Shown here: piece by piece, positions 1-64,000 of the stretch
Numbering within the stretch: the first letter of the stretch is position 1
How the letters are laid out: the number at the start of each line of letters is the position of its first letter
Assembly (NCBI GenBank): GCA_022791975.1
Contig: JAAWAC010000014.1
Coordinates: 1 to 64,000 of the forward strand
Source: Lachnospiraceae bacterium
GTDB lineage: Bacteria; Bacillota; Clostridia; Lachnospirales; Lachnospiraceae
Direction: 5' to 3'
DNA: 64,000 bases
The notes under the pieces: model-generated
Told to the model about the DNA's origin: nothing
Database searches by the model: none
The model's input: the letters and a program-made list of their open reading frames with translations, nothing else
Made by a program: the position numbers and the translations under genes

Positions 1-68
1 CTGTCAGAGCCTGACAAATACAGAGGAGGAAGCTTGCAATCAACCATTGGACTGAGCTTGGGGATCTA

Positions 69-93
69 ATGGAGGAGTTGGAGAACTCCTCTG
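69..93. other. Short inverted repeat
   Basis: GAGGAGTT and AACTCCTC form an 8-bp stem around a 4-base loop. On the plus strand it is followed by TGTTTTA, so it could act as a weak plus-strand terminator for a gene outside the window. It abuts the first 34-bp repeat tag. The remaining bases 1-68 show only a short TGTCAG/CTGACA inverted repeat and no gene. Confidence 0.35.
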
Positions 94-223
94 TTTTATG
101 AGTACCGCTCCGCCCCTTCCAATTCCCTATATCTAGAAGCATTTCCGGCCACTCTTGCGTCCGTAAATCCTTCTGGGACTTGGCCGGGGCTCCTCTGTTT
201 TATGAGTACCGCTCCGCCCCTTC
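86..223 (-). repeat. Hairpin repeat element, locus 1 (one unit between two 34-bp tags)
   Basis: An identical 34-bp tag occurs at 86-119 and 190-223; on the minus strand it contains GGAGCGGTACTCAT. The 70 bases between the tags fold, on the minus strand, into a long imperfect hairpin. The outer arms CCCCGGCCAAGTCCC and GGGAATTGGAAGGGG pair at 12 of 15 positions, and the inner arms AGAAGGATTT and AAATGCTTCT at 9 of 10. The element abuts the stop codon of the rsmF-like gene. The same architecture and recognisable sequence recur at 17375-17583, so this is a dispersed repeat family and not a one-off. Function is unknown; it could be a mobile palindromic repeat or a transcript-end structure. Confidence 0.8.
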
Positions 224-1691
224 ATGTCTGTCGCCGTAGCCCCTTTGGGTAGTGGTTTTTGAGAAGGCCGCCTCCGGCCTTGCCCCAGCCCAGGGAATAG
301 CCGTCCACCAGTACCAGACACCATCCTTTTTCGCCCTCCCAGGGCAGAGCCTCTCCCCGCAGGTAGGCTTCCACCTCAGAGCTGTCTGCCTCCAGCAGGC
401 AACAGCGCAGGGCATCCTGGGCCTTTAGATGCAAGGCCAATGCATGTGCTGGTGTAAATCTTCCCTTGCTCACAGTTCCCATATGGAGCCCTGCCCGCAA
501 AACCCGCAGTCCGGAGAGCTCAAGGGCACAGGGCATCAAATACAGCTGCTCTCCAAAAAGCACTGGCTCTCCCTGGGGCGTCTGCCTTAAATTTTCCCTG
601 GCAAACGCCTGGTACACTCGGTAGGCCTCCTGCTCTGCCTGGCGGCCGGCGGCTTTTCCCCTGGAAGAGGTTCTCCTAGAATCTCCCCGTTTTACCTGCC
701 CACCTAAAGTGCCCTGCCTAGCAGTTAACGAACAGTCTTTTCTACGCCTCAGAAGGTTTTGTTCCCCAGAGGGCCCTTTGAAACCTCCATATTTTTCCAG
801 TATCGCCACATAATGCCCTTCCCCTTCCAGGCGGTGAGGCCAGAGACGAAAGGTATGCTCCACCTCTTTTGCCCCGCAAACCCACTGAGGCTGTCCGGGG
901 GCAAATCCCTCATAGGCACTCACCTGCTCCACGCGAAATTCCGGATGCCGGTTTAAAAAGCTGGTGACACTTCCCTCATTTTCCTCTGGTGCAAAGGTGC
1001 AGGTAGAGTACAAAAGCCGTCCCCCGGGCCGCAGCATTCGGGCTGCCTGGTCCAGGATTTTCACCTGTCTCTGGGCACACAGGTTTATCTCCCCCACGCT
1101 CCACTGCAAAAGCGCCTGCTCCTCCTTTCGAAACATCCCCTCCCCGGAGCAAGGGGCATCCACCACAATCCTGTCAAAAAATTCTGGAAAGCGCTCGGCC
1201 AGGGCTTCCGGATCTTCGTTAAGTACTAATCCATGGGAAATCCCCATGCGCTCCACATTCTGAGCCAAAATTTTTGCTCTGGCAGGATGAATCTCATTGG
1301 CCACCAGAAGGCCCTTTCCCTCCATAGCCACTCCCAGCTGGGTGGTTTTCCCCCCAGGCGCTGCGCACAGATCCAAAACCCGCTCTCCCGGCCTTGCCTC
1401 TGCCAGGGCTGCCACAGCCATGGCGCTGGGCTCCTGCATATAATAGAGCCCCGCCTCATGGTAGGGATGTCGGCCGGGCCGCTCCTCCTCCCCATAATAA
1501 AAGCCAGCCCCCGCCCAGGGTACTGGCCTCAGAGAAAAGGGAGCTATGCGCAAAAATTCCCCCAAAGAAATCTTTTGGGTGTTCACACGCAGCGCCTGCG
1601 CTCGTTTTCTCTCATAACTCTTTAAAAAGGCCGCCATCTCCTCCTGGCCCAGCCAATTCTCCATACGCATGGTAAATTCCTGTGGCAGCAT
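222..1691 (-). CDS. rsmF: RsmB/RsmF-family rRNA (cytosine-C5)-methyltransferase
   Basis: Transfers a methyl group from SAM to C5 of a cytosine in 16S rRNA in the cytoplasm. The SAM-binding motif VLDLCAAPGGKTTQL, the catalytic DAPCSGEGMFRK motif and the second-cysteine motif YSTCTFAPEENE are all present, as in the YebU/RsmF family. The C-terminal third matches the RsmF-type extension and carries a basic linker. The ORF track starts at 1727, but I prefer the ATG at 1691 because AAGGAG lies just upstream; this gives 489 residues. The stop codon overlaps the edge of the hairpin repeat. The family is confident; the exact target base is inferred. Confidence 0.9.
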   Translation of the reverse strand: MLPQEFTMRMENWLGQEEMAAFLKSYERKRAQALRVNTQKISLGEFLRIAPFSLRPVPWAGAGFYYGEEERPGRHPYHEAGLYYMQEPSAMAVAALAEARPGERVLDLCAAPGGKTTQLGVAMEGKGLLVANEIHPARAKILAQNVERMGISHGLVLNEDPEALAERFPEFFDRIVVDAPCSGEGMFRKEEQALLQWSVGEINLCAQRQVKILDQAARMLRPGGRLLYSTCTFAPEENEGSVTSFLNRHPEFRVEQVSAYEGFAPGQPQWVCGAKEVEHTFRLWPHRLEGEGHYVAILEKYGGFKGPSGEQNLLRRRKDCSLTARQGTLGGQVKRGDSRRTSSRGKAAGRQAEQEAYRVYQAFARENLRQTPQGEPVLFGEQLYLMPCALELSGLRVLRAGLHMGTVSKGRFTPAHALALHLKAQDALRCCLLEADSSEVEAYLRGEALPWEGEKGWCLVLVDGYSLGWGKAGGGLLKNHYPKGLRRQT

Positions 1692-1793
1692 ATGTTTCTC
1701 CTTTTTATTTTTAGCCAGATTGTCCACGGAGAATATTTGAAATCCATAAAACTCCTGCCATCTATAGCCCCTGACAGCCTTGCAGATTCCTAT

Positions 1794-1821
1794 AGCTCCT
1801 CACACACCTGAAAAATATAGA
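1794..1821 (-). repeat. Displaced attachment-site copy (28-bp core)
   Basis: Identical over 28 bases to 3456-3483. Read on the minus strand it encodes the terminal FQVCEEL-type codons of RlmI and a TAG stop, but it is detached from any gene body. It marks the outer edge of the decayed integrative element. Confidence 0.8.
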
Positions 1822-1865
1822 CCTTTAAGTAGGTAATTCATAAGCCCTAATTTCAAAGGACTTTT

Positions 1866-2129
1866 TCATATATAGCAGCCGTGGTACACCCTTTCTACAA
1901 ATGCAGACATTTCTTCCCAAATTGTATCGTCCAATACGTGAAAATAAAAGTCTCTCGTCCTTTGTAGAGAATTATGTCCCAGCAGTTTTTGAAGAGTTTT
2001 AGGCTCCATTTCAACTGCGATACCATTTGTTACAAATGTATGCTGTAGACTATGTGGAGTAAAATGTTCAAAATCTATATCCGTGTCCTCTCTATTTATT
2101 TTAGCAATCAGGTTCTGAATTTTTTTCAA
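1866..2129 (-). pseudogene. Truncated tyrosine recombinase (integrase C-terminus)
   Basis: Only about 87 codons remain of an integrase normally several times longer. The tail of the catalytic domain is recognisable: a TPHSLQHTF box, LLGH, and a terminal DFYFHV segment carrying the nucleophilic Tyr. The box is normally HxLRHTF; here the second catalytic Arg is Gln (CAG, one transition from CGG), so the enzyme should be dead even apart from the lost N-terminus. It overlaps the end of the YbjQ-domain gene in another frame, showing that a deletion joined the two. It sits 45 bp from the att core, the usual position for an integrase. Confidence 0.85.
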
Positions 2130-2745
2130 TTATAACAGATGTTCCATTGGCAGACACCGCTATCATATTATTTTTAAATGTAAGATAGTCAAAGTCCACA
2201 CCTATAATAGCATTTCCCCCAATATTAACAGCATTCTTCCTTAACATATCCATAGCTGCCTGTTTTGCAACCATCATTTTCTCTGCAAATAGCTCATCTT
2301 GCCCTCCAAATAAATCTGATACACTTGCAGAAATTTCTGACAAAAATCCTGTCCCTAAAACAACTTCCCCCGATACAATTCCAAGATATTTTTTAATTTT
2401 AAATCCTTCAAAATTATATCCATTGGTGATTAATAAATTTTCTATTTTTTCTTCTTTTTCAATATTCTGCTCATATTCTATTTTTTGCTTTTTAATATGC
2501 CCTTTAGAATCCTCAAACCATTCATTAATGGTTGATATAACTTCATCCTTTAATTTATTTTCAAAAAAATATTTTTGAAAATATTTTGCAGCATCATTAT
2601 ATAGATTGTTTTTATAACGATAAAGATCATCTTTTTTATCTGAACAATTAAAACAAATTTTTAAATTTGGATATATAGGGGATAAAGGAACCTCTTCACT
2701 CGTAAATCCTATCCTATTTCCACATATACAACAATTTAATGGCAT
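2101..2745 (-). CDS. Zinc-ribbon plus YbjQ (UPF0145)-domain protein, element cargo
   Basis: This 214-residue protein has an N-terminal CxxC pair (CCICGN) and a second pair (CFNC) about 30 residues on, suggesting a zinc ribbon. A lysine- and glutamate-rich linker follows. The C-terminal ~100 residues resemble the YbjQ/UPF0145 fold (LGIVSGEVVLGTG, GGNAIIGVDFDY). YbjQ proteins are small pentameric domains of uncertain, possibly metal-related, function. An AAAGGA site lies about 10 bases upstream of the ATG. AT-rich codons match the decayed element and not the flanking genes. The last codons run into the integrase remnant, so the native C-terminus may have been altered by deletion. Confidence 0.65.
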   Translation of the reverse strand: MPLNCCICGNRIGFTSEEVPLSPIYPNLKICFNCSDKKDDLYRYKNNLYNDAAKYFQKYFFENKLKDEVISTINEWFEDSKGHIKKQKIEYEQNIEKEEKIENLLITNGYNFEGFKIKKYLGIVSGEVVLGTGFLSEISASVSDLFGGQDELFAEKMMVAKQAAMDMLRKNAVNIGGNAIIGVDFDYLTFKNNMIAVSANGTSVIIEKNSEPDC

Positions 2746-2935
2746 AATTAGATAATCCTTTCTCTTTTTTATTTATTATATTCTATTTAAAACGTTTCCA
2801 CAATAAAATCTTTGCAGCAGGAACTCCGCAATAAAGTATACCAAGCAAATGATAAAAATAAGGCACACCAGACTTTCACATCCCATATGCCTTATACTCA
2901 ACTACCAATTATACTCTAATCATCAGTTTTAATCT
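2746..2935. other. AT-rich spacer inside the decayed element
   Basis: This 190-bp stretch lies between the YbjQ-domain gene and the AP2 pseudogene. It carries the YbjQ gene's ribosome site next to 2745 and otherwise no ORF or strong structure that I can see. Confidence 0.5.
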
Positions 2936-3421
2936 TCAATTCATCATTGCTTTATATACATTGACTGGAATCTTCCCTTTGTATCTGTCCGCAATCACAA
3001 TAATAAGGGCTTCCTTATACCTCTTATACTCCATAAACGCTTCTTTCTGCGTATTATAAACACCTAACTTTACAGTCTTACCATCGACATTTAACGCGGC
3101 TCGTTATTTACCTTTGTCAAAACTTACTCCAACCGGATATTTACCACGCCCTCTTTTACAATTCAGTAATAAACTATTGATTGCATGCGGAACAAACTTC
3201 CACATTTCAGAACTATATACTTTATTACCTTTGCCCTTTACTGGCTCTAAAAATGTCTGCGCCACTAAATTATCTGCATATATCTCTCTTTTATAGTCCA
3301 CTCCGCTTTTATCTTCATAAAATATTTTCCAATGAACTCTATTTGATCCTTTTGCCAATGTTACCCTTTTGCAATAAGTTAAGAGAACGCAGTATTTTCT
3401 CAAAATCCCCTTAAACCGCAT
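2936..3421 (-). pseudogene. AP2-type phage DNA-binding protein, nonsense-mutated
   Basis: The ORF at 3104-3421 ends ...YPVGVSFDKGK with TAA. Reading on in the same frame gives 55 more codons (RAALNVDGKTVKLGVYNTQ...) to a TGA at 2936. The join matches the usual GVSFDK-xGK-Y-RA pattern of phage/ICE AP2-like DNA-binding domains, with the Tyr codon changed to a stop. The N-terminus lies only 35 bp from the att core and may also be truncated. I call it a pseudogene of an AP2-domain, possibly HNH-associated, protein. The family comes from pattern recognition, not a search. Confidence 0.75.
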
Positions 3422-3451
3422 ACATACTAGGTTTTCAGACTCTTTTCCCCC

Positions 3452-4654
3452 TTACAGCTCCTCACACACCTGAAAAATATAGAATTTCAGGTAATAGGAA
3501 TTCTCCGCCGCCCACAAAACAGGATGGTCCGGGGCCTGAGCCCTGCGCTCCACCAGACGGAGCCTTCTGTGAGCCTGTCCCGCAGCCTGCCGAAGAGTCT
3601 GGGTAAACAGCTCATCCGTCATAAAATGAGAACAGGAACAGGTAGCCAGATAGCCTCCCGGTCGCACCAGCCGCATGCCTCGACGGTTGATCTCCCGGTA
3701 GCCTTTTATGGCATTTTTCACAGAGCTTTGGGATTTGGTAAAGGCAGGCGGGTCCAAAATCACCACATCATACTGCTCTCCCTCCTGCTCCAGTCTGGGC
3801 AGCAGATCAAATACATCTGCGCAGAGAAACTGTACCCGCTCCTCCAAGCCATTTAGCTTTGCATTTTTTCGTGCCTGTTCCACCCCAAGCTCCGAGGCAT
3901 CTACTCCCAGCACTTCCCTGGCCCCGGCTACCCCAGCATTCAGGGCAAAGGAACCCGTGTGGGTAAAGCAGTCCAATACCCGGGCATCCCGGCATAGACT
4001 TTGCACTGCCAGACGGTTGTATTTCTGATCCAGGAAAAAACCTGTTTTTTGTCCCTGGGCCACGTCCACCAGATACCGGACTTTATTTTCCCGGATTTCC
4101 ACCTGGGGATCAAAGGGCTGTCCCAGGAATCCCTTCCAGGGCTCCATCCCCTCCAAACGTCGAACCTTTGCATCGCTTCGCTCATACATTCCCTGGATTT
4201 GGATGCCGTCCTCCTCCAATACCTTGCAAAGCTCCTCCAAAATCATACCTTTTAACCCATCGATTCCCAGAGCCAGAGACTGGACCACCAGCACCTGAGA
4301 AAATTTATCCACCACCAGGCCAGGCAAAAAATCCGCCTCCCCAAAAATCACCCGGCAACTGTCTGTATCCACAGTCCGCTTCCGGTACTCCCAGGCCGCC
4401 CGTACCCGGGTATTGAGAAAAGCCCGATCTATTTCCTGTCCGGGGTTTCTGGTCATCATCCGAACCCGTATTTTAGAACAGGTATTGAGAAATCCCCGCC
4501 CCAGTCCGTAGCCGTCAAAATCCTGAACCTGAACCAGATCTCCATTTTTAAAGTCCCCGTTTATCTCCCTTATTTCATTGTCATAAATCCAAAGGCCTCC
4601 GGCCTTCAGGGCTCTTCCCTCTCCCTTTTTTAAAATTACAGTCCCGCCACTCAT
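3452..4654 (-). CDS. rlmI: RlmI-like 23S rRNA (cytosine-C5)-methyltransferase
   Basis: This 400-residue class I SAM methyltransferase is of the YccW/RlmI family, which methylates C5 of a 23S rRNA cytosine. An N-terminal PUA domain (about residues 1-75, LKKGEGRALKAGGLWIYDNE) binds RNA. The Rossmann core shows LDCFTHTGSFALNAG and the catalytic DPPAFTKS. The start is 2 bp after the stop of the PflX-like gene, so the two are probably cotranscribed. The last nine codons double as the integration site of the decayed element. Family assignment is firm; the exact target is inferred from the family. Confidence 0.9.
   Translation of the reverse strand: MSGGTVILKKGEGRALKAGGLWIYDNEIREINGDFKNGDLVQVQDFDGYGLGRGFLNTCSKIRVRMMTRNPGQEIDRAFLNTRVRAAWEYRKRTVDTDSCRVIFGEADFLPGLVVDKFSQVLVVQSLALGIDGLKGMILEELCKVLEEDGIQIQGMYERSDAKVRRLEGMEPWKGFLGQPFDPQVEIRENKVRYLVDVAQGQKTGFFLDQKYNRLAVQSLCRDARVLDCFTHTGSFALNAGVAGAREVLGVDASELGVEQARKNAKLNGLEERVQFLCADVFDLLPRLEQEGEQYDVVILDPPAFTKSQSSVKNAIKGYREINRRGMRLVRPGGYLATCSCSHFMTDELFTQTLRQAAGQAHRRLRLVERRAQAPDHPVLWAAENSYYLKFYIFQVCEEL
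3456..3483 (-). repeat. Attachment-site copy inside the intact rlmI 3' end
   Basis: This 28-bp core is identical to 1794-1821. It encodes the last residues of the intact RlmI-like protein, so the integrated element restored the reading frame of its target gene. Confidence 0.8.
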
Positions 4655-4656
4655 GG

Positions 4657-5682
4657 TTATCTATTATCCCCCACTCTTCTCAAACTTTCCCCATCGTCTA
4701 TGGCTTCCTCTCCCACCGGAATTAAATCCAGCAGACCCCTGTCATCAAAATCTGGGATAAAACTCTCCTGTGCCGTCTTTCCCTCCTGTATAAACCCGTG
4801 CTCCACCCCAAGCTCCAGAGCCATATCTACCAATGCGTCATACTCCCGCCGAGTCACTCTCCGGTTTAGCTCCGGTAAAGCCTCCTGCTTCTCCACAGGG
4901 GTATATTGATTTAGTAAGCTGTAATAAATCCGATTCCCATAATTTTCGTAGGCATAACGGACGATCTTTTTCCCGTTTCCAACAGCACCAGGCAGGAGAA
5001 GATGTCGTAAAATCACGCCCTTTTTCATGATACCTCGACCGTCAAACACAGCTTGTCCCTGTTGCCGGACCATCTCTGCCAGAGCCGCTCTAGCCACCTG
5101 AGGATAATCTTTGGCCCGGGAATACCGGCGGGCCAGCTCCTGGTCCATATATTTAAAATCTGTCAGATACACATCCACAATCCCCTCCAGTTGCCTTAAG
5201 GCCTCCACCCTTTCATAGCCGCTGCAATTATAAATAATAGGCAGCTCCAATCCCTGCTGGCGAGCCAGCTCCACGGCCTCCTTGATAGCCGGCGCATAGT
5301 GGCTGGGAGTGACCAGATTGATATTTTCCGCTCCCTTCTCCTGTAGCAAGAGAAAGATGAATGTCAGCTGCTGGATGCTGACGGTTCGCCCTACAGCTGC
5401 CCGGGAGATCTCCCGATTCTGACAATATACACATCCCAGGGAACACCCGGAAAAAAATACTGTTCCAGACCCTCCCTCCCCCGAAATGCAGGGCTCCTCC
5501 CACAGATGCAGAGAGACTCGTGCCACCCGTATGCGGGCATCCATCCTACACACACCCTTCTCTCCCTCTCCCCGGGCTGCTCCACAGCCTCTAGGACACA
5601 AGTGGCAGGAAGTCTGCCAGTCCTCCCACCCTTTTTCCCAGCTCTTTCGTGCTTCCGGATTCTTTTCCTTTTGCTCTGCCAT
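4657..5682 (-). CDS. PflX-like radical SAM protein
   Basis: This 341-residue member of the PflA/PflX-type radical SAM group (COG1313) is annotated elsewhere as a putative pyruvate-formate-lyase activating enzyme. The CxxxCxxC iron-sulfur motif is CSLGCVYC near residue 90. It is preceded by a second cysteine cluster (CHLCPRGCGA ... GVCRM) that probably holds an auxiliary metal site. An AGGAAAAGGAAAG stretch precedes the ATG. No formate-lyase gene lies nearby, so the partner glycyl-radical enzyme, if there is one, is unknown. It is followed at 2 bp by rlmI. Confidence 0.8.
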   Translation of the reverse strand: MAEQKEKNPEARKSWEKGWEDWQTSCHLCPRGCGAARGEGEKGVCRMDARIRVARVSLHLWEEPCISGEGGSGTVFFSGCSLGCVYCQNREISRAAVGRTVSIQQLTFIFLLLQEKGAENINLVTPSHYAPAIKEAVELARQQGLELPIIYNCSGYERVEALRQLEGIVDVYLTDFKYMDQELARRYSRAKDYPQVARAALAEMVRQQGQAVFDGRGIMKKGVILRHLLLPGAVGNGKKIVRYAYENYGNRIYYSLLNQYTPVEKQEALPELNRRVTRREYDALVDMALELGVEHGFIQEGKTAQESFIPDFDDRGLLDLIPVGEEAIDDGESLRRVGDNR

Positions 5683-5768
5683 TGCTCTTTCCTTTTCCTG
5701 GGCTTTCTATTCTTTCTCTAATCATAGCACACAAAAGAAAAGCTTAAAAGCCCTGATATTTTGGTCCC

Positions 5769-6383
5769 TTACCCAGCCAGCCCGGCCTCCTCCTTAAGCC
5801 TTCGTGCCAGTTCCTCCGCCACCAGCACTACGGTCTCCTCATGAAGAAAATCCGTGATATCTGCATCAAAGAGAATATTGGCCTGAGCCCTGAATTCCTC
5901 ATCTCCATCCCAGAAGACAAAGGTCAGGGGCATGCAGGAAAAGGCATCTATGACACATCCCACATCTCCCTGGGGAACCGGTCTTCCTCCCAGGGCCTGG
6001 CATGCTCTTTTCAGCTCTTCCAGGTGTCCGTCAAAACTCCGGGCCAGGGGCTCCAAAATATTCCGCTGATAGGCCGCCTCAAAAGGTGCCGCCCGCTTCA
6101 CTAGCCGGAAGGGCACAAATTCTCCCCGAATCCTGGCCTCCGGCCTGGAATAGTAGAAGAGATGATAAATAGCCATGACTGTCTGAAAGGACAGCTCTCT
6201 CCCAGGGTCTTCCATCAGGGTAATCCCTTCCCCGGCCTTGTTTATCCCATAACGTTGCTGAAAATACGTGATATACAGTGCCTGATTATCTTCCTCCAGG
6301 GAAAATCGCTTTTGCAGTTCTCTGTGATCCATGGATGCAAATATTTGTCCCCATTTTTTCTCCAGCGCCTTATAATGATCCAT
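5769..6383 (-). CDS. DUF3786 domain protein
   Basis: This 204-residue soluble protein matches my recollection of the DUF3786 family, common in anaerobes and sometimes next to corrinoid or methyltransferase genes. The characteristic C-terminal stretch is present (PLTFVFWDGDEEF ... ANILFDADITDFLHEE). Function is not established and I see no catalytic motif. It starts 3 bp after the acetyltransferase stop at 6387, so the two form a transcriptional pair. Confidence 0.7.
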   Translation of the reverse strand: MDHYKALEKKWGQIFASMDHRELQKRFSLEEDNQALYITYFQQRYGINKAGEGITLMEDPGRELSFQTVMAIYHLFYYSRPEARIRGEFVPFRLVKRAAPFEAAYQRNILEPLARSFDGHLEELKRACQALGGRPVPQGDVGCVIDAFSCMPLTFVFWDGDEEFRAQANILFDADITDFLHEETVVLVAEELARRLKEEAGLAG

Positions 6384-6386
6384 AGG

Positions 6387-7043
6387 TCACACACTCCCAT
6401 CCAATGGTCCGATCTCTGCCAGCCCCTGCATATCCTCCCAGGCCTCCTCATCAAACCGGTTATCCCGAAAATAGAAATATTGATCCTTCTCCGTAATCCT
6501 TCGGAGAACCCGACAGGGGTTTCCCGCCGCCAAGGTCCAGTCTGGAATGTCTTTGGTAACCACACTGCCCGCACCAATCACCACGTTGCTTCCAATAGTC
6601 ACCCCCGGCACCACCACACTGCTGCCTCCAATCCATACATTATCCCCAATGGTAACCGGGGCTCCATACTCATAGCCAGTTGCCCGGGTCACAGGGTGCA
6701 GGGGATGTCCCACCGCGTAAATCGCCACATTGGGAGCCAGCAGGCAGTTGTCCCCGATTTTCACCTTAGCCACATCCAAAATGGTGCAATTATAGTTGGC
6801 ATAAAACCGCTTTCCCACCTCAATATGACAGCCATAGTCACAGAAAAAGGGGGGACTGATAAAAGCCTCCTCGTCTCCGGTTTTTCCCAGCAACATTTTT
6901 ACAATTCGCCGAATCTCCTCAAAATCCGCCAAATCCGCATGATTAAGCTTATTTAATATTCTCTGGCATCGTTTATGCTCCTCCATAAGGGCTTCATCCG
7001 CCCGGTAAGGCAGACACAGATCCCGTCTCTCAATCGCTGTCAT
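6387..7043 (-). CDS. maa: Maltose/galactoside-type sugar O-acetyltransferase
   Basis: This 218-residue left-handed beta-helix acetyltransferase of the Maa/LacA family moves acetyl from acetyl-CoA to a sugar hydroxyl. The N-terminal Mac domain (about residues 10-60) is followed by hexapeptide repeats (IGDNCLLAPNVAIYAVGHP, VTIGDNVWIGGSSVVVPGV). The active-site His lies in AVGHPLHP. The physiological acceptor is unknown; the family usually detoxifies non-metabolisable sugars. It is the first gene of a pair with the DUF3786 protein. Confidence 0.85.
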   Translation of the reverse strand: MTAIERRDLCLPYRADEALMEEHKRCQRILNKLNHADLADFEEIRRIVKMLLGKTGDEEAFISPPFFCDYGCHIEVGKRFYANYNCTILDVAKVKIGDNCLLAPNVAIYAVGHPLHPVTRATGYEYGAPVTIGDNVWIGGSSVVVPGVTIGSNVVIGAGSVVTKDIPDWTLAAGNPCRVLRRITEKDQYFYFRDNRFDEEAWEDMQGLAEIGPLDGSV

Positions 7044-7156
7044 CCTCTTCTCCTTTTTTCACAATAGATATGGTTGTATTTATGGATTATAGCACAGGAG
7101 CTTAGGGGATGTCCAAGAAAACCCGCAGGTTCCGAAAAAATCTCTATCTATTTTCA

Positions 7157-7203
7157 TAAAAAAACAATCCCCGGGCTCGGGTCTCCAGACCCCTCCCGGG
7201 AAT
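7157..7203 (-). terminator. Rho-independent terminator of the BSH-like gene
   Basis: On the minus strand TCCCGGG...GGTC-TGGA-GACC...CCCGGGGA forms a GC-rich stem, followed by TTGTTTTTTTA. It lies just after the stop codon at 7221. Confidence 0.8.
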
Positions 7204-7220
7204 TTTAGATCTATTTTTCT

Positions 7221-8195
7221 CTAATTCTGTCTGTAAATCTGTTCTCCCTGCACCAAAGGATATCTTATAAGCCCCCGGCTGTCCAAAGGCTCTTTATACA
7301 TATCCACCGCTGTAATCTGATGGTTGTCATAGGTATTGTAATAATAGATGCCCTTGCTGGCATTACAGCAGCAGGTGTAAATAGTCATCTCGTATTTTTC
7401 ATCTCCCACCTGGCTGCATCCTCTCTGCTGATCCACCGATCCCAGAATATGAAAAAACTGACTTACACTTTCTGCCTCCGAATCCCCGGAACAGGAGTTA
7501 AGCTTGACAAAAGCCGCCCGGACAAAACGGGACTGGGAGGACAGATCCCCGGGCAGGCCCAGAGCTCCCATCCCCCGGCAATAGGTGTGTAGATTAAGCT
7601 TGGAAGAGAAATGATTCTCCGGCTCCCTGGGGGACAAATGCATGTAATTATTTAGACAGAACATTTGTTCCGGAAATGGTGGGTTGTTGGTGAGCACCCC
7701 GGCGGGATTGTCATAAACATGAAGGCCGTCCTTCATGGCTTCCACCACCAAAGCTCCCTGGGAATCTGCTATCATCCAGTGAAGCTGTGCCGGCGGAAGC
7801 TTTCCGTGAAAAGAAAGATCCGTAAGCTTTATCTTCTCCAACAAGGCCCGTGCCTCCTGGATGCGGGCACACTGCCCCAGTATCCAGGGAATCAGCTCAA
7901 AGGTGGCAATATTTTCCTTTCCCTCTGCCTCCGGTCCATACCAGGCATTCCCCACAAAGTTTAATCCCGCCATCCCAAGACCCTTTTCATTGACTGCTTC
8001 ATAATACAGGGGCTGATCATCCTCCACATGAGCCATGCCAACCATGGCGTAGTGACGATTCATCTCTCCCATACGGGAAAAGGAAAATCTATACTCCCGG
8101 GGCGTTACCACCACCTCCTCCCCGTAGGAAAAGTCATTGTCCAGAGTGCGCCCGAAATAAAAATCTTTTGTCTCATAGGTTGCCGCTGTGCACAT
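7221..8195 (-). CDS. bsh: Choloylglycine hydrolase family (bile salt hydrolase-like)
   Basis: This 324-residue N-terminal-nucleophile hydrolase is of the CBAH/penicillin V acylase family, which splits glycine or taurine from conjugated bile acids. All six catalytic-site residues of the family are at their usual positions: Cys2 (exposed after Met removal), Arg16, Asp19, Asn79, Asn170 and Arg223. The tail GIYYYNTYDNHQ is close to the clostridial CBAH tail as I remember it. No signal peptide is visible, so it is cytoplasmic like known BSHs. The loop near residue 205 reads CRGMG, closer to the S-R-x-G pattern linked with glycine conjugates than to G-x-G; that specificity call is inference. Monocistronic with its own terminator. 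Confidence 0.88.
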   Translation of the reverse strand: MCTAATYETKDFYFGRTLDNDFSYGEEVVVTPREYRFSFSRMGEMNRHYAMVGMAHVEDDQPLYYEAVNEKGLGMAGLNFVGNAWYGPEAEGKENIATFELIPWILGQCARIQEARALLEKIKLTDLSFHGKLPPAQLHWMIADSQGALVVEAMKDGLHVYDNPAGVLTNNPPFPEQMFCLNNYMHLSPREPENHFSSKLNLHTYCRGMGALGLPGDLSSQSRFVRAAFVKLNSCSGDSEAESVSQFFHILGSVDQQRGCSQVGDEKYEMTIYTCCCNASKGIYYYNTYDNHQITAVDMYKEPLDSRGLIRYPLVQGEQIYRQN

Positions 8196-8672
8196 GCCGT
8201 TTCTCTCCTTTCTCTCTGCCCTGTAAACCGGCAGCTCTCATTTCAGAGTTCCCTCTTCGTATCCCCCCAAGAGCTCTGACAATTTCCCCGCCTTCTACGG
8301 CTACTTCTCTCTTCGTATCTCCGTTATCCCTCATCCGTAATCTGGCTCCAGTAAATATAGGAATCCCGGGCTCTTCCTTTCCCTTTCTTAGTATATCCGT
8401 AATGGTCATTTTATTCCTACTGGACAAATAAATAAGCTCTCTCTCCTCTGTCATCCGTCACTTTGCGCCTCTCCAGCCTCCCACAAGCCCTGTAACCCTC
8501 TCCATGTGTTATATCCAGAAATTCTTCCTCCAGAAGGTGTGAATAGCTTTTCCTCTCCCCTGTCCTCCACAGGCTCCATCCTAAGCCGAAAACCCGTTCC
8601 GTCATAGAAAAACTCCTGTTCCAATCCATTTCATTGTGATATTTCCCTACTTTTAGAACGTATATTCTTTAA
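8196..8672 (-). other. Intergenic stretch with doubtful small ORFs
   Basis: This 477 bp upstream of the BSH-like gene holds two overlapping minus-strand ORFs in different frames (8417-8629, 70 codons; 8173-8454, 93 codons running into the BSH start). Neither resembles a family I know, and the second overlaps the BSH gene. They could be one gene broken by a frameshift, or chance. A short imperfect repeat (CTCTTCGTATC) appears near 8252 and 8308. The BSH promoter should lie here. Confidence 0.4.
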
Positions 8673-9485
8673 TCAATACACAGGTATCACTCCCAATGCA
8701 GAACCAACCCTTCCCCCATGGAGCATCCATTCTTTTACTTTTTTCTGTAGACTCGTTGATTCTGGGAATTTTTTACAGTCCGTATTCTCTGGAACCTGGA
8801 ATAGGTACCCTATAAATTCTTTATCCTCTTTGTTTTCCCCTATAATCTGAAAGCGTTTCTGAAAGGATCGGATATGGGACTTTTCCGACAACATTGGCGT
8901 GATGGCTGGTGACAATAACCAGGAATTACAGGTATATTTCTTATATGGATAGCTGCCATAATAAGTTTGAAAAAATACTTTCGCCTGGGTAAAGGAATCC
9001 TCTACGGCCTCCTTTGATAAATCTGCGTCAGAAGGTATATGAAGATCTATGACAGGTTCTCCCTCAAGCTCTCGAAGTTCGTATTCCAGCGCTCCTATGC
9101 GAAATATACTCATACTGATCTGTCTGTAGGTCCACCATCCCCTGTCAAAAAACATCCTGCCATTTATCCCTTTGCATTCCCTAAGGAATCTTGGGAAGCA
9201 CCTCATGGTATCCTGATATATGGTTTGTGGAATATGCTTTTCCTGGTATTTATCAAATACGCGCCTGGCGCATTCCAAATGGCAGTAGAGCAATTTTAGA
9301 TGGTCTTCCTCCTCCCAAAACAACGCCTGCAACTGCTTATTAGCCAAAGCCGCCGTCTTTCTGTCCTGTAACCGTTTCAAATATACCTCCAGCTTTGCCA
9401 GATCCAATTCCTTTTGCACCCCATCCAGTCTCTGTATCATTTCAGGCTGTAAATCAAGGATGCGAAACATTTCTTCTAGTTCCAT
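8673..9485 (-). CDS. NAT_N/GNAT_C-type acyltransferase domain protein
   Basis: This 270-residue protein is similar to the two-domain clostridial proteins annotated as acyltransferase domain-containing (NAT_N then GNAT_C). The C-terminal half carries the typical YTCNSWLLSPAITPML segment and a following QKRFQI strand. The acetyl-CoA binding signature of ordinary GNATs is not obvious, and the substrate is unknown. It precedes the Cdd1-like gene on the chromosome, but transcription runs from the Cdd1-like gene (9819) into this one with about 20 bp between, so they probably share a message. Confidence 0.6.
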   Translation of the reverse strand: MELEEMFRILDLQPEMIQRLDGVQKELDLAKLEVYLKRLQDRKTAALANKQLQALFWEEEDHLKLLYCHLECARRVFDKYQEKHIPQTIYQDTMRCFPRFLRECKGINGRMFFDRGWWTYRQISMSIFRIGALEYELRELEGEPVIDLHIPSDADLSKEAVEDSFTQAKVFFQTYYGSYPYKKYTCNSWLLSPAITPMLSEKSHIRSFQKRFQIIGENKEDKEFIGYLFQVPENTDCKKFPESTSLQKKVKEWMLHGGRVGSALGVIPVY

Positions 9486-9504
9486 ACTCTATCCCCATGC
9501 TCCC

Positions 9505-9819
9505 CTATGATTTTTCCGGATAGTCCTTATCCTTCCAGTACCACCACTTAAGCTTTTCCGGTTCGTGCTGTTCATGTTCTGCAAAGTATACTGCACAGCG
9601 GAATACATACAGTACACATTTATCATCCTGAAATCCCTTTTTCAGGCAGTCCCTGTGGTACAAATCTTCCGGATCTTTTCCCACCAGGTCCGCCACACTC
9701 TGAATTCCAATATTTTTCAAATGCTGCTCCATATTGGCGCCTCCCCCGGGAATTCTTTTTAGATCACTGACAGGCTCCTTTGTGTTGCCCTTATGGTTTA
9801 TAAGGCAATTCCATGTCAT
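9505..9819 (-). CDS. Helix-hairpin-helix (Cdd1/pathogenicity-locus) protein
   Basis: This 104-residue protein has an HhH motif (DLKRIPGGGANMEQHLKNIG) followed by DPEDLYHRDC and a CVLYVFRCAVYFAE segment. Both are hallmarks of the small Cdd1 family first named from a Clostridioides difficile pathogenicity-locus neighbour. HhH motifs usually bind DNA without sequence specificity; the role here is unknown. The upstream ribosome site is weak, and a later Met near residue 30 would cut into the HhH, so the long form is preferred. Confidence 0.7.
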   Translation of the reverse strand: MTWNCLINHKGNTKEPVSDLKRIPGGGANMEQHLKNIGIQSVADLVGKDPEDLYHRDCLKKGFQDDKCVLYVFRCAVYFAEHEQHEPEKLKWWYWKDKDYPEKS

Positions 9820-9925
9820 GCTTCCATTATAGCAAACAGAAATAGCAATTTAAAGAAGTACCCCACGAAAAAAGAGCCCCGCAGACTGCAAGGCCCCTTT
9901 TATACACTTGATTGTATTTTTCTTT

Positions 9926-10795
9926 CTATCCCTTTACAGCTCCGGCAGAAATCCCTTCTGTGAAGTACCGCTGGAAGATAATAAAGATAATTAACATGGG
10001 AATGGCCGTAAAGGTGGCCGTGGCATATCGGAGACCGAAGTCAAACAGGCTCTGATCCGCCGTCCCGGCGCCAGTGGAATTAATAACCCGAGCCAGACCT
10101 ACCACCACCGTGTAGCTCTTGTCGTCACTGGTAGCCATCAGCAGCTGCCACAGATAATTATTCCACACATTAATATAGGAAAGAATGGCCAGAGCTCCCA
10201 GTCCCGGCTTGGATAAAGGAATTCCATGGGTGATAAAAAACCGCAGGCGGCTGCACCCATCCAGCTCCGTGGCCTCGATAATCTCATTGGGGATCTCATC
10301 GTAAAAGTTTTTCAGGAGATATACCCCCATAGGGTATACAATACAAGGCAATATATAGCCCAGATACTTTCCCTGAAGCCCCGCTCCGTACACAAACCGA
10401 TACAGGGGCAGGATATAGATCTCAATGGGAATCAAAAGGCAGGCAATGTTAATGTTAAACAAAAGCTTTCTCCCGGGAAACCGAAGTTTAGAGAGCGCAT
10501 AGGCAGCCATAGAGGACACCACCACAATGCACACCACTGTCACCGTGGTGATAAAAATGCTATTCCACAGCCAACGCCAGGCCGGATACGAGGAAAAAAT
10601 CTTTTCAAAATTTTTCAGGGTCACCCGGGCAGGAATCCAGTCCGGAGGCAACTTCGTAATGTCCGCAGAATACTTGACGGAGCCGGTAAACAGCCAGTAC
10701 AGGGGAAACACGGAGAATATGCAAGCCACGATTACCCCTACATTGAGCACCAGATCAAATTTGGATTGAAACATTCGTTTTTTTCGTCTATGCAT
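9926..10795 (-). CDS. Carbohydrate ABC transporter permease (MalG type)
   Basis: This 289-residue inner-membrane permease has about six hydrophobic segments, the first at residues 17-37. The EAA loop that contacts the ATPase is EATELDGCSRLRFFITHGIP. Together with the adjacent permease and lipoprotein it forms a CUT1-type sugar importer. The operon has no ATPase gene, so it probably shares a MsiK/MsmK-like ATPase encoded elsewhere, as is common in Bacillota. It begins 1 bp after the stop of the upstream permease. Confidence 0.88.
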   Translation of the reverse strand: MHRRKKRMFQSKFDLVLNVGVIVACIFSVFPLYWLFTGSVKYSADITKLPPDWIPARVTLKNFEKIFSSYPAWRWLWNSIFITTVTVVCIVVVSSMAAYALSKLRFPGRKLLFNINIACLLIPIEIYILPLYRFVYGAGLQGKYLGYILPCIVYPMGVYLLKNFYDEIPNEIIEATELDGCSRLRFFITHGIPLSKPGLGALAILSYINVWNNYLWQLLMATSDDKSYTVVVGLARVINSTGAGTADQSLFDFGLRYATATFTAIPMLIIFIIFQRYFTEGISAGAVKG

Positions 10796-10796
10796 A

Positions 10797-11678
10797 TCAA
10801 CTCTCCTTTTTCTCCGTGATAAACCGCAGGGATATTAAAACCAGGGTAACCACAAACATCAGAACCCCCATAGCCGAGGCTAAGCCGATATTATAATTCA
10901 CAAATGCATCCTCATACAACCGGTACATCATGGTACTGGTGGCGTAGTTGGGACCGCCAGAGGTTAAAAGTTGGATCACCACGTATACCTTTAATACCAG
11001 GGAGGTATCAGTAATAAAAACCAGGATTGTGGTGGGTTTCGACAGGGGAATCAATATATAGCGAAACAGGTGCCACCGGTTACCGCCATCCACCCGGCAT
11101 GCGTCCATCAAATCCTTACTGATGCCTATCATCTGCGCCAGATACAGCAACACACACTGACCCAGATTCACAATAATCAGAACAATGATAATAATAATTC
11201 TGGCTGAAGTGGAGCCGGCTAACAAATCCACCGTTCGCACCCCGAAAATATTTGCAAAATATTTAATAAGACCACTCTGGGAATCCAGCATAAACCGCCA
11301 TATGGTTGACATAACTACCATAGACACAATGGTGGGAATGTACAGACATACACGCACGGTGGAGACATAGATGGGGTGCTTATCAAAAATGCTGCCTGCA
11401 ATAAACAGGCCCAGCAATATCAGCAGCGGAACTGCCACCACCACAAACAGCAGGGTGTTGCCGATGGCTTTCAAATAGGTGGGACTGGTAAATATTTCCA
11501 TATAGTTTGCCAACCCTACAAATACCGTTTTTCCTCCCCATTTTGTGTTGTATAAGCTGCGCACAAACTGGTTACAGATGGGATAAACCATAAAGATCGC
11601 ACCGAAAATCACAAATGGCGCCACAAAGCAGTAGGCCTGCAATGCCTCCTTTACGGATCTCCTGCCCTTACTATTCAT
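10797..11678 (-). CDS. Carbohydrate ABC transporter permease (MalF type)
   Basis: This 293-residue CUT1 permease has a hydrophobic first helix (residues 14-35) and an EAA-like loop DACRVDGGNRWHLFRYILIP. It is the first of the two permease genes after the binding protein, separated from it by 127 bp that contain two strong hairpins. It pairs with the MalG-type protein to form the membrane channel. Confidence 0.88.
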   Translation of the reverse strand: MNSKGRRSVKEALQAYCFVAPFVIFGAIFMVYPICNQFVRSLYNTKWGGKTVFVGLANYMEIFTSPTYLKAIGNTLLFVVVAVPLLILLGLFIAGSIFDKHPIYVSTVRVCLYIPTIVSMVVMSTIWRFMLDSQSGLIKYFANIFGVRTVDLLAGSTSARIIIIIVLIIVNLGQCVLLYLAQMIGISKDLMDACRVDGGNRWHLFRYILIPLSKPTTILVFITDTSLVLKVYVVIQLLTSGGPNYATSTMMYRLYEDAFVNYNIGLASAMGVLMFVVTLVLISLRFITEKKES

Positions 11679-11715
11679 CGTGTAAAATCCCCTCCTTTAT
11701 GGTAAAAGTAGAAAA

Positions 11716-11784
11716 GGGGCTGTCCGTTGAGAAACTGGCAGCCCCAAAGGGGAAGGTATGATTCCAAAAAATCACGCCTTCCCC
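11716..11784 (-). terminator. Double intercistronic hairpin between binding protein and permeases
   Basis: Reading the minus strand, GGGGAAGG...CCTTCCCC (8-bp stem with an inner TGATT/AATCA) is followed at once by GGGGCTG...CAGCCCC and TTTTC. They lie just after the binding-protein stop. Such structures usually stabilise the upstream message or terminate part of the transcripts, so binding protein exceeds permease. They are present by sequence; the effect is inferred. Confidence 0.75.
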
Positions 11785-11805
11785 TCCAGCTTGGGAATCC
11801 TGCAT

Positions 11806-13245
11806 TTAGTTCAAAATCACAGAATTATCAATGTACTCCTGAATGGACCCATTGGCCTGATTCATATAATCGGTCATCGCCTGCTTTGCATCCTTCTGTC
11901 CGCCGAAGAATGCCTGGAGCTCCGGAAACAGCATACTTCTGGTGGACACATAGCCAGCCACGCTGCCGTGGAAGTTCATAATGTGATCTGCATCCACATA
12001 CTTGTTGTAGGACTCAAACATGGGATTGGCCGCAATCACATCTGCGTCCTCAGCAATCTCCTTGTAGGAGGAAACAGCCATGCACAGATTGGTCAGAGCT
12101 TCCTTATCCTGGGACAGCCATGTCATAAACAGCTTGGCTACTGCGATCTGGTCTGCGTTGCCCGTGTCAAACATGCTTAAGCCGTACACATAATTGGCAA
12201 ACCGGTAATCATCCGATCCGTCTGCGTTCACAAAGGGGAATGCAGCCAGACGCAGATCAAAGGTATCAATATCTCCAGCTTCCATCTGGTTCTTAAAATC
12301 TGTGTAGTTGCTGTAGTATCCATTGGTAAAGCAGCACAGACCGTTGCTGAACTCGGAAGCTACTGCATTGTTGGACTTGCTGATAATATTAGAATTGGTA
12401 TATCCTGCATCCGCCCATTTTTTCAGCATATCCAGAGCTGCCACTACCTTCTCATCGTTTCCTGCATGGCTCAGTCCATCCTCACCCCAGAGCTGTCCGC
12501 CCTGAGAGGACAGCCACAGAATGTTGGTGGTATCTGCCTGATTGTCTGCGGCAAATACGGGCAGGCAATACTGCTCACCGGACATATTCTTGCTAACTCC
12601 CTCCAGAATCTCCTCATACTCAGCCATGGTCCAGATAGAAATGTCGTTAGGGTCTTCATTTACATATTTTTCCAGCCCCGCTGCCTTCAGCATATCTGCG
12701 TTGTAAAGTAAGCTCCAGTAATTGGACCACAGGGGAAGCATATAACTTTTTCCACCCAGCCGAGTTTCCTCATATACGCTGCTGTACAGCTGGCTACCTA
12801 TCGGGTCCACCACATCGCTGATGTCCAGAAGGTGTCCCTCATGGCACCAGTCAGAGCTGGTAAACCAGGCAAACAGGCACAGATCTGGCAGACTGTTGGA
12901 CTCAATAGCTGCCGCCACCTTGGTGGCACGGTCTGATCCGGCAAAGGCCTCGATCTCCAGAGAATAGTTATATTCTTCATACTCCTTGGCAAAGCGGGCA
13001 AATTCTGCCTGCCATGTATCCGGATTAATAGACTGATCCGTCCAGAAGGTCAGGGTCACATCCTTGGGAAGTGCAGCCTCTGTCCCTGTTCCTTCTTCCT
13101 CTTTGGAGGCCTCCGGGGCTTCCTCCGTCTGGGGATTATTTTCCGATGCCGGAGCATTTTCCTCCTTGCCGGAAGAGCAGGCCGTAAGGGATACTCCCAG
13201 GCAAAGCACCATCAAAAGGGCCAAAATACGATTACGTGTTTTCAT
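11806..13245 (-). CDS. Sugar ABC transporter substrate-binding lipoprotein
   Basis: This 478-residue family 1 solute-binding protein is anchored outside the membrane. The lipoprotein signal ends LLMVLCLGVSLTAC with Cys as the lipidated residue, followed by an acidic linker rich in E, P and T. The mature part shows the usual LTFWTDQS entry strand of sugar-binding proteins. The track's first codon is TTG; the ATG at 13245 is preferred because GGAGAG lies 6 bases upstream. The ligand cannot be read from sequence; the neighbouring catabolic genes suggest an unusual monosaccharide or a short glycan containing it. Confidence 0.88.
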   Translation of the reverse strand: MKTRNRILALLMVLCLGVSLTACSSGKEENAPASENNPQTEEAPEASKEEEGTGTEAALPKDVTLTFWTDQSINPDTWQAEFARFAKEYEEYNYSLEIEAFAGSDRATKVAAAIESNSLPDLCLFAWFTSSDWCHEGHLLDISDVVDPIGSQLYSSVYEETRLGGKSYMLPLWSNYWSLLYNADMLKAAGLEKYVNEDPNDISIWTMAEYEEILEGVSKNMSGEQYCLPVFAADNQADTTNILWLSSQGGQLWGEDGLSHAGNDEKVVAALDMLKKWADAGYTNSNIISKSNNAVASEFSNGLCCFTNGYYSNYTDFKNQMEAGDIDTFDLRLAAFPFVNADGSDDYRFANYVYGLSMFDTGNADQIAVAKLFMTWLSQDKEALTNLCMAVSSYKEIAEDADVIAANPMFESYNKYVDADHIMNFHGSVAGYVSTRSMLFPELQAFFGGQKDAKQAMTDYMNQANGSIQEYIDNSVILN

Positions 13246-13458
13246 AAGCAACTCTCCTTTTCATAAAAATGGTTAAGCCAGTCCTTTTCTTCCTCAGCGA
13301 GTTTTTATGCACTTTGCCGAACTTCTTATGTGAATGCCAGAAAAAGGCATTCTGGTATTGTGCATTTTCTCTACTATATCAGGAATTGAGGGCCTTTATC
13401 ATGTCAATATTCTACCATACCCACATGCAAAGTAAATGACTCTCTAACGCAGATAATG

Positions 13459-14397
13459 TCAATTTTCGCTTGTTCCGTACATCTTCGCCTCTTCCCCTGT
13501 GTCCTCCAGCTCCTTATATTCCTGGGGAGACATTCCCACCACCTGACGGAATTGCTTATAAAAATGCTCGTAGGAGCTGTACCCACACAGCTCTGCTATC
13601 GTCCTAAGCTTATTGTCCGTCCGCTGGATCAGCCCCTTGGCCCGGTAAATCCTCGCCTCCCGCAATAATTCCGTAAAGGTCTTGCCCAGAGTGCTGTTTA
13701 AAATCCGCTGAAGATTCCCCACACTCATATGGATTTCATTGGCCAAATCGTTTACCGTAAATTGATAGCCGCAATTCATGTTTATGTAATCCAGTACCTG
13801 CTTGGTGAGAATATGCCGGGAGATATCACTGTTCCAGTCATGCTCCTCCGGCTCCTGAAAGGTAAATTCCGGCACATCTCTGGAAAATATTTCCATCAAT
13901 CCCGTGAGAATAATCTTAAAATAAGCCCCTACCTTCTCCCTGCAAAAAACCCCATGTCGGTTATGCTCCCGGTAAGTAGCCAAAAGAAGCTGAAAAATCT
14001 CCTCCGACATCTCACAATAAATCCCCCTGGTTCCGCCCCGGGTGGCCTCATAGATAAACCGCTTGGTCTCCGATTCCCCCTGTCCATACATGCTGAATCC
14101 AATGCTCAAGGTCACATTCTCCTCCAGCAGAATATTTGTGGCATGATTTACTCCTGGCGGAATCAGAATTGCAACCGGACCAGAAAAATGAAGCTGCTCC
14201 TGTCCGATGATATAGGTACTGGTTCCCTCCATGACAAACAAAAGCTCATACTCCCCATGGCAGTGTTCAAAGGGATTATGGGGATTGTCCGGTTGAGCTA
14301 CCGCCATAGGAGCAAAGGTGATGGAAATATTGTCCATTTCCGTCTTATAGGTCTCAAAATTATAAGACGGAAAATGGGGAAACAACTCTTCAAACAT
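13459..14397 (-). CDS. AraC-family regulator with cupin sensor
   Basis: This 312-residue protein has an N-terminal cupin-like sensor (HCHGEYELLFVMEG ... GPVAILIPPGVNH) and C-terminal paired helix-turn-helix domains (VNDLANEIHMSVGNLQRIL and IAELCGYSSYEHFYKQFRQ, then GMSPQEYKE). I chose the ATG at 14397 because AGGAGG sits 7 bases upstream; the track's 48 extra residues are unlikely. It lies between the ABC importer and the divergent sugar operon, so it probably activates both in response to the transported sugar. An inverted repeat in the divergent spacer is a candidate site. Confidence 0.85.
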   Translation of the reverse strand: MFEELFPHFPSYNFETYKTEMDNISITFAPMAVAQPDNPHNPFEHCHGEYELLFVMEGTSTYIIGQEQLHFSGPVAILIPPGVNHATNILLEENVTLSIGFSMYGQGESETKRFIYEATRGGTRGIYCEMSEEIFQLLLATYREHNRHGVFCREKVGAYFKIILTGLMEIFSRDVPEFTFQEPEEHDWNSDISRHILTKQVLDYINMNCGYQFTVNDLANEIHMSVGNLQRILNSTLGKTFTELLREARIYRAKGLIQRTDNKLRTIAELCGYSSYEHFYKQFRQVVGMSPQEYKELEDTGEEAKMYGTSEN

Positions 14398-14458
14398 AGG
14401 CAGCCTCCTTTTCACTTTATTTTTAGTTAGTATATCTTTTCTCAATTTTCCTGTCAAT

Positions 14459-14495
14459 TTCCCATGGTTTCCTTTTTTTCCAAATCCCATGGGAA
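14459..14495. promoter_or_regulatory. Inverted repeat, candidate operator in divergent spacer
   Basis: TTCCCATGG and CCATGGGAA are perfect 9-base arms separated by 19 bases. They lie between the AraC-type gene (start 14397) and the SDR gene (start 14614). A second smaller palindrome, GGAAATGCTTTCC, follows near 14498. The position fits a binding site for the AraC-type or a catabolite regulator. The arms are seen; the role is inferred. Confidence 0.5.
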
Positions 14496-14613
14496 TCGGA
14501 AATGCTTTCCCTAGGATTGCGGTTTTTAGGATATATTGCAAGAATCATCAATATACTTTGCCTTTTTTTTGTGAAATAATACTTATTATCAATTATAAAA
14601 AGGGGGTTCAAGA

Positions 14614-15441
14614 ATGAAACAAGAGTACAATCCCGACTGGAATGTGATGGATCTGTTCCGGCTGGATGGTAAGTGGGCTGTGATTACCGGTGGCGCACGA
14701 AATCTGGGCTTTGACATGGCTTTAGCTCTGGCTGAAGCTGGTGCAAACGTGGTCGTGACCAGCAGAAATCCGGACAGTGCTCAAAAATCCGCGGATTTTA
14801 TTGCCAGTCACACAGGGCGAGAGGCCCTGGGAATGGCCCTGGATGTAAGAAATGAGCAGGAAGTGCAGCATTTGGTAGCAGAAATCCTCAAAGAAACCGG
14901 CCGTATTGACATCTTAATCAACAATGCCGGAAACGTAACCAGCACACCAGAAACCGCGCCTCTTCACAAACGGCCATTGGAGATGTGGCAGGAGGTCATA
15001 GACACCAATCTTACAGGCACCTTTCTCTGCGCCAAGCATGTGACCGATGCCTATATGATCCCCAATAAGGCTGGTGTGATCATCAATATTGGCTCTACTG
15101 CCGGGATTATCGGCAAGGATCGCCGGGTCTATGAGGGCACTCCCATGGGTGGCGCAACCATTGATTACCATGCAGCCAAGGGAGGCGTGATCAATATGAC
15201 CCGGGATATGGCCGCCTATCTGGCCCCCTACAATATCCGCGTAAACTGCATCAGCCCTGGTGGCTTTTTCCGCAACCAACCTCAGGCTTTTGTGGACGCC
15301 TACAGTCTGACCTTCCCCATGGGTCGCATGGGACAGGACGGAAAGGAAATGAAGGGCGCCGCCGTTTATCTGGCCTCGGAAGCCTCCTCCTTTGTAACCG
15401 GCCACAACCTGGTGGTAGACGGTGGTCTCACCATCTGGTAA
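14614..15441 (+). CDS. SDR-family oxidoreductase, sugar/aldonate dehydrogenase-like
   Basis: This 275-residue short-chain dehydrogenase resembles gluconate 5-dehydrogenase and 2-keto-3-deoxygluconate dehydrogenases. It has the cofactor motif TGGARNLG, NNAG, the catalytic Ser in GSTAG and the YHAAK motif. First gene of the plus-strand operon, with GGGGG 7 bases before ATG. It is likely to oxidise or reduce a sugar acid or keto-sugar intermediate; the substrate is not readable. The next gene starts 27 bp downstream. Confidence 0.85.
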   Translation: MKQEYNPDWNVMDLFRLDGKWAVITGGARNLGFDMALALAEAGANVVVTSRNPDSAQKSADFIASHTGREALGMALDVRNEQEVQHLVAEILKETGRIDILINNAGNVTSTPETAPLHKRPLEMWQEVIDTNLTGTFLCAKHVTDAYMIPNKAGVIINIGSTAGIIGKDRRVYEGTPMGGATIDYHAAKGGVINMTRDMAAYLAPYNIRVNCISPGGFFRNQPQAFVDAYSLTFPMGRMGQDGKEMKGAAVYLASEASSFVTGHNLVVDGGLTIW

Positions 15442-15468
15442 TATGATGATAGAAGGGAAGGATTCGCA

Positions 15469-16446
15469 TTGTTAAAAAACTGGAACCAGCAATCGGTGTT
15501 GATTGCCGGACTGGGCTCCATTGGCCAGCGACATCTGCGGGCCCTGCGAGCCCTGGGAGTGACGGATATCCGCGCCTGCGACCCTGTGGCCGCCTCGGTG
15601 GAAAAAGCTAAGGCCTTCTACCCGGAGATTAAGATTTATCCCTCCTTCCAGGAAGGTCTGTCCTCTCACCCAGACGCAGTTTACCTTTTAACGCCTCCCA
15701 AAATGCATATCCCTATGGCCCTTTTGGCCCTGGAGGGAGGTTGTCATGTTTTCTGTGAAAAGCCCTTGTCCGATACCCTGGAGGGAGTGGATGAGCTGTA
15801 TGACAAGCTGTCACAGACACAAAAGTCCCTGTGCATCGGCCTTTGCTTCCGTTATCACCAGGGTATAAAGAGAGCCCGGGCCCTTATGGATTCCAATGCC
15901 GTGGGCCGTGTAGTCTCCATTCGCTCTCTGATGGGAGAGCACTTTCCCTCTGTGCGGCCAGACTACAAGACCCTGTTTTCTGCCCGGTATTCCGGTGCCT
16001 TTGATCTCATGCACGATCTGGATCTGACTCTGTGGTTTGCCGGCCAGCCAGCCCGAGAAATCCACTGCGTTTACGGCTCCTACAGCGACATTGGTATCCA
16101 GGCCCCGGATGTGGCGGAAATTCTCATAGGCTTTCCGGACCGCTGCACAGCCACCGTCCATCTGGACTTTTTTCAGCAGCCCAGGCGCCGGCAAATCGAG
16201 CTTATCTGTACCGAGGGCTGCATTATTGTAGATTTTTCCACCTGGGATACCTGTACTGTTCGGGTGTATCGGGCCCACCAAAAGGAGTGGGAATGTCATA
16301 CCTTTCCCACAGACCGGGACGACATGTTTCGGGAGGAAAGCCAGGCATTTCTGGAGCATATCTGGGGAGCATCTGAGGCAACAGTCTATGGCATAGAGGA
16401 TGCCATGCTGTCCCTAAAGGTATTGCACCAAATACAAAACAAATAG
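15469..16446 (+). CDS. Gfo/Idh/MocA-family oxidoreductase
   Basis: This 325-residue protein has an N-terminal Rossmann domain (IAGLGSIGQRHLRAL) and the family motif CEKPLSDT near residue 95. The substrate-domain pattern has His or Asp near MHDLDLTLWFAG, where the family keeps its catalytic residues. It starts with TTG, supported by GGAAGG 7 bases upstream; no ATG fits. It probably acts as an NAD(P)-dependent dehydrogenase on a sugar or its lactone precursor in the same pathway as its neighbours. Confidence 0.85.
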   Translation: MLKNWNQQSVLIAGLGSIGQRHLRALRALGVTDIRACDPVAASVEKAKAFYPEIKIYPSFQEGLSSHPDAVYLLTPPKMHIPMALLALEGGCHVFCEKPLSDTLEGVDELYDKLSQTQKSLCIGLCFRYHQGIKRARALMDSNAVGRVVSIRSLMGEHFPSVRPDYKTLFSARYSGAFDLMHDLDLTLWFAGQPAREIHCVYGSYSDIGIQAPDVAEILIGFPDRCTATVHLDFFQQPRRRQIELICTEGCIIVDFSTWDTCTVRVYRAHQKEWECHTFPTDRDDMFREESQAFLEHIWGASEATVYGIEDAMLSLKVLHQIQNK

Positions 16447-16455
16447 GAGAACAAG

Positions 16456-17364
16456 ATGATGAAAAAAGTAACCAAAGGAACTCTGGGCGGCATTATCCCG
16501 CCAATTATCACCCCTCTCACCAACCAGGGAACCCTGGATGAGGCTGGCCTTTGCAAGGTCATCGACCACTGTATCGCAGGCGGCGTCACCGGCGTCTTTA
16601 CCATGGGCTCCACGGGAGAAGCCATGCGCACCAGCCGGGAGGTATGGCGGGGAGCTTTAAAAACCTCCGTGGAGCATGTAAACGGAAAAATCCCTGTATT
16701 CTGTGGCATCGTGGATTCCACCACGGAGCGTGCTCTGGAAAATGCCAAGGAGGCCCAGGATCTGGGTGCTGAATACCTGGTTTCCACAGTTCCCTTCTAT
16801 ATCCAGAATACCTGCCAGGACGAGATCCTCCGGCACTATGAAAAGCTGGCAGCTTCCACGGACTGTAAGGTAGTGGTCTACAATATTCCTGGTATGACCA
16901 ACACCTGCATTGCCCCGGAAACCATTGCCCGTCTGGCCCAGATCGAAAACATTGTAGCCTTTAAGGACAGCTCCGCTGACTGGGAGCATTTCCAGAGATG
17001 TCTGTACCTGCTGGAGGACGCTCCTATCAGCATCTTTAATGGGGCCGAGGAGCTGTGCTCCGCAGCCATGATCTTTGGAGCTGACGGCTGTGTCCCTGGC
17101 CTTGGCTGCCTGTTCCCCAAGGTATTTGTGGACATGTATACGGCCGCCCAGGCCGGAGACGCCAAAAAGGCCTATGACCTGCAACGCCAGGTATGGCAGG
17201 TACGCAAATCCCTGTCCGTAGGAAAATCCTGGCTCAGCGCCATGAAATATCTGGGCTATCTATTACATCTGACCGACACAGACTACACCAGCTTCCCCAT
17301 CGAGCCCCTCACCCAGGAGGAAAAAGCCCACATCGACAAGCTGGTAGAGGAATCCGGACTGTAA
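16456..17364 (+). CDS. DapA/NanA-family lyase (keto-acid aldolase)
   Basis: This 302-residue class I aldolase superfamily member includes dihydrodipicolinate synthase, sialic acid lyase and 2-keto-3-deoxy-aldonate aldolases. The substrate-carboxylate loop is GSTGEA, the catalytic Tyr lies in VVVYNIPGMT, and the Schiff-base Lys is in VAFKDSSAD. In a sugar operon next to two dehydrogenases, a keto-deoxy-sugar-acid aldolase or dehydratase role is more likely than lysine synthesis. The start is 9 bp after the Gfo/Idh stop, with AGGAGAACAAG before ATG. Confidence 0.85.
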   Translation: MMKKVTKGTLGGIIPPIITPLTNQGTLDEAGLCKVIDHCIAGGVTGVFTMGSTGEAMRTSREVWRGALKTSVEHVNGKIPVFCGIVDSTTERALENAKEAQDLGAEYLVSTVPFYIQNTCQDEILRHYEKLAASTDCKVVVYNIPGMTNTCIAPETIARLAQIENIVAFKDSSADWEHFQRCLYLLEDAPISIFNGAEELCSAAMIFGADGCVPGLGCLFPKVFVDMYTAAQAGDAKKAYDLQRQVWQVRKSLSVGKSWLSAMKYLGYLLHLTDTDYTSFPIEPLTQEEKAHIDKLVEESGL

Positions 17365-17374
17365 ACCTAAAACC

Positions 17375-17583
17375 AGCGGTACTTATTTCAGCGTAAGTCC
17401 TTCCAATGCACGGAAGCAGTTTCGGGCCAGCTGGACGAAAATGCTTCCAGACCCTGGGCATTGGGAGGACTGGAGCGGTACTTATTTCAGCGTAAGTCCT
17501 TCCAATGCACGGAAGCAGTTTCGGGCCAGCTGGACGAAAATGCTTCCAGACCCTGGGCATTGGGAGGACTGGAGCGGTACTTA
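17375..17583 (+). repeat. Hairpin repeat element, locus 2 (two tandem 99-bp units plus tag)
   Basis: Two identical 99-bp units start at 17375 and 17474, and a partial third (AGCGGTACTTA) starts at 17573. Each unit folds: outer arms GTCCTTCCAATGC and GCATTGGGAGGAC pair over 13 positions with one G-U; inner arms GGAAGCA/TGCTTCC and TTTCG/CGAAA pair perfectly. The tag AGCGGTACT and the inner AAATGCTTC are shared with the element at 86-223. The array begins 10 bp after the DapA-family stop and ends just before the ribosome site of the isomerase gene, so it sits inside the operon message. Minus-strand ORF calls over it are artefacts of the repeat. Confidence 0.88.
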
Positions 17584-17600
17584 TAATAGGAGAATAGCTT

Positions 17601-18284
17601 ATGAAACGCAGTGAAATCAATGCTTTGATTAAAGAAAGTGAAAAGTTTATCGCCTCCTTCCAGTTTGCCCTGCCACCTTTTTGCAGCTGGACACCGGAGG
17701 ACTGGGCCTCAAAGGGCCATGAATGCGATGAGATCCGGGATAATATGCTGGGCTGGGACATTACTGATTATGGCCTAGGCACCTTTGACAAGTATGGCCT
17801 AATCCTGGTGACCATCCGAAACGGCAATCAGAACAATCCCAAATATAACAAGCCTTATGCAGAAAAACTTCTGATCAGCGACGAGGATCAGGTGTGTACC
17901 ATGCATTTCCATTGGAAAAAGCAGGAGGACATTATCAATCGGGGCGGCGGCATTCTGTGCATGCAGCTTTACAATTCCACGGCTGATGAGGACCTGGATA
18001 AAGTCAGTGATGTCCACCTGGTCTCGGATGGTGTAGCCATGACTGTACCGGCCGGCACCACCCTGGAGCTGCTTCCTGGCCAGAGTGTCACCTTAACCCA
18101 GGGCATCTATCACGCTTTCTGGGCTAAGAAAGGTTGTGGTAAATGCCTGATCGGTGAAGTGAGCCAGTGCAACGACGACAATACCGATAACCGTTTTTAT
18201 GAAAACATGGGACGTTTCCCAAAAATCCAGGAGGATGAACCGGTATACCGGTATCTCTGCAACGAATATCCGGAGGCCAAATGA
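17601..18284 (+). CDS. D-lyxose isomerase-like cupin protein
   Basis: This 227-residue protein resembles the D-lyxose ketol-isomerase family (EC 5.3.1.15 group), a metal-dependent cupin that interconverts D-lyxose/D-mannose-type aldoses and ketoses. The metal ligands expected of the family are visible: His102 and His104 in MHFHWKKQE, Glu109, and a later His in GIYHAFW. AGGAGAATAGCTT precedes ATG, directly downstream of the hairpin array. It overlaps the next gene by 4 bp. The actual sugar is unknown; context points to a non-phosphorylated pentose or hexose. Confidence 0.8.
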   Translation: MKRSEINALIKESEKFIASFQFALPPFCSWTPEDWASKGHECDEIRDNMLGWDITDYGLGTFDKYGLILVTIRNGNQNNPKYNKPYAEKLLISDEDQVCTMHFHWKKQEDIINRGGGILCMQLYNSTADEDLDKVSDVHLVSDGVAMTVPAGTTLELLPGQSVTLTQGIYHAFWAKKGCGKCLIGEVSQCNDDNTDNRFYENMGRFPKIQEDEPVYRYLCNEYPEAK

Positions 18285-19327
18285 AAAAACGCGAGGATCT
18301 GCTGCGCTACTGCGGCAGCCTGGAGCAGATAGCCTATGTAAGGCCGGTGATCCATCAGGACGGACCGGCCAGCGGGCTTTCCTGTATCCAGGTGAAAAAT
18401 GATAGACTGGAGTATTCCCTTATGGCGGACAAATGTCTGGACCCATCAGGTATTACCTATCAGGGCATGAACCTGTCCTTTCTGTCCAAGCCCGGGCTCC
18501 AGGGACATGTGATGTACACGGCTGTAGGGGATCAGGGTTGCCGCTCTATTATGGGCGGAGCTATGATGACCTGCGGGCTGGAGCACATCCACGGTGCAAC
18601 AGAGATTGAGGGCTCCTTCTATCCCTCCCATGGACGGATGCGGGCCACCCCGGCCTCCAAGGTATCTATGGATGCCCACTTTGTTGGGGAGGACTACCTG
18701 CTGGAGGTTTCCGGGGAAATGCGGGAGGCTGAGCTTTTCGGCGAGAATCTGGTACTGCGCCGCAGGGTGACCTCTGTTTATGGAAAAAATGAGATTACGT
18801 TTCAGGACACCATAGAAAATCAGGCCTTTCGGGAGGAACCCCTGTGCTTTTTATACCACTGTAACTTTGGTTATCCGTTCCTAACCGAGGACACCCAAAT
18901 TTGGATTCCCAGCCTTACGTGCCAACCCAGGGATGAGAACGCCTCTTTGGGACTTGATTCCTGGAACCACATGAGTCCTCCCCAGGATCAGGCTCCAGAA
19001 CAGGTATTTCTCCATACCTGCGCCTGTGACAAGGAGGGGAATACCTTTGCCGCTGCTGTGCGCCGGGATCTAAATCTGGCTGTGTGCCTTCGCTGGAATC
19101 TAAAACAGATTCCCTATCTGGTTCAGTGGAAAAGCCCAGCCTCCGGAGACTATGCCCTGGCCCTGGAGCCCACCAATGCCTCCTTTTTAGGGCGTACCGG
19201 GGAAACCCAGAAGCTTCCGCCTCTGGACTCCCATGAAAACATCTTAACCTTTCAGATACTGGAGGGAGCGGATGCACTTAACAGTCTGGAAAAGGAGCGG
19301 GATGCGCTTCTTACAGATCATGCATAA
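18281..19327 (+). CDS. DUF4432 / aldose-1-epimerase-like protein
   Basis: This 348-residue protein is of the DUF4432 family, with a galactose-mutarotase-like beta-sandwich. Family-typical segments include MADKCLDPSGITYQGMNLSF, the GGAMMTCGLEH stretch and FLYHCNFGYPFL. It probably interconverts anomers or epimers of the sugar handled by the operon. It starts inside the isomerase gene (ATGA overlap), indicating translational coupling. Last gene of the operon, before a convergent terminator. Confidence 0.8.
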   Translation: MKKREDLLRYCGSLEQIAYVRPVIHQDGPASGLSCIQVKNDRLEYSLMADKCLDPSGITYQGMNLSFLSKPGLQGHVMYTAVGDQGCRSIMGGAMMTCGLEHIHGATEIEGSFYPSHGRMRATPASKVSMDAHFVGEDYLLEVSGEMREAELFGENLVLRRRVTSVYGKNEITFQDTIENQAFREEPLCFLYHCNFGYPFLTEDTQIWIPSLTCQPRDENASLGLDSWNHMSPPQDQAPEQVFLHTCACDKEGNTFAAAVRRDLNLAVCLRWNLKQIPYLVQWKSPASGDYALALEPTNASFLGRTGETQKLPPLDSHENILTFQILEGADALNSLEKERDALLTDHA

Positions 19328-19371
19328 GTTAGAAGCCTGCGCCGTATTTCTCTGGTGTGTGGCGATTAATA

Positions 19372-19409
19372 AAGAGGGAGGTCCACCATTTTGGGGGACT
19401 CTCCCTCTT
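19372..19409. terminator. Convergent terminator
   Basis: AAGAGGGAG and CTCCCTCTT frame an inner GTCC/GGAC stem between two converging genes. The T-tract is better on the minus-strand side (CTCTTTATTA). It probably serves both operons. Confidence 0.65.
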
Positions 19410-19434
19410 ACACATTATATCACACGCAAACATT

Positions 19435-20241
19435 TTAAATAGACATCCCGCTCCAGACCAGCATCCCCTGCTCTTGCATGGCATCGAAGGCTTCATCGGA
19501 AAGGCTGTCAAGCTTCTGTGACAGATTCCTAATGGGCAGATAATAAACCTCCGTCATTCTGGGCTCATATGTGGCAGGATTGTCCCCCTCCTCCGTATCC
19601 CGTGTCAAACCAAGTCCCCAAACTGCAAGGCTCTCCCGATAGGGGGAAAAATCTCCCTGAAAAATACTTCCCCACAGGGTTTTATAACAACAAAAATAGA
19701 GAACATTGATTTCCTGGCCGCTCCTCTCAATGACCCTGCTCCTAGATGACAGCATAACATCATTGATTCCTAGGACCGAAAGCTTCACAGCCTCTACAAT
19801 CTCATATTCCCCCTTCAAAACCTTCTGGGTGTTTTCCAGATTCAAGCTGTCCAAATCGTGCAGGCGTGGAGACACACTTTTTTGAAATGGCTGCTCCTGG
19901 CTTACCACCACTCCCTGATAGCTTTCCGCCACCATGCGGTTCCTGTCAAAAGGAAGTGGAAACTTATAGCTCCTTGCAAAGATAACCAGGCCAATCACCA
20001 GAATACAGGCGGAAACAGCTGCAATTACACGATTGCGCCGTATTTTTGCCTGCAATTTTTCCAGGAGCTCCAAGGCATCCTCCTCTCCTGGGCTTTGGCA
20101 AGCCTTCTTGGAAATTTCTCTCTCATAATTCCGGCATGCACTACATGTTGCCAGATGTTCCCTTATCTCTTCATTGGTCTCCTCACTGGTCAGGCCGTCT
20201 CCATAGCTGGGTAATAATTCTTTTACAATGCTACATTTCAT
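19435..20241 (-). CDS. Zinc-finger anti-sigma-like membrane protein (copy 2)
   Basis: This 268-residue protein has an N-terminal zf-HC2 zinc finger (HLATCSACRNYE), one transmembrane helix (about residues 90-110, VIAAVSACILVIGLVIFA) and an extracytoplasmic domain ending MTEVYYLPIRNLS ... GMLVWSG. It is a paralogue of the next protein, with the same architecture and C-terminal motif. Anti-sigma factors of this type hold an ECF sigma at the membrane until a signal arrives. It is the third gene of a sigma/anti-sigma/anti-sigma set, so its sigma partner is inferred from position. Confidence 0.75.
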   Translation of the reverse strand: MKCSIVKELLPSYGDGLTSEETNEEIREHLATCSACRNYEREISKKACQSPGEEDALELLEKLQAKIRRNRVIAAVSACILVIGLVIFARSYKFPLPFDRNRMVAESYQGVVVSQEQPFQKSVSPRLHDLDSLNLENTQKVLKGEYEIVEAVKLSVLGINDVMLSSRSRVIERSGQEINVLYFCCYKTLWGSIFQGDFSPYRESLAVWGLGLTRDTEEGDNPATYEPRMTEVYYLPIRNLSQKLDSLSDEAFDAMQEQGMLVWSGMSI

Positions 20242-20272
20242 AAACGCTCACCTCTTCCCATTTCACGATTCC

Positions 20273-21061
20273 TCATATCACCCCGCTCCAAACCAACACC
20301 CCCTTCCTTCTCTCTGCGTCAAAAGCATCGTCTGAAAGCCCTGCAAGACGGCTTATGCTCCTCATAGGCAGATAATAAATCTCTGTCATTCGCGGGGTAT
20401 ATGCATGGTAAACCGTATTGTCATCCAGGTTCCCAATGATTGTCCAGCCGCCTCTTCGCTCCTCCTGGACATGATCCCCGGAAAACAGCATATCCCACAA
20501 TTCTCTCGTTGCACAAAAATACACAACATCCACCATTTCTCCGTTTCGATTGAGGGTTCTGCCATACTTTTGAATATTGGTATTATCAAACCCGGAATAT
20601 TGAAGCTTCACAAAATCCCTTCTCTCACAGTCCTCATATTCCCCGGCCAGAAATGCTTTGGTGGCTTCAAAATCCAAAAGATCCAAATCCCTCCACATGG
20701 TCTGATAAGGTGGCTCTGAAATGGCTATTGTATGCTCCACTCCCACAGCTATATGCTCCTGATTATAAGGTACCGGAATATTCAAATACTTCATAAGGAC
20801 CATCAAAGCCAGCAGGACTAGACCGGCCGAAAGGGCAATCACGGCTTCTTGCCTTCGAAGCCTCTTTTTAAGCTTCTTAAAAAAATCAATTTTTCTCTCC
20901 TCCAAGGATAGCTCCTGGGGAATGTCAGCCCCCATCTGCATATAAATGGTACGGCAGCTCTCACAGGTATCCAGATGCGTTTTTATCTCCCCGGAAGCTT
21001 CCTCCCCGGTCAACTCATCTAGATATCTGGGTAGAAGGTCCCTAACAATGTAACATTTCAT
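20273..21061 (-). CDS. Zinc-finger anti-sigma-like membrane protein (copy 1)
   Basis: The real start is the ATG at 21061, one base after the sigma-factor stop, with GGAGGGG upstream; the longer track ORF is the wrong frame for the extra N-terminus. The 262-residue protein has a zf-HC2 finger (HLDTCESCRTIY), a transmembrane helix (VIALSAGLVLLALMVLM) and an outer domain ending MTEIYYLPMRSIS ... KGVLVWSG. It is very likely the direct antagonist of the adjacent ECF sigma factor. Similarity to the following gene shows tandem duplication. Confidence 0.82.
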   Translation of the reverse strand: MKCYIVRDLLPRYLDELTGEEASGEIKTHLDTCESCRTIYMQMGADIPQELSLEERKIDFFKKLKKRLRRQEAVIALSAGLVLLALMVLMKYLNIPVPYNQEHIAVGVEHTIAISEPPYQTMWRDLDLLDFEATKAFLAGEYEDCERRDFVKLQYSGFDNTNIQKYGRTLNRNGEMVDVVYFCATRELWDMLFSGDHVQEERRGGWTIIGNLDDNTVYHAYTPRMTEIYYLPMRSISRLAGLSDDAFDAERRKGVLVWSGVI

Positions 21062-21062
21062 T

Positions 21063-21557
21063 TTACCCCTCCATCTGTTCCATGATTTTCTGTTTGGCGC
21101 GATAGAAGGTGGTCCGGGCCCAGTTTTCATTTTTTCCCAGGATCTCCCCAATCTCCCTGAAAGAAAACTCGCCGGTAAGCCGCATGTGAACCACCTCACG
21201 CATGGGCTCAGGCAGCACATGAATGGCCTGGTACAGAGCCAATTTATCCATGCGCTGCATGGTGGCGATCTCCGGAGAATCGCCCCCAGGTATTTCCTCC
21301 GTAAGCTCCACCTGCTTCTGCCTGGAATGCTTTGCAAGCCATTGATACCAGATATGCTTCGCAACCTGGCAGAGCCATACAGACAGCTTACAGGTGCCGT
21401 CGTAATTTTTCATGGTTCGCATAGCCCGAAAAAAGGTTTCCTGGGTCAGCTCCTCCGCCACATCCTCATTGTGGGACAAGCTTAGGAGATACCGGTACAC
21501 CTCCTGTGCATGCTGCGTATAGGCTCTCTCAATCTCTTGCAAAGATTTCACCTCCAT
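21063..21557 (-). CDS. ECF-type RNA polymerase sigma factor
   Basis: This 164-residue sigma-70-family protein has only regions 2 and 4. Region 2 contains VAEELTQETFFRAM, and region 4 a helix-turn-helix FSFREIGEILGKNENWART. The linker is short, as expected for ECF sigmas. It is followed at 1 bp by an anti-sigma-like gene and then a second one. The target regulon and signal are unknown; both anti-sigma outer domains are of no recognised family. Confidence 0.88.
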   Translation of the reverse strand: MEVKSLQEIERAYTQHAQEVYRYLLSLSHNEDVAEELTQETFFRAMRTMKNYDGTCKLSVWLCQVAKHIWYQWLAKHSRQKQVELTEEIPGGDSPEIATMQRMDKLALYQAIHVLPEPMREVVHMRLTGEFSFREIGEILGKNENWARTTFYRAKQKIMEQMEG

Positions 21558-21631
21558 CCTTTTTCATCTTCCCCTATATATCCTGGAAAATGGCGTTTCG
21601 TTACAAATAAAAAGTAAAATAATACGTACAT

Positions 21632-21670
21632 AAAAAAGAACTGTCTCTTCTATACCAGACAGTTCTTTTT
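21632..21670 (-). terminator. Terminator of the amino acid ABC operon
   Basis: AAGAACTGTCT and AGACAGTTCTT form a perfect 11-bp stem with T-runs on both sides. On the minus strand it follows the ATPase stop at 21773. Confidence 0.8.
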
Positions 21671-21772
21671 CTATCCTGCAAAGCTTGCAATCCCTTACAC
21701 AAAATTCCTTCACAACTTCCTCCCATTTTGAGAGGGCCTTATATCATTTCTTCCATACAAGGGATTCTTCCC

Positions 21773-22495
21773 TTACAACACCTTAGACAAAAACTCCCGA
21801 AGCCGTACATCCTTGGGATTGGAGAAAAATTCTCCAGGGGTATTTTCTTCCTTGATAACGCCTTCATCCATAAAGAGCACCCGGGTAGCCACCTCCCTGG
21901 CAAAGCCCATCTCGTGGGTCACCACCACCATGGTCATGCCATCATCGGCCAGCCTTTTCATCAGCTCTAAAACCTCCCCCACCATCTCCGGATCCAGCGC
22001 GGAGGTGGGCTCGTCAAAAAGCATCACCTTGGGCTTCATAGCCAGAGACCGCACAATGGCAATTCGCTGCTTCTGCCCGCCGGAGAGCTGCACCGGATAG
22101 GAATCCGCCTTATCCTCCAGATTCACCAGGCGCAGAAGCCGCATGGCCTCCTCCGCCGCCTGTTCCTTGGTCATCAGCTTCAGCTGCACAGGGGCCAGCA
22201 TAATATTCTTCTTTACCGTTAAATTTGCAAACAGGTTAAAATGTTGAAACACCATCCCCATATGCTGGCGAATGTGGTTGATGTCTCCGTGGGGAGCAGT
22301 AATCTCCTGGCCATCAAAGGTGATAGAACCGCTGGTTGGCAGCTCCAATAGATTGAGGCACCGGAGAAAGGTGGACTTTCCGGAACCAGAGGGCCCCACA
22401 ATCACCACCTTTTCTCCCGGCCGAATATGCGCATCAATATGAGAGATTACCTGATTGTCCCCGAAGGTTTTAGATAAATCCTTAACGTATATCAC
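21773..22495 (-). CDS. Polar amino acid ABC transporter ATP-binding protein
   Basis: This 240-residue ATPase has Walker [10 protein letters not shown], signature [11 protein letters not shown] and Walker [14 protein letters not shown], plus the H-loop VTHEMGFA. It is a GlnQ-type subunit energising amino acid import. It overlaps the permease gene by 14 bp, so the two are translationally coupled. A clear terminator follows. Confidence 0.92.
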
Positions 22496-23201
22496 TTTTT
22501 CTCAGCCTCCTCTCCATGATGCCCAAAAGCCAGGTAAGCAACATAACCATAGCCAGATAAATAGCAGCAATGGCCACGTAAGGCACCAGGGCCTGATAGG
22601 TATTTGCTGCAATGATCATCGCCCCCTTGGTCAGATCCTTCAAACCAATAACAGTCACTATGGAGGTTTCCTTCAAAAGGGTAATCAGCTCATTGCCCAG
22701 AGCCGGAAGCACATTTTTAAAAGCCTGGGGGATTATGATAAACCGCATGGTCTTTACATAGCTAAGCCCCAGGGAACGTCCCGCCTCCATCTGTCCCTTG
22801 TCAATGGACATAATACCGGAGCGGACAATCTCCGCCACATAGGCACCAGAGTTAATGCCAAAGGAAAGCACGGCACAGCGCACCATATTTCCGTCTGTGG
22901 CCCGGGAGCTGGCCCAGACCACAAACCACATAATCAACAGCTGCACCATCATAGGTGTCCCCCGAATCACCGTCAGATACACCTTACAGAGCAGATTCAG
23001 CACCCGCAGAATGATTCCTCTCTTATTTTTCGGCTGCTGGTCATGGGCTGAGCGTATAATCGCCACCAACACCCCCAGCGCCAGCCCCAATACCAGGGCA
23101 AACACTGTCACCAACAGCGTAATCCCGATCCCTCTGATAAAATACTGGTAATTGTTATCCAGAATAAAGGTCTGATAAAACCCGCTCTTAATACTTTCCA
23201 T
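22482..23201 (-). CDS. Polar amino acid ABC transporter permease
   Basis: This 239-residue HisM/GlnP-type inner-membrane permease has a first helix at about residues 25-50. The conserved RGTPMMVQL segment and an EAA-type loop [22 protein letters not shown] are visible. It lies between the binding protein and the ATPase of one operon. The substrate is probably a polar amino acid. Confidence 0.9.
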
Positions 23202-23238
23202 TTAAACACCCTGCACCCTTCGGCTTCTTTTGTTAAGC

Positions 23239-24123
23239 TTATTCAGACTTAATATACTTGTCCAGAATTTCCTGAATGGAGCCATCCTCCTTAAGCTCCT
23301 TCAAAGCGGCATTGAGGGCGTCCTTAAGCCCGTCATTGTCCTTGGAAACAGCTGCTGCGTAATCCTCCACCACATACTCCGTTTCCAGAATCTTCAGGCC
23401 CTCATTTGCCTCCACAAAGCTGATAGCCGGCTGCTCATCAATCACCACGCAATCCACCTTACCATTCACAAGCGCCTGCACAGCTGTAGCTCCGTTGGTC
23501 AGAGCATTGATATTCTCCTCGCCGTAATCATCCTTGCAGTAGGAGTGACCAGTGGTACCCTCCTGCACACCGATAAGCTTGCCCTTCAGATCCTCCACAG
23601 ACTGAATGTCAGAATCCTCCTTGACAATGATCACCTGCACACCTGTGGCATAGGAATCGGTAAAGTTTACATTCTTCAGACGCTCCTCATCCACTGTCAT
23701 ACCGGCCAGTCCCATATCTACTTTTCCGGTCTGTACAGAGGTGATAATGGCCGTGAAATCCATGTCCACGATCTCCAGCTTCAGTCCCAGCTTTTCAGCC
23801 AAAAGCTCTGCGATCTCTGCGTCAATACCCACGATATTCTCCCCCTCATAGAACTCATAGGGCGGGAATGCCGCGTTGGTGCCCATGGTCAGCACGCCAT
23901 CCGTTACTGTGGTAAACTCCCCATAAGCCCCCCCATCTGCGTCCGGGGTTGCTGCCGGCTCCTGGTTCTCCTGGGGCTCCTCTTCCTTGTCAGTCTCGGT
24001 CTCCGGCGCTGTCTCCGTATCCGGGGTTGTGGCCGTGGCTGGCTCCTCTGCTTCCTTAGAACCGCAGGCGGCCAGGGACAGAGTCATAACAGCTATCAAT
24101 GCTGCCGCAATTAATTTTTTCAT
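23239..24123 (-). CDS. Amino acid ABC transporter substrate-binding lipoprotein
   Basis: This 294-residue family 3 solute-binding protein has a lipobox ending LSLAACGS. An unusually long acidic, Pro/Thr/Glu-rich linker (about residues 22-68) follows before the binding lobes begin at LTMGTNAAFPPYEF. The PF00497-type pattern IVGIDAEIAELLAEKLG is clear. First gene of the three-gene importer. The ligand is not predictable beyond a polar amino acid. Confidence 0.9.
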   Translation of the reverse strand: MKKLIAAALIAVMTLSLAACGSKEAEEPATATTPDTETAPETETDKEEEPQENQEPAATPDADGGAYGEFTTVTDGVLTMGTNAAFPPYEFYEGENIVGIDAEIAELLAEKLGLKLEIVDMDFTAIITSVQTGKVDMGLAGMTVDEERLKNVNFTDSYATGVQVIIVKEDSDIQSVEDLKGKLIGVQEGTTGHSYCKDDYGEENINALTNGATAVQALVNGKVDCVVIDEQPAISFVEANEGLKILETEYVVEDYAAAVSKDNDGLKDALNAALKELKEDGSIQEILDKYIKSE

Positions 24124-24391
24124 AATCGTTTCCTCCCATTTAAAAATTCAGGTTCTTAAACCTATGGTCCATTTTAGCACCATTTTGAAAAAAAACAAGA
24201 GAGAAAACGAATAAATCCTTAATTTTTCTGCATAAATTACCATTTTTCCTCAAAAAACTGGGTAATTATTCGTATTCCGGAAAACAGCCCCATTACAGAC
24301 CTGTTTCCACATTGACTTTCTCCAGGATTGCCGTTTATAATAGGAAGGAATGCTATGTAAACTGAGATATACGGAAAGAGAGGACCTGCTA

Positions 24392-25216
24392 ATGAATGTA
24401 ATAGAATGGTTAAAAGTAATTCTGCTGGGCATTATCGAGGGCATCACCGAATGGCTGCCCATCAGCAGCACTGGACATATGATTCTGGTCAACGAGCTGG
24501 TGCAGCTCCATGTGTCCGACGAGTTTATGGAGATGTTTCTGGTTGTAATTCAGTTGGGGGCAATCCTGGCTGTGGTGACCCTCTACTTTTCCAAGCTGTG
24601 GCCCTTTACCACCCCAGAAAAAGGCTGGATTAAAAAAGAGACCTGGTCCCTGTGGTTCAAAGTGCTGGTGGCTGTCATGCCTGCGGCTATTATCGGTATC
24701 CCCTTTGATGACAAGATCGATGCCCTCTTTTACAATTACCAGACTGTGGCCATCACCCTGATCGTGTACGGCGTGCTGTTTATTATCCTGGAAAACCGCA
24801 ACAGGGACCGCCGTCCCACTGTAAAATCGTTTCAGCAACTCACCTATCCCATGGCCTTTTTCATCGGTGCCTTTCAGGTGCTGGCTCTGATCCCGGGGAC
24901 CTCCCGATCTGGCGCCACCATACTGGGTGCTATGCTGCTGGGAACCTCCCGCTTTGTAGCGGCGGAATTCAGCTTTTTTCTGGCTATTCCCGTTATGTTC
25001 GGAGCAAGCCTTTTAAAAATCGTTAAATTTGGCTTTGCTTTTACAGGCACAGAGATAACCATTCTGCTGGTGGGTATGGCCGTGGCTTTTGTGGTCTCTG
25101 TACTGGCCATTCGCTTTCTCATGAGCTACATTAAAAAGCGGGACTTCAAAGCCTTTGGCTGGTACCGCATTGTGCTGGGAATCCTGGTTCTGGCATATTT
25201 TCTGGTACTGGAATAA
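24392..25216 (+). CDS. uppP: Undecaprenyl-diphosphatase (UppP/BacA)
   Basis: This 274-residue polytopic membrane enzyme dephosphorylates undecaprenyl diphosphate so the lipid carrier can be reused in peptidoglycan and surface-glycan synthesis. The family motifs [16 protein letters not shown] and [10 protein letters not shown] are present. The ATG at 24392 replaces the track start because family members begin at MxxxEWLK. It is the only plus-strand gene between two minus-strand operons. Its stop codon lies in the loop of a 12-bp hairpin. Confidence 0.93.
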
Positions 25217-25230
25217 TTTTCCAGTACCAG
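25202..25230. terminator. Hairpin spanning the uppP stop codon
   Basis: CTGGTACTGGAA and TTCCAGTACCAG pair perfectly over 12 bp, with the TAA stop in the 5-base loop. It lies between convergent genes. The following T-tract is short (TGTACTTTTCC), so it may work as a weak terminator or a transcript-end stabiliser. Confidence 0.6.
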
Positions 25231-25254
25231 TGTACTTTTCCAAAAAGCTGGGGC

Positions 25255-26544
25255 CTACGATAGCTTTTCCAGCAGCTTCTCCACGCTCACCAGCTTCACG
25301 CACAGCACAAAGATATCTGTAGCCATGGCCAAATCCTGGGGAGTGGGGAAGGAAGGGGCGATTCGAATATTGCTGTCATGAGGGTCCTGATGATAGGGAT
25401 AAGTGGCTCCGGCCTCTGTCATTACCACCCCGGCCTCCCGGCACTTTGCAATAATATTCCGTGCGCAGCCCTCCAGAGCGTCAAAAGAAATAAAGTATCC
25501 TCCCTTGGGGCGAATCCAGCTGCCGATTTCCAGGCCGCCCAGCTCCTGATCCAGGGTGTCCAGCACAGCTTCAAACTTGGGCCGCAAAATTGCCGCGTGT
25601 TTGCGCATGTGCTCATGAATTCCATCAATATCCTTAAAAAACCGCACATGGCGCAGCTGATTTACCTTGTCATGACCAATGGTCTGAATAGTCAGCTGCA
25701 ACTTAATGTCCTTCAGATTGTTGGGGGAAGTGGCAATGCAGGCCACACCGGAGCCTGGGAAGCTTATCTTGGAGGTGGAGCAGAATTTATACACCAAATC
25801 CGGATTTCCCGCTTTCTCACACTCCTCCAGAATCTCAATCAAAAAGTCCTGATCCTGGTCATAGAGATGATGGACGCAATAGGCATTGTCCCAAAAAATC
25901 CGAAAATCCGCAGCAGCCGGCTTTAACCTGGCAAACCGATGTACTGTCTCGTCGGAATAGGTAATGCCTTGGGGATTGGAATATTTGGGTACACACCAGA
26001 TTCCTTTGATACTCTCATCAGAGCTTACCAGCTTCTCCACCAAATCCATATCTGGTCCTGCAGGTGTCATAGGCACGGGAATCATTTCAATACCAAAATA
26101 CTCCGTAATGGAAAAATGGCGGTCGTAACCTGGCACCGGACAGAGAAATTTCACCTTGTCAAGCTTCCCCCAGGGAGTATGTCCCATAATACCATGAGTC
26201 ATGGCACGGGAAACCGTGTCATACATCACATTCAGGCTGGAATTTCCATAGATAATCATTTTGTCTGGAGATACCTCAGACATATCAGCCAGAAGCTGCT
26301 TGGCCTCTTTCACTCCGTCCAGAACCCCATAATTCCGGCAATCTATGCCCTCCGAGTCCTTCATATCCACGCCACTGTGGAGCACATCCATCATCTCCAT
26401 AGACAGATCCAACTGCTCTGCACTGGGCTTTCCCCGGGACATATCCAGTTTCAGGCCCTTTGCCTTCGCTTCCTCATACTTTTCTGTCAGCTCTCCATAC
26501 AGAACCGTCAGCTCCTCTTTATTCAACTGCTGATATGGCTTCAT
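25255..26544 (-). CDS. Class I aminotransferase, aspartate aminotransferase-like
   Basis: This 429-residue PLP enzyme is of the clostridial aspartate-aminotransferase group (PF12897-like). The N-terminal MSRGKPSAEQLDLS, the pyridoxal-phosphate Lys region FCSTSKISFPGSGV and the WDNAYCVHHLY segment are visible. The start was moved to the ATG at 26544 because GGAGAAGGA precedes it. It is transcribed alone, convergent with uppP. It probably transfers amino groups between aspartate or another amino acid and 2-oxoglutarate. Confidence 0.82.
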   Translation of the reverse strand: MKPYQQLNKEELTVLYGELTEKYEEAKAKGLKLDMSRGKPSAEQLDLSMEMMDVLHSGVDMKDSEGIDCRNYGVLDGVKEAKQLLADMSEVSPDKMIIYGNSSLNVMYDTVSRAMTHGIMGHTPWGKLDKVKFLCPVPGYDRHFSITEYFGIEMIPVPMTPAGPDMDLVEKLVSSDESIKGIWCVPKYSNPQGITYSDETVHRFARLKPAAADFRIFWDNAYCVHHLYDQDQDFLIEILEECEKAGNPDLVYKFCSTSKISFPGSGVACIATSPNNLKDIKLQLTIQTIGHDKVNQLRHVRFFKDIDGIHEHMRKHAAILRPKFEAVLDTLDQELGGLEIGSWIRPKGGYFISFDALEGCARNIIAKCREAGVVMTEAGATYPYHQDPHDSNIRIAPSFPTPQDLAMATDIFVLCVKLVSVEKLLEKLS

Positions 26545-26653
26545 TCCTTCTCCTTTCCCGCCCGTAACCACCGGGCCATACGTTATCTGCTTCCTTTTGT
26601 GTTATTGAGACATTTTATTCTATTTTATGCCTTTTTTCAAGGACTAAATCCAC

Positions 26654-26686
26654 AGAAAAAAAGCGAGCTCCAGCCCGCTTTTTTCG
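26654..26686 (-). terminator. Terminator of the HD-hydrolase operon
   Basis: On the minus strand AAAAAAGCG...CGCTTTTTT forms a stem ending in a T-run, 9 bases after the stop at 26695. Confidence 0.8.
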
Positions 26687-26694
26687 TGAAAACG

Positions 26695-27300
26695 TCAGGT
26701 ATCCTTTCCAAAGGCAGCTTCCACCAGCCAGCGGTATTCCTGCCAGACAATATATTGGTCCAGGTCTGACAGAGCCTCCAGCACACTCCGATACATCCAG
26801 GCATGCATATTCCTATCCTTCTGATGAAAGCGCTCCCATAGTTTATCTCCCACCTGCTGCATGTCCCGGTAAACAGCCCGCATATTGGAAAGCTTGTCCG
26901 ACAAGGCCAAAACCTTTGCCTCCCAGCTGGCCTCCTCCCGGAGAAAACGGATGGTCTCCTCCTTCCTCTGCCTCCAGGTTACCTCAGGTGGAAGCTCTCG
27001 CCTTTTGTCCTCCGTTTCATCCCGCACCAGACATAAAATCCGGGGGCCAAACACAATCCCCAACTCCTCTGGCGTGGTATCCGTATCCTCCAAAACATCG
27101 TGAAGCACGGCTGCTGCCAGAATCTCCTCATCCGTGGTTATGGTAGCTGCAATAGCCGCCACCTCCAGAGGATGCACAATATAGGGCACCGTTGATCCCT
27201 TTCTGGTTATGCCTGTATGTGCCTTTGTTGCAAACATAATTGCCTGATCAAAAAGTGAAAGTTCCCTGGCTTCCGCCTCATCCATATTTATTCTACCCAT
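26695..27300 (-). CDS. HD-domain hydrolase, RelA/SpoT hydrolase-like
   Basis: This 201-residue protein resembles stand-alone ppGpp hydrolases of the MESH1/small alarmone hydrolase type. It has YIVHPLEVA, the HD motif AAAVLHDVLEDTD and a later LSDKLSNMRAV, in the same order as in the SpoT hydrolase domain. No synthetase or TGS domain follows. It begins 9 bp after the metallopeptidase stop. Alarmone hydrolysis is a family-based inference. Confidence 0.75.
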   Translation of the reverse strand: MGRINMDEAEARELSLFDQAIMFATKAHTGITRKGSTVPYIVHPLEVAAIAATITTDEEILAAAVLHDVLEDTDTTPEELGIVFGPRILCLVRDETEDKRRELPPEVTWRQRKEETIRFLREEASWEAKVLALSDKLSNMRAVYRDMQQVGDKLWERFHQKDRNMHAWMYRSVLEALSDLDQYIVWQEYRWLVEAAFGKDT

Positions 27301-27309
27301 AAACTACCC

Positions 27310-27876
27310 CTATAATTTTCCGTATACCCTCAGCCATTGTATCTGTCTGCGATAATCCGGCAGCACCTTCTCCACCTCTCTATAAAAAGCCGGAGAATGA
27401 TTCATCTCTTTTAAATGCGCCAGCTCGTGGACCACCACATAGTCCTGCACCTCCTGGGGGCAAAGCATAAGCTTCCAATTAAAACTCAAATTTCCCCTGC
27501 TGCTGCAGCTACCCCAGCGGGTTTTCTGCCCCCGAATGGTGATCCTGGCATAGGTCACCCCCATCTGATCCGCAAAGTAAGCGGCCCGCTCTCTCAGTAC
27601 CCGTGCAGCCTGTTCCCGGTAATAAGCCTCCTCCCGGGGGCTACACTGGGGAAACTCTTCCTCCTTTCTCTTGGCTTCCTGCTGCTTCTTCTCTATCCAA
27701 TCCCTGTGGATTTCCACAAATTCCCGGATGCGGGCCATGGCCATTTTTTTTGGCGCCCGCACCACAACTTCTCCCGCCCGGGTAATCTGTATGGCCAGAG
27801 TTCGACGGCTACTGCGAATGATTTTGTATTCTATTTGGGAAGATACGCCCCCACAATGCGCTCCATGGTCTCCCAT
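27310..27876 (-). CDS. YgjP/M48-type metallopeptidase
   Basis: This 188-residue zinc peptidase of the YgjP (DUF45/WLM-like) group has the VVHELAHLKEMNHS zinc motif near the C-terminus and RWGSCSSRGNLSFNWKL before it. The preferred start is the ATG at 27876, four bases after GGAGG, so the gene overlaps the 3' end of the upstream fusion gene by 46 bp. No signal peptide. The function of the family is not well defined. Confidence 0.82.
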   Translation of the reverse strand: MGDHGAHCGGVSSQIEYKIIRSSRRTLAIQITRAGEVVVRAPKKMAMARIREFVEIHRDWIEKKQQEAKRKEEEFPQCSPREEAYYREQAARVLRERAAYFADQMGVTYARITIRGQKTRWGSCSSRGNLSFNWKLMLCPQEVQDYVVVHELAHLKEMNHSPAFYREVEKVLPDYRRQIQWLRVYGKL

Positions 27877-29861
27877 TTTTCCTCCATATCCGCTACCATG
27901 CGAAACTGTGTCCGGCACCGATCCAAATTCTGCTCTGGCCGGTGAATCTTAAAATACACATCCCCCTCCAGATAATCTGCGAGAAAACGCATGCCGCATT
28001 CCAGCGTCATAAGCTTGGCTCCCATAGGCATCATGCGAATTTCCTCAGATGTTAAGGTTCCCTCACAGCCATGAATAAATCCTTTTACATACAGGGCAAA
28101 CAGCTCCATATCGCAGGAAATCTTGGACAGATCCTTCTCATCCTCGGCCCCCGTATTAGCTCCAAATCGAATGGAATCTCCAAAATCATACAGGGCAGAG
28201 CCAGGCATCACCGTGTCCAGATCAATGACGCAAATGCCTTTCCCGGTCACATTGTCTATCAATACATTGTTTAGCTTGGTATCATTGTGGGTTACCCGCA
28301 AGGGTAATTTCCCCTCCGCCAGCATATCACAGAGAATATGGCATTCCTCCTGCCTGTCCAGGACAAACCGGATCTCCTCCTCTACCTCCTTCACCCGACC
28401 ACATACATCCTGAGCGCAGGCGGCCTGGAACTGTTTCAGCCGTGCAACAGTATTGTGAAAGTTGGGAATGGTTTCATGGAGACTGGCAGCTGGGAAATCC
28501 CACAGAAGCTTTTGGAAATGCCCAAAGGCCACAGCGCTCTCATAAAAATCTTCCGGCTTCACCACCGTGTCATAGCTGGAAGCTCCCTCCACAAATACAT
28601 ACACCCGCCAGTAATCTCCCCTTAAGGTTTTCACCCAGAAGCCCTTGTCCCTGGTGGGAATCAGCCGCATGGCCTCCCGGTCCGTATCTCCCCCTGACTC
28701 CCGAAGTTTGCTCTGAAGAAACTCGGTGACATGGACCACATTTTCCATCAGTTCTTCCGGGTTTCGGAACACCTGATGATTCATCCGCTGAAGAATATAG
28801 CGCTGGACTCTCTTCTCCTTTTCTGGGCGACAAGTCACCAGAAAAGTATCATTGATGTGCCCACTCCCATAAGGCTCAATGGTATCCACCTCCCCGGACA
28901 GACAAAAGCACTCTGCAATCCGCAATAGCTCCTCTGGTCCCTGCTTCCACAGCCATTGGGGATAAAGTCCCTTCTCTTTCATATCCTGGATGGCCTTTAC
29001 CACCACCGGCTTATCCTCTTTATAGGTAACACCATACCACCTATCCTGGGATTTTAGCACTGTGACCTCCGCTTTTTCCTCCCGGATTAGCTCATCCACC
29101 ACAAAGGGAAGGAAATATTCGCATTTCTGGGGATTCTCGGGCAAATTCTCCTGCAAAAAGGTTGCAAAGCGCTCCCGCAACTCCCTGAGCATGCTGGCCG
29201 TAAAGCCCCACATATTCATGGACACCACAGCCTCCCCGGATACCGGCTGCCAGGTGACCCCCTCATCCTCCGTAAAGGCTGGTCCATTGGTTCGTCTCTC
29301 AATCCTGGTTCTCTCTGTGATGGCGGAAAGCTTCCCTGCCCCATCTATCTCACAGACTCCCCGGGCCACGTGGCCGTGCTCTGTCAGGGTATTTTCCAGC
29401 AGATAGCCCACCATGGCGTACTGGTACTTTTCCCCGTCCTCCTGTTCCATGAGGAAATCATAAATCTTGGAAAAGGCCTCCTGACCATAATAGTCGTCTG
29501 CGTTGATAACTGCAAAGGGTCCGTCAATCACGGACAGGCAGGACAACACTGCATGTCCCGTGCCCCAGGGCTTTACTCTTCCTTCCGGCACCTGAAAGCC
29601 CTCGGGCAGGCAGGCTAGATCCTGGAACACATACTCCACCTGCACCTGCTGCTCCATACGCCCCCCAATGGCCTCCCGAAAATCCTTTTCATTTTCCTTT
29701 TTTATGATAAAGACCACCTTCTCAAATCCGGCCCTTACTGCATCATATATGGAAAAATCCATTATGATATGTCCCTCCGGATCAACCGGGTCAATCTGTT
29801 TTAGGCCTCCATACCGGCTGCCCATCCCTGCCGCCATAATCACCAAAACCGGTTTTTTCAT
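27831..29861 (-). CDS. Sugar nucleotidyltransferase fused to NahK-like kinase
   Basis: This 676-residue two-domain protein is preferred from the ATG at 29861. Residues 1 to about 280 are an NTP-transferase domain (VLVIMAAGMGSRYGGLKQ, FAVINADDYYG). From about residue 305 on is an APH/choline-kinase-type domain like N-acetylhexosamine 1-kinase (YGSGHINDTFLV, VTHNDTKLNNVL, CVIDLDTVMPGSALYDFGD). In bifidobacteria, NahK phosphorylates GlcNAc/GalNAc at C1 and a separate enzyme makes the UDP-sugar. A fusion would couple both steps. The substrate is inferred from the family. Its 3' end overlaps the metallopeptidase gene. Confidence 0.85.
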   Translation of the reverse strand: MKKPVLVIMAAGMGSRYGGLKQIDPVDPEGHIIMDFSIYDAVRAGFEKVVFIIKKENEKDFREAIGGRMEQQVQVEYVFQDLACLPEGFQVPEGRVKPWGTGHAVLSCLSVIDGPFAVINADDYYGQEAFSKIYDFLMEQEDGEKYQYAMVGYLLENTLTEHGHVARGVCEIDGAGKLSAITERTRIERRTNGPAFTEDEGVTWQPVSGEAVVSMNMWGFTASMLRELRERFATFLQENLPENPQKCEYFLPFVVDELIREEKAEVTVLKSQDRWYGVTYKEDKPVVVKAIQDMKEKGLYPQWLWKQGPEELLRIAECFCLSGEVDTIEPYGSGHINDTFLVTCRPEKEKRVQRYILQRMNHQVFRNPEELMENVVHVTEFLQSKLRESGGDTDREAMRLIPTRDKGFWVKTLRGDYWRVYVFVEGASSYDTVVKPEDFYESAVAFGHFQKLLWDFPAASLHETIPNFHNTVARLKQFQAACAQDVCGRVKEVEEEIRFVLDRQEECHILCDMLAEGKLPLRVTHNDTKLNNVLIDNVTGKGICVIDLDTVMPGSALYDFGDSIRFGANTGAEDEKDLSKISCDMELFALYVKGFIHGCEGTLTSEEIRMMPMGAKLMTLECGMRFLADYLEGDVYFKIHRPEQNLDRCRTQFRMVADMEEKWETMERIVGAYLPK

Positions 29862-29958
29862 CTCCCGTTTCCTTCCCTTTATTCTGATTTTCCGCGCTTC
29901 GTCTATCCCTGAAAAAGCGGCCCCTCCCCGTATAAGGAGGTCATGCATACAAAATTAC

Positions 29959-29987
29959 GCTCCGCAGGCACTCCCGTGCTGCGGAGC
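29959..29987 (-). terminator. Terminator after the HPt gene
   Basis: GCTCCGCA-GCAC...GTGC-TGCGGAGC forms a 12-bp stem with one bulge. On the minus strand GTAATTTT follows. It ends the phosphorelay operon. Confidence 0.7.
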
Positions 29988-30004
29988 AGATAGCGTTCTT
30001 TTCA

Positions 30005-30023
30005 TGTCCGTCTAATACGGACA
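30005..30023 (-). terminator. Second short hairpin after the HPt gene
   Basis: TGTCCGT and ACGGACA form a perfect 7-bp stem with a 5-base loop, 7 bases after the HPt stop and before the larger terminator hairpin. Confidence 0.5.
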
Positions 30024-30029
30024 CCTTTT

Positions 30030-30398
30030 TCACGCCTGGGCAGATTCTGCCAGCTGTTTAATACAAGCTATGGTCAGCTCATAGTCCTCCCGCACCTTCT
30101 CCAGAACCGGCTCAATGTCAGCTCCATAATCCTGTCTGTCCCGAAGCAGCTCTGACATTTCATTGGCAGAATGATACAGCCGCATCAGGGATAAATTCTG
30201 GCTAACACCCTTCATCGTGTGGGCCGCCCGGAAAGCCTCGGCCATATCCCGGCTCTCCAAAGAGCTGCACAACAGAGCAAAGCTCTTGTCATCCAGAACC
30301 TTCAACAAAAATTTCTGCACCCGCTCATCCTTGCGAAGACGTCCCATTACATCATCATAATCCGCACCCATTGCCTCATAGCATTCTTTTACTGTCAT
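30030..30398 (-). CDS. Histidine phosphotransfer (HPt) protein
   Basis: This 122-residue four-helix HPt domain has the phospho-accepting His in FRAAHTMKGVSQNL (about residue 56). It lies 5 bp after the response-regulator stop in the same operon as a hybrid kinase with two receiver domains. Together they make a complete phosphorelay: hybrid kinase REC to HPt His to REC of the diguanylate protein. Confidence 0.88.
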   Translation of the reverse strand: MTVKECYEAMGADYDDVMGRLRKDERVQKFLLKVLDDKSFALLCSSLESRDMAEAFRAAHTMKGVSQNLSLMRLYHSANEMSELLRDRQDYGADIEPVLEKVREDYELTIACIKQLAESAQA

Positions 30399-30403
30399 AT
30401 CCC

Positions 30404-32461
30404 CTACTCCTTTTTTGTCTCTATCAGTGTTGTTTTCAGCTCTTCGTTATAAAAGCGGTAGCTGTTCCGTCCGCTCTTCTTCACCGCATACATAGCCTCA
30501 TCCGCCATACGGAACAAGGTCTCATAGTCCCCGTTACAATCCATGGCACAAGCCACACCCATGCTGACCCGGATGGGGAAGCCTTTAAATTCTCCACACA
30601 GAATGTTGAAAATACGCTTTACCGGCGCCTCCATATCGGTTTTATACTCCATAAAAAGCAAAAATTCATCGCCACCCATGCGGGCAGGAATATCTCCCGT
30701 TCGGGTGCTGCTCTTGAGAGTCTCCGCCACAAATTTCAACACCTCGTCCCCAAACTGATGGCCATATTTATCATTGGCCTGCTTGAAATGATCCAGGTCA
30801 AACAGCAAAAGAATACACTGCTTTTTCTCATCCTGAGAAAGGATCTCGGAGATTTGGGCCTTGGCTGCCTTGTGGTTCAAAAGCCCTGTGAGAGAATCAT
30901 GAACAGCCATCACCTTCAGCCGGTTCATTTTCTCAATATCCTCGTGAATATCCACAATTTTACCAATGGCTCCCACATATTCCGGCGGCTCCCCTTCTCC
31001 CCACATGGATCGGGTGATAACCTTGCTCCAGCGCTCCACCCCATGGATATTCAGTAAGACTGTCTGCTCCACCACAGGATCGTCCGGACTGGTACTCTCT
31101 AGCCTTTCCAGCAGCTGTTCGAACTGATCCTCTGTAAATAGCTCCTTTCCAAAGGCATCCTCCCTGGGATTTAATATGGTCTCCGGCATTTTCAGATATT
31201 TTGCTCCCCACTCGGAGAGAATCAGCATCTCCGGTGTGGTGGTATATTCAAACTGGATCTCCTGAGACAGCTCCGCAAAGAACTGATATTTGGTCCGCTC
31301 ATGCTCCAGCAGACGCAGGGTCCTCTCTGACACATCCAGGCTGCCCCGCTCCATGATCTGCTCCATGGTGTCATGGATCTCATCCTGGGAGTCATAGGGA
31401 GAGGAAAATGCGTTCAGCTGCCGCTCCAGCTGATCAGAAATATCCTTCAGGCAGTCCAAAAGAATGGGGTTAAACACGCCACACTCCCCATTTAAAATCA
31501 TTTCCATGGTTTTTTCGTGTGAGAAAGGCGGCTTGTAGACCCGCTTGCTGGTCAGGGCGTCGTACACGTCCGCAAGGGCCACAATCTGGGCCGTAATAGG
31601 GATCTCCTCTCCTTTCAGGCCATCCGGATAACCTCCGCCATCGTAACGCTCGTGATGCCAACGACAGATCTGATATCCCATCTCAACCAAGGGCTCATTC
31701 TCCCGTATGGTGGTGGCCCGCAAAAGCCGGGCTCCCTCTGCCGAATGGGTCCGCATAATCTTAAATTCCTCTTCTGTCAGCCGGCCAGGTTTATTCAAAA
31801 TCTCAGAGGGAACTGCAATCTTTCCAATGTCATGTAAGGCAGCCGCATTGCAGATAATGGGAATATCCTTCTTGCTGATGGGATATTTGTCCGTTTTTTG
31901 GAGTAGACTTCGAAGAAGCAGCTCCGTCAAGGTACAGATATGCCGCACATGCAGGCCGCTCTCCCCATTTCGGAATTCCACGATGTTGGACAGGATTTCC
32001 ACCATCAACTTATTATCCTGTTCTTTTTCCAGGATCTGGTCTGTCACCATATGGGCCAACTCTTTTTGCTTGGCCGCCAACATAATGGTACTGATAACCC
32101 TCCTGCGCACGGTTCTCTCGTCAAAGGGTCGGCTGATGTAGTCCAGCACTCCCAGATCGTATGCCCGATCCACATAGGTGGGCACTGTCTCCGCAGAAAT
32201 CATCACCACAGGAATGCTTTTGATCCAGCCGTTTTTATTCATCACGGTTAAAAGCTCAAAGCCGTCCATCACTGGCATTACAATGTCCAGCAGCATCAGG
32301 GAAATCTCCTGCTCCTGGCTGTGAAGAATTCCAGCGGCCTCCATGCCATTCTCCACCTCTAAAATATCAAACTCATCCGACAGCATATCGGACAACAGTG
32401 CCCGATTCAGCTCGGAGTCATCCACAATCAATATTTTTTTTCTTTCCTTTGCACTATCCAT
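30404..32461 (-). CDS. Response regulator REC-HD-GYP-PAS-GGDEF
   Basis: This 685-residue signalling protein makes and breaks c-di-GMP. REC (1-120) has LMLLDIVMPVMDG with the phospho-Asp. HD-GYP (about 150-345) has HDIGKIAVP and HHERYDGGGYPDG with the GYP motif intact. A PAS-like stretch (about 400-500) precedes GGDEF (510-670), with an intact MGGDEF active site. Having both activities in one protein suggests that phosphorylation or the PAS signal selects the direction. It is cotranscribed with the kinase and HPt. A PilZ receptor candidate lies at 61.5 kb. Confidence 0.92.
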   Translation of the reverse strand: MDSAKERKKILIVDDSELNRALLSDMLSDEFDILEVENGMEAAGILHSQEQEISLMLLDIVMPVMDGFELLTVMNKNGWIKSIPVVMISAETVPTYVDRAYDLGVLDYISRPFDERTVRRRVISTIMLAAKQKELAHMVTDQILEKEQDNKLMVEILSNIVEFRNGESGLHVRHICTLTELLLRSLLQKTDKYPISKKDIPIICNAAALHDIGKIAVPSEILNKPGRLTEEEFKIMRTHSAEGARLLRATTIRENEPLVEMGYQICRWHHERYDGGGYPDGLKGEEIPITAQIVALADVYDALTSKRVYKPPFSHEKTMEMILNGECGVFNPILLDCLKDISDQLERQLNAFSSPYDSQDEIHDTMEQIMERGSLDVSERTLRLLEHERTKYQFFAELSQEIQFEYTTTPEMLILSEWGAKYLKMPETILNPREDAFGKELFTEDQFEQLLERLESTSPDDPVVEQTVLLNIHGVERWSKVITRSMWGEGEPPEYVGAIGKIVDIHEDIEKMNRLKVMAVHDSLTGLLNHKAAKAQISEILSQDEKKQCILLLFDLDHFKQANDKYGHQFGDEVLKFVAETLKSSTRTGDIPARMGGDEFLLFMEYKTDMEAPVKRIFNILCGEFKGFPIRVSMGVACAMDCNGDYETLFRMADEAMYAVKKSGRNSYRFYNEELKTTLIETKKE

Positions 32462-32480
32462 CGATATTCCTTCCCAACTT

Positions 32481-35024
32481 TTATCCCAAATATTTCTTTA
32501 AAATCTGTGTCAGCCTGTCTACATCAATGGGCTTTGACACATGCTCATTCATGCCGCAATCCAGGCAACGCTGAATATCATCAGAAAAGGCATCCGCTGT
32601 CATGGCAATGATGGGAAGCCCCGCATCTACCCTATCCATAGCCCGAATAGACTTTGCCGCATCGTACCCGGTCATCACCGGCATCCGGATATCCATAAGC
32701 ACCACATCATAATATCCCGGCTTAGAGGCCTGGAACATTTCCACGCAGATCTTTCCATTCTCTGCCCGCTCCAGCTCAAAGCCCGCCTCCGAGAGAATAT
32801 CCTCTGCAATCTCCCAGTTCAGATCATTGTCCTCTGCCAACAGTACCCGCTTTCCTACAAATGCAAGCTCTTCCTCTGCCTCCTCTACTTCCTCTTCATC
32901 CATAACTCCCATGTAACGGCTCAGTCCCAGATACAGATTTGATTTAAACAGAGGCTTGGAGATAAATCCTTGTGCGCCTACTTCCCGTGCTTCCTCCTCA
33001 ATATCACTCCAGTCATAGGCCGACACAATCAGAATGGGAACCTCTTCTCCCAGATGCTTTCGCATTTCCCGGGCTGTCTGCAAACCATCCATTCCCGGCA
33101 TCTTCCAATCCAATAGAACCACTTCATAATCACGGCCTTCCTGGTGACACTTTTTCACCATCTCCAGAGCCGTCTCGCCTCCCAGGGCCCATTCCGCCTC
33201 AATGCCAATCTCTTTCAGAGTCGCTATGGCGCTTCTGCAAAGATCCTCGTTATTATCCACCACCAGCATCCGCCAAGGAGGAAGCATCATATCATCCAGA
33301 GACACAGTTGCCCGCTCCAGATCTAAAATGATATGGAATTCGCTTCCCTTTCCCAGAGTGCTGGTCAACTCAATGATGCCTCCCATAGCATCCACAATGC
33401 ACTTGGTAATGGCCATTCCCAAACCTGTCCCCTCGATCCGGTCCACCTGGGTCCTTTTCTCCCTGGTAAAGGTGTCAAAAATCTGCCTCTGAAACTCTTC
33501 GGACATGCCAATCCCCGTATCCTTTACCCGGAAATGACACCGAACATAACCTGCCCCAAGAGGAGAGGACTCCTGTTCCAGATACACATTGACCCGGCCA
33601 TCCTCCGGTGTAAATTTTATTGCATTGGACAAAAGATTCAGCAACACCTGATTCAGTCGCACGCTATCACAGCAAACCTCCTCGGTCTCTATCCTCTGGA
33701 TAAAGATATCAAAATGAAGTTTCCGGCTCCGAACCTGAGGCTGCACAATATTTACCAGACTGTCCATAGTATCCCGCAGAGAAACCTGACTCACATTCAA
33801 AGTCAGCTTCCCGCTCTCAATCTTGGACATATCCAACACGTCATTAATCAGGCCCAGCAAATGCTTGCTGGAGAGGGCTATCTTTTTCAGACAGTCCTGT
33901 ACCCGCTGTCGGTCGTCCATATTGGCCATGGCGATGGCCGTCATTCCCACAATGCCATTCATGGGGGTTCGGATATCATGGCTCATATTGGAGAGGAACT
34001 CACTCTTGGCCTTGTTGGCCTGGATCGCCTCCTCCCTGGCCTCATCCAGATCCTGCATCTGCTGCTGGGAAATCCGGTAATAGGCCACAAATATAAGTAT
34101 AATCACAACCAAGATAACGCTACAGGAGAAGATCATCACATTGGTCCGCTGGCTTCCCAGATCATTGATAGCATCGTCCAGCACACCATAGGGCATGACA
34201 CTGACCAAATACCAATCAGAGTCCGGCAACGGAGAACAGTACAGATGTTGATGTACTCCCCCCATCATTACCATTGCGGAATACTCGGCATCTACCTCAA
34301 TAGCCTTCTTAAGCTCCTCCATATATTGCTCGGCTGTCTTTCCATTGTAGGTCTCATAAGCCTGAACCATTCTGTCAAAAAAGCTGGTTCGAAAGGCGTC
34401 TCCACTTCGGATCACATAGCTCCCGTCCTTGTGGATCACATGGGTATAAATCAGGGAGCTCCCGTCCTCCAGCATCAGATCATTTTCCAGATAGGACATG
34501 GGAAGGGCAGCTACCAGGGCCACACTCCTGCCACCGCCCTCCATATTATATGCAGCATCGCAGCCTAAAACCAGCAATCGCTCTCCATTGTTGTCATAGC
34601 CACTGCTCACCTTGCTCTCCCCAGCTTCCAACGTCTGTAAAAAGCCCTCACTGTCTAAAATCTCAATGGGCTCTCCATGAAGAACCTGGCATTGCCCATC
34701 TCTTCCATATAACCCCAGAAAGCTGAAATTTCGCACACTGGCACTGACGTCCATTTCATTGAGCATTTGCTCTCCATATTCCGTCCCCTGGGGATTGGTC
34801 CGCTCCCGAATTCCCTCCACCTGAGATAACCGCAGGTCAATAACCGCCGCAAATTTTTGCTGGAGTTGCTTATTCATCTCTGACATGTAGATCATGCCGA
34901 TATCACTGAGAGAGGCCTCGCTCCTCTGCCCCATATCCCCGGCCACCCATGTAAATACCGCTATACATAAAAGTACTAAGCCCGCAAAGCTAGCCAGTAG
35001 AAACCGCTTCGTTTTATCAAACAT
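32481..35024 (-). CDS. Hybrid sensor histidine kinase with two receiver domains
   Basis: This 847-residue membrane kinase has TM1 at about 8-28, an extracytoplasmic Cache-like sensor of about 260 residues and TM2 at about 300-320. HisKA follows with the phospho-His in FLSNMSHDIRTPMNG, then HATPase (LNLLSNAIKF, GTGLGMAITKC). Two receivers complete it: LLDWKMPGMDG and LMDIRMPVMTG. The first receiver begins LVVDNNEDL in place of the usual DD pair, while the second has AEDND. It is the first gene of the phosphorelay operon; the likely input is a small ligand outside the cell. Confidence 0.92.
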   Translation of the reverse strand: MFDKTKRFLLASFAGLVLLCIAVFTWVAGDMGQRSEASLSDIGMIYMSEMNKQLQQKFAAVIDLRLSQVEGIRERTNPQGTEYGEQMLNEMDVSASVRNFSFLGLYGRDGQCQVLHGEPIEILDSEGFLQTLEAGESKVSSGYDNNGERLLVLGCDAAYNMEGGGRSVALVAALPMSYLENDLMLEDGSSLIYTHVIHKDGSYVIRSGDAFRTSFFDRMVQAYETYNGKTAEQYMEELKKAIEVDAEYSAMVMMGGVHQHLYCSPLPDSDWYLVSVMPYGVLDDAINDLGSQRTNVMIFSCSVILVVIILIFVAYYRISQQQMQDLDEAREEAIQANKAKSEFLSNMSHDIRTPMNGIVGMTAIAMANMDDRQRVQDCLKKIALSSKHLLGLINDVLDMSKIESGKLTLNVSQVSLRDTMDSLVNIVQPQVRSRKLHFDIFIQRIETEEVCCDSVRLNQVLLNLLSNAIKFTPEDGRVNVYLEQESSPLGAGYVRCHFRVKDTGIGMSEEFQRQIFDTFTREKRTQVDRIEGTGLGMAITKCIVDAMGGIIELTSTLGKGSEFHIILDLERATVSLDDMMLPPWRMLVVDNNEDLCRSAIATLKEIGIEAEWALGGETALEMVKKCHQEGRDYEVVLLDWKMPGMDGLQTAREMRKHLGEEVPILIVSAYDWSDIEEEAREVGAQGFISKPLFKSNLYLGLSRYMGVMDEEEVEEAEEELAFVGKRVLLAEDNDLNWEIAEDILSEAGFELERAENGKICVEMFQASKPGYYDVVLMDIRMPVMTGYDAAKSIRAMDRVDAGLPIIAMTADAFSDDIQRCLDCGMNEHVSKPIDVDRLTQILKKYLG

Positions 35025-35095
35025 TTACTTTATCCTTTCTCAGGTTCTTTCTCTATTATCCTTTATCAAACGCGATAATTTTATATGTAAAGGAA

Positions 35096-35134
35096 AACTT
35101 CCCTATTGTTAAATGTAACATAATTAGGGAAGTT
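35096..35134 (-). terminator. Terminator closing the glycan island
   Basis: AACTTCCCTA and TAGGGAAGTT make a 10-bp stem with an inner TGTTA/TAACA stem. On the minus strand GTTTTCCTTT follows. It lies about 45 bp after the DUF4422 stop. Confidence 0.75.
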
Positions 35135-35178
35135 ATTCAAGAATAATCTTTCTATTTACTTGTGTCTTTCTTTTACTT

Positions 35179-36252
35179 TTATATCCGCATACGCCGTCCC
35201 GTATACACCAAGTTTAAGTTCCTCTGGTTGTAGAGAAAATACAAGGTTGTCAAATTTTCCCCTAGGTAACCTATATACCGATCCGCCCGCTCCCAACCCC
35301 TGGGCTCACTGAGCTCCTCCGTCCGCTCCAAAATGGGAAACAGCCAGTCACAATATTCCCGAAAAACCTTCTTTTGGGCAACCAACATATTGTGATTCAA
35401 GAAAAATTTTCCATAAAACAGCTCCGGCAAATCCCTGGCATATTCTGGGGCCTGCTCCTGTAAGGCCTGCACCATAGCCGCCCAATCCCCCTCTTTGAGA
35501 TAATACTCATGGTGTGTCCAGATATTGGGGTAATAGATAGCCGGATAAGACAACACTGCATCCACCTTGTTCTCCCGTAGGCGATACAAGTCTTCTTCTG
35601 TAATATCCAACATCCGCCGGTAATGATATAACCCCAGATATTCCGCTGTCCCGTGCTTTCCAATCCAATAGGTAGAAGTAAGCTCGCTGTAATTCCCGTT
35701 TTTCCGGGAAATATTCTCTCCCTGATTATCTTTAAGCTGCGCCACAGAGCTCTCTGTAAGGGCTGCTCCAGCCTGAATGGGATGCATCCAAGTGGCAGGC
35801 TCCCACTGCTCCTTTAGAGGCTTATCCCCATGAAATTTTGACACGTAGACAGCCAAATCCGCCTTTTCTGTTCCTTTTTTCAAAGAGTGCAAAAAAGGCA
35901 GCTCCTCCACCTCCTGATAATATCGCTCCATCAGGGCTGCCTCCAGCTTTGCATTTATGGGAATATAGTGGAGCATTCCCCGCTTTTCCAACTCTGCCCC
36001 GATTTCCCGATGATAATTATCTTGGACTGCCAGCAGTATTTTCACTTGCTTTTTGGAAAAATCTTTTAGCTCCATCACAGGAATCCCGTCAATTTCCGCC
36101 CGGTTTCCCACCCGGCTTGTAACCAGAAAGGCGATTACCCGACACTGGGGATACAGAGCCCTTATAGCGTGATAGACACTCATAGCCACCATACGGGCAC
36201 CGTATATGGCAATCTCTTCTCCATTCTCCAATTCCAGCTTCTCTATCTGCAT
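35179..36252 (-). CDS. DUF4422 glycosyltransferase with N-terminal Rossmann-like module
   Basis: This 357-residue protein carries an IYGARMVAMSVYHAI glycine-poor Rossmann-like module in its first ~105 residues. It is followed by the DUF4422 domain seen in polysaccharide loci (YVSKFHGDKPL, GKHGTAEYLGLYHYRRML). DUF4422 proteins are treated as glycosyltransferases, but no activity is established to my knowledge. The N-terminal module is of the same kind as that in seven neighbouring proteins. Last gene of the island; GGAAAGGAC precedes its ATG. Confidence 0.75.
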   Translation of the reverse strand: MQIEKLELENGEEIAIYGARMVAMSVYHAIRALYPQCRVIAFLVTSRVGNRAEIDGIPVMELKDFSKKQVKILLAVQDNYHREIGAELEKRGMLHYIPINAKLEAALMERYYQEVEELPFLHSLKKGTEKADLAVYVSKFHGDKPLKEQWEPATWMHPIQAGAALTESSVAQLKDNQGENISRKNGNYSELTSTYWIGKHGTAEYLGLYHYRRMLDITEEDLYRLRENKVDAVLSYPAIYYPNIWTHHEYYLKEGDWAAMVQALQEQAPEYARDLPELFYGKFFLNHNMLVAQKKVFREYCDWLFPILERTEELSEPRGWERADRYIGYLGENLTTLYFLYNQRNLNLVYTGRRMRI

Positions 36253-36407
36253 CCGTCTCGTCCTTTCCTTCTTTTTTCTGATATGCCACCTGACATTTTT
36301 CTGATATTGTGCCTTTGTTTTCCCTTCTCTTGACAGGGCACACAGTCAGGAAAGAGCAGGTGTGCACCGTTCTGCTATGCTGTACACCAGTCAGATTATG
36401 GCTATTT
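36253..36407. other. Spacer with a 12-bp direct repeat
   Basis: TTTTTCTGATAT occurs at 36273-36284 and 36296-36307, about two helical turns apart, just upstream of the DUF4422 gene. This could be a binding site for a regulator or part of a local promoter. No gene is seen here. Confidence 0.45.
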
Positions 36408-37457
36408 TCATGTGGTAAGAAAGCTCTCTATGGTTCTCTTAAATCCCTGCTCCAGGGTATATTGGGGGTTCCAGCCCAGCTCTTCTAGTTTTTTAATGGA
36501 AAATCGGCTCTGCCGTTTATTGGGGTCCTCCAGATACACCGTATCATGATTTGCGTACCGGACCTTAAGGTTTCTCTCCGGATATAAGCCAGCCACAAGC
36601 TCTGCCAGCCCCCGGATAGAAATCTGGCATTCTGGATTGGCCACGTTGTAGACCTCTCCTGGTTTTCCCTCCAGAAGTACCTTAAAGTAGGCTAGGGCAG
36701 CATCATAAAGGTAGCAGAAGGTGCGAACCCCCAAACCGTCACTTTTCATTACCAGGTCCTCCCTGCGGATCACGTTGGATACAAAGCCGGCAAATACCCG
36801 AAAGTCCCGCTCCAAATCCATGGTGGGGCCATAGGTATGACAGGGACGGACCACCTTGGCCGCTACCTGATGCTGATGGTTGTAGGCTTTGCAGAGATTC
36901 TCCCCCAGCCGCTTGCTCTCTCCATAGCAGCTCCTAACGTCCATGGGATTTAAATAACCGCAGTCCTCCTCCTCAATAATCTCTTTTTCTAGCTTTCCAT
37001 AAATTTCCCCACTGCTAAAATATAGATACCCCCTGCAATTTTTTTCTCTGGCCAGCTCCAACGTCTGACGGGTGCCTAAGACATTGGGCATAATCACCCC
37101 TACCGGATTTGTTCCAAAATACTGAGAGCCAGAAGGGCTGGCCCCATGGATAATATAGTCCAGATCTCCCTCCATAGAAATTTCCTCAGTCACATCTCTT
37201 ATAAGCAGGTGAAAGTATTCTTTTTGGGAATATTTTCCAAATTTATCCAGTGCTGTCTGCCGGTTTCGACATAAAGCTTTGATCTGGATTTGGTAATCCT
37301 GATATTCGTTGAGATAGATCAGCATCCATATTAGGTAGGAGGGCAGCATACCACAGGCTCCCGTTATGAGGATGCTGGTGTTTTGAAGACGAGACCAGGG
37401 GATGATGGGTTCTTTGAATAAGCTTTTGCAATCTTCTAAAATAATTTTGTTTGTCAT
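36408..37457 (-). CDS. NAD-dependent sugar epimerase/dehydratase
   Basis: This 349-residue extended SDR has the NAD motif ILITGACGMLPSYL (GxxGxxx, with the third Gly replaced) and the active-site YGESK with an upstream FSSGEIYG. It most likely modifies an NDP-sugar for the island's glycan, as an epimerase or decarboxylase; the exact reaction is not readable. It lies 15 bp after the stop of the upstream GT2 gene. Confidence 0.82.
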   Translation of the reverse strand: MTNKIILEDCKSLFKEPIIPWSRLQNTSILITGACGMLPSYLIWMLIYLNEYQDYQIQIKALCRNRQTALDKFGKYSQKEYFHLLIRDVTEEISMEGDLDYIIHGASPSGSQYFGTNPVGVIMPNVLGTRQTLELAREKNCRGYLYFSSGEIYGKLEKEIIEEEDCGYLNPMDVRSCYGESKRLGENLCKAYNHQHQVAAKVVRPCHTYGPTMDLERDFRVFAGFVSNVIRREDLVMKSDGLGVRTFCYLYDAALAYFKVLLEGKPGEVYNVANPECQISIRGLAELVAGLYPERNLKVRYANHDTVYLEDPNKRQSRFSIKKLEELGWNPQYTLEQGFKRTIESFLTT

Positions 37458-37472
37458 AAGGGTGTCGTCCTC

Positions 37473-38687
37473 TCAAAATTTGATTTTGTTGAGCCCAAAA
37501 GCCATAAGAGACTCTCTACTCTTTACCAGCTCTTCGTCCAGGATTGCCACTTTATTGTTTCCATACTTCATAGAAAGTTCCCTGTAGAGCTCTTTTCTAG
37601 GTTTTGCAAAGCTTACAGCCACAACAATATAAGCAAAGGTTGTCTGCTCTATTACATTCGGATTTTCTACTGGTAAGCCAAACTCTTGCAGTTGTCTGTA
37701 ATTTCTGTCTACCCACCGTATAACATTACAAAAGCCACTTTCTTTTAAATACCTATATAACCGTTGACCGTATGTACCAGCACCATACAAAACAATATCA
37801 GCACCCTTTTTTATCTGGGGAAAGGGAAATAAATACTCTAAGCTTTCAAACCCACGGTATAATCCATCTGCCCGCGGAATCATCAAAAACAACACATAAT
37901 CTGTCCACTGACTACGCAAGTCATAAATATCCCGGTAGGTCTCCAGCTGTTGTTTCACGGTCTCGTACAAGACCAGGAATCGATGCCTTTCCACCTCTAT
38001 AGCATCCTTCTGTTTTACCATAGTGCCCGTACTCTGCCGATAATGATAGAAGCATTTCCCCATAATATAAATGCTTTTTGCATTTAATATGCACGGGTAC
38101 ACACAGGCCGCGTCCTCCCCCATTCTGATTGCGCGATCTACTTTATTTTGATACTTGTAGAGATTCTCCCGTCTAAACAATTTATCCCAAAGTCCGGGAA
38201 AAATCCCCCATTCAAAAAAATTTTCATTCACGATCATTTTGGGAAATACATCACGGACTAGTGACTGTCTATCATAACGTCCCTTCGGTATCCCGTGATA
38301 TACAGCTCTGGAAACATCCCCAGTATCCTCAAACCTTCCGGACATTACAATATCCACTTGCTCCTGCTGCATTGTCTTGTACATCTCTTCATACATCGCA
38401 GGCTCTATCCAATCGTCCGCATCTACAAATGCTATGTATTCCCCTCTGGAGGCATTTATCCCGTCGATTCTTGCGCTGACAAGTCCCTTATTTTCATTAT
38501 GGATTACCCGAATCCGCTGATCTTGCTTTCGAAACTTCTCACAGATATCATAAGAGCGATCCGTTGAACCGTCATTTACCAAAATGATTTCTAACTCTGT
38601 ATATGTCTGCCTACAAACACTGCGCACACATTGATCTAAGTATTCTTCTGCATTATAAACAGGAATAATCACACTAATCATTCGCAT
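37473..38687 (-). CDS. GT2 glycosyltransferase with C-terminal Rossmann-like module (A)
   Basis: This 404-residue protein has an N-terminal GT-A domain (ISVIIPVYNAEEYL, LVNDGSTDRS, FVDADDW). An all-helical middle is followed by a C-terminal module beginning ADIVLYGAGTYGQRLYRYL. The GT domain transfers a sugar from an NDP donor; the added module is shared across the island. It overlaps the upstream GT2 gene by 14 bp. No transmembrane segment is seen, so it acts on the cytoplasmic side. Confidence 0.88.
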   Translation of the reverse strand: MRMISVIIPVYNAEEYLDQCVRSVCRQTYTELEIILVNDGSTDRSYDICEKFRKQDQRIRVIHNENKGLVSARIDGINASRGEYIAFVDADDWIEPAMYEEMYKTMQQEQVDIVMSGRFEDTGDVSRAVYHGIPKGRYDRQSLVRDVFPKMIVNENFFEWGIFPGLWDKLFRRENLYKYQNKVDRAIRMGEDAACVYPCILNAKSIYIMGKCFYHYRQSTGTMVKQKDAIEVERHRFLVLYETVKQQLETYRDIYDLRSQWTDYVLFLMIPRADGLYRGFESLEYLFPFPQIKKGADIVLYGAGTYGQRLYRYLKESGFCNVIRWVDRNYRQLQEFGLPVENPNVIEQTTFAYIVVAVSFAKPRKELYRELSMKYGNNKVAILDEELVKSRESLMAFGLNKIKF

Positions 38688-40038
38688 ATTTCTCCTTCCA
38701 TGCTTTAATTAAAATATGCTTCAGAAAAACATCATAATGATTACATATGAGGATCCTCTTTTCATTCACAGATAAATCCATCAGCTGTTCCTTCATTTCC
38801 TGAAAATGGGCCATATTGGCAATTACAAACCATGCATGGGGGTATTTATTAACAGCCAGCCTAGGCTGCAATATGGGAATATACCTTTCCGTTTTTCCCC
38901 ATAAATCTTCTGCATTGTCTATATAGGCTGCAACCTTTCTGCCTGTCTCTTCTAAATAAAGAGCAACCAGCCTCCCAAGATTCCCACTTCCAAATATAAT
39001 AACCTCCTTTGTTCCATCTATTTGTTCCATGCTTTTCTTCATCTGTGCAATTATCATGTCACTTTCATCTATATAATTTTTAAATGCTTCCTTTGAGATT
39101 TTTATCTGTTCCAATGTACATTTTTCCTTTGGTTGCAGCTCCTTTTCCTGATATTTCTCCGAAGATAGCTCTCCACAGATATCCTCATACATTATTTCTA
39201 TGTAGTCTTTTCTGCGCTCTACAGACAAATTATCATAAAACCAAAGATGCCCGTTTATTTTCCATGCCAAATAGATCTCTTTGTATTCTTCAAACAGGCC
39301 ATCCTCTTTCAATCGCTTCTTTAACAGTGCATACTCTTCTATCAACATCCTTAATTTTTGCGGGCTGTTTACAGAAGAATTGGGATTATCCATGCGATAA
39401 CAATAAAAGGACTTCTTTAGAAGCATGACACGCTCTGCTTTTATAGCAGTCAAAAAGGTGAAGGCTATGTCCTGGTATGCCGCTCCTTTTGTTTCATTCA
39501 TAAAAATTTTATTGTCAAGCAAAAAATCTCGCCGGTATAAGCCGCTCCAAAAGCCATTGACCCCAAGTTTTAACAGACGCCTATCATGTTTTGCATTTAT
39601 AACCGTATGATACATAGAATCTACATTGGATAAAGTAAAGGGAAAATAAATCTCTTTTCCATCCGCTTCACAGAAACGGTTTACATTCGCCTTTAAAAAA
39701 TCCAACTGATACTTCTTAACAATCTTGTATTGTTCTTCATACATATGAGGCAGCAAATAATCATCTGACTCACAGATTCCAATATATTTCCCCTTTGCCT
39801 CTCTTAAGCCTGTATTAAACTGCAACCCTACTCCAGATGAACAGGGAATAACTCGTATCCTTCCATCCATTTGTGCAAATTTCTTTATCATATCTAACGT
39901 GCCGTCCGTACTTCCGCCATCTATAATTAAGATTTCTATTTCCTGTAGCGTCTGCATTCTCACGCTCTGTATACATTTTTCTATATGTGTTGCGTCATTA
40001 AGCACATAAATTAACACAGATACTTTTATATTTTTCAT
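38674..40038 (-). CDS. GT2 glycosyltransferase with C-terminal Rossmann-like module (B)
   Basis: This 454-residue protein has the GT-A signatures VSVLIYVLNDATHIEKC, IIDGGSTDGT and ESDDYLLPHM, and the C-terminal module VIIFGSGNLGRLVALYLEE. It is AT-rich like its neighbours and unlike the flanking chromosome. Its end overlaps the next GT2 gene, indicating coupled translation. Donor and acceptor are unknown. Confidence 0.88.
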   Translation of the reverse strand: MKNIKVSVLIYVLNDATHIEKCIQSVRMQTLQEIEILIIDGGSTDGTLDMIKKFAQMDGRIRVIPCSSGVGLQFNTGLREAKGKYIGICESDDYLLPHMYEEQYKIVKKYQLDFLKANVNRFCEADGKEIYFPFTLSNVDSMYHTVINAKHDRRLLKLGVNGFWSGLYRRDFLLDNKIFMNETKGAAYQDIAFTFLTAIKAERVMLLKKSFYCYRMDNPNSSVNSPQKLRMLIEEYALLKKRLKEDGLFEEYKEIYLAWKINGHLWFYDNLSVERRKDYIEIMYEDICGELSSEKYQEKELQPKEKCTLEQIKISKEAFKNYIDESDMIIAQMKKSMEQIDGTKEVIIFGSGNLGRLVALYLEETGRKVAAYIDNAEDLWGKTERYIPILQPRLAVNKYPHAWFVIANMAHFQEMKEQLMDLSVNEKRILICNHYDVFLKHILIKAWKEKYAND

Positions 40039-40064
40039 TTCTTATTCTTCTTTTCTTCATATTT

Positions 40065-41438
40065 TTATAACATACATTCTTCCAGTCTCAAGGGAAGCGA
40101 TAAGTAAGAAGCCAGGTCAAAAACTTTGATATCCGGATTCTTTTCCTTCACAATCTCCACAGTTTCCGGATAATAAGAGGCATTTGTAACTAAAATAAAC
40201 TGGGATTGTTTACTGGCGGCTTCATCAAATAATCCAACTGCATGTCCACCTTCTAATATTTGCCCCTTTTTATTGCTGTCCTTATCATAGATATTCTTTA
40301 TAAAACTCTTGTCTCCATATACAAATAAAAAAGCCTTTCCTCTGTCACCTGCTCCCCAAATCCCTGTGGAATATGAGTTCTTTGTGATATAGTCAAATAG
40401 CTTTTCTATCTTTTCCTCATTTTCCTCATAAGTTCGAACATATTTGTCAAATTCTGTAATTGGTAAGTTTGCTGCCTCATATTCCTGACATGTTGAAATT
40501 CTATCAATAAAGTATTTATGAAATGCGTTGAAAAAATCTTGCCCATGACTAATATGTAGATTTAGATCATCTAAAATAAACTCCCTTAACAAATAAAACA
40601 TTTCCTTGCGGTTTGCCTCATCCAGAGTCTGGTAGTTCCAATATAAAAATTCACAGGCCCAGTTATAAAAGCTTTGTTCATACTCCCAGAACAAGCTTTG
40701 TTCTATCAAGAAAGCTTTCAATCTTGACAAATATAAAAAACAGCATTTCCAAGATAAGCTTCGCGTATTAGATAGGCTGGCCGAAAGATGAGTTCTATGA
40801 TGTATAAAAAACTGGTCAACAACTGTAACTTTTTTTGCACATGCCAATGCTGCATGTACAAAAAAGGCATCATTTGTGGTTCTCATTTCCTGAAAATACA
40901 ATTTATTATTTATGATAAATTCCCTTCTGAACAATTTATCCCAAGCCCAACCATTCCAAAGACTAAAGAGAATCGATTTTACTTCCTTTGGTGAAAAGCT
41001 CTCTCTGGTTGCCAAACTTTTAATAATAACATGTGCATACGGATAGGGAATATTTTTTCGAACATTTGTATGAAATTCGTCCTCTTTCATAATACAAATA
41101 TCCGCTTTCCCTTTCTCTGCCTTTTCATATGCAGTTTGTAACATATCCGCTTCAAATATATCATCCGCATCCAGAAAAATAATATATTTCCCACATGCTT
41201 CCTTCAGCCCCTGGTTCCGCGCTGTACCTGCATAGCAATTTGTTTTATTTGTAATGATCCTGATTCTACTATCGCATTCTCTATATTTTTTCAAGATTGC
41301 GGTCGTTGCATCCACAGACGCATCATCTATACATATAATCTCCAATTCTTTTAGGGTTTGTGTGATAATGCTGTTTAAACATTCGCATAAATATTTTTCA
41401 CCATTATATACAGTAACCACCACGGAGACCTTTATCAT
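40065..41438 (-). CDS. GT2 glycosyltransferase with C-terminal Rossmann-like module (C)
   Basis: This 457-residue GT-A enzyme has VSVVVTVYNGEKYL, IDDASVDATT and FLDADDIFEAD. The C-terminal module reads STGIWGAGDRGKAFLFV. The track's first codon is a TTG; the ATG at 41438 has AGAGGA 7 bases upstream and is preferred. It begins 59 bp after the FkbM methyltransferase stop. Confidence 0.88.
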   Translation of the reverse strand: MIKVSVVVTVYNGEKYLCECLNSIITQTLKELEIICIDDASVDATTAILKKYRECDSRIRIITNKTNCYAGTARNQGLKEACGKYIIFLDADDIFEADMLQTAYEKAEKGKADICIMKEDEFHTNVRKNIPYPYAHVIIKSLATRESFSPKEVKSILFSLWNGWAWDKLFRREFIINNKLYFQEMRTTNDAFFVHAALACAKKVTVVDQFFIHHRTHLSASLSNTRSLSWKCCFLYLSRLKAFLIEQSLFWEYEQSFYNWACEFLYWNYQTLDEANRKEMFYLLREFILDDLNLHISHGQDFFNAFHKYFIDRISTCQEYEAANLPITEFDKYVRTYEENEEKIEKLFDYITKNSYSTGIWGAGDRGKAFLFVYGDKSFIKNIYDKDSNKKGQILEGGHAVGLFDEAASKQSQFILVTNASYYPETVEIVKEKNPDIKVFDLASYLSLPLRLEECML

Positions 41439-41497
41439 TCCCAATTCCTCTGCCTTCTTTTAGACTTCCATGCACTTCCACATATAGCATTTTTCAG

Positions 41498-42565
41498 CTA
41501 GACATACGCATATAATACTGTCTCACATATATCGGATCGGTAATGTCTGATATAAAACTTATACTCTGGAACCAACTCCAAAAGATATAGCGGTAATTCT
41601 ATAATATCCTCAGGTTTATGGTAGAGACTGATAGCCAGTTTTGGACGTTCTCTTTTAATCACCATGCCAGCTCCTTTTAATGCCTTCAACTCTCCGCCTT
41701 CTATATCCATTTTAATGAATGTAACTGGGTCATTTTGTATTATGTTATCCATGTCTATGGCCTTCACAACATTTCCATTATCCTGCTTATTCTGTTCGAC
41801 TCTCGACCCGGCCTTATCCTCCTTAAAAAACAGTCTATCTTCTTTCTCCCATGCCGCGAAAGCTTTTACATACACATTTTTAAGTCCTCTTTCTTTACAT
41901 GAAGCTGCAATATGTCTGCACCGTTCTTCAGACGGCTCCATAGCAATGATTTTCAAATAGTTTCTATCTGTCCATTGGACAAAATCCCATATTGTCTCGC
42001 CCAAATATGCGCCCACATCCACAAAAATTTCATTTTCATCTGGCTTAAATACATCAAAATACTGCTTCTTTTCTGTCCTGGCCTGCAAATGATTATACCT
42101 GGGATTCAAAATATTCTGTTCCGGAAAATTATTAGACACTAAATCCCTATACATCTCTCTTTTATAGGCTCCTGATCCAATAACTACAGAATAATGGGAA
42201 TATTTTTTGACAAGGGAATCAAAAGAAATTACTTCAACCCCCTCAACTCGACTCCCCACTTTATCTGTATCCCTGTCGCAAAAAAAGGCAGGAGGATGGC
42301 CACAAAGATCCAATACTCTCTTTGTTTCTTTTCCGTCATGTCCGCATCCCCAGACAATAATTCCTTCTCCTTGCGTTTTTTCCAGAAAACGCTCCAATTC
42401 AGGGCAGATCCAATTCTTTTCCACAGTATCCACCGCTTTATAAAATTGTTTCTTATCTCTGGTAATACTATAATGAAGCCTGGCATTAAACAATAAAACA
42501 GACGTCTGGTCCTGTAACACACTTTCTATTTTATTTATGTTTTTACTGATTCTTGGATACTCCAT
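41498..42565 (-). CDS. FkbM-family methyltransferase with N-terminal Rossmann-like module
   Basis: This 355-residue protein carries the island's module first (GIIVWGCGHDGKETKRVLD, about residues 65-155). An FkbM SAM-methyltransferase domain follows (FVDVGAYLGETIWDF, IKMDIEGGELKALKGA). FkbM enzymes O-methylate sugars or polyketides, so it probably caps or decorates the glycan. The ATG at 42565 is preferred because GAAGGG lies 9 bases upstream. Confidence 0.85.
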   Translation of the reverse strand: MEYPRISKNINKIESVLQDQTSVLLFNARLHYSITRDKKQFYKAVDTVEKNWICPELERFLEKTQGEGIIVWGCGHDGKETKRVLDLCGHPPAFFCDRDTDKVGSRVEGVEVISFDSLVKKYSHYSVVIGSGAYKREMYRDLVSNNFPEQNILNPRYNHLQARTEKKQYFDVFKPDENEIFVDVGAYLGETIWDFVQWTDRNYLKIIAMEPSEERCRHIAASCKERGLKNVYVKAFAAWEKEDRLFFKEDKAGSRVEQNKQDNGNVVKAIDMDNIIQNDPVTFIKMDIEGGELKALKGAGMVIKRERPKLAISLYHKPEDIIELPLYLLELVPEYKFYIRHYRSDICETVLYAYV

Positions 42566-42583
42566 GGTTGCCATCCCTTCTTT

Positions 42584-44011
42584 TTACCTCATATATTCCA
42601 AAAAATATCTATATTTTGTAAAAATATCCCCATTTAACTTTTCATAAAATGTATAAACTGGAATGTTCTGTCTGATTTTTCTAACATTCCGGAGCATTTC
42701 CTGTTCATAGATAAAACTGGAAATGATAATTAAATCAAAATTTTGATCCATTTTCTGATACTGAATTATTTTTTTATCTCTGTAAATACCATGGTCTTTT
42801 TGAGAATCAATGAAAATCATGTCACAGGTAATCTTACCAATCAGATTCTCGTAAATTGTCAGCAATCCCTCTGTATGCTTCCCCATGCCGTAGATTCCTA
42901 CTTTACAGTTTTCCCTATTCAGAGGCAATTTTTTCAGCAGTTCTAAATAAAGCTCTCTCTGCAATGCTGCTATTTGCCATATTTGAGAATTTATTATCTG
43001 CCGTTGATCTAATTCCCAACAGATAATCCGATGGTAATTATCCATCACTCTCGCTAAGATTGCCAGATCGCAAGACTCGATATCTAATTGTAGTTTTTTT
43101 AACAATTCAAAATACTTTCCAATTAAATATTTTAAAAGCCCTCTGGCTTCCTCCTCCAGAACAATGCCGTCATCTATACACAACTGATAATTATCCAAAA
43201 TTATGGTACAGTGATCACAAACTAATGCCATAAGAATTTCTCGATACATCTCCAGTTTGTAATATGTATTTTTACATATTTTATCCCAAATAAGCAAAAC
43301 GACCTTGATATAATCTACAAACTTTCGTTCAGTATATCTGCCTGTTATGATCGAGTGTTCCCGATACCTTCTCTGATAAAGTTTTTCTGATATGTGTTTA
43401 ACATTCTCTCCCTGACACAAAAACATAAAGGAAAAATAATTGTCCTCGAAGTATAGTCCTTCTGGAAATTTTACCCCCACTTCTGTGATCATTTTCCTTT
43501 TGTATGCCGCCATACATGCAGAAACCACATAATTTCTTGGATAACATTTAGCAAAATACTCCCATCCTGTGCCCCTGAAATCACTTACCTCTGTATTACT
43601 GCGATCATAACGATTGCTGGTAATTTGTGCACACCCATCTTCATAATGAATATCTGCATCAAAATAAACAGCATCATAAGGAAAAACCTGCATTTGGTTT
43701 TTCAGGATTTTTACCGTATCTAATCTTAAATAATCATCTGAATCAAGAAACATAACATAGTCACATGAAGCAGCACAAATGCCCCTATTGCGTGCAGCGG
43801 AGAGTCCTGCATTTTTTTGATTGATTAATTTAAAATAAGAATATTCCTTAACATATCTCTCACAGATAGATAAGCTTTGGTCTGTAGAACCATCGTTAAT
43901 TAATATCACCTCATCAAAAAGAATCTGCTGCTTTATAATACTGTCTAAACATTGCACAAGATATTTTTCAACATTATAAACAGGTACAATGGCTGTTATA
44001 CTTATATCCAT
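42584..44011 (-). CDS. GT2 glycosyltransferase with C-terminal Rossmann-like module (D)
   Basis: This 475-residue GT-A enzyme has ITAIVPVYNVEKYLVQC, LINDGSTDQS and FLDSDDYLRLD. The C-terminal module begins CKVGIYGMGKHTEGLLTIY and is more diverged (GxGxxT) than the others. The ATG at 44011 has GGAG 9 bases upstream and replaces the track start. One of five GT2 enzymes in tandem. Confidence 0.87.
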   Translation of the reverse strand: MDISITAIVPVYNVEKYLVQCLDSIIKQQILFDEVILINDGSTDQSLSICERYVKEYSYFKLINQKNAGLSAARNRGICAASCDYVMFLDSDDYLRLDTVKILKNQMQVFPYDAVYFDADIHYEDGCAQITSNRYDRSNTEVSDFRGTGWEYFAKCYPRNYVVSACMAAYKRKMITEVGVKFPEGLYFEDNYFSFMFLCQGENVKHISEKLYQRRYREHSIITGRYTERKFVDYIKVVLLIWDKICKNTYYKLEMYREILMALVCDHCTIILDNYQLCIDDGIVLEEEARGLLKYLIGKYFELLKKLQLDIESCDLAILARVMDNYHRIICWELDQRQIINSQIWQIAALQRELYLELLKKLPLNRENCKVGIYGMGKHTEGLLTIYENLIGKITCDMIFIDSQKDHGIYRDKKIIQYQKMDQNFDLIIISSFIYEQEMLRNVRKIRQNIPVYTFYEKLNGDIFTKYRYFLEYMR

Positions 44012-44033
44012 CTGTATTCTCTCCATCTCAGGA

Positions 44034-45347
44034 TTATATATTGGAAAATTCTATTTCTTTCATAAGGCTATAAACTTCCTTGTTTTCTTCCCGCAATACA
44101 TAAACAATATCTTCATACCATACAGGATTGGGAACTATAATTACCTCTACCTTATCTTTTATCATTTCATAGCTGTATATTCGGCAACCGTCAATCTCCT
44201 TTTCCCATTTACGCTGATCCATATCAATCACATAGTCTATGCTTTTTCCTCTTTTTGCCAGCATATTTAGCACACTTTTTCCAGCTCCTCCAGCCCCCCA
44301 CAATGCAATCTTTTTATCACCAAAACTACTAATAAACTTTACAATAGCATCCGACTGAATGGCAGCGGAATCAATATCCTCGTTATTATCTCTCAACAAT
44401 TCATATAGTTTCCAGTTCATTTCACTATTCATATGTTTCTGCTGCAATTTATCCATCATCCACTTTTCCCAGTAAACAGCTCTCAACTCATCTATCATTT
44501 TTTCATAGACTTCCGTATTCATTCCATATTGTATATCTCTCAGCTCTTTTAATAACTTATTATAAAAACTGATTTTGAGTTGACCATGATCCTGCTTGTT
44601 TCTTTCCAGGAATTCATATACTGCATCCATAGCTTCCAAATAATAGTTATGACGTTTGTTTCTTTGACTTGACAAGCTCCTTTTTCCACATGATTTTCTA
44701 TAGTGTAATAAGATTTTATCAACAAATACAATTCTATCTGCCTGCATCAGAGATGCCATGGAAAAATAGACATCGTTTGCATTCGGTATATTCTGAAAAC
44801 GAATCTCCGCTCCATCAATTCTCAATATATCTCTATGTATCAACTTGTCCCAGGGACTATTTCCCCCTATTTGAAACAGATAGTTTTCTTCTTTCTTTAC
44901 CTCCATAACCGGATAGCTTTTTATTAATAATTGGGGGACCCAATTCATTATTTTATAATTTACTTTAGAATCATCATCCAGGTAATTATAATAGCAGCAG
45001 CATATATCCGCATTTTCCCTTTGCGCTTTATCAAGCATTGCCTCTATCATGTTCGGTTCAAATATATCATCTGCATCAAGAAAAATGAGCCATTGTCCAT
45101 TTGCATACTCTAAACCAAAATTCCTCGAACAAGCAGCTCCCTTGTTGATAGAATTCCTAATAATTTTTAATCTTCTGTCCTCTCTGTATTCATTTAAAAT
45201 GCCTTCTGTACTGTCAGTACATCCATCGCATATGTAAATAATCTCCAAACATTGATAAGTTTGGCGAAGAACGCTCTCAATATTTTCCCGTAAAAAATCC
45301 GCCCCATTATACACAGGAATTATTATTGAAACTAAAATATTATTCAT
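44034..45347 (-). CDS. GT2 glycosyltransferase with C-terminal Rossmann-like module (E)
   Basis: This 437-residue GT-A enzyme has VSIIIPVYNGADFL, ICDGCTDSTEG and FLDADDIFEPN. The C-terminal module IALWGAGGAGKSVLNMLA has the best-kept glycine pattern of the set. It lies 40 bp after the stand-alone module gene. Confidence 0.88.
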   Translation of the reverse strand: MNNILVSIIIPVYNGADFLRENIESVLRQTYQCLEIIYICDGCTDSTEGILNEYREDRRLKIIRNSINKGAACSRNFGLEYANGQWLIFLDADDIFEPNMIEAMLDKAQRENADICCCYYNYLDDDSKVNYKIMNWVPQLLIKSYPVMEVKKEENYLFQIGGNSPWDKLIHRDILRIDGAEIRFQNIPNANDVYFSMASLMQADRIVFVDKILLHYRKSCGKRSLSSQRNKRHNYYLEAMDAVYEFLERNKQDHGQLKISFYNKLLKELRDIQYGMNTEVYEKMIDELRAVYWEKWMMDKLQQKHMNSEMNWKLYELLRDNNEDIDSAAIQSDAIVKFISSFGDKKIALWGAGGAGKSVLNMLAKRGKSIDYVIDMDQRKWEKEIDGCRIYSYEMIKDKVEVIIVPNPVWYEDIVYVLREENKEVYSLMKEIEFSNI

Positions 45348-45387
45348 TTAGTTGCTCACTTTCTGATATAGTTTCCTTAAGCTTTAA

Positions 45388-45861
45388 TCACATTTTATAA
45401 ATGATATCTGCAAGTGATATAACTGGACAGCCAAATCTTATTTTCAACTCTTCCTCCAGCTCTTCAAAATAATAAATAGCTGTAACTACAACCGCATCAG
45501 CAGGGTCCATTTTATCATTTAATCCTTTTATCTCTTTTCCATCCAATATTTGATTTTTATTCTGATCTACCAAATATTTTATTTCAAATTCTTCGCTTTT
45601 TAATTGTTGATAAAGATTCTTTCCAATGTCCCCCACTCCGTATATAATTATATTGTGAATTCCTTTTTCTTTTAAATAATCCGCAATTTTTTTCTCCTTG
45701 TGTTCATTCTGAAGCCATCTATTCATTAACAAAAACATTTCGAAATGTTTATCTGACATTTCTGATACATTTTTGATTTTTCTCTTAAACCTTTTAAAAC
45801 ATATGCCTGTACTCAGAACCGCTCCAAGTATTACCCCCGAAATCCCCCACATTATCTTCAT
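45388..45861 (-). CDS. Membrane-anchored stand-alone Rossmann-like module
   Basis: This 157-residue protein has an N-terminal hydrophobic segment (MWGISGVILGAVLSTGI, residues 4-20), a basic stretch and a coiled helix. It then has the island's module alone (NIIIYGVGDIGKNLYQQL to the C-terminus). No glycosyltransferase domain is attached. It may be a membrane docking or regulatory subunit for the enzymes that carry the same module, or a degraded enzyme; the first is inference. I know no named family for the whole protein. Confidence 0.7.
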   Translation of the reverse strand: MKIMWGISGVILGAVLSTGICFKRFKRKIKNVSEMSDKHFEMFLLMNRWLQNEHKEKKIADYLKEKGIHNIIIYGVGDIGKNLYQQLKSEEFEIKYLVDQNKNQILDGKEIKGLNDKMDPADAVVVTAIYYFEELEEELKIRFGCPVISLADIIYKM

Positions 45862-45880
45862 GCTTTTACTCCCCTACATA

Positions 45881-46942
45881 TCATAAGAAACGAAACATCT
45901 TTCTCCATGCCTTTATGCTTTCTTCTTTATTAATTTTTTTATAAATTTGATTTTTGTTGAGTGCTCTGTCTTTCTCTGTAAATTCCACCAATTTTTTAAT
46001 ATTTATTTTTTTAATATCTGCTGTATTTGAAACTATACATTCCAAATCTTTAGTAAAATAATCCCACAGTAAAGATTCTCGATTCAAATATATTTTGCAC
46101 CCCATCCGCATTTGCATTAGAATATTTCCCAACGCCTGCTGTCTTTTCATATCAAATATTGCTATATCCATATTATATAGAAATCTGCAATACTCGTCTA
46201 AGGACATAAAATTCTGAACAGGAATAAACTTATCTCCAAATATTTCTTTTCCGTATGAAACCACCCGTTCTGCATATTCCATATTACCATAGGATAAGGG
46301 AATGAAAATATTGATATTTTCCTCCTTGAATCTGCTTAAATTTTTTAAAACTTCAAAATGATTATTTGTAAGTGTCGCAGAATTTCCTATCTGTATGTTA
46401 ATAGACTTTTTGCATGGCTTTGGTATACTCACAGCTTTGCTAATACCTTCTATTTCCTTAGCACTATAATACATTGCACAAAAATGCTTTACTTTTAAAT
46501 GATATTGTTTTTTTAAATCTGTATAATCCTGTGGAATAATCGTTGCCACAGCTCGACATTTTCTGACAACATAAACCTTTGCTCTTCTTTTCCTCTTGTC
46601 CTCTGGTAGCTTTTCTTTATCTCCACCCCAAAAATATAGGATCAATTTTTTTAACAATTCTTTATGCAGATAGAAGTACTCAATAATACAATCTTCAAAT
46701 ACTCCATGATAAATTATCAGGTCATATCTCTGTAGTTCATTTTCTGTACTCTTTTTATTCATTTTTATTTCAATTCTGGGATAATATTTTATGTTATCCG
46801 GCTTTAGATACGTACAACGCTCATCTATATAAGCTTCCCCAAATACCCAAAATGTGTGATCCTCCTCCGGAATATCTCTCATCAAATAAATGAACTCTTC
46901 TGTAAATTTTTCTGTCCTAAATATATGTAATATTCTTTTCAT
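45881..46942 (-). CDS. WecF-like (Fuc4NAc transferase family) glycosyltransferase
   Basis: This 353-residue protein resembles TDP-Fuc4NAc:lipid II Fuc4NAc transferases (GT56). The IQIGNSATLTNNHFEVL donor-site segment, IPLSYGNMEYAERV and a KRQQALGNILMQMRMG segment match the WecF pattern. The donor is probably a dTDP- or UDP-4-amino-6-deoxy sugar, which fits the DegT aminotransferase encoded further upstream. It is 19 bp from the module-only gene. Confidence 0.75.
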   Translation of the reverse strand: MKRILHIFRTEKFTEEFIYLMRDIPEEDHTFWVFGEAYIDERCTYLKPDNIKYYPRIEIKMNKKSTENELQRYDLIIYHGVFEDCIIEYFYLHKELLKKLILYFWGGDKEKLPEDKRKRRAKVYVVRKCRAVATIIPQDYTDLKKQYHLKVKHFCAMYYSAKEIEGISKAVSIPKPCKKSINIQIGNSATLTNNHFEVLKNLSRFKEENINIFIPLSYGNMEYAERVVSYGKEIFGDKFIPVQNFMSLDEYCRFLYNMDIAIFDMKRQQALGNILMQMRMGCKIYLNRESLLWDYFTKDLECIVSNTADIKKINIKKLVEFTEKDRALNKNQIYKKINKEESIKAWRKMFRFL

Positions 46943-46992
46943 TTTATTGTCTGCACTTTATTTTATAAATGCATCTCCCATTTTGTTCCATG

Positions 46993-48276
46993 TTACTTAA
47001 TACAGGAAAATATCCTTTCTCCATCTGTTTTTATATCTTTTATATCATGTATCTTAGAATCTTCTCCGTCATCCTTCAGCAAATATGTTAACAAAAGTGG
47101 CACTTCTCTCTCTTCAATGACACTTCCCTTTTGTCTCACCCAATTTAATATAGCCTCTGTGTTTTCATTATATAATTTATAAATTGTCTCTCTATATTGG
47201 CTTTCATTCACTTTTGTATGTATATAGAAAGCAACATTTGTCTGGTAATCAAATACCATTAAAGGAGCATCAGCTATATCTGATGCATAGATAATTTTGG
47301 GTCCATATATAAAACTGGATTGATATCTTCCCGGTCCCCATTTCATAATTTCTGTATATTCATGCAATTTCGTATTAAGCTGGACATTTCCAGTTTCGAT
47401 ATTAACAGCAACAAATTCCTGTGCTAAAAACGGAGCCAAAACTAAAAATTGTTCTATCACATCCACAACCATATACATTGGCTCTTTGATTTCTTTCCAC
47501 TCTATATTCAAAGCTATTTCTTTTTTTTCAAAGGTATCCTTATTTATTAATAAAACAGACTTATTTTTGCCCCTTGATAAAAAAATCATCCACTCCTTAT
47601 AGGTTCTTACAAAACCAAGTTTTTTTTCATTATCTTTCCACAATATAAATCTGAATTTTTCCGTTCTGGTATTAAAAATCACCAATTCTTCACTGTCATA
47701 CGGATAAAACCATATGTCATCCCCAACCAAACATGCATCTGCAAAATTAATTTTTCCGTCTTTAAATGCCACTCTATCTCTTAATTCTGAATACTCTATA
47801 ACTTGATTTGTCAACATATCTACCCGCAAAAACATATTATAGCCTAAGGGTACAAGCCAAAATTCCGAACTTCCGTTTTTATAACAACATTTAAACTCCC
47901 ATGTGATATTTCCTTTGTTATCCCTAATAGGCTCTCCATTTTCAGGCAAGTGAATAACAACCTTTTCTAATGTTTTTATATTAATTTTGACTATATCTTT
48001 CCCTGCGTGCGTTGGGATCATCCAAATAGCATCTTCAAAAAAAATTGCTTGGTTATGCAGATACCTGCTTTTAATCTCATTTTCAAAAATATCTAAAAAT
48101 TCACAAATTCCAGTCTTTAAATCCATTTTGTAAAATCCATTTGATAGCCATGAAGAAAAATATAACTCGTCTCCTACGATACATCCAGCTAAAAATGAAA
48201 TTCTACTTCCATAAATATTTTCATTTATAATGCCTTGATTACTCAGTTTTTTTAACTGCATTTTTTGCCACTCCAT
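46993..48276 (-). CDS. Unrecognised beta-propeller-like protein
   Basis: This 427-residue protein is of no family I recognise. It shows repeated blocks of the kind GDELYFSSWLSNGFYKMDLKTG, DAIWMIPTHAGKDIVKINIKT, DDIWFYPYDSEELVIFNTRT, about 50-60 residues apart, each ending in an N-x-x-T-like turn. This is what a six- or seven-bladed beta-propeller looks like. No signal peptide or membrane segment, so probably cytoplasmic. It could be a scaffold or binding protein for the glycan enzymes. It lies 50 bp from the WecF-like gene. Confidence 0.6.
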   Translation of the reverse strand: MEWQKMQLKKLSNQGIINENIYGSRISFLAGCIVGDELYFSSWLSNGFYKMDLKTGICEFLDIFENEIKSRYLHNQAIFFEDAIWMIPTHAGKDIVKINIKTLEKVVIHLPENGEPIRDNKGNITWEFKCCYKNGSSEFWLVPLGYNMFLRVDMLTNQVIEYSELRDRVAFKDGKINFADACLVGDDIWFYPYDSEELVIFNTRTEKFRFILWKDNEKKLGFVRTYKEWMIFLSRGKNKSVLLINKDTFEKKEIALNIEWKEIKEPMYMVVDVIEQFLVLAPFLAQEFVAVNIETGNVQLNTKLHEYTEIMKWGPGRYQSSFIYGPKIIYASDIADAPLMVFDYQTNVAFYIHTKVNESQYRETIYKLYNENTEAILNWVRQKGSVIEEREVPLLLTYLLKDDGEDSKIHDIKDIKTDGERIFSCIK

Positions 48277-48413
48277 ACTTATTTTAAATACTCTTTCCTA
48301 TGTCCCCTCTTTGGATGTTCCTATAAAATGTTTTCATATCCAGTTTTTCAAATATTTCTCTGCTTTTTTGATTACACTTCTATCATTTCATGCTCTATCC
48401 TAAATTGTCTTTT

Positions 48414-49619
48414 TCAATTCCAAATTTTTCTAGTCAGCCTCTCCCTTAAATCATACCCATCCCAAACAAATCCAAACTCCATGGTCTCCCCGATCTTCAC
48501 CACCCGGTCTATCCCCTTTACTCCGGATTCAGCCAACGGTAAAACCTTCATTTCATCTCCCAAAACCGCTATAGTCTGCAGCTTCTCATTGCAAATCGGA
48601 ACCAACTCCATGATATCCCCAAGCTCATACTCATAGAAGACTCCTGAGTTCCCCCGATATTCCTGTATCCGAGGAGTCATCTTCTCCAATTCTATTCGTA
48701 CAATCCGGTTATCCTTCATCCGAATCACATGGATTCCCTCTATCGTTGCCGCCGCAAGGCAGCTGTTTGTCAGCTTATCCACATATTGTATCGGTCGGAA
48801 TGTATACTTTTTCTCCACTGTACCCCAGAACTTCTCCCAGAAAATTTCTTTCGCCTCTTCTATCCTTTCGTGCTCTCCCATCCAGCAGACCAGTCTCGGC
48901 GAAGTACAGGCATTTTGATCTGTAAAATAGGTGTCATTATAGAAATCTAGTGCAAGCCTCTCTTTGTCTTTTATATTCAAATATTCCTCCGCATCTACGA
49001 TACAGATGGAATACCGATCCGCAAAGGTAATCTCGCCTGCTCTCGGCGGAAGCTCTGACTTCCGAATCTCCTCTATAGCGGCATCTCCTCCCCAGATTAC
49101 CCTTACATTACAAATGGAAGAAAAATAATCATTGATCTCCTTATTCCTCGCATACCGCAGAAAGACTATGTAATCGCTCCACTTCTTATAAACTTCCTCT
49201 TGCCCCAAGGCTTCCGATATGGCCCGGTTAATCAGCTCCGTCTGCCGGAATTCCCTGGATGGCAGCCGCACAATGCTCGCATTTCCCAGTACAAATCCAA
49301 CTGCAAAGGAATAGGCATAATTCACTGCCACATTTGACGGCGCGATGTGAAATAGCACTCCACGCCCCATTCGAAGCCTGTGATCGGAAAGAAATTCTCT
49401 CTTTTCTTTCTCCATATTTGCTCTTCTTATCCAGAAAGCGAAAGTTGCCACATCTGAATACGTCTTTGCCTCTTTATCTGACAGCAGCCTTTTGGACACT
49501 TCATTTAAAAAGGCAATCCGCTCCTCCTCAAAGGGTTTGCCCGCAGGAAGCTTTGGCATTTTTTCCACAATCTTTTCGTCGCCTATATGAAATTGAAGCT
49601 CCTTAAAATTTAGCTCCAT
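48414..49619 (-). CDS. luxC: LuxC-type acyl-CoA/acyl-protein reductase
   Basis: This ~401-residue protein is of the LuxC family (PF05893), which reduces an activated acyl group to an aldehyde with NADPH. The nucleophilic Cys lies in TDQNACTSPR. It is directly downstream of LuxE with a 17-bp overlap if the ATG at 49619 is used (the track ORF starts 30 bp earlier). In luminous bacteria the pair makes fatty aldehyde for luciferase; no luciferase is here. In this glycan island it more likely makes an aldehyde for transfer or transamination. The 137 bp after the stop hold no gene. Confidence 0.85.
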   Translation of the reverse strand: MELNFKELQFHIGDEKIVEKMPKLPAGKPFEEERIAFLNEVSKRLLSDKEAKTYSDVATFAFWIRRANMEKEKREFLSDHRLRMGRGVLFHIAPSNVAVNYAYSFAVGFVLGNASIVRLPSREFRQTELINRAISEALGQEEVYKKWSDYIVFLRYARNKEINDYFSSICNVRVIWGGDAAIEEIRKSELPPRAGEITFADRYSICIVDAEEYLNIKDKERLALDFYNDTYFTDQNACTSPRLVCWMGEHERIEEAKEIFWEKFWGTVEKKYTFRPIQYVDKLTNSCLAAATIEGIHVIRMKDNRIVRIELEKMTPRIQEYRGNSGVFYEYELGDIMELVPICNEKLQTIAVLGDEMKVLPLAESGVKGIDRVVKIGETMEFGFVWDGYDLRERLTRKIWN

Positions 49620-50697
49620 AGGTATCGCTGCACCCCCTGATTTCTGCATTTTTCAGTCTTCCATGTACAGAGAAATACTTTCCCTTTCTTCCGCAGGGAC
49701 AATCATCCTCTCCCAGAAGCACTCCTTCGTCCTCTGTCAAAAGAGAATGCCCCGGATAGGATTCCGGAATAGCCGACACCACTTGAAGGATTCCTTTTTC
49801 CCCCATCCTACAGACTGAAAAGTCCTCCGGACGTCGGACGATCACATCAGAAAAAATACTGGCATGAAAATGTCCGTATTCACACTGCATATAGATACAC
49901 CCTGTCTGCTCTACCATTCCGTAATAGTCGTAAATCTTATGCAAACCGCACGCTTCCTGCAAGCTGCCGCGAAACTCTTGACAGGAAATAGCTTCCCCTT
50001 TAAGCTTCTTCCAGCCTCCTCCGTGAATGAGGATTCCATTCGACAAATCCCATACAATCCCTTTCTGCCTGAACTTTTTAAACTCCTTATAAAAATGCTG
50101 CCAAATCATAAAGGTAAAGCCGAAGAGAAAGATCTGCTCTCCCTTGTGCCTCTCTAAAAAGGCGCTGACCCCTTCTACATCTAACTGCATCTCATCATTC
50201 AAAGCGTATAGTTTATCTCTTCCAAAGATGGAGAATCCCAGTATCCCTGCTCCTCTGGCGCTGAACATAGCCCTGTTTTTTATAACGGAGGGACAGTCGA
50301 TAATCAGCATGGGCATACGGGCGCTTCCTGTAAAGGAGGACACCAGTTTAACCAAAGTTTTCTGCTGATAGCCTGCCGTCTTTCGATCCACATAGATGCG
50401 AGACACACGCTGGCCGCTGGTTCCGGAGGATGTCATGGTTTTTACAACCTCCTCCTTCGGAACACTTCGCAGTTCCATCTCCTTAAACAGGCGGACCGGA
50501 AGGAAGGGAAGCTCATAATAGGATTCTGTCTTACCGATTTCTATCCCAAAGGCATCCACGATTCTTTTGTATGTCTCACACGTCTCATAGTGCTGTTCAG
50601 ATAGGCTTATCAGCCTTCTGCTTAAAAGCTCCTGCTTTTTCTCTTTTTCAAGGGAATAAGGCTCCAGCTCCAGCATAGCTTCATAATTTTGTTCCAT
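49603..50697 (-). CDS. luxE: LuxE-type acyl-protein synthetase
   Basis: This 364-residue adenylate-forming enzyme of the LuxE family (PF04443) activates a carboxylic acid with ATP and passes it to LuxC. The ATP loop is TSSGTSGQRVSRIYVD. The Cys-rich C-terminal part (CPCGRKGKYFSVHGRL) and a Cys close to the end (GCSDTYG) resemble the acyl-acceptor region of the family. It lies 16 bp after the acyl-ligase gene and overlaps luxC. Confidence 0.85.
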   Translation of the reverse strand: MEQNYEAMLELEPYSLEKEKKQELLSRRLISLSEQHYETCETYKRIVDAFGIEIGKTESYYELPFLPVRLFKEMELRSVPKEEVVKTMTSSGTSGQRVSRIYVDRKTAGYQQKTLVKLVSSFTGSARMPMLIIDCPSVIKNRAMFSARGAGILGFSIFGRDKLYALNDEMQLDVEGVSAFLERHKGEQIFLFGFTFMIWQHFYKEFKKFRQKGIVWDLSNGILIHGGGWKKLKGEAISCQEFRGSLQEACGLHKIYDYYGMVEQTGCIYMQCEYGHFHASIFSDVIVRRPEDFSVCRMGEKGILQVVSAIPESYPGHSLLTEDEGVLLGEDDCPCGRKGKYFSVHGRLKNAEIRGCSDTYGAKF

Positions 50698-50713
50698 TCT
50701 CCTGTTTTTCCTG

Positions 50714-52126
50714 CTATTCTTCTATATATTTTCCAAATTCTTGATACAACACCTTTCCGGAAGCGTTTCTCGGTATTTCTGGAATTACATGGACTGCAAA
50801 AGCAATGCTGTTAAGTCCTGTTTTTTGAGAAAGAAAGGCTCGGATGTCCTCTTTTAAGCCTTCCTCTGTAATAAAAAGGACCAGCTTATCATCCCGACCA
50901 GCGCTGGCACAATCTATATTTCCAAACTCAGCTTTTACCAGTCGATCCACCCCATCCAGATTTACCCGATTTCCGAATATTTTTAAGAAGCGCTTCTTTC
51001 TTCCCACAATATAATAATATCCGTCCGAATCAAACCGGGCCATGTCTCCTGTTTCCAGGCGACCGTGTCTTTCATCCCCTTTTGCCAGATCCTCCCCGCA
51101 TTCGGCATATCCGAGAGTAACATTGGGTCCCTCATACACCAGCTCCCCTGCCGTATCGGGCTGCCGAATTTCGTTTCCGTCTGCATCTATAACAGAGAAA
51201 CGACCGCCCGGTATGGCAATCCCCATACTTCCATATTTTCCCAGAGACTTATCATAGGGAAGATAGGACATTCTTGCAGTGGCCTCTGCCTGGCCGTACA
51301 TAACGTAAAAACGTTTCCCTTTCTTTTGTGCATACTCCGCAAATCTTTTATGCAACTCCGGCTGCAGCTTTCCCCCTGCCTGTGTCATGCTTCTAAGGGA
51401 AGGAAGATCCATGCGGTAAAACCGCAGTTTGTCCAGCATTTCGTATGTATACGGGACTCCTCCAAAGGAAGTGGCTTCCACTTCTCTGAAAAATCTCCAG
51501 AATTCTTTCTGCATCAAACCTTTCTCTGTGAATAAAATGGTGGCGCCTACCAGCAAATGACTGTTGATAATTGACAAACCATAGGTATAATTCATAGGAA
51601 GCGTGGTAATGGGCCGCTCTGTCTCATTCAATTCCAGATACTGCACGATTGACTGAGCATTTGATACTACATTCTCATAACTTTGGCGTACCAGCTTGGG
51701 GCTTCCGGTGGAACCAGATGTTGTCAAAAGCAGACACAATTTCTCGTTCAGTCTGTATACTCTCTGATATTCCGTTTTTAGGAGAACATATGCAAAAACT
51801 TCATACTCCACAGAATAATTTTCAAACGCATTCCGAAGTTTTACAGGTACCCACAAGTAGTCCGGCTGATAAGTTTTGATTAACTGCTCCAATAAATCTT
51901 TGTCCATATCTTCTGCAAGTAACAAGGGAACCACGTGATGGTTGATACATGTGGTATAGCCTATCAAAGCACCTATGGTATTGGAGCATAATATAAATGT
52001 AAGACAACGTTCTTTTAATCTTTCTACAAGCCTACAATTTTCAAGGAATAATTCGTGATAACTTATTTGATTTTTATGTTCATCCACAGCGGCTATGCTG
52101 TCCGCATATTCCTCAAACCTCCACAT
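50714..52126 (-). CDS. AMP-binding acyl ligase (ANL superfamily)
   Basis: This 470-residue adenylate-forming enzyme has the P-loop LLTTSGSTGSPKLV, the YGQAEATARMSY core, the LETGDMARFDSDGYYYIVGR hinge and the C-terminal Lys in RNASGKVLYQEF. It probably loads a carboxylic acid on the ACP encoded 28 bp upstream. Together with LuxE there are two acid-activating enzymes in tandem, which is unusual. The substrate is unknown. Confidence 0.85.
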   Translation of the reverse strand: MWRFEEYADSIAAVDEHKNQISYHELFLENCRLVERLKERCLTFILCSNTIGALIGYTTCINHHVVPLLLAEDMDKDLLEQLIKTYQPDYLWVPVKLRNAFENYSVEYEVFAYVLLKTEYQRVYRLNEKLCLLLTTSGSTGSPKLVRQSYENVVSNAQSIVQYLELNETERPITTLPMNYTYGLSIINSHLLVGATILFTEKGLMQKEFWRFFREVEATSFGGVPYTYEMLDKLRFYRMDLPSLRSMTQAGGKLQPELHKRFAEYAQKKGKRFYVMYGQAEATARMSYLPYDKSLGKYGSMGIAIPGGRFSVIDADGNEIRQPDTAGELVYEGPNVTLGYAECGEDLAKGDERHGRLETGDMARFDSDGYYYIVGRKKRFLKIFGNRVNLDGVDRLVKAEFGNIDCASAGRDDKLVLFITEEGLKEDIRAFLSQKTGLNSIAFAVHVIPEIPRNASGKVLYQEFGKYIEE

Positions 52127-52154
52127 ATTCTATTCTCCATATGTTTTATTGCAC

Positions 52155-52394
52155 TCAAAATTCCACACCATAGTTGGCAGATAAAATTTCTTTTCCCTTT
52201 TCAAAAGAGCTGAAATCAATGATATCCTCTGTGTCCATCATCAAGTCGAACTTATCTTCTAATGCTGCGATCAAGCTCATATGACCTACAGAATCCCACA
52301 GGGGAATTGCCTGATATTCTAAACCTTCCAGTTTCGACTCTTCAATCTCTAAAGTTTCCATAAAAACTTTATTGTACTTTTCTAAATTTGTCAT
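52155..52394 (-). CDS. Acyl carrier protein
   Basis: This 79-residue ACP has the phosphopantetheine Ser in WDSVGHMSLI (DSxxH variant of DSL) and a typical acidic profile. The ATG at 52394 has GAGGTGAG 5 bases upstream; the track's GTG start adds only MSF. It lies between the SDR and the acyl ligase, so it is a dedicated carrier and not the fatty-acid-synthase ACP. AT-rich. Confidence 0.85.
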   Translation of the reverse strand: MTNLEKYNKVFMETLEIEESKLEGLEYQAIPLWDSVGHMSLIAALEDKFDLMMDTEDIIDFSSFEKGKEILSANYGVEF

Positions 52395-52427
52395 AAAACT
52401 CACCTCAATTTATTTTAGAATTCATAA

Positions 52428-53174
52428 CTATACTACAGCCGCCCCATCAACCCCTATAATTTGCCCCGTAATATACCTTGCATAATCTGACGCAAGCATC
52501 ACGCAAGCATCCGCAACCTCTCCAGGTGTCCCTAAACGTCCCATTCCTATCCTATCCAAATGTTCCTGAATGTGAACCTCTCCAATTGAATGAAACATAT
52601 CTGTGTCAATCATTCCTGGTGCCACCGCATTTACTCGAATATGATATGGTGCCAGTTCTTTAGACGCAGTTTTTGTCATACTGATAACAGCCCCTTTAGA
52701 CGCAGAGTACACTATCTGACCCTTATTGCCTTGTACTCCCACAATCGATGAAAAATTAATAATACTGCCTGAATTATTCTTTTTCATTATCCTAGCAGCA
52801 TATTGTAAAAGCTCCATCGAAGCAAACACATTTGTCTCAAAAATATCTCGCATAAGCTCTTTGGAAGCCATTCCTATTAAAGCATCCTTCATAATTCCTG
52901 CATTATTAACAAGAACATCCAACCGTCCTTGTTCTTTTTGAATCTTGAGCATTACATTCTTTAAAGAAGTTGTATCTCTGATGTCAAAATATACTGGCAC
53001 TACTGCTGCTCCATATGTCTTTTTTAAACCCTGAACTTGTTCATCAATACTTCCCTCTTGCCTTGCATTGGCATAAACAATGGCCCTTTCCCGTGAAAAA
53101 CTTTCAAGCAAGGCTGCACCTATTCCTCTGTTTGTCCCTGTAATTAAACAAACCTTATTTTTCAACAGATCCAT
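52428..53174 (-). CDS. FabG-like SDR (3-oxoacyl-ACP reductase type)
   Basis: This 248-residue short-chain dehydrogenase has TGTNRGIG, NNAG, Ser in NFSSIVG and the YSASK motif. It is close in pattern to FabG; next to an ACP it may reduce a beta-keto or other carbonyl on the carrier. The ATG at 53174 has AGAGGA 6 bases upstream and is preferred over the overlapping ATG at 53189. Alternatively it acts on a sugar. Confidence 0.83.
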   Translation of the reverse strand: MDLLKNKVCLITGTNRGIGAALLESFSRERAIVYANARQEGSIDEQVQGLKKTYGAAVVPVYFDIRDTTSLKNVMLKIQKEQGRLDVLVNNAGIMKDALIGMASKELMRDIFETNVFASMELLQYAARIMKKNNSGSIINFSSIVGVQGNKGQIVYSASKGAVISMTKTASKELAPYHIRVNAVAPGMIDTDMFHSIGEVHIQEHLDRIGMGRLGTPGEVADACVMLASDYARYITGQIIGVDGAAVV

Positions 53175-53188
53175 TTTCAATCCTCTCA

Positions 53189-53833
53189 TTACCGAAAAAC
53201 TTTTGTTCCATTCTTATACTTCATTACCCTTGCTGGATTCCCTAGCGCAATTACATTTTCCGGAATATCTCTTAAAACTGTAGAGCCCATACCAATAATC
53301 GAATTTTTCCCTATCTTAATTCCTTCCTTTACTGAAACATTCATACCAATATATGTGCCTTCCCCCACCTCACAATGGCCTCCAAGAGTAGCATTTGGTG
53401 CAATTTGACAATTCCGCCGAATAATACAATCATGCCCCACTATCGTTCCCGGCTCAATACATGTATTTTCTTCTATCAATGTGTCACTGGAAATAAAAGA
53501 TTGTGCATGAACAATAAGCCCTTCCTCCAGATTCGCAGATGGGCTTATCCAGGCCATAGGGTGCAAAACTTTAGCAAGTGGATACTCTTTTTCTTTCACC
53601 TTATGGCATAACGCTATTTTGTGCTCTGGTTCTCCCAATGCAATCACTATTTCTGCGGTATCCTTATCATAAATTTGCACAAAACTTTTAAAAGGCATTC
53701 TTTCTATACCTTTAAATACCCCTACTTCTACCATATCATCTATAAATACAATTTTTTCCCAAATATTTTGCTGCTCAGCAATCTCCCTTACCTCACATCC
53801 TGAACCACCGGACCCATAAATTCCCAAAATCAT
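53189..53833 (-). CDS. NeuD-family acyltransferase
   Basis: This 214-residue protein has an N-terminal nucleotide-binding-like domain (ILGIYGSGGSGCEVREIA) and C-terminal hexapeptide repeats (ANLEEGLIVHAQSFIS, HCEVGEGTYIG). NeuD/PglD-type enzymes transfer acetyl from acetyl-CoA to an amino- or hydroxyl-sugar. With the DegT aminotransferase next door, N-acylation of an aminosugar is the simplest role. The acyl donor could instead be the ACP-bound group. AT-rich. Confidence 0.82.
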   Translation of the reverse strand: MILGIYGSGGSGCEVREIAEQQNIWEKIVFIDDMVEVGVFKGIERMPFKSFVQIYDKDTAEIVIALGEPEHKIALCHKVKEKEYPLAKVLHPMAWISPSANLEEGLIVHAQSFISSDTLIEENTCIEPGTIVGHDCIIRRNCQIAPNATLGGHCEVGEGTYIGMNVSVKEGIKIGKNSIIGMGSTVLRDIPENVIALGNPARVMKYKNGTKVFR

Positions 53834-53907
53834 TTTCTCTTCTCCCTGTTATGCCTTATTTATAAAATAGAAGTTAGCTTATTGCCTATCCACATAATTT
53901 CAGACAC

Positions 53908-55017
53908 TCAATATGCGCAAATTATTTTCGCAATTTCCGATACATTGTCTACCCACAACCCTTCATACACCGGCAATGCCAGAACCTGCTTCGCCAACCT
54001 TCGTGCGTCTCCAAGCCCCACATCCCGATACTTATTCTTAAAACAAGCCTGGTCCGAAGTCAGTGGATAAAAATACTTCCTGGTATATATTTGCTGCTCC
54101 TTAAGCCTCTCATACAGCTCATCCCTGCTCAATGGATATGCATCTTCTATCAATATAGGAAAATATCCATAATTGCGCTTTACTTCTTGCTTTATCTCAA
54201 ACAAGCGAATCCCCGAAACATCCCTCAGCCCTTTTTCATATTCCTCACACAAAGCCTTTCTCTGGGCAACGGACTCCTCCACATGGTCCAAATTGCAGAG
54301 TCCCATGATTGCACAGAATTCATTCATCTTCCCGTTGGCTCCAACCGCTGTCACCAGCTCTTCCCCGCGAATCCCAAAATTCTTTAAATTGTAAAGCTTA
54401 TCGTAAAGCTTTGCATCGGGAAAGGCTACTGCTCCCCCTTCAATGGTATGAAACACCTTGGTAGCATGAAAGCTAAACACGGAGGCATCCCCATAGCTTC
54501 CAATGCCTTTTCCTTTAAACGAAACCCCGAAAGCATGGGCCGCATCATAAATCACCTTAAGCCCATACTTATCTGCAATTCGCTGAATCTCCTCCACATT
54601 GCACACATTCCCATACACATGCACAGGCAGGATCGCCGCCGTTCGTTCTGTAATCAGCTCCTCGATCTTTGTCTCATCGATGGTCCCGTCCTCAGGCTTC
54701 ACATCACAAAACACCGGTTTTAAATGATTCCGCACAATCGCATGGGTGGTAGAAATAAAAGTAAAAGGTGTGGTAATTACCTCCGCGCCCTCCGGAAATC
54801 CCATGGCCTGGATAGTCAGCTCCAGCGCCATATGTCCATTGACCATTAATGACAGCCATGGCACATCCAAATACTCCCTTAAATTCTTTTCCAGCTCCTG
54901 ATGGTACTTGCCCATATTGGTCAGCCAATGGCTATCCCACAAAGGCTTGATGGCTTCTATGTATTCCTCATAGGACGGCATAGAGGATCGTGTCACAAAT
55001 ATTTTCTCCTTATCCAT
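53908..55017 (-). CDS. DegT/DnrJ/EryC1-family aminotransferase
   Basis: This 369-residue PLP enzyme typically aminates a keto-sugar nucleotide. The PLP Lys lies in SFHATKVFHTIEGG and the Asp in IYDAAHAFG. Its tail QIYTRKYFYPLTSDQ resembles enzymes of the dTDP-3- or 4-amino-sugar group. It starts 7 bp after the CDP-glycerol-transferase-like gene. It could supply the aminosugar for the WecF-like enzyme, or aminate the aldehyde from LuxC; the second is speculation. Confidence 0.88.
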   Translation of the reverse strand: MDKEKIFVTRSSMPSYEEYIEAIKPLWDSHWLTNMGKYHQELEKNLREYLDVPWLSLMVNGHMALELTIQAMGFPEGAEVITTPFTFISTTHAIVRNHLKPVFCDVKPEDGTIDETKIEELITERTAAILPVHVYGNVCNVEEIQRIADKYGLKVIYDAAHAFGVSFKGKGIGSYGDASVFSFHATKVFHTIEGGAVAFPDAKLYDKLYNLKNFGIRGEELVTAVGANGKMNEFCAIMGLCNLDHVEESVAQRKALCEEYEKGLRDVSGIRLFEIKQEVKRNYGYFPILIEDAYPLSRDELYERLKEQQIYTRKYFYPLTSDQACFKNKYRDVGLGDARRLAKQVLALPVYEGLWVDNVSEIAKIICAY

Positions 55018-55024
55018 ATTCCCT

Positions 55025-56320
55025 TCACTCCACCTCTATATCCTGTACCATGACTGGTTTCCCCGTCTCCTGGTACAACCTCACCAGAGAGCTCCAATCC
55101 CCATAATAAGCGTCGCTAAATCCCATCGCCGGATACATATCTGGCCCATCATCGTAAATCCCATTCCCATTCTCAATAAACCACTTCTTCACCCTCTTAT
55201 ACCGCTCATATAGCTCTGGCCGCATGGAAGAAAAAGTCGCCTCCATTAAAGGATGCGGCCGCCAAAGCAACACCGCGTCCTCCCTTTTTGCAAAAAAATG
55301 AAACACCCGCTCAAGCTTCCCCAGATAGGCCTCGCTCTCGTTAAGCATCCCGCCCAGGCTGGTATTATACAAAATAACTTTCTTTCCCTCTGCCTTTCTT
55401 CTCCACTCCTTTGGCACCTCCACGTCCCCCTGGCTTGCCGCCCGCACCTTATCAAACTTCGGGGAACCCAGAGGAAGCAGCTTGGACGAAATGTCCACCT
55501 GGGGAAAATGCTTCTTAAAATGCTGAATGTACTGCTCCTTCTCACTCTCATTCTGCACAATCACATAGTCCGCATTCCAGACCCCTTTAGCCAGAGCCAT
55601 TCCCTCCGGAACACTTTCTCCAGCGCAGACAAAGTAGGGAATATACACCAGTTTTTCTGTAAATTTCTTTAAATTTTCCGAATAAAAATATGGGTGAACG
55701 CTGGTCACATAATTCCCGTCGTCATAAGGGTTATGAATAAACACCATATCTGGCCGCCGCAGCTCAAAATTGTATGAACCATAATCTGTCACTTCCACTT
55801 CATCCGGAAACAGCTCTCCCTCATGGTGCACTTCTCCAAAGCTCAGATCCGGCTTCCTGTCATAATAGGGAATGGGAATCACATACACATCTGCCTCCTC
55901 ATCCTCTCCAGCTGCCTTCCAAACACTCTCCAGAGAATCCCACATGGAAGCTTTATAGGGAAGGAAAACCACCTCCAGCCTGTCTGGCACATCCCGCCCC
56001 AGTTGACGGCGGATACGTCCCAACTGCTGTTTCAGCTCCTTTACCTGCCCTCTGCGGGCGGATGGATCTTGCAAAGCCAAAGTTAGTTGATACAAACTCT
56101 CACAAAAAAGCTCCAACTCTTTTACCGTGCTGGTTCCCTCTCCATACAAACTTTCTATCGTGGTTCCCACCTGGATAGCCGCCTCCTGGCTGTCTGCCAA
56201 AAGTTTCATAATCTCTGGCTCATTCACAGAATTTTTCAACAAGGCCTTTTCCAGCACCTTGTGAGCTCCTTCCAGGAGATCTATCGTGGAAAATAATTGT
56301 TTTCTCACAGTACGGCTCAT
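55025..56320 (-). CDS. CDP-glycerol glycerophosphotransferase-like protein
   Basis: This 431-residue protein has an N-terminal helical stretch of about 100 residues. The remainder resembles the TagF/TagB group: VFLPYKASMWDSLESVW, YVIVQNESEKEQYI, VILYNTSLGG and the active-site-like LLWRPHPLMEAT. The family moves polyol phosphate from a CDP donor, which fits the two cytidylyltransferase-like genes upstream. The ATG at 56320 has AGAGGGG 8 bases upstream; the track start is 21 codons earlier. Confidence 0.75.
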   Translation of the reverse strand: MSRTVRKQLFSTIDLLEGAHKVLEKALLKNSVNEPEIMKLLADSQEAAIQVGTTIESLYGEGTSTVKELELFCESLYQLTLALQDPSARRGQVKELKQQLGRIRRQLGRDVPDRLEVVFLPYKASMWDSLESVWKAAGEDEEADVYVIPIPYYDRKPDLSFGEVHHEGELFPDEVEVTDYGSYNFELRRPDMVFIHNPYDDGNYVTSVHPYFYSENLKKFTEKLVYIPYFVCAGESVPEGMALAKGVWNADYVIVQNESEKEQYIQHFKKHFPQVDISSKLLPLGSPKFDKVRAASQGDVEVPKEWRRKAEGKKVILYNTSLGGMLNESEAYLGKLERVFHFFAKREDAVLLWRPHPLMEATFSSMRPELYERYKRVKKWFIENGNGIYDDGPDMYPAMGFSDAYYGDWSSLVRLYQETGKPVMVQDIEVE

Positions 56321-56400
56321 ACTCTCTGCCCCTCTCTGATAATCATCTCCAATAGCTATTGCCACTGGCGACTCTCCATCCACCTTTCAGATATTCCAGC

Positions 56401-57117
56401 TTATTCCCGAATCCATTCTGCCTTCCTGGAATTCAGCAAGGCCTCAAAAATCTCCAGATCCGCCACGGACGTCAGCTTAATATTTTTCTCCGACCCCAGA
56501 CAAAAGTACAGCTGATGGCCCAACTCAATCAACAGAGTACAAGTGGCCACCGTATTGGTGATCCCCCTCTTTAACGCCTCCTCATGAGCTCGCACCAGGG
56601 TTCCCACAGACGCACATTGCGGAGTCTGGGTAATCTTTAAATTATCCCGGGAAATCTGCATCTTAGAGGAGCTCCCATCCTCCGTACACAGCATGGCAGA
56701 GGTACACTGAACCACGGAAATGGCGTTTCCGTACTGCCCGGCCACCCGAATACAGTCCGAGATAATTTCCTCCGAAACCATAGGCCGTATGGCATCATGT
56801 ATCAAAATCAGGTCCTCCTCCTCATGGCGGGAGGCAATGTCATACACCCCACCCCGAATGGAATCCTGGCCGTTTGCACCGCCGGGAACAATATTCTCCA
56901 GCTTTGTTATGCCAAAGGTTCTGCAATAGGCCGCCAAAATCTGATCCCAGCCCTCCACACAAACCACCACAATCCCATCAATGCAGGGATGATTTTGAAA
57001 AGCCTCCAGGGTATAGATAATCACCGGCTTGTCATAGACATTGATAAATTGCTTGGGAATATCCTGGTGCATCCGCTGTCCCGAGCCTCCTGCTATAATC
57101 AGCGCTATATTTTTCAC
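56401..57117 (-). CDS. IspD-family cytidylyltransferase (copy 1)
   Basis: This 238-residue protein is of the IspD/TarI family, which makes CDP-alditols. The nucleotide loop is intact (IAGGSGQRMHQDIPKQF), as are HDAIRPMV and TQTPQ. The downstream TDD-type metal motif is replaced (NTVATCTLLIELG). I choose the GTG at 57117 with GGAGG 8 bases upstream; no ATG fits. Location in a glycan island makes a CDP-ribitol- or CDP-glycerol-type product more likely than isoprenoid synthesis. Confidence 0.8.
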   Translation of the reverse strand: MKNIALIIAGGSGQRMHQDIPKQFINVYDKPVIIYTLEAFQNHPCIDGIVVVCVEGWDQILAAYCRTFGITKLENIVPGGANGQDSIRGGVYDIASRHEEEDLILIHDAIRPMVSEEIISDCIRVAGQYGNAISVVQCTSAMLCTEDGSSSKMQISRDNLKITQTPQCASVGTLVRAHEEALKRGITNTVATCTLLIELGHQLYFCLGSEKNIKLTSVADLEIFEALLNSRKAEWIRE

Positions 57118-57187
57118 CCTCGGCACCTCCAACTTCTCTCACATCCTGCCACATGCACGAAAAAACAAAAGAGACGAATCGCCCAAT

Positions 57188-57880
57188 CTACATCATACGA
57201 TAGAGCGCCTTAAACATCTCCACATCCTCCAAGGCATTTACCTTGATATTAAAATCCGAGCCCTTGGAAAAATAGACCGTCTCCCCCATGCGGGCCAGCA
57301 AACTATTATTATCCATACAATGGATAATTCCCTTTTCAATGGCCTCCCGGTGCATCCGCTCCAGATAATCCAGCCGGTAGGATTGAGGTGTCTGAATTCT
57401 CCGAATGCTGTATCTGGAAATACTTTCCTTCCCACTGCAACCGTCCTCTGTCATCATCACCGTATCGGTAGAACGCACAGCCGCCACACCCATTCCCTTT
57501 TTTCGGCAAGTCCGGATGCTGTCTGAAATTAAATCCTGCGTAACCAACGGACGAATAGCATCATGCACCACAACCACATCATCCGGCCTACCGTGCTTTG
57601 CCAGCCACTGAATTCCTCTCCAGCTGGACTCCTGCCCGTCAGCTCCACCCTCTACAATGGCTGTCAGCTTTGTAATATCAAACTGCTTGGCATAAGCCTT
57701 TACCATCTCCTGCCAGCCTGGCAAACAGGAGACGATCACCTGGTCAATCTCTACATGCTGTTGAAAAGCCTGTAGGGTATATACAATCACAGGCCGATTC
57801 TCCACAATTACAAACTGCTTGGGAATATCCATCTGAAACTGTGGATCCAAACCGGCTGCCAATATCAATCCTATATTCAT
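57188..57880 (-). CDS. IspD-family protein with degenerate nucleotide loop (copy 2)
   Basis: This ~230-residue paralogue of the next gene keeps PKQF, HDAIRPLV and IQTPQSY, but the GxGxR nucleotide loop is changed to AAGLDPQFQMDIPKQ, without the catalytic Arg. It retains an Asp in CMDNNSLLARMG, where copy 1 has lost it. It may be inactive, or function only with copy 1. The ATG at 57880 has GGAAG 6 bases upstream. First gene of the island. Confidence 0.75.
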   Translation of the reverse strand: MNIGLILAAGLDPQFQMDIPKQFVIVENRPVIVYTLQAFQQHVEIDQVIVSCLPGWQEMVKAYAKQFDITKLTAIVEGGADGQESSWRGIQWLAKHGRPDDVVVVHDAIRPLVTQDLISDSIRTCRKKGMGVAAVRSTDTVMMTEDGCSGKESISRYSIRRIQTPQSYRLDYLERMHREAIEKGIIHCMDNNSLLARMGETVYFSKGSDFNIKVNALEDVEMFKALYRMM

Positions 57881-57956
57881 TCCATTCTTCCTTTGCAGAA
57901 CTTTTTTCAACTCCTCTACTGACCAAATTCCACAAGGGTCCTTTCTTTCACCATAT

Positions 57957-58053
57957 TATTTATAAAATATAATATATAAACTTTATTCTATGTCTCATTC
58001 TAACATTATCAACCATGACAAAGCAACATATTTATAAAATATAATATATAAAC
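57957..58053. repeat. 25-bp AT-only direct repeat (two copies)
   Basis: TATTTATAAAATATAATATATAAAC occurs identically (25 bases) at 57957-57981 and 58029-58053, 72 bp apart. It lies in the 396-bp divergent spacer upstream of the glycan island and the C39 gene. Each copy includes TATAAT-like hexamers, so they may be duplicated promoters of the island. No gene is seen in the spacer. Confidence 0.75.
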
Positions 58054-58165
58054 CTTTATGCTTTCCATCTATCCATCTACTTTTTTGTATATCGGCATCT
58101 ATACAAAAAAAATAAGTTCTGCCTCTCTCCCTGATAATACCATTTATCCAAATATCAGTTCCAAT

Positions 58166-58195
58166 GTATACACAGACCAAGTATACGCAGACCAA
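58166..58195. repeat. Two 15-bp tandem repeats
   Basis: GTATACACAGACCAA is followed directly by GTATACGCAGACCAA, one mismatch. Each contains the palindrome GTATAC. It lies in the spacer between the divergent transcripts. Confidence 0.7.
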
Positions 58196-58306
58196 CTCCC
58201 ATAGACTCCTCTTTGCCTAATATCCCATCCCACAAAAATTTCCATCCCAAAGGGGCTTCCCAACTATCCCAACATCGTATATAATAAGTGAATACCAAAA
58301 TGCTTT

Positions 58307-59242
58307 ATGGAGAAAGATATACTTATGGTAACTCACAAGCATTCCTATAAACAGAAAACAAAACAAAAAACAAAGGACCCTTCTCTGCTGCTAATTCCAG
58401 CCATTGTCGCATGTGCCCTGGTTATGCTTGGCAGCTTATACACGGCCCTTCCTTTTACTATGGAAGATATTTTGCAGCATATGAAGGAGACAGGTTCCCA
58501 CATATCCCGGCAGTTATCCTCCGCCACAGAAACCCTGGCCTTTCAGCTAAATCAGTCTAAGACCTCCTCCCTGAAAAGCAGCAACAGCATCTGGTGGATG
58601 AAAAGCGCTCCTGTAAGCACCACTCCCTATGTGGAATATACAGGAGAACGAGGCAGCGTGTCTTCCCTCTACGCGGAGGATGGGGAAGCTCTTGACCAGG
58701 CTTATCTGTTTATGTTGGACACCGGTATCGGCCCCATGCTCTATTATCACCAGGGAGACAGTCGCTGGGGCAATTTCCTCTATGGGGACAACGATCCCCT
58801 ATACAAATATGGCTGCGGACCCACAGCTGTTGCCATGGTGATCAACAGCTTTAGTCCCTATCCCGTGGACCCTACGGATCTGGCAGAATGGTCTGCTGAG
58901 AACGGTTATTATGCCCTTCACAGTGGTTCTTATCACGATCTGATTCCAGAGTCCCTGGAAGCCTATGGGCTTACGGTGAAAAGTGTCACCGATCGTTCCA
59001 CTGAAAATGTCTCAGAGCTTCTCTCCTCGGGACATATCCTGGTAGCCCTTATGGGGCAGGGTACTTTTACAAGAAACGGCCATTTTGTCCTGATCACCAA
59101 GCTTCTGGACAATGGCAACGTGACCATTGCCGATCCGGCAAACTATGAAAACTGCACCATGGAATGGGATCTTTCCCTGCTGCTGAAAGAACTGAAAAAA
59201 AGCTATGACTGCGGCGGTCCTCTCTGGGCCGTAGAGCCATAG
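58307..59242 (+). CDS. C39-family peptidase, membrane-anchored
   Basis: This 311-residue protein has one N-terminal transmembrane helix (LLLIPAIVACALVMLGSLY, about residues 26-44). A serine-rich stalk follows, then a C39-like cysteine-peptidase domain outside the cell: catalytic Cys in YKYGCGPTAVAMV, His in RNGHFVLITKL, Asp/Asn in TIADPANYE. The QGDSRW entry motif is typical. The second ATG at 58325 has GGAG 12 bases upstream, so the true start could be either. It is the only plus-strand gene here; it may trim cell-wall or surface proteins. Confidence 0.83.
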   Translation: MEKDILMVTHKHSYKQKTKQKTKDPSLLLIPAIVACALVMLGSLYTALPFTMEDILQHMKETGSHISRQLSSATETLAFQLNQSKTSSLKSSNSIWWMKSAPVSTTPYVEYTGERGSVSSLYAEDGEALDQAYLFMLDTGIGPMLYYHQGDSRWGNFLYGDNDPLYKYGCGPTAVAMVINSFSPYPVDPTDLAEWSAENGYYALHSGSYHDLIPESLEAYGLTVKSVTDRSTENVSELLSSGHILVALMGQGTFTRNGHFVLITKLLDNGNVTIADPANYENCTMEWDLSLLLKELKKSYDCGGPLWAVEP

Positions 59243-59260
59243 CTATTTTCCATATTTTAA

Positions 59261-59277
59261 ATGCCGCTTCGCGGCAT
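59261..59277 (-). terminator. Terminator of the FliD-like gene
   Basis: ATGCCGC and GCGGCAT pair over 7 bp. On the minus strand TTTAAAAT follows. It lies between the converging C39 and FliD-like genes. Confidence 0.6.
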
Positions 59278-59291
59278 CAGCCTCAATCTTC

Positions 59292-60236
59292 TTATCCGAT
59301 GGTGTTCAAAAGCATCCCAACCGCATAATAATTGGTCAGATTAAAGGCTCCGCCCTTTGCGAAATTTGCAAAAGATGTAAGAGAATCCGGTAAAGACGCC
59401 TTGCTAACCGCAGAGGATTTATTGCTGGAACTGCTGGAGCTAGTCTTGTCGCTTTCCTCCGTGCTGGTGTCCTTGCCAGAACCCATGATCCGGTCTACCG
59501 GAGAATCCAGAATGTACGTAGCTCTCCGTCCTACACGGTCTGCCATGCCATACTGGCCGCCAACTACTTCCTTTACCAGGTCATAGCCTTTCTCAAGAGT
59601 ATCCGTAAGCTTCTCCTCATCCACAGACAAGAATCCATCCTTGTCTTTGCTCAGACCAATGGTCTTTAAGGCCTTGTCGGTCGTAACTCCCCTCTGGAAT
59701 GCCGCCAAATCCTCAGCAGCCGTTGCAGTAGCGCCATTGTTGTTTTTCAGATAGGACAGAGTATTGTTGTACTCCTTGACAAATTTGTCAATCGCAGATA
59801 CAATGTTTCCTGCTGCCTTCTCAACTGCTTCCTGCGTAGCCTTAATCTCATCTGCATTGCCGCCTTCTACTGCCTTCTCAGCATCCATAAGGGCCTGCTC
59901 ATACTTTGCGAACACATTGTCCTCATTTTCCATGCGAAGGGCCATAGACGCCTCTTCCAGATCCTCCAGAGCTACCTGATAGCCCCGCAGATATCCGGCA
60001 CCCGTGGCTGCTGTGCCATAATTGGTCTTATTGGTACTGGAGGTACTGCTTGAGCTGGAGGTTTTATCCGTACTGGTAGTACCCTCTTTAATTCCAAGAG
60101 ACTCTTTCAGCTCTTCCGCTTTTTTATTGGCGCTGTCAGTCCATGATTCATAGTCATTACCGCCATTATAGCCGGTATTATAATGAAAGCCATAACCGTA
60201 ATCTGTGCCTACACCGCCGATTCCACCTGTTGCCAT
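59292..60236 (-). CDS. Short FliD C-terminal-domain-like protein
   Basis: This 314-residue protein has a glycine- and tyrosine-rich N-terminus, a serine/threonine-rich linker (about residues 50-75) and a helical core. The region IDKFVKEYNNTLSYLKNN ... ALKTIGLSKDKDGFLSVDE ... KLTDTLEKG matches the C-terminal half of flagellar caps (FliD). FliD is usually 450 residues or more, so the N-terminal half is missing. It could be a minor filament protein or cap fragment. The Ser/Thr linker is a possible glycan site. A good AAAGGAG precedes ATG. Confidence 0.65.
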   Translation of the reverse strand: MATGGIGGVGTDYGYGFHYNTGYNGGNDYESWTDSANKKAEELKESLGIKEGTTSTDKTSSSSSTSSTNKTNYGTAATGAGYLRGYQVALEDLEEASMALRMENEDNVFAKYEQALMDAEKAVEGGNADEIKATQEAVEKAAGNIVSAIDKFVKEYNNTLSYLKNNNGATATAAEDLAAFQRGVTTDKALKTIGLSKDKDGFLSVDEEKLTDTLEKGYDLVKEVVGGQYGMADRVGRRATYILDSPVDRIMGSGKDTSTEESDKTSSSSSSNKSSAVSKASLPDSLTSFANFAKGGAFNLTNYYAVGMLLNTIG

Positions 60237-60378
60237 ATGTTTCTCCTTTCCGGTAAAATATACCTATTTTATCTTACATCTTTATATATCGCCTTTTTTT
60301 AAGAGATTATAAGTTTCCCAGGGCACTTTTACACACTGTTCCAGAAAAAATATCCCATATCCGTCGCTTTCCTTTCCC

Positions 60379-61464
60379 CTACAGAACCTGCTTTAAACGC
60401 TCCTTTGCCGGAGCATAGCCGGCCCCCGCAGCTATCCGATAATACTTCACCGCCAAGTCCCTCTGCCCGGACACCTCATACCAGGCCCCCAGGTTATAAG
60501 CCGCCTTAAAGCTTCCGGTTCCCACCACTCCCCCAAGCTCTGGCCGCTCTCCTAACTTCAGACATTTTTGGTAGGAGCTTTCAATCCGGGGAAGCAAAGA
60601 AATATACTTTTCCACATGAGATAACACCCGCTTCATATAAAAAAGGCCACATACAAAGCAGAAATCTGACCAGCCTCCCAAAGCCTCTTCTTCCTGCTCC
60701 ACCACAGCCGCTGCCTCGTCCAGGCAAGCATTGGTGCCCACATCCAAAAGCGTATACAAGTAAAGCACCACTCCTCCGGGACGGTATGCCTCCTTACTTT
60801 GGGAAAGCCGGTAAAAACTGCGAAAATAGGGGAGGCTCTCCTCCAGACGCTTTAAATTGCGCAGAGTGGATGCCAGCTGGAATTGGTAATAGCCATCCTC
60901 CGGCTCCTCCTTGGCCACCTCCAATAGATAAGGCAGATTCCTTTCCCCCTTGTCCGCATAGAGGTATCCGTCATGATCTGCCTCCAAAGGTAAGGAATAG
61001 CAAGGGTAATCCCCTTTCGGCTGTTCATGGATTCTCCCCGTATACCGAACACCCCGGGGAAGAAAACGGGGGAGCACAGAAGTGCTGGTGCTAATCCCCT
61101 CATCATCCTGATAAGCATCATACCGCAAAAGCCCCCCCAGCCATGGCTGAGATCGTTCCTCCAAAGCCTTCACAGCCCGCTCCAGCTTCTTTCTGCTACA
61201 GGGCCGGAGATATTCATCCCCATCCAAAATCAGATTCCAGTCACCATCTGAATGGTCCAGGGCAAAATTCCGGGCTGCTGAGAAATCATTTACCCATGAA
61301 AAAGAGAGGACCTGGGCTCCCAGCTCCTCCGCAATCTCCCTGGTCTTGTCTTCCGAACCAGTATCCACAACAATGATTGCATCCACCAGAGGCTTTGCTG
61401 CCTTTAGGCAACGCTCCAGCGAACGCTCCTCATTTTTTACAATCATCACCAGATTTATTTTCAT
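60379..61464 (-). CDS. GT2 glycosyltransferase with C-terminal TPR region
   Basis: This 361-residue GT-A enzyme has INLVMIVKNEERSLERCL, VVDTGSEDKT and LILDGDEYLRP. After residue 200 come helical TPR-like repeats (EDGYYQFQLASTLRNLKRLEE, AAYNLGAWYEVSGQ). This architecture is that of SunS-like and flagellin/protein glycosyltransferases, where the TPRs hold the protein acceptor. It overlaps the PilZ gene by 4 bp. A role in glycosylating a flagellar protein is inferred from context. Confidence 0.82.
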   Translation of the reverse strand: MKINLVMIVKNEERSLERCLKAAKPLVDAIIVVDTGSEDKTREIAEELGAQVLSFSWVNDFSAARNFALDHSDGDWNLILDGDEYLRPCSRKKLERAVKALEERSQPWLGGLLRYDAYQDDEGISTSTSVLPRFLPRGVRYTGRIHEQPKGDYPCYSLPLEADHDGYLYADKGERNLPYLLEVAKEEPEDGYYQFQLASTLRNLKRLEESLPYFRSFYRLSQSKEAYRPGGVVLYLYTLLDVGTNACLDEAAAVVEQEEEALGGWSDFCFVCGLFYMKRVLSHVEKYISLLPRIESSYQKCLKLGERPELGGVVGTGSFKAAYNLGAWYEVSGQRDLAVKYYRIAAGAGYAPAKERLKQVL

Positions 61465-62108
61465 GACAGAGGCTCTTCCCAGATTTCTTCTTTTTTCTGC
61501 CGCTCCATCCTGCGCTTTCTTTGATTTACATAGACAAAATTTCGGATATCTGCTTCCACATCCGGTGGATTATCCACAAATTTGCAGCCGTAGCCATAGC
61601 CTCCATAAATCTCTTGTACCCGCAGGACCTGGGCAGTCACCCGGTGTGTCTCTGTTTTAAAGCAATAGGTAAAGGCAAAGTGCTGGCCCCGTATCATTTT
61701 CTGGGTAGTCACCAAAAACAGACCACCAGCGCTAATGTTCTGAATGGTGGCCGTAATAAACCGTCCATCATCTGTCACAAATTCCTCTGTAATATGTACC
61801 TTTACCCGCAGATCCTTTTGCCTCTGGACAGACTCATAGATTTTCAGGATCTCACATTCCCCCATCCAGGGCTCTCCAGTTTCATAATAGCGTGGATTCT
61901 TCTTCAGCTCAATCTCACACAGGCACCGTACACATCCCTGCCTGGCATCATAAAAGTCCACCAGCGTCTTTAGTCTGGCGTTGCGCAGCTTGGAGGTCTT
62001 GAAAAAAAGATGAAGAAAATCCTCCTCTACCTCCTCTACCCGCGCCCGCGACAAGGGGCGTTTATCCGAGCCATACACCAGACAGCTCTCACAGTTTGAC
62101 AATCTCAT
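61461..62108 (-). CDS. PilZ-domain c-di-GMP receptor-like protein
   Basis: This 215-residue protein has an N-terminal unknown region with two cysteines (NCESC) and a C-terminal PilZ domain. The c-di-GMP signature is partly kept: QRQKDLR, with one extra residue compared with RxxxR, and NISAGGLF in place of D/NxSxxG. The 3' end of the gene overlaps the TPR glycosyltransferase start, so the two are coupled. It could link c-di-GMP, made or degraded by the protein at 30.4 kb, to glycosylation or motility. Confidence 0.8.
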   Translation of the reverse strand: MRLSNCESCLVYGSDKRPLSRARVEEVEEDFLHLFFKTSKLRNARLKTLVDFYDARQGCVRCLCEIELKKNPRYYETGEPWMGECEILKIYESVQRQKDLRVKVHITEEFVTDDGRFITATIQNISAGGLFLVTTQKMIRGQHFAFTYCFKTETHRVTAQVLRVQEIYGGYGYGCKFVDNPPDVEADIRNFVYVNQRKRRMERQKKEEIWEEPLS

Positions 62109-62145
62109 CTATGCGCTCCTCCCTTTAATCAGCTGTATCCTAAAA

Positions 62146-63081
62146 TTATATCGTAATGCTTCCTACCTGGCTGCTGGCATTCATCAGCATCTGAAGCCGT
62201 AACAGCTCCACCAGATTATAAAAGCTGCTTTTATCAATGGTCACCGTATCCTGGCTGCCGCCCTGGGCCGTCCCATACAGCATCCCCATCATATTGGCCG
62301 AGGACCCATACAAGGTGGACATGCCAAACAGACTCCCCATACCGGTCATCGCCGACATGCCATAGCCACTTCCCATCCCTGACAGTCCCCAGGTGCCGTA
62401 CATACCTCCTAAATTGGACATGGCGGACGTGCCATAGGCGCTGTTTCCATAGCCGGAATATCCTGACGTGCCGTAGAGACTCCCCAGAGCCGAGGACCCA
62501 TATATTCCTCCCAGACCAGTCATGGCCGATGTGCCATAGCCACTCGTCACGTTACCTGCAAAGAGAGGAGACCCCTCCAGGTAGGAGAGAACTTTCTGCA
62601 CATAATTCTGGGTCTCCGCATAGGGAGGAATCCCACCATATTTCTCCACACTGCCAGGACCTGCATTGTATGCTGCCAGGGCCAGGCTCACATTGCCTCC
62701 AAACCGATCCAGATTTCCCTTCAGATACTTGGCTCCCCCCAAAATATTCTGTCGGGCATCAAAGGGATTGGTTACACCCAGGGAGTTAGCCGTCCCCGGC
62801 ATCAGCTGCATAACTCCCATGGCTCCTGCACTGGAAACCGCATTGGCATTAAAATTGGACTCTGCCTTTGCCACTGCCTTTAAAAGATCTACGGAAATAT
62901 CATAGGCCCAAGCTGCCTCCTCAAAAATGGCATCCATGCTCCCTGCCCCGCTCTCCGCATTCTCTGCTGCTTCAGAAAGTGCTGCGGTAAAAGTCCCCGA
63001 AACTGCCTCTTTGTCTCTATACTCCTGCTCAATGGGCGCCATGGTTCCATAAAGTCCCACCGCCGATGTAGTTATTTCCAT
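62146..63081 (-). CDS. Lytic transglycosylase with Gly/Tyr/Ser-rich tail
   Basis: This 311-residue protein is preferred from the ATG at 63081 with AGAGGAG upstream. The SLT domain (about residues 65-180) has [16 protein letters not shown] (catalytic Glu), [10 protein letters not shown] and [10 protein letters not shown]. No clear signal peptide is seen. The last ~130 residues are a low-complexity G/Y/S/M-rich tail ([14 protein letters not shown] and similar). It cuts peptidoglycan, possibly to let the flagellum pass. A tail like this may bind or self-assemble; unusual. Confidence 0.82.
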
Positions 63082-63173
63082 AATTGCCTTACTCCTCTTT
63101 CTATCATAATCTCTCCGCCCCAAAGCCTAAAGCTTCTTAAAGGGCCACTCTCACAGATCTCACAAGCCATCTG

Positions 63174-63521
63174 TCAATCTGAAATTTCTCCCTCATCATC
63201 CAACAGCTCCGGCGCCCCTGTGTCTTCTTCCTCCGGCGCGGTCTGTTCTCTTTCTGGTATGTAGCCCAGAAAATACAGATAGATATCCACAATAGCCTGA
63301 TACAGCTCCATAGGAATTTCCGCTCCCAACTGAAGCTGGGTTAACAGGGTAGCCAGGGAATCGTCCTCATAGACGGGCACTCCTGCCGCCATGGCCGTCT
63401 CCGTGATCCGCTCTGCCAAATATCCCATACCGGAAGCCACAATCACCGGGGCCCCGTTTTTATCCGGATTGTACTTTAAGGCAACAGCCTTCTGCTTCAT
63501 TAAATCATCAAATTCTGACAT
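63174..63521 (-). CDS. FlhB C-terminal-domain homologue (FhlX-type)
   Basis: This 115-residue protein resembles only the cytoplasmic end of FlhB/YscU. The family's NPTH site is replaced by YNPDKNGAP, and PVYEDDSLATLLTQL follows, as in short FlhB-like proteins found near fliK. It lacks the membrane part, so it may act as a switch or chaperone in export-specificity control. Its start overlaps the preceding FliK-like gene by 14 bp. Confidence 0.8.
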   Translation of the reverse strand: MSEFDDLMKQKAVALKYNPDKNGAPVIVASGMGYLAERITETAMAAGVPVYEDDSLATLLTQLQLGAEIPMELYQAIVDIYLYFLGYIPEREQTAPEEEDTGAPELLDDEGEISD

Positions 63522-64000
63522 TGATTGTTGTCTCCTTTTCCCGGATTTCCGGAAATACCTCTGTTACCTTTCTGTCCCGGATTCGCCCAAACACGGATAT
63601 CTCTCCCAGACGAATCCCGTTTTTCTTCATAAGCTCCGCCATATCTGTCTGAATCTTTTTATCCTGTTTTACCAGATGAGGTGGTACGAAAAGTTGCATT
63701 TTTGTCTCTCGATCCTGCAACGTCATCACCAATTCAAATTTGCCCAGACTCTGGATATCAAATTTTAAGAAGAGCTTAATCTTTCTGCCTTCCTCCTCGC
63801 TCTTGCGCCTGGCATCTGGATCTACCCACATTTCCGACACCACATCATTACCCTCCAGCTGGAAGGGCATCAGAAAATGCAGCAAGGGCATATACACGCT
63901 CTCATTCATCAGCATGCCATTCATAATATTATAAAACTGCTGGACATTTTCCAGGCCTGCCTGCCCGTTGGCCCCCCGCAACAGCAGGTTGGCCAGATTA
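63508..64000 (-). CDS. FliK-like C-terminal protein, partial at window edge
   Basis: The open frame runs to the window edge; the track's TTG start is not the gene start. The 157+ residues show the FliK/hook-length-control C-terminal pattern (LFLKFDIQSLGKFELVMTL, LQDRETKMQLFVPPHL). It is translationally coupled to the FlhB-like gene, a common pairing in clostridial flagellar regions. The N-terminal part lies beyond 64000. Confidence 0.65.
   Translation of the reverse strand, partial: NLANLLLRGANGQAGLENVQQFYNIMNGMLMNESVYMPLLHFLMPFQLEGNDVVSEMWVDPDARRKSEEEGRKIKLFLKFDIQSLGKFELVMTLQDRETKMQLFVPPHLVKQDKKIQTDMAELMKKNGIRLGEISVFGRIRDRKVTEVFPEIREKETTINVRI

Follow-up and report, generated by a model that had tools for sequence, protein, structure and literature searches.

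Eight neighbouring proteins of a Lachnospiraceae bacterium carry a homologous add-on domain (hereafter, the module). The module is not peculiar to this genome: in related bacteria it recurs on a wide range of sugar-building enzymes that are not related to each other. The eight proteins are encoded between positions 35179 and 45861 of the window, as we call the whole 64,000-nucleotide stretch of DNA that was analysed. This interval holds nine genes, all on the minus strand, which code for a DUF4422 protein, an SDR epimerase, five GT2 enzymes (GT_A to GT_E, in order of window position), an FkbM methyltransferase, and a stand-alone protein of 157 residues. The module was found in every product except the epimerase (36408-37457), which has a Rossmann fold of its own. 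Module coordinates are given in Table 1; since open reading frames were called mechanically, some N-termini are approximate. No description of the module was found in the literature searched.

Table 1. Modules and the predicted membrane segment in the interval, with core-profile scores, Pfam matches, and AlphaFold2 (AF2) model quality.
Feature	Position	Strand	Support
DUF4422 protein (gene 35179-36252), N-terminal module	35908..36252	-	35.6 bits, E 6.7e-10, not a seed; AF2 pLDDT 95.3, pTM 0.88
GT_A (GT2; gene 37473-38687), C-terminal module	37506..37796	-	53.3 bits; PglD_N 24.1 bits
GT_B (GT2; gene 38674-40038), C-terminal module	38734..39021	-	49.0 bits
GT_C (GT2; gene 40065-41444), C-terminal module	40107..40373	-	29.3 bits
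FkbM methyltransferase (gene 41498-42574), N-terminal module	42086..42373	-	43.0 bits; FkbM domain by Pfam
GT_D (GT2; gene 42584-44026), C-terminal module, glycine loop shifted	42629..42913	-	30.5 bits, E 2.7e-8, not a seed
GT_E (GT2; gene 44034-45347), C-terminal module	44049..44321	-	54.4 bits; CoA_binding 30.1 bits
Stand-alone protein (gene 45388-45861), module	45388..45663	-	64.5 bits; AF2 pLDDT 95.4, pTM 0.82
Stand-alone protein, predicted membrane helix and helical stalk, residues 2-54	45700..45858	-	AF2 one continuous helix, pLDDT 87-97

Homology of the eight modules

The relationship among the modules was evaluated with a 77-column core profile, whose seeds were six window modules (those of the DUF4422 protein and GT_D excluded) and stand-alone relatives. 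The profile was iterated on other genomes only, with the genome under study contributing nothing but seeds, and was then applied to the window. This fixed core was used instead of an earlier iterated profile, which had drifted to 190 columns. All eight proteins scored between 29 and 65 bits, while shuffled and reversed protein controls peaked at 9.9 bits, confirming the single shared module that the initial annotation had proposed. The coordinates of the profile matches likewise agree with the placement it had given, at the C-terminus of the five GT2 enzymes and of the stand-alone protein, and at the N-terminus of the FkbM and DUF4422 proteins. A profile-profile comparison of mixed-module and stand-alone alignments gave a probability of 99.8%. 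In pairwise phmmer comparisons of the window modules, six were linked above shuffled controls, and no such link was seen for DUF4422 and GT_D. Pairwise comparison of the BLAST type alone is thus too weak for these two modules.

The sequence patterns by which the module had first been recognised hold in part. The strict motif [IVL][YWF]Gx[GR]xxG, originally assigned to every protein, is present in six of the eight; the loops of GT_D (IYGMGKHTEG) and DUF4422 (IYGARMVA) fall outside it. Eight window proteins contain the strict motif (two of them lie outside the eight-module set), compared to a mean of 0.29 proteins per window when the window open reading frames were shuffled. A D-rich strand follows in seven modules; the exception, DUF4422, reads FLVTS at this place. 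The [VI]V[AG] pattern fits its strand only loosely, the actual sequences being VVVTA, IVVAV, FVIAN, ILVTN, VVIGS, IIISS, IIVPN, and LLAVQ.

Predicted fold and known relatives

Two of the eight modules, those of the stand-alone protein and of the DUF4422 N-terminus, were modelled with AlphaFold2 using natural alignments (scores in Table 1). Both have the same predicted fold, strand-helix-strand-strand-strand-helix-strand-helix, in the same order. The membrane anchor ascribed to the stand-alone protein is also supported by the model, in which a hydrophobic stretch and then a stalk are predicted to form one helix ahead of the module. Several positively charged residues soon after the hydrophobic stretch suggest that the module of this copy is cytosolic; across the stand-alone family, the charge pattern around the helix is ambiguous. 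Membrane-anchored stand-alone copies constitute a conserved family in its own right, with a nearly invariant Trp in the stalk (alignment A4).

When the module was used in a profile search of the PDB, the best match was 3nkl, a FlaA1-type domain (6.3e-12) annotated as UDP-D-quinovosamine 4-dehydrogenase (FlaA1/PglF type). It was followed by 2g6t (5.7e-10), VioB (5.1e-8), Rex (1.1e-7), and WbaP chains (1.3e-5). A Foldseek search with the DUF4422 module retrieved Rex, 3nkl, 2g6t, and WbaP, with E-values all near 0.001-0.006; TM scores were 0.60 for 3nkl and 0.63 for 8t53 (WbaP), at E-values of 0.002-0.006. Matches to the stand-alone model were dominated by general Rossmann folds, none below E 0.001. 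Distant homology links the module to the Rossmann domains of FlaA1/WbaP, PglD/VioB, 2g6t, and Rex.

The profile search for a named family yielded scattered Pfam matches, and no one Pfam family spans the module. Scattered members are labelled PglD_N, CoA_binding, C2185-like_N, or Methyltransf_14, and most stand-alone copies receive no glycan-related family. Thus, the fold is known from solved relatives, but no single named family covers the module. The PF13727 domain (CoA_binding_3) of WbaP, a large monotopic phosphoglycosyl transferase, and the related domain of 3nkl are Rossmann-like and belong to a glycan pathway, and their membrane link is shared by the stand-alone copy. However, PF13727 comes with a four-helix bundle and a catalytic domain attached, whereas the module occurs on many unrelated enzymes or alone behind one helix, and no PF13727 match above the Pfam cut-off was obtained for the eight window proteins or for 137 module sequences. 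PglD_N (PF17836), the N-terminal domain of PglD/VioB/NeuD acetyltransferases, has the same strand-loop pattern as the module. Its cut-off of 23.4 bits was just exceeded by GT_A; GT_E (21.9 bits), GT_B, FkbM, and the stand-alone protein fell below it, DUF4422, GT_C, and GT_D were not listed, and 13 of 60 module samples matched weakly. Unlike PglD-type proteins, all eight proteins lack a hexapeptide acetyltransferase domain according to Pfam, and the real PglD-like protein of the window (53189-53833) scored only 9.3 bits with the module profile.

The CoA_binding match of GT_E was above the cut-off. The name of C2185-like_N (PF22674) presumably refers to C. acetobutylicum CAC2185, which we take to be 2g6t. 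This family was matched by 16 of 60 module samples, with some relatives over the cut-off; none of the eight window proteins reached this cut-off of 27 bits (best, GT_B with 13.2 bits). The C-methyltransferase C-terminal domain PF08484 scored over its cut-off on the module of a LicD protein, and the N-terminal part of the FkbM structure 2py6 matched the module weakly (E 0.015); each of these two domains has been described on a single enzyme family, while the module is found on many. The NAD-binding domain of Rex resembles the module in fold and glycine loop, but Rex is a DNA-binding redox regulator without a glycan link, whereas the module sits in glycan loci.

Partners, loci, and descent of the module

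The module was detected on 448 of 1,369 open reading frames across 78 loci, nearly all from Lachnospiraceae, as were the 69 loci fetched by the stand-alone query, a selection biased to sequences close to that query. It was N-terminal in 181 cases, C-terminal in 144, and alone in 112, and some proteins contain a tandem pair; a natural two-module protein is encoded at L114:14484-16163. At the BLAST level, over 80 groups of partner regions can be distinguished, and Pfam names at least 16 partner families: GT2, GT4, GT-D, Gly_transf_sug, WbsX, RgpF, TOD1, DUF4422, NKWYS, FkbM, Methyltransf_25, TylF, LicD, Radical_SAM, WcbI, and DUF268. Of 100 genomes from the same family, 15 gave a match to the stand-alone protein (E 0.001); across the order, with fused matches counted, 18 of 196 genomes did so, and beyond the order matches are rare.

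Modules are linked within loci. Among 53 full-length loci chosen by the stand-alone copy alone, fused modules were present in 52, and their median number was five, on four partner groups. In all 69 stand-alone-chosen loci, the module was carried by 86 of 149 GT2, 29 of 32 FkbM, 10 of 10 GT-D, and 23 of 71 GT4 proteins. In 40 control loci, which were drawn from the same family on the basis of a GT2 or FkbM protein, the corresponding counts were 0 of 117, 3 of 12, 0 of 2, and 0 of 33, but the controls were picked outside the module loci already fetched, so that 0 of 117 describes other loci without modules rather than a base rate and overstates the contrast. A rough genome-wide base rate is ca. 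2% of GT2 proteins (17 module-bearing GT2s in the module loci fetched from 60 genomes, out of ca. 750 GT2s in total), which is a lower bound. Several dense module clusters (loci L143, L144, L145/146, and L149-L152) contain no detectable stand-alone copy in the stretch read. A universal requirement for the stand-alone copy was therefore rejected; the anchor is at best optional and not an obligatory hub.

The nearest relative of a fused module was located on the same partner group in 68% of cases (10.6% expected) and in the same locus in 4.7% (1.4% expected). Similarity thus follows partner type and hardly locus, which indicates that each enzyme brought its own module and that loci collect enzymes of independent origin. 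Recent duplication within a locus was rejected, since best matches rarely share a locus. Module-bearing genes adjoin each other more often than expected; splitting of a fusion of adjacent C- and N-terminal modules was considered and rejected, because C-to-N and N-to-C neighbours were equally enriched. Modules that share a locus show no mutual matching, and there is thus no sign of a locus-specific pairing code, which counts against docking (see below).

Judging from its gene neighbourhood, the window cluster is probably a flagellin-glycosylation island, with a flagellin glycan as its product, because flagellar genes adjoin it. A FliD-like protein, a PilZ protein, and a lytic transglycosylase are encoded at 58000-64000, and the same contig continues past the window, to position 78766, with FlgM, FlgK, FlgL, FliW, CsrA, FliS, FliD, and a flagellin fragment, the start of the gene, at the contig end. 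Flagellin is also encoded on the contigs of module loci in nine other genomes, and about ten module contigs hold it. The notion that every module locus is flagellar was not supported: flagellin was present in only 3 of 69 stand-alone-selected stretches, and other surface glycans are therefore probably served too.

The same genome has a second glycan cluster (loci L036 and L037; contig C17, 5000-40000), in which two of the modules are stand-alone and about ten are fused; flagellar genes were not detected next to it. Several other genes of the window cluster deserve mention. The product of 45881-46942 closely resembles the WecF family of enterobacterial TDP-Fuc4NAc transferases, although its NCBIfam score of 243 bits stays under the equivalog cut-off. 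The adjacent 46993-48276 codes for a 427-residue protein without any Pfam match amid glycan genes. Inside the glycan cluster, genes for a LuxC-like acyl reductase, a LuxE-like acyl-protein synthetase, and an AMP-binding ligase (48414-52126) suggest a step that involves an activated acid or an aldehyde. A pair of neighbouring genes for IspD-like cytidylyltransferases (56401-57910) lies beside a gene for a CDP-glycerol-type phosphotransferase (55025-56383).

Possible functions of the module

The best explanation, which we hold tentatively and at somewhat less than even likelihood, is that the module is a Rossmann domain with a nucleotide pocket that serves docking or assembly, its copies pairing with each other and being optionally anchored in the membrane. 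The initial annotation had put forward a shared cofactor, an allosteric ligand, or a docking surface. Among these, docking is favoured by the presence of the module on at least 16 unrelated partner families in one kind of locus, by the linkage of modules within loci, by the tandem copies, and by the anchored stand-alone copy. The related domain of WbaP accounts for most of that protein's dimer interface (PMC10942596), and in Myxococcus EpsZ the same domain was modelled as a contact site of the activating partner EpsW (PMC12802240). By analogy with WbaP, a small Rossmann-like domain added at either end of cytosolic enzymes in glycan-assembly loci could provide plug-compatible docking, with module copies pairing with one another. 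Such pairing would gather the glycosyltransferases and tailoring enzymes of a locus into one assembly, which would be held at the inner membrane face where a stand-alone copy is present, and pairing may be gated or stabilised through the nucleotide pocket, which has been retained. A general assembly code, in which a dimerising Rossmann module exchangeable between families recruits locus enzymes to the membrane-anchored copy, perhaps under the control of uridine nucleotides, is possible but doubtful.

Conservation is highest in the ligand pocket. This suits a serious rival, though one that we consider less likely than docking, namely that the module is an allosteric sensor. By binding UMP, UDP, or an NDP-sugar, each copy would adjust the enzyme to which it is attached, and the pathway would slow down as a whole when nucleotide products accumulate; the stand-alone copy would then be a membrane-bound sensor or buffer. 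Of all modules, 98% keep the first loop glycine and 86% the acid that follows strand 2 (99% and 98%, respectively, in stand-alone copies). Such conservation of pocket residues fits a nucleotide-like ligand, which appears likely for most modules. The closest solved relatives include the FlaA1-type domain, VioB, and WbaP, and uridine-nucleotide sensing has already been proposed for the WbaP domain; UMP, UDP, and UTP stabilised this domain in soluble form, and UMP inhibits WbaP at an IC50 of 4.1 uM (PMC10942596). However, many partners (FkbM and TylF methyltransferases, radical SAM proteins, LicD) do not use NDP-sugars, a Lys replaces the second glycine of the loop in about one-third of stand-alone copies (alignment A4), and in a subclass of 44 modules V-S/T replaces the acid at the end of strand 2. 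This subclass is typical of DUF4422 and RgpF partners (L107, L110, L087, L125, and others) and includes the window DUF4422 protein, with V-T in place of D-N. The view of these modules as decayed pockets was rejected, as they form a coherent subclass. A nucleotide-like ligand seems doubtful for them, and their ligand, if any, should differ.

The inheritance of modules with enzyme type and the concentration of the stand-alone family in one order would be expected if the module were simply an old part of each enzyme, involved in acceptor binding or stability, and if a shared gene pool made loci look all-or-none. We regard this as improbable, since module-free members of these enzyme families exist elsewhere in the bacterial family, the partners come from unrelated families, and an enzyme-free stand-alone copy is conserved. 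A catalytic NAD(P)-dependent role, for example that of a sugar oxidoreductase, is very improbable: the GxGxxG loop and the acid are as in NAD-binding Rossmann folds and Rex is among the best matches, but the domain has only ~100 residues and no attached oxidoreductase catalytic domain, and only 188 of 458 modules have the complete G-x-G-x-x-G loop together with the acid.

A module that occurs on at least 16 enzyme families and in a copy with a predicted membrane anchor offers a direct genetic handle on how glycan enzymes of the cytosol stay together. If the docking interpretation is true, the module could be used as a ready-made connector for building glycosylation pathways.

Follow-up and report, generated by a model that had tools for sequence, protein, structure and literature searches.

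Two adjacent genes of a Lachnospiraceae bacterium encode members of the IspD/TarI family (PF01128), one of them with a rebuilt nucleotide loop, and we propose that their products work as one heteromeric alditol- or ketose-phosphate cytidylyltransferase in which the first protein (A) is catalytic and the second (B) is a re-purposed pseudo-subunit. We put the probability of this reading at roughly 55%. IspD and TarI are standard examples of homodimeric enzymes, the former being a target for drugs and herbicides. The genes lie within the window, the stretch of 64,000 nucleotides that we analysed (contig 40 of a fragmented assembly with 66 contigs and 87% completeness). As the original prediction had it, two IspD-like genes stand side by side: they are in tandem on the minus strand with B upstream and A next, and each matches PF01128 with an E value of about 1e-34 (Table 1).

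Table 1. Coordinates of the gene pair, its active-site positions and neighbouring genes in the window.
Feature	Position	Strand	Evidence or remark
Copy 2 (B), IspD-like, remodelled nucleotide loop	57188-57880	minus	PF01128 E 1e-34; ATG start common to homologues; ORF open to 57910
Copy 1 (A), IspD-like, intact nucleotide loop	56401-57117	minus	PF01128 E 3.1e-34; likely GTG start; ORF open to 57132 (TTG)
B loop LAAGLDPQFQMDIPK	57818-57862	minus	Asp22 for loop Gly, Gln24 for loop Arg, Phe25 for Met
B Asp200, second Asp of TDD (B. subtilis D186)	57311-57313	minus	Present in 34/34 B
B Asn225 at B. subtilis Thr211 position (partner of loop Arg)	57236-57238	minus	Asn in 34/34 B
A nucleotide loop AGGSGQRMHQDIPK, intact	57052-57093	minus	Alignment
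A Ala196 at TDD Asp position	56545-56547	minus	Alignment
CDP-glycerol:glycerophosphotransferase-like (PF04464), probable user of the CDP product	55025-56383	minus	Profile match
DegT/DnrJ aminotransferase	53908-55017	minus	Profile match
PglD-like hexapeptide acyltransferase	53189-53833	minus	Profile match
Classical SDR oxidoreductase	52428-53189	minus	Profile match
LuxC, LuxE and AMP-ligase-like genes, same run	48414-52126	minus	Profile match
Extended SDR	36408-37457	minus	Best solved relatives C. jejuni HS5.17 (8v4g/8v4h, CDP-6-D-glucitol synthase)

The match of A to the PF01128 profile is full length (residues 9–234), and a motif check against the IspD/TarI family found its GxGxR loop, PK, HDxxRP, arm Arg and NIKxT all present. 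Both proteins scored below the cut-offs of the NCBIfam IspD equivalog TIGR00453 (163.9 bits for A and 151.9 for B; cut-off 181.3) and of the TarI (ribitol-5-phosphate) model NF001183 (133.9 and 125.4 bits; cut-off 166). Elsewhere the same genome encodes a stronger, housekeeping-type IspD (C57, 201 bits) and, away from the pair, a third and distant homologue. Because a separate, stronger IspD exists and both copies miss the IspD cut-off, an isoprenoid role for A or B is disfavoured. A PADLOC search gave no result.

We compared active-site residues using the numbering of B. subtilis IspD, unless a window protein or E. coli is named. A retains G13, R15, K22, S86, D104, R107, R152, T160, K209 and T211 and has Ala at D186, so that the motifs first read from this copy, a kept GSGQR (G18 and R20 in A's own numbering) and a missing TDD-type Asp, are both seen. 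In window B, positions 13, 15, 16 and 211 are Asp, Gln, Phe and Asn, respectively, and D186 and the remaining site residues are retained; here too the absent loop Arg and the kept Asp had been read correctly, and the loop Gly is replaced as well. G13D, M16F, T211N and D186 occur in every one of 34 distinct B sequences; position 15 varies, with Arg in 18 and Asn, Gly, Ser, Lys, Gln or a further residue in the rest. Of the two strictly conserved loop residues expected of an active PF01128 cytidylyltransferase, the Gly is therefore gone from all 34 and the Arg from 16. K22, D104, R107 and K209 are retained in B together with Ser or Thr at position 86, as are the arm residues R152 (33 of 34) and T160 (all 34), and both copies of the window pair keep Arg152 and Thr160. 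Position 211 is Thr in every non-B protein compared, and T211N is one change on the tree. The pattern is not a chance one, since B orthologues share it with the exception of the loop Arg position.

In B. subtilis IspD with CTP, the triphosphate is held by the backbone amides of residues 13–15 and by the side chain of R15, which also bonds T211 (PMC5099578); Gly18 and Arg20 of E. coli IspD, which are the same positions as 13 and 15, are described as strictly conserved across all IspD homologues (PMC11770629). From this published role and conservation we infer that B would be unable to bind the CTP triphosphate in the usual manner. Its loop has been remodelled and has not decayed: a new signature that is fixed, with a single position left free, resembles that of a re-purposed pocket.

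Using B as the query, we scanned 84,980 species genomes and obtained 33 loci with B orthologues (53–79% identity), all in Lachnospiraceae or loosely labelled Clostridia. A B profile separated its hits cleanly (above 410 bits, the next match at 301 bits), and in this search B occurred in a small minority of Lachnospiraceae species. Directly downstream of every B gene found, at these loci and in the further genomes examined alike, lies an A-type gene on the same strand, with a median gap of about 25 nucleotides and an overlap in 5 of the 33. The reverse also held: a profile of canonical A gave at least 434 bits in 4 of 397 genomes of the family, all with an adjacent B, and 348 bits for the next match, so that in that search the dedicated A clade always came with B. 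The single exception to obligate co-occurrence is a truncated A. At this locus (L081, a metagenome-assembled genome (MAG); 10696-11025) an intact B is followed by an A cut to about 110 codons and then directly by a PF04464-like gene, which is either a real deletion or an assembly error.

Both genes are under purifying selection with equal constraint (median dN/dS 0.078 for B in 17 pairs and 0.0775 for A in 8 pairs). A pseudogene in relatives, which the original prediction had named as the outcome that would refute it, was looked for and not found, and is ruled out by dN/dS and the open frames. Drift at the loop Arg position might suggest that B is an inert or purely stabilising remnant of a tandem duplication that is slowly being lost, but the low dN/dS, the fixed B-specific residues, the open frames and a gene order kept at 33 loci already disfavour this, and we regard it as very improbable.

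In the phylogeny, B forms one clade (support 100/100; 34 distinct sequences), and canonical A and B together form another (100/95), as expected from a single tandem duplication. Window A falls outside canonical A and, with five relatives, inside a solo-type clade; the A of a further locus, L082, falls elsewhere within that clade. A constraint holding all A together was rejected (AU p 2.4e-53). Together with these two placements, the rejection means that solo-type enzymes have taken the place of the A partner at least twice, with B remaining each time.

Paralogues that look functional, are not pseudogenes and are inherited as a pair are most economically read as a heteromer. The linkage could instead reflect two steps of one pathway and not one complex, and because the solo relatives of A presumably function without B, A may not need it. 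In the main rival to our reading, B would be an enzyme in its own right, a homodimer whose chemistry is new or whose substrate differs, which acts before or after A and is linked to it by the shared pathway only. Residues D13, F16, N211 and D186, fixed in all 34 sequences, are as expected of a working rather than a dead site, the retention of K22, D104, R107, K209 and Ser or Thr at 86 agrees with this, and A's own arm is unrelaxed (see below). However, B was never seen without an A neighbour, nor canonical A without B; the other pathway genes vary between loci while B–A is constant; and the swap of A for another IspD homologue in the same place favours a structural partner. On balance we think a separate enzyme unlikely, if still a serious competitor.

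We also followed the history of the TDD Asp. None of the 54 canonical A, replaced A and close solo proteins in the comparison has it, nor has any of the 7 Y-type solo proteins; most outgroups do, and the distribution needs three changes on the tree. By parsimony, its loss probably preceded the origin of the pair, and B later regained it. Because solo relatives are also without it, A's Asp was not lost after pairing, and because all compared A and solo proteins lack it, A needs no Asp restored. The complementary motif loss proposed at the outset is thus borne out only by half, since close solo relatives equally lack the Asp. The heterodimer with shared active sites divides in a similar way: the paired inheritance of functional-looking paralogues speaks for the heterodimer, and the complementation of the two named motifs falls away. 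One composite site that takes its nucleotide loop from A and its TDD Asp from B is improbable, even though in all pairs, without exception, the intact loop Gly and Thr211 are found in one gene and the Asp in the other. Against it, the partnerless solo relatives are likewise without the Asp. In AtIspD, moreover, Asp261/262 lie at the MEP pocket, near the active site and its allosteric pocket (PMC11770629), from which position Asp262 would place the B residue at B's own site and not at A's. The TDD Asp would then belong to the same subunit as the loop and hence be no cross-subunit element.

The element that crosses the IspD dimer is the beta-arm. An AlphaFold2 model of B from 20 sequences (pLDDT 75, pTM 0.77; beta-arm and C terminus unsure) had TarI and IspD as its top PDB hits in Foldseek (6xhq, 5hs2; probability 1.00), and B is accordingly predicted to retain the IspD fold. 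We also folded the L088 B–A pair as one chain with an artificial linker, an in-frame read-through with stops read as Gly. This model, from 4 paired rows and without a homodimer control, reached a pTM of 0.48, with arms around or under 50 pLDDT and the halves placed without confidence. Across canonical pairs the arm of A was more conserved than that of B (mean entropy 0.74 vs 1.01). A pure model in which B donates its arm to A, with only A's site live, predicts a relaxed A arm; the opposite sign was seen. An unrelaxed A arm leaves room for a role of the site formed by the A arm and the B pocket, or for A homodimers alongside.

In the simplest form of the proposed heteromer, A and B would make a dimer built as the IspD homodimer is. 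A would bind CTP and carry out the chemistry, and the product, destined for a surface or flagellin glycan, would be an alditol or ketose phosphate activated with CDP; for the wider clade this would likely be CDP-6-fructose en route to CDP-glucitol or CDP-mannitol. B would retain the fold together with those beta-arm residues that come from the partner in an IspD dimer; with a rebuilt triphosphate loop of its own, it is probably not a cytidylyltransferase. Because the replacement residues are fixed, the pocket of B probably serves some function, and might bind a ligand (product, substrate or regulator) or tune the specificity of A. We advance more tentatively a stronger version: that A:B is an obligate enzyme and the first heteromer in the IspD/TarI family, and that the pocket of B (D13, F16, N211 and D186) has become a new site, for ligand binding or catalysis, which determines the CDP-alditol that A makes, and that B can be kept while A is exchanged for another paralogue.

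Genomic context bears on the product. The PF04464 family is present at 22 of 34 pair loci, mostly directly downstream, vs 1 of 20 solo loci (Fisher p 1.2e-5, a guide only as related loci are not independent). Pair loci are often near flagellin and TPR-glycosyltransferase genes, and their context is that of flagellin glycosylation or surface-glycan islands. An extended SDR is nearby at 16 of 20 loci of A's solo relatives. For the two SDRs that we checked, that of the window and one beside the L078 pair, the best PDB match was HS5.17, which works with the PF01128 fructose-6-phosphate cytidylyltransferase HS5.18 (PMC10918830). These neighbours point to a CDP-alditol or CDP-ketose as the likely product class. 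In the window island, the DegT, PglD-like, SDR, AMP-ligase, LuxE and LuxC genes may serve to make an additional moiety. The LuxC, LuxE, AMP-ligase and SDR genes form one run (48414-53189) with an 82-amino-acid acyl-carrier-like protein (about 52158-52403, by eye), which suggests that the glycan is decorated with an acid after its activation and reduction. At two loci (L075 at 11728 and L076 at 11564) the PF04464-like transferase adjoining the pair has a long extra fused C-terminal region, and that of L076 resembles the window protein at 46993-48276 (by eye).

The pair shares with IspD and TarI homodimers the fold (from the model of B), the base pocket, HDxxRP, Lys22, Lys209 and the arm Arg152; it differs in that B breaks the positions of E. 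coli Gly18 and Arg20 and the loop-Arg partner Thr211, and A is without the TDD Asp. HS5.18 of C. jejuni HS:5 and Mnp1 of S. pneumoniae 35A, fructose-6-phosphate cytidylyltransferases that act with the SDRs HS5.17 and Mnp2, show the same pairing of PF01128 with an extended SDR as A's solo relatives (PMC10918830). They are likened to A by family and gene context, but are described as single cytidylyltransferases without a remodelled second PF01128 partner. The C. difficile type A flagellin modification locus (CD0240–CD0244) resembles the pair loci in being an island linked to flagellin and in having a predicted cytidylyltransferase along with a transferase that forms phosphodiesters, but has one cytidylyltransferase gene (CD0242), with phosphothreonine as its proposed substrate and without a described remodelled twin (PMC10714395). 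In GMPPA/GMPPB, an inactive paralogue binds the product and regulates the active NTP transferase (PMC11228364). The likeness to A:B is one of working logic only, a catalytic subunit with a non-catalytic paralogue; GMPPA/GMPPB is a eukaryotic GDP-mannose system from another nucleotidyltransferase subfamily. We found no report of a paired IspD form, or of one with a pseudo-subunit or inactive partner, in the open-access literature, the scope of our search. A conserved natural pair with partner exchange on two occasions offers a system for studying how a dimeric nucleotidyltransferase turns heteromeric and what a remodelled site does, and the pair points to a route by which gut Lachnospiraceae could decorate flagellin or surface glycans with unusual phospho-alditols.

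Tandem IspD-like pairs at two other loci, L094 and L160, were set aside as being without the B signature. That of L094 (9307-10732, a Prevotellaceae MAG) comprises two different IspD-like genes, both apparently intact, with an HS5.17-like SDR after them. Active-site loss of the opposite kind to B was seen at L158 (G049:C3, 6486-7178) and L159 (G044:C2, 810-1601), where IspD-like proteins have an intact GxGxR loop and have lost HDxxRP (HYGASP and SFGVSP); their genes adjoin LicC/LicA-like fusion genes (by eye). Also at L159 (1-663, minus strand), an ORF cut by the contig end fuses an HTH region (XRE-like, by eye) to a degenerate IspD-like domain, AGGKSVRNHKSIPNQF, in which HD has become QE, perhaps a ligand-sensing regulator.
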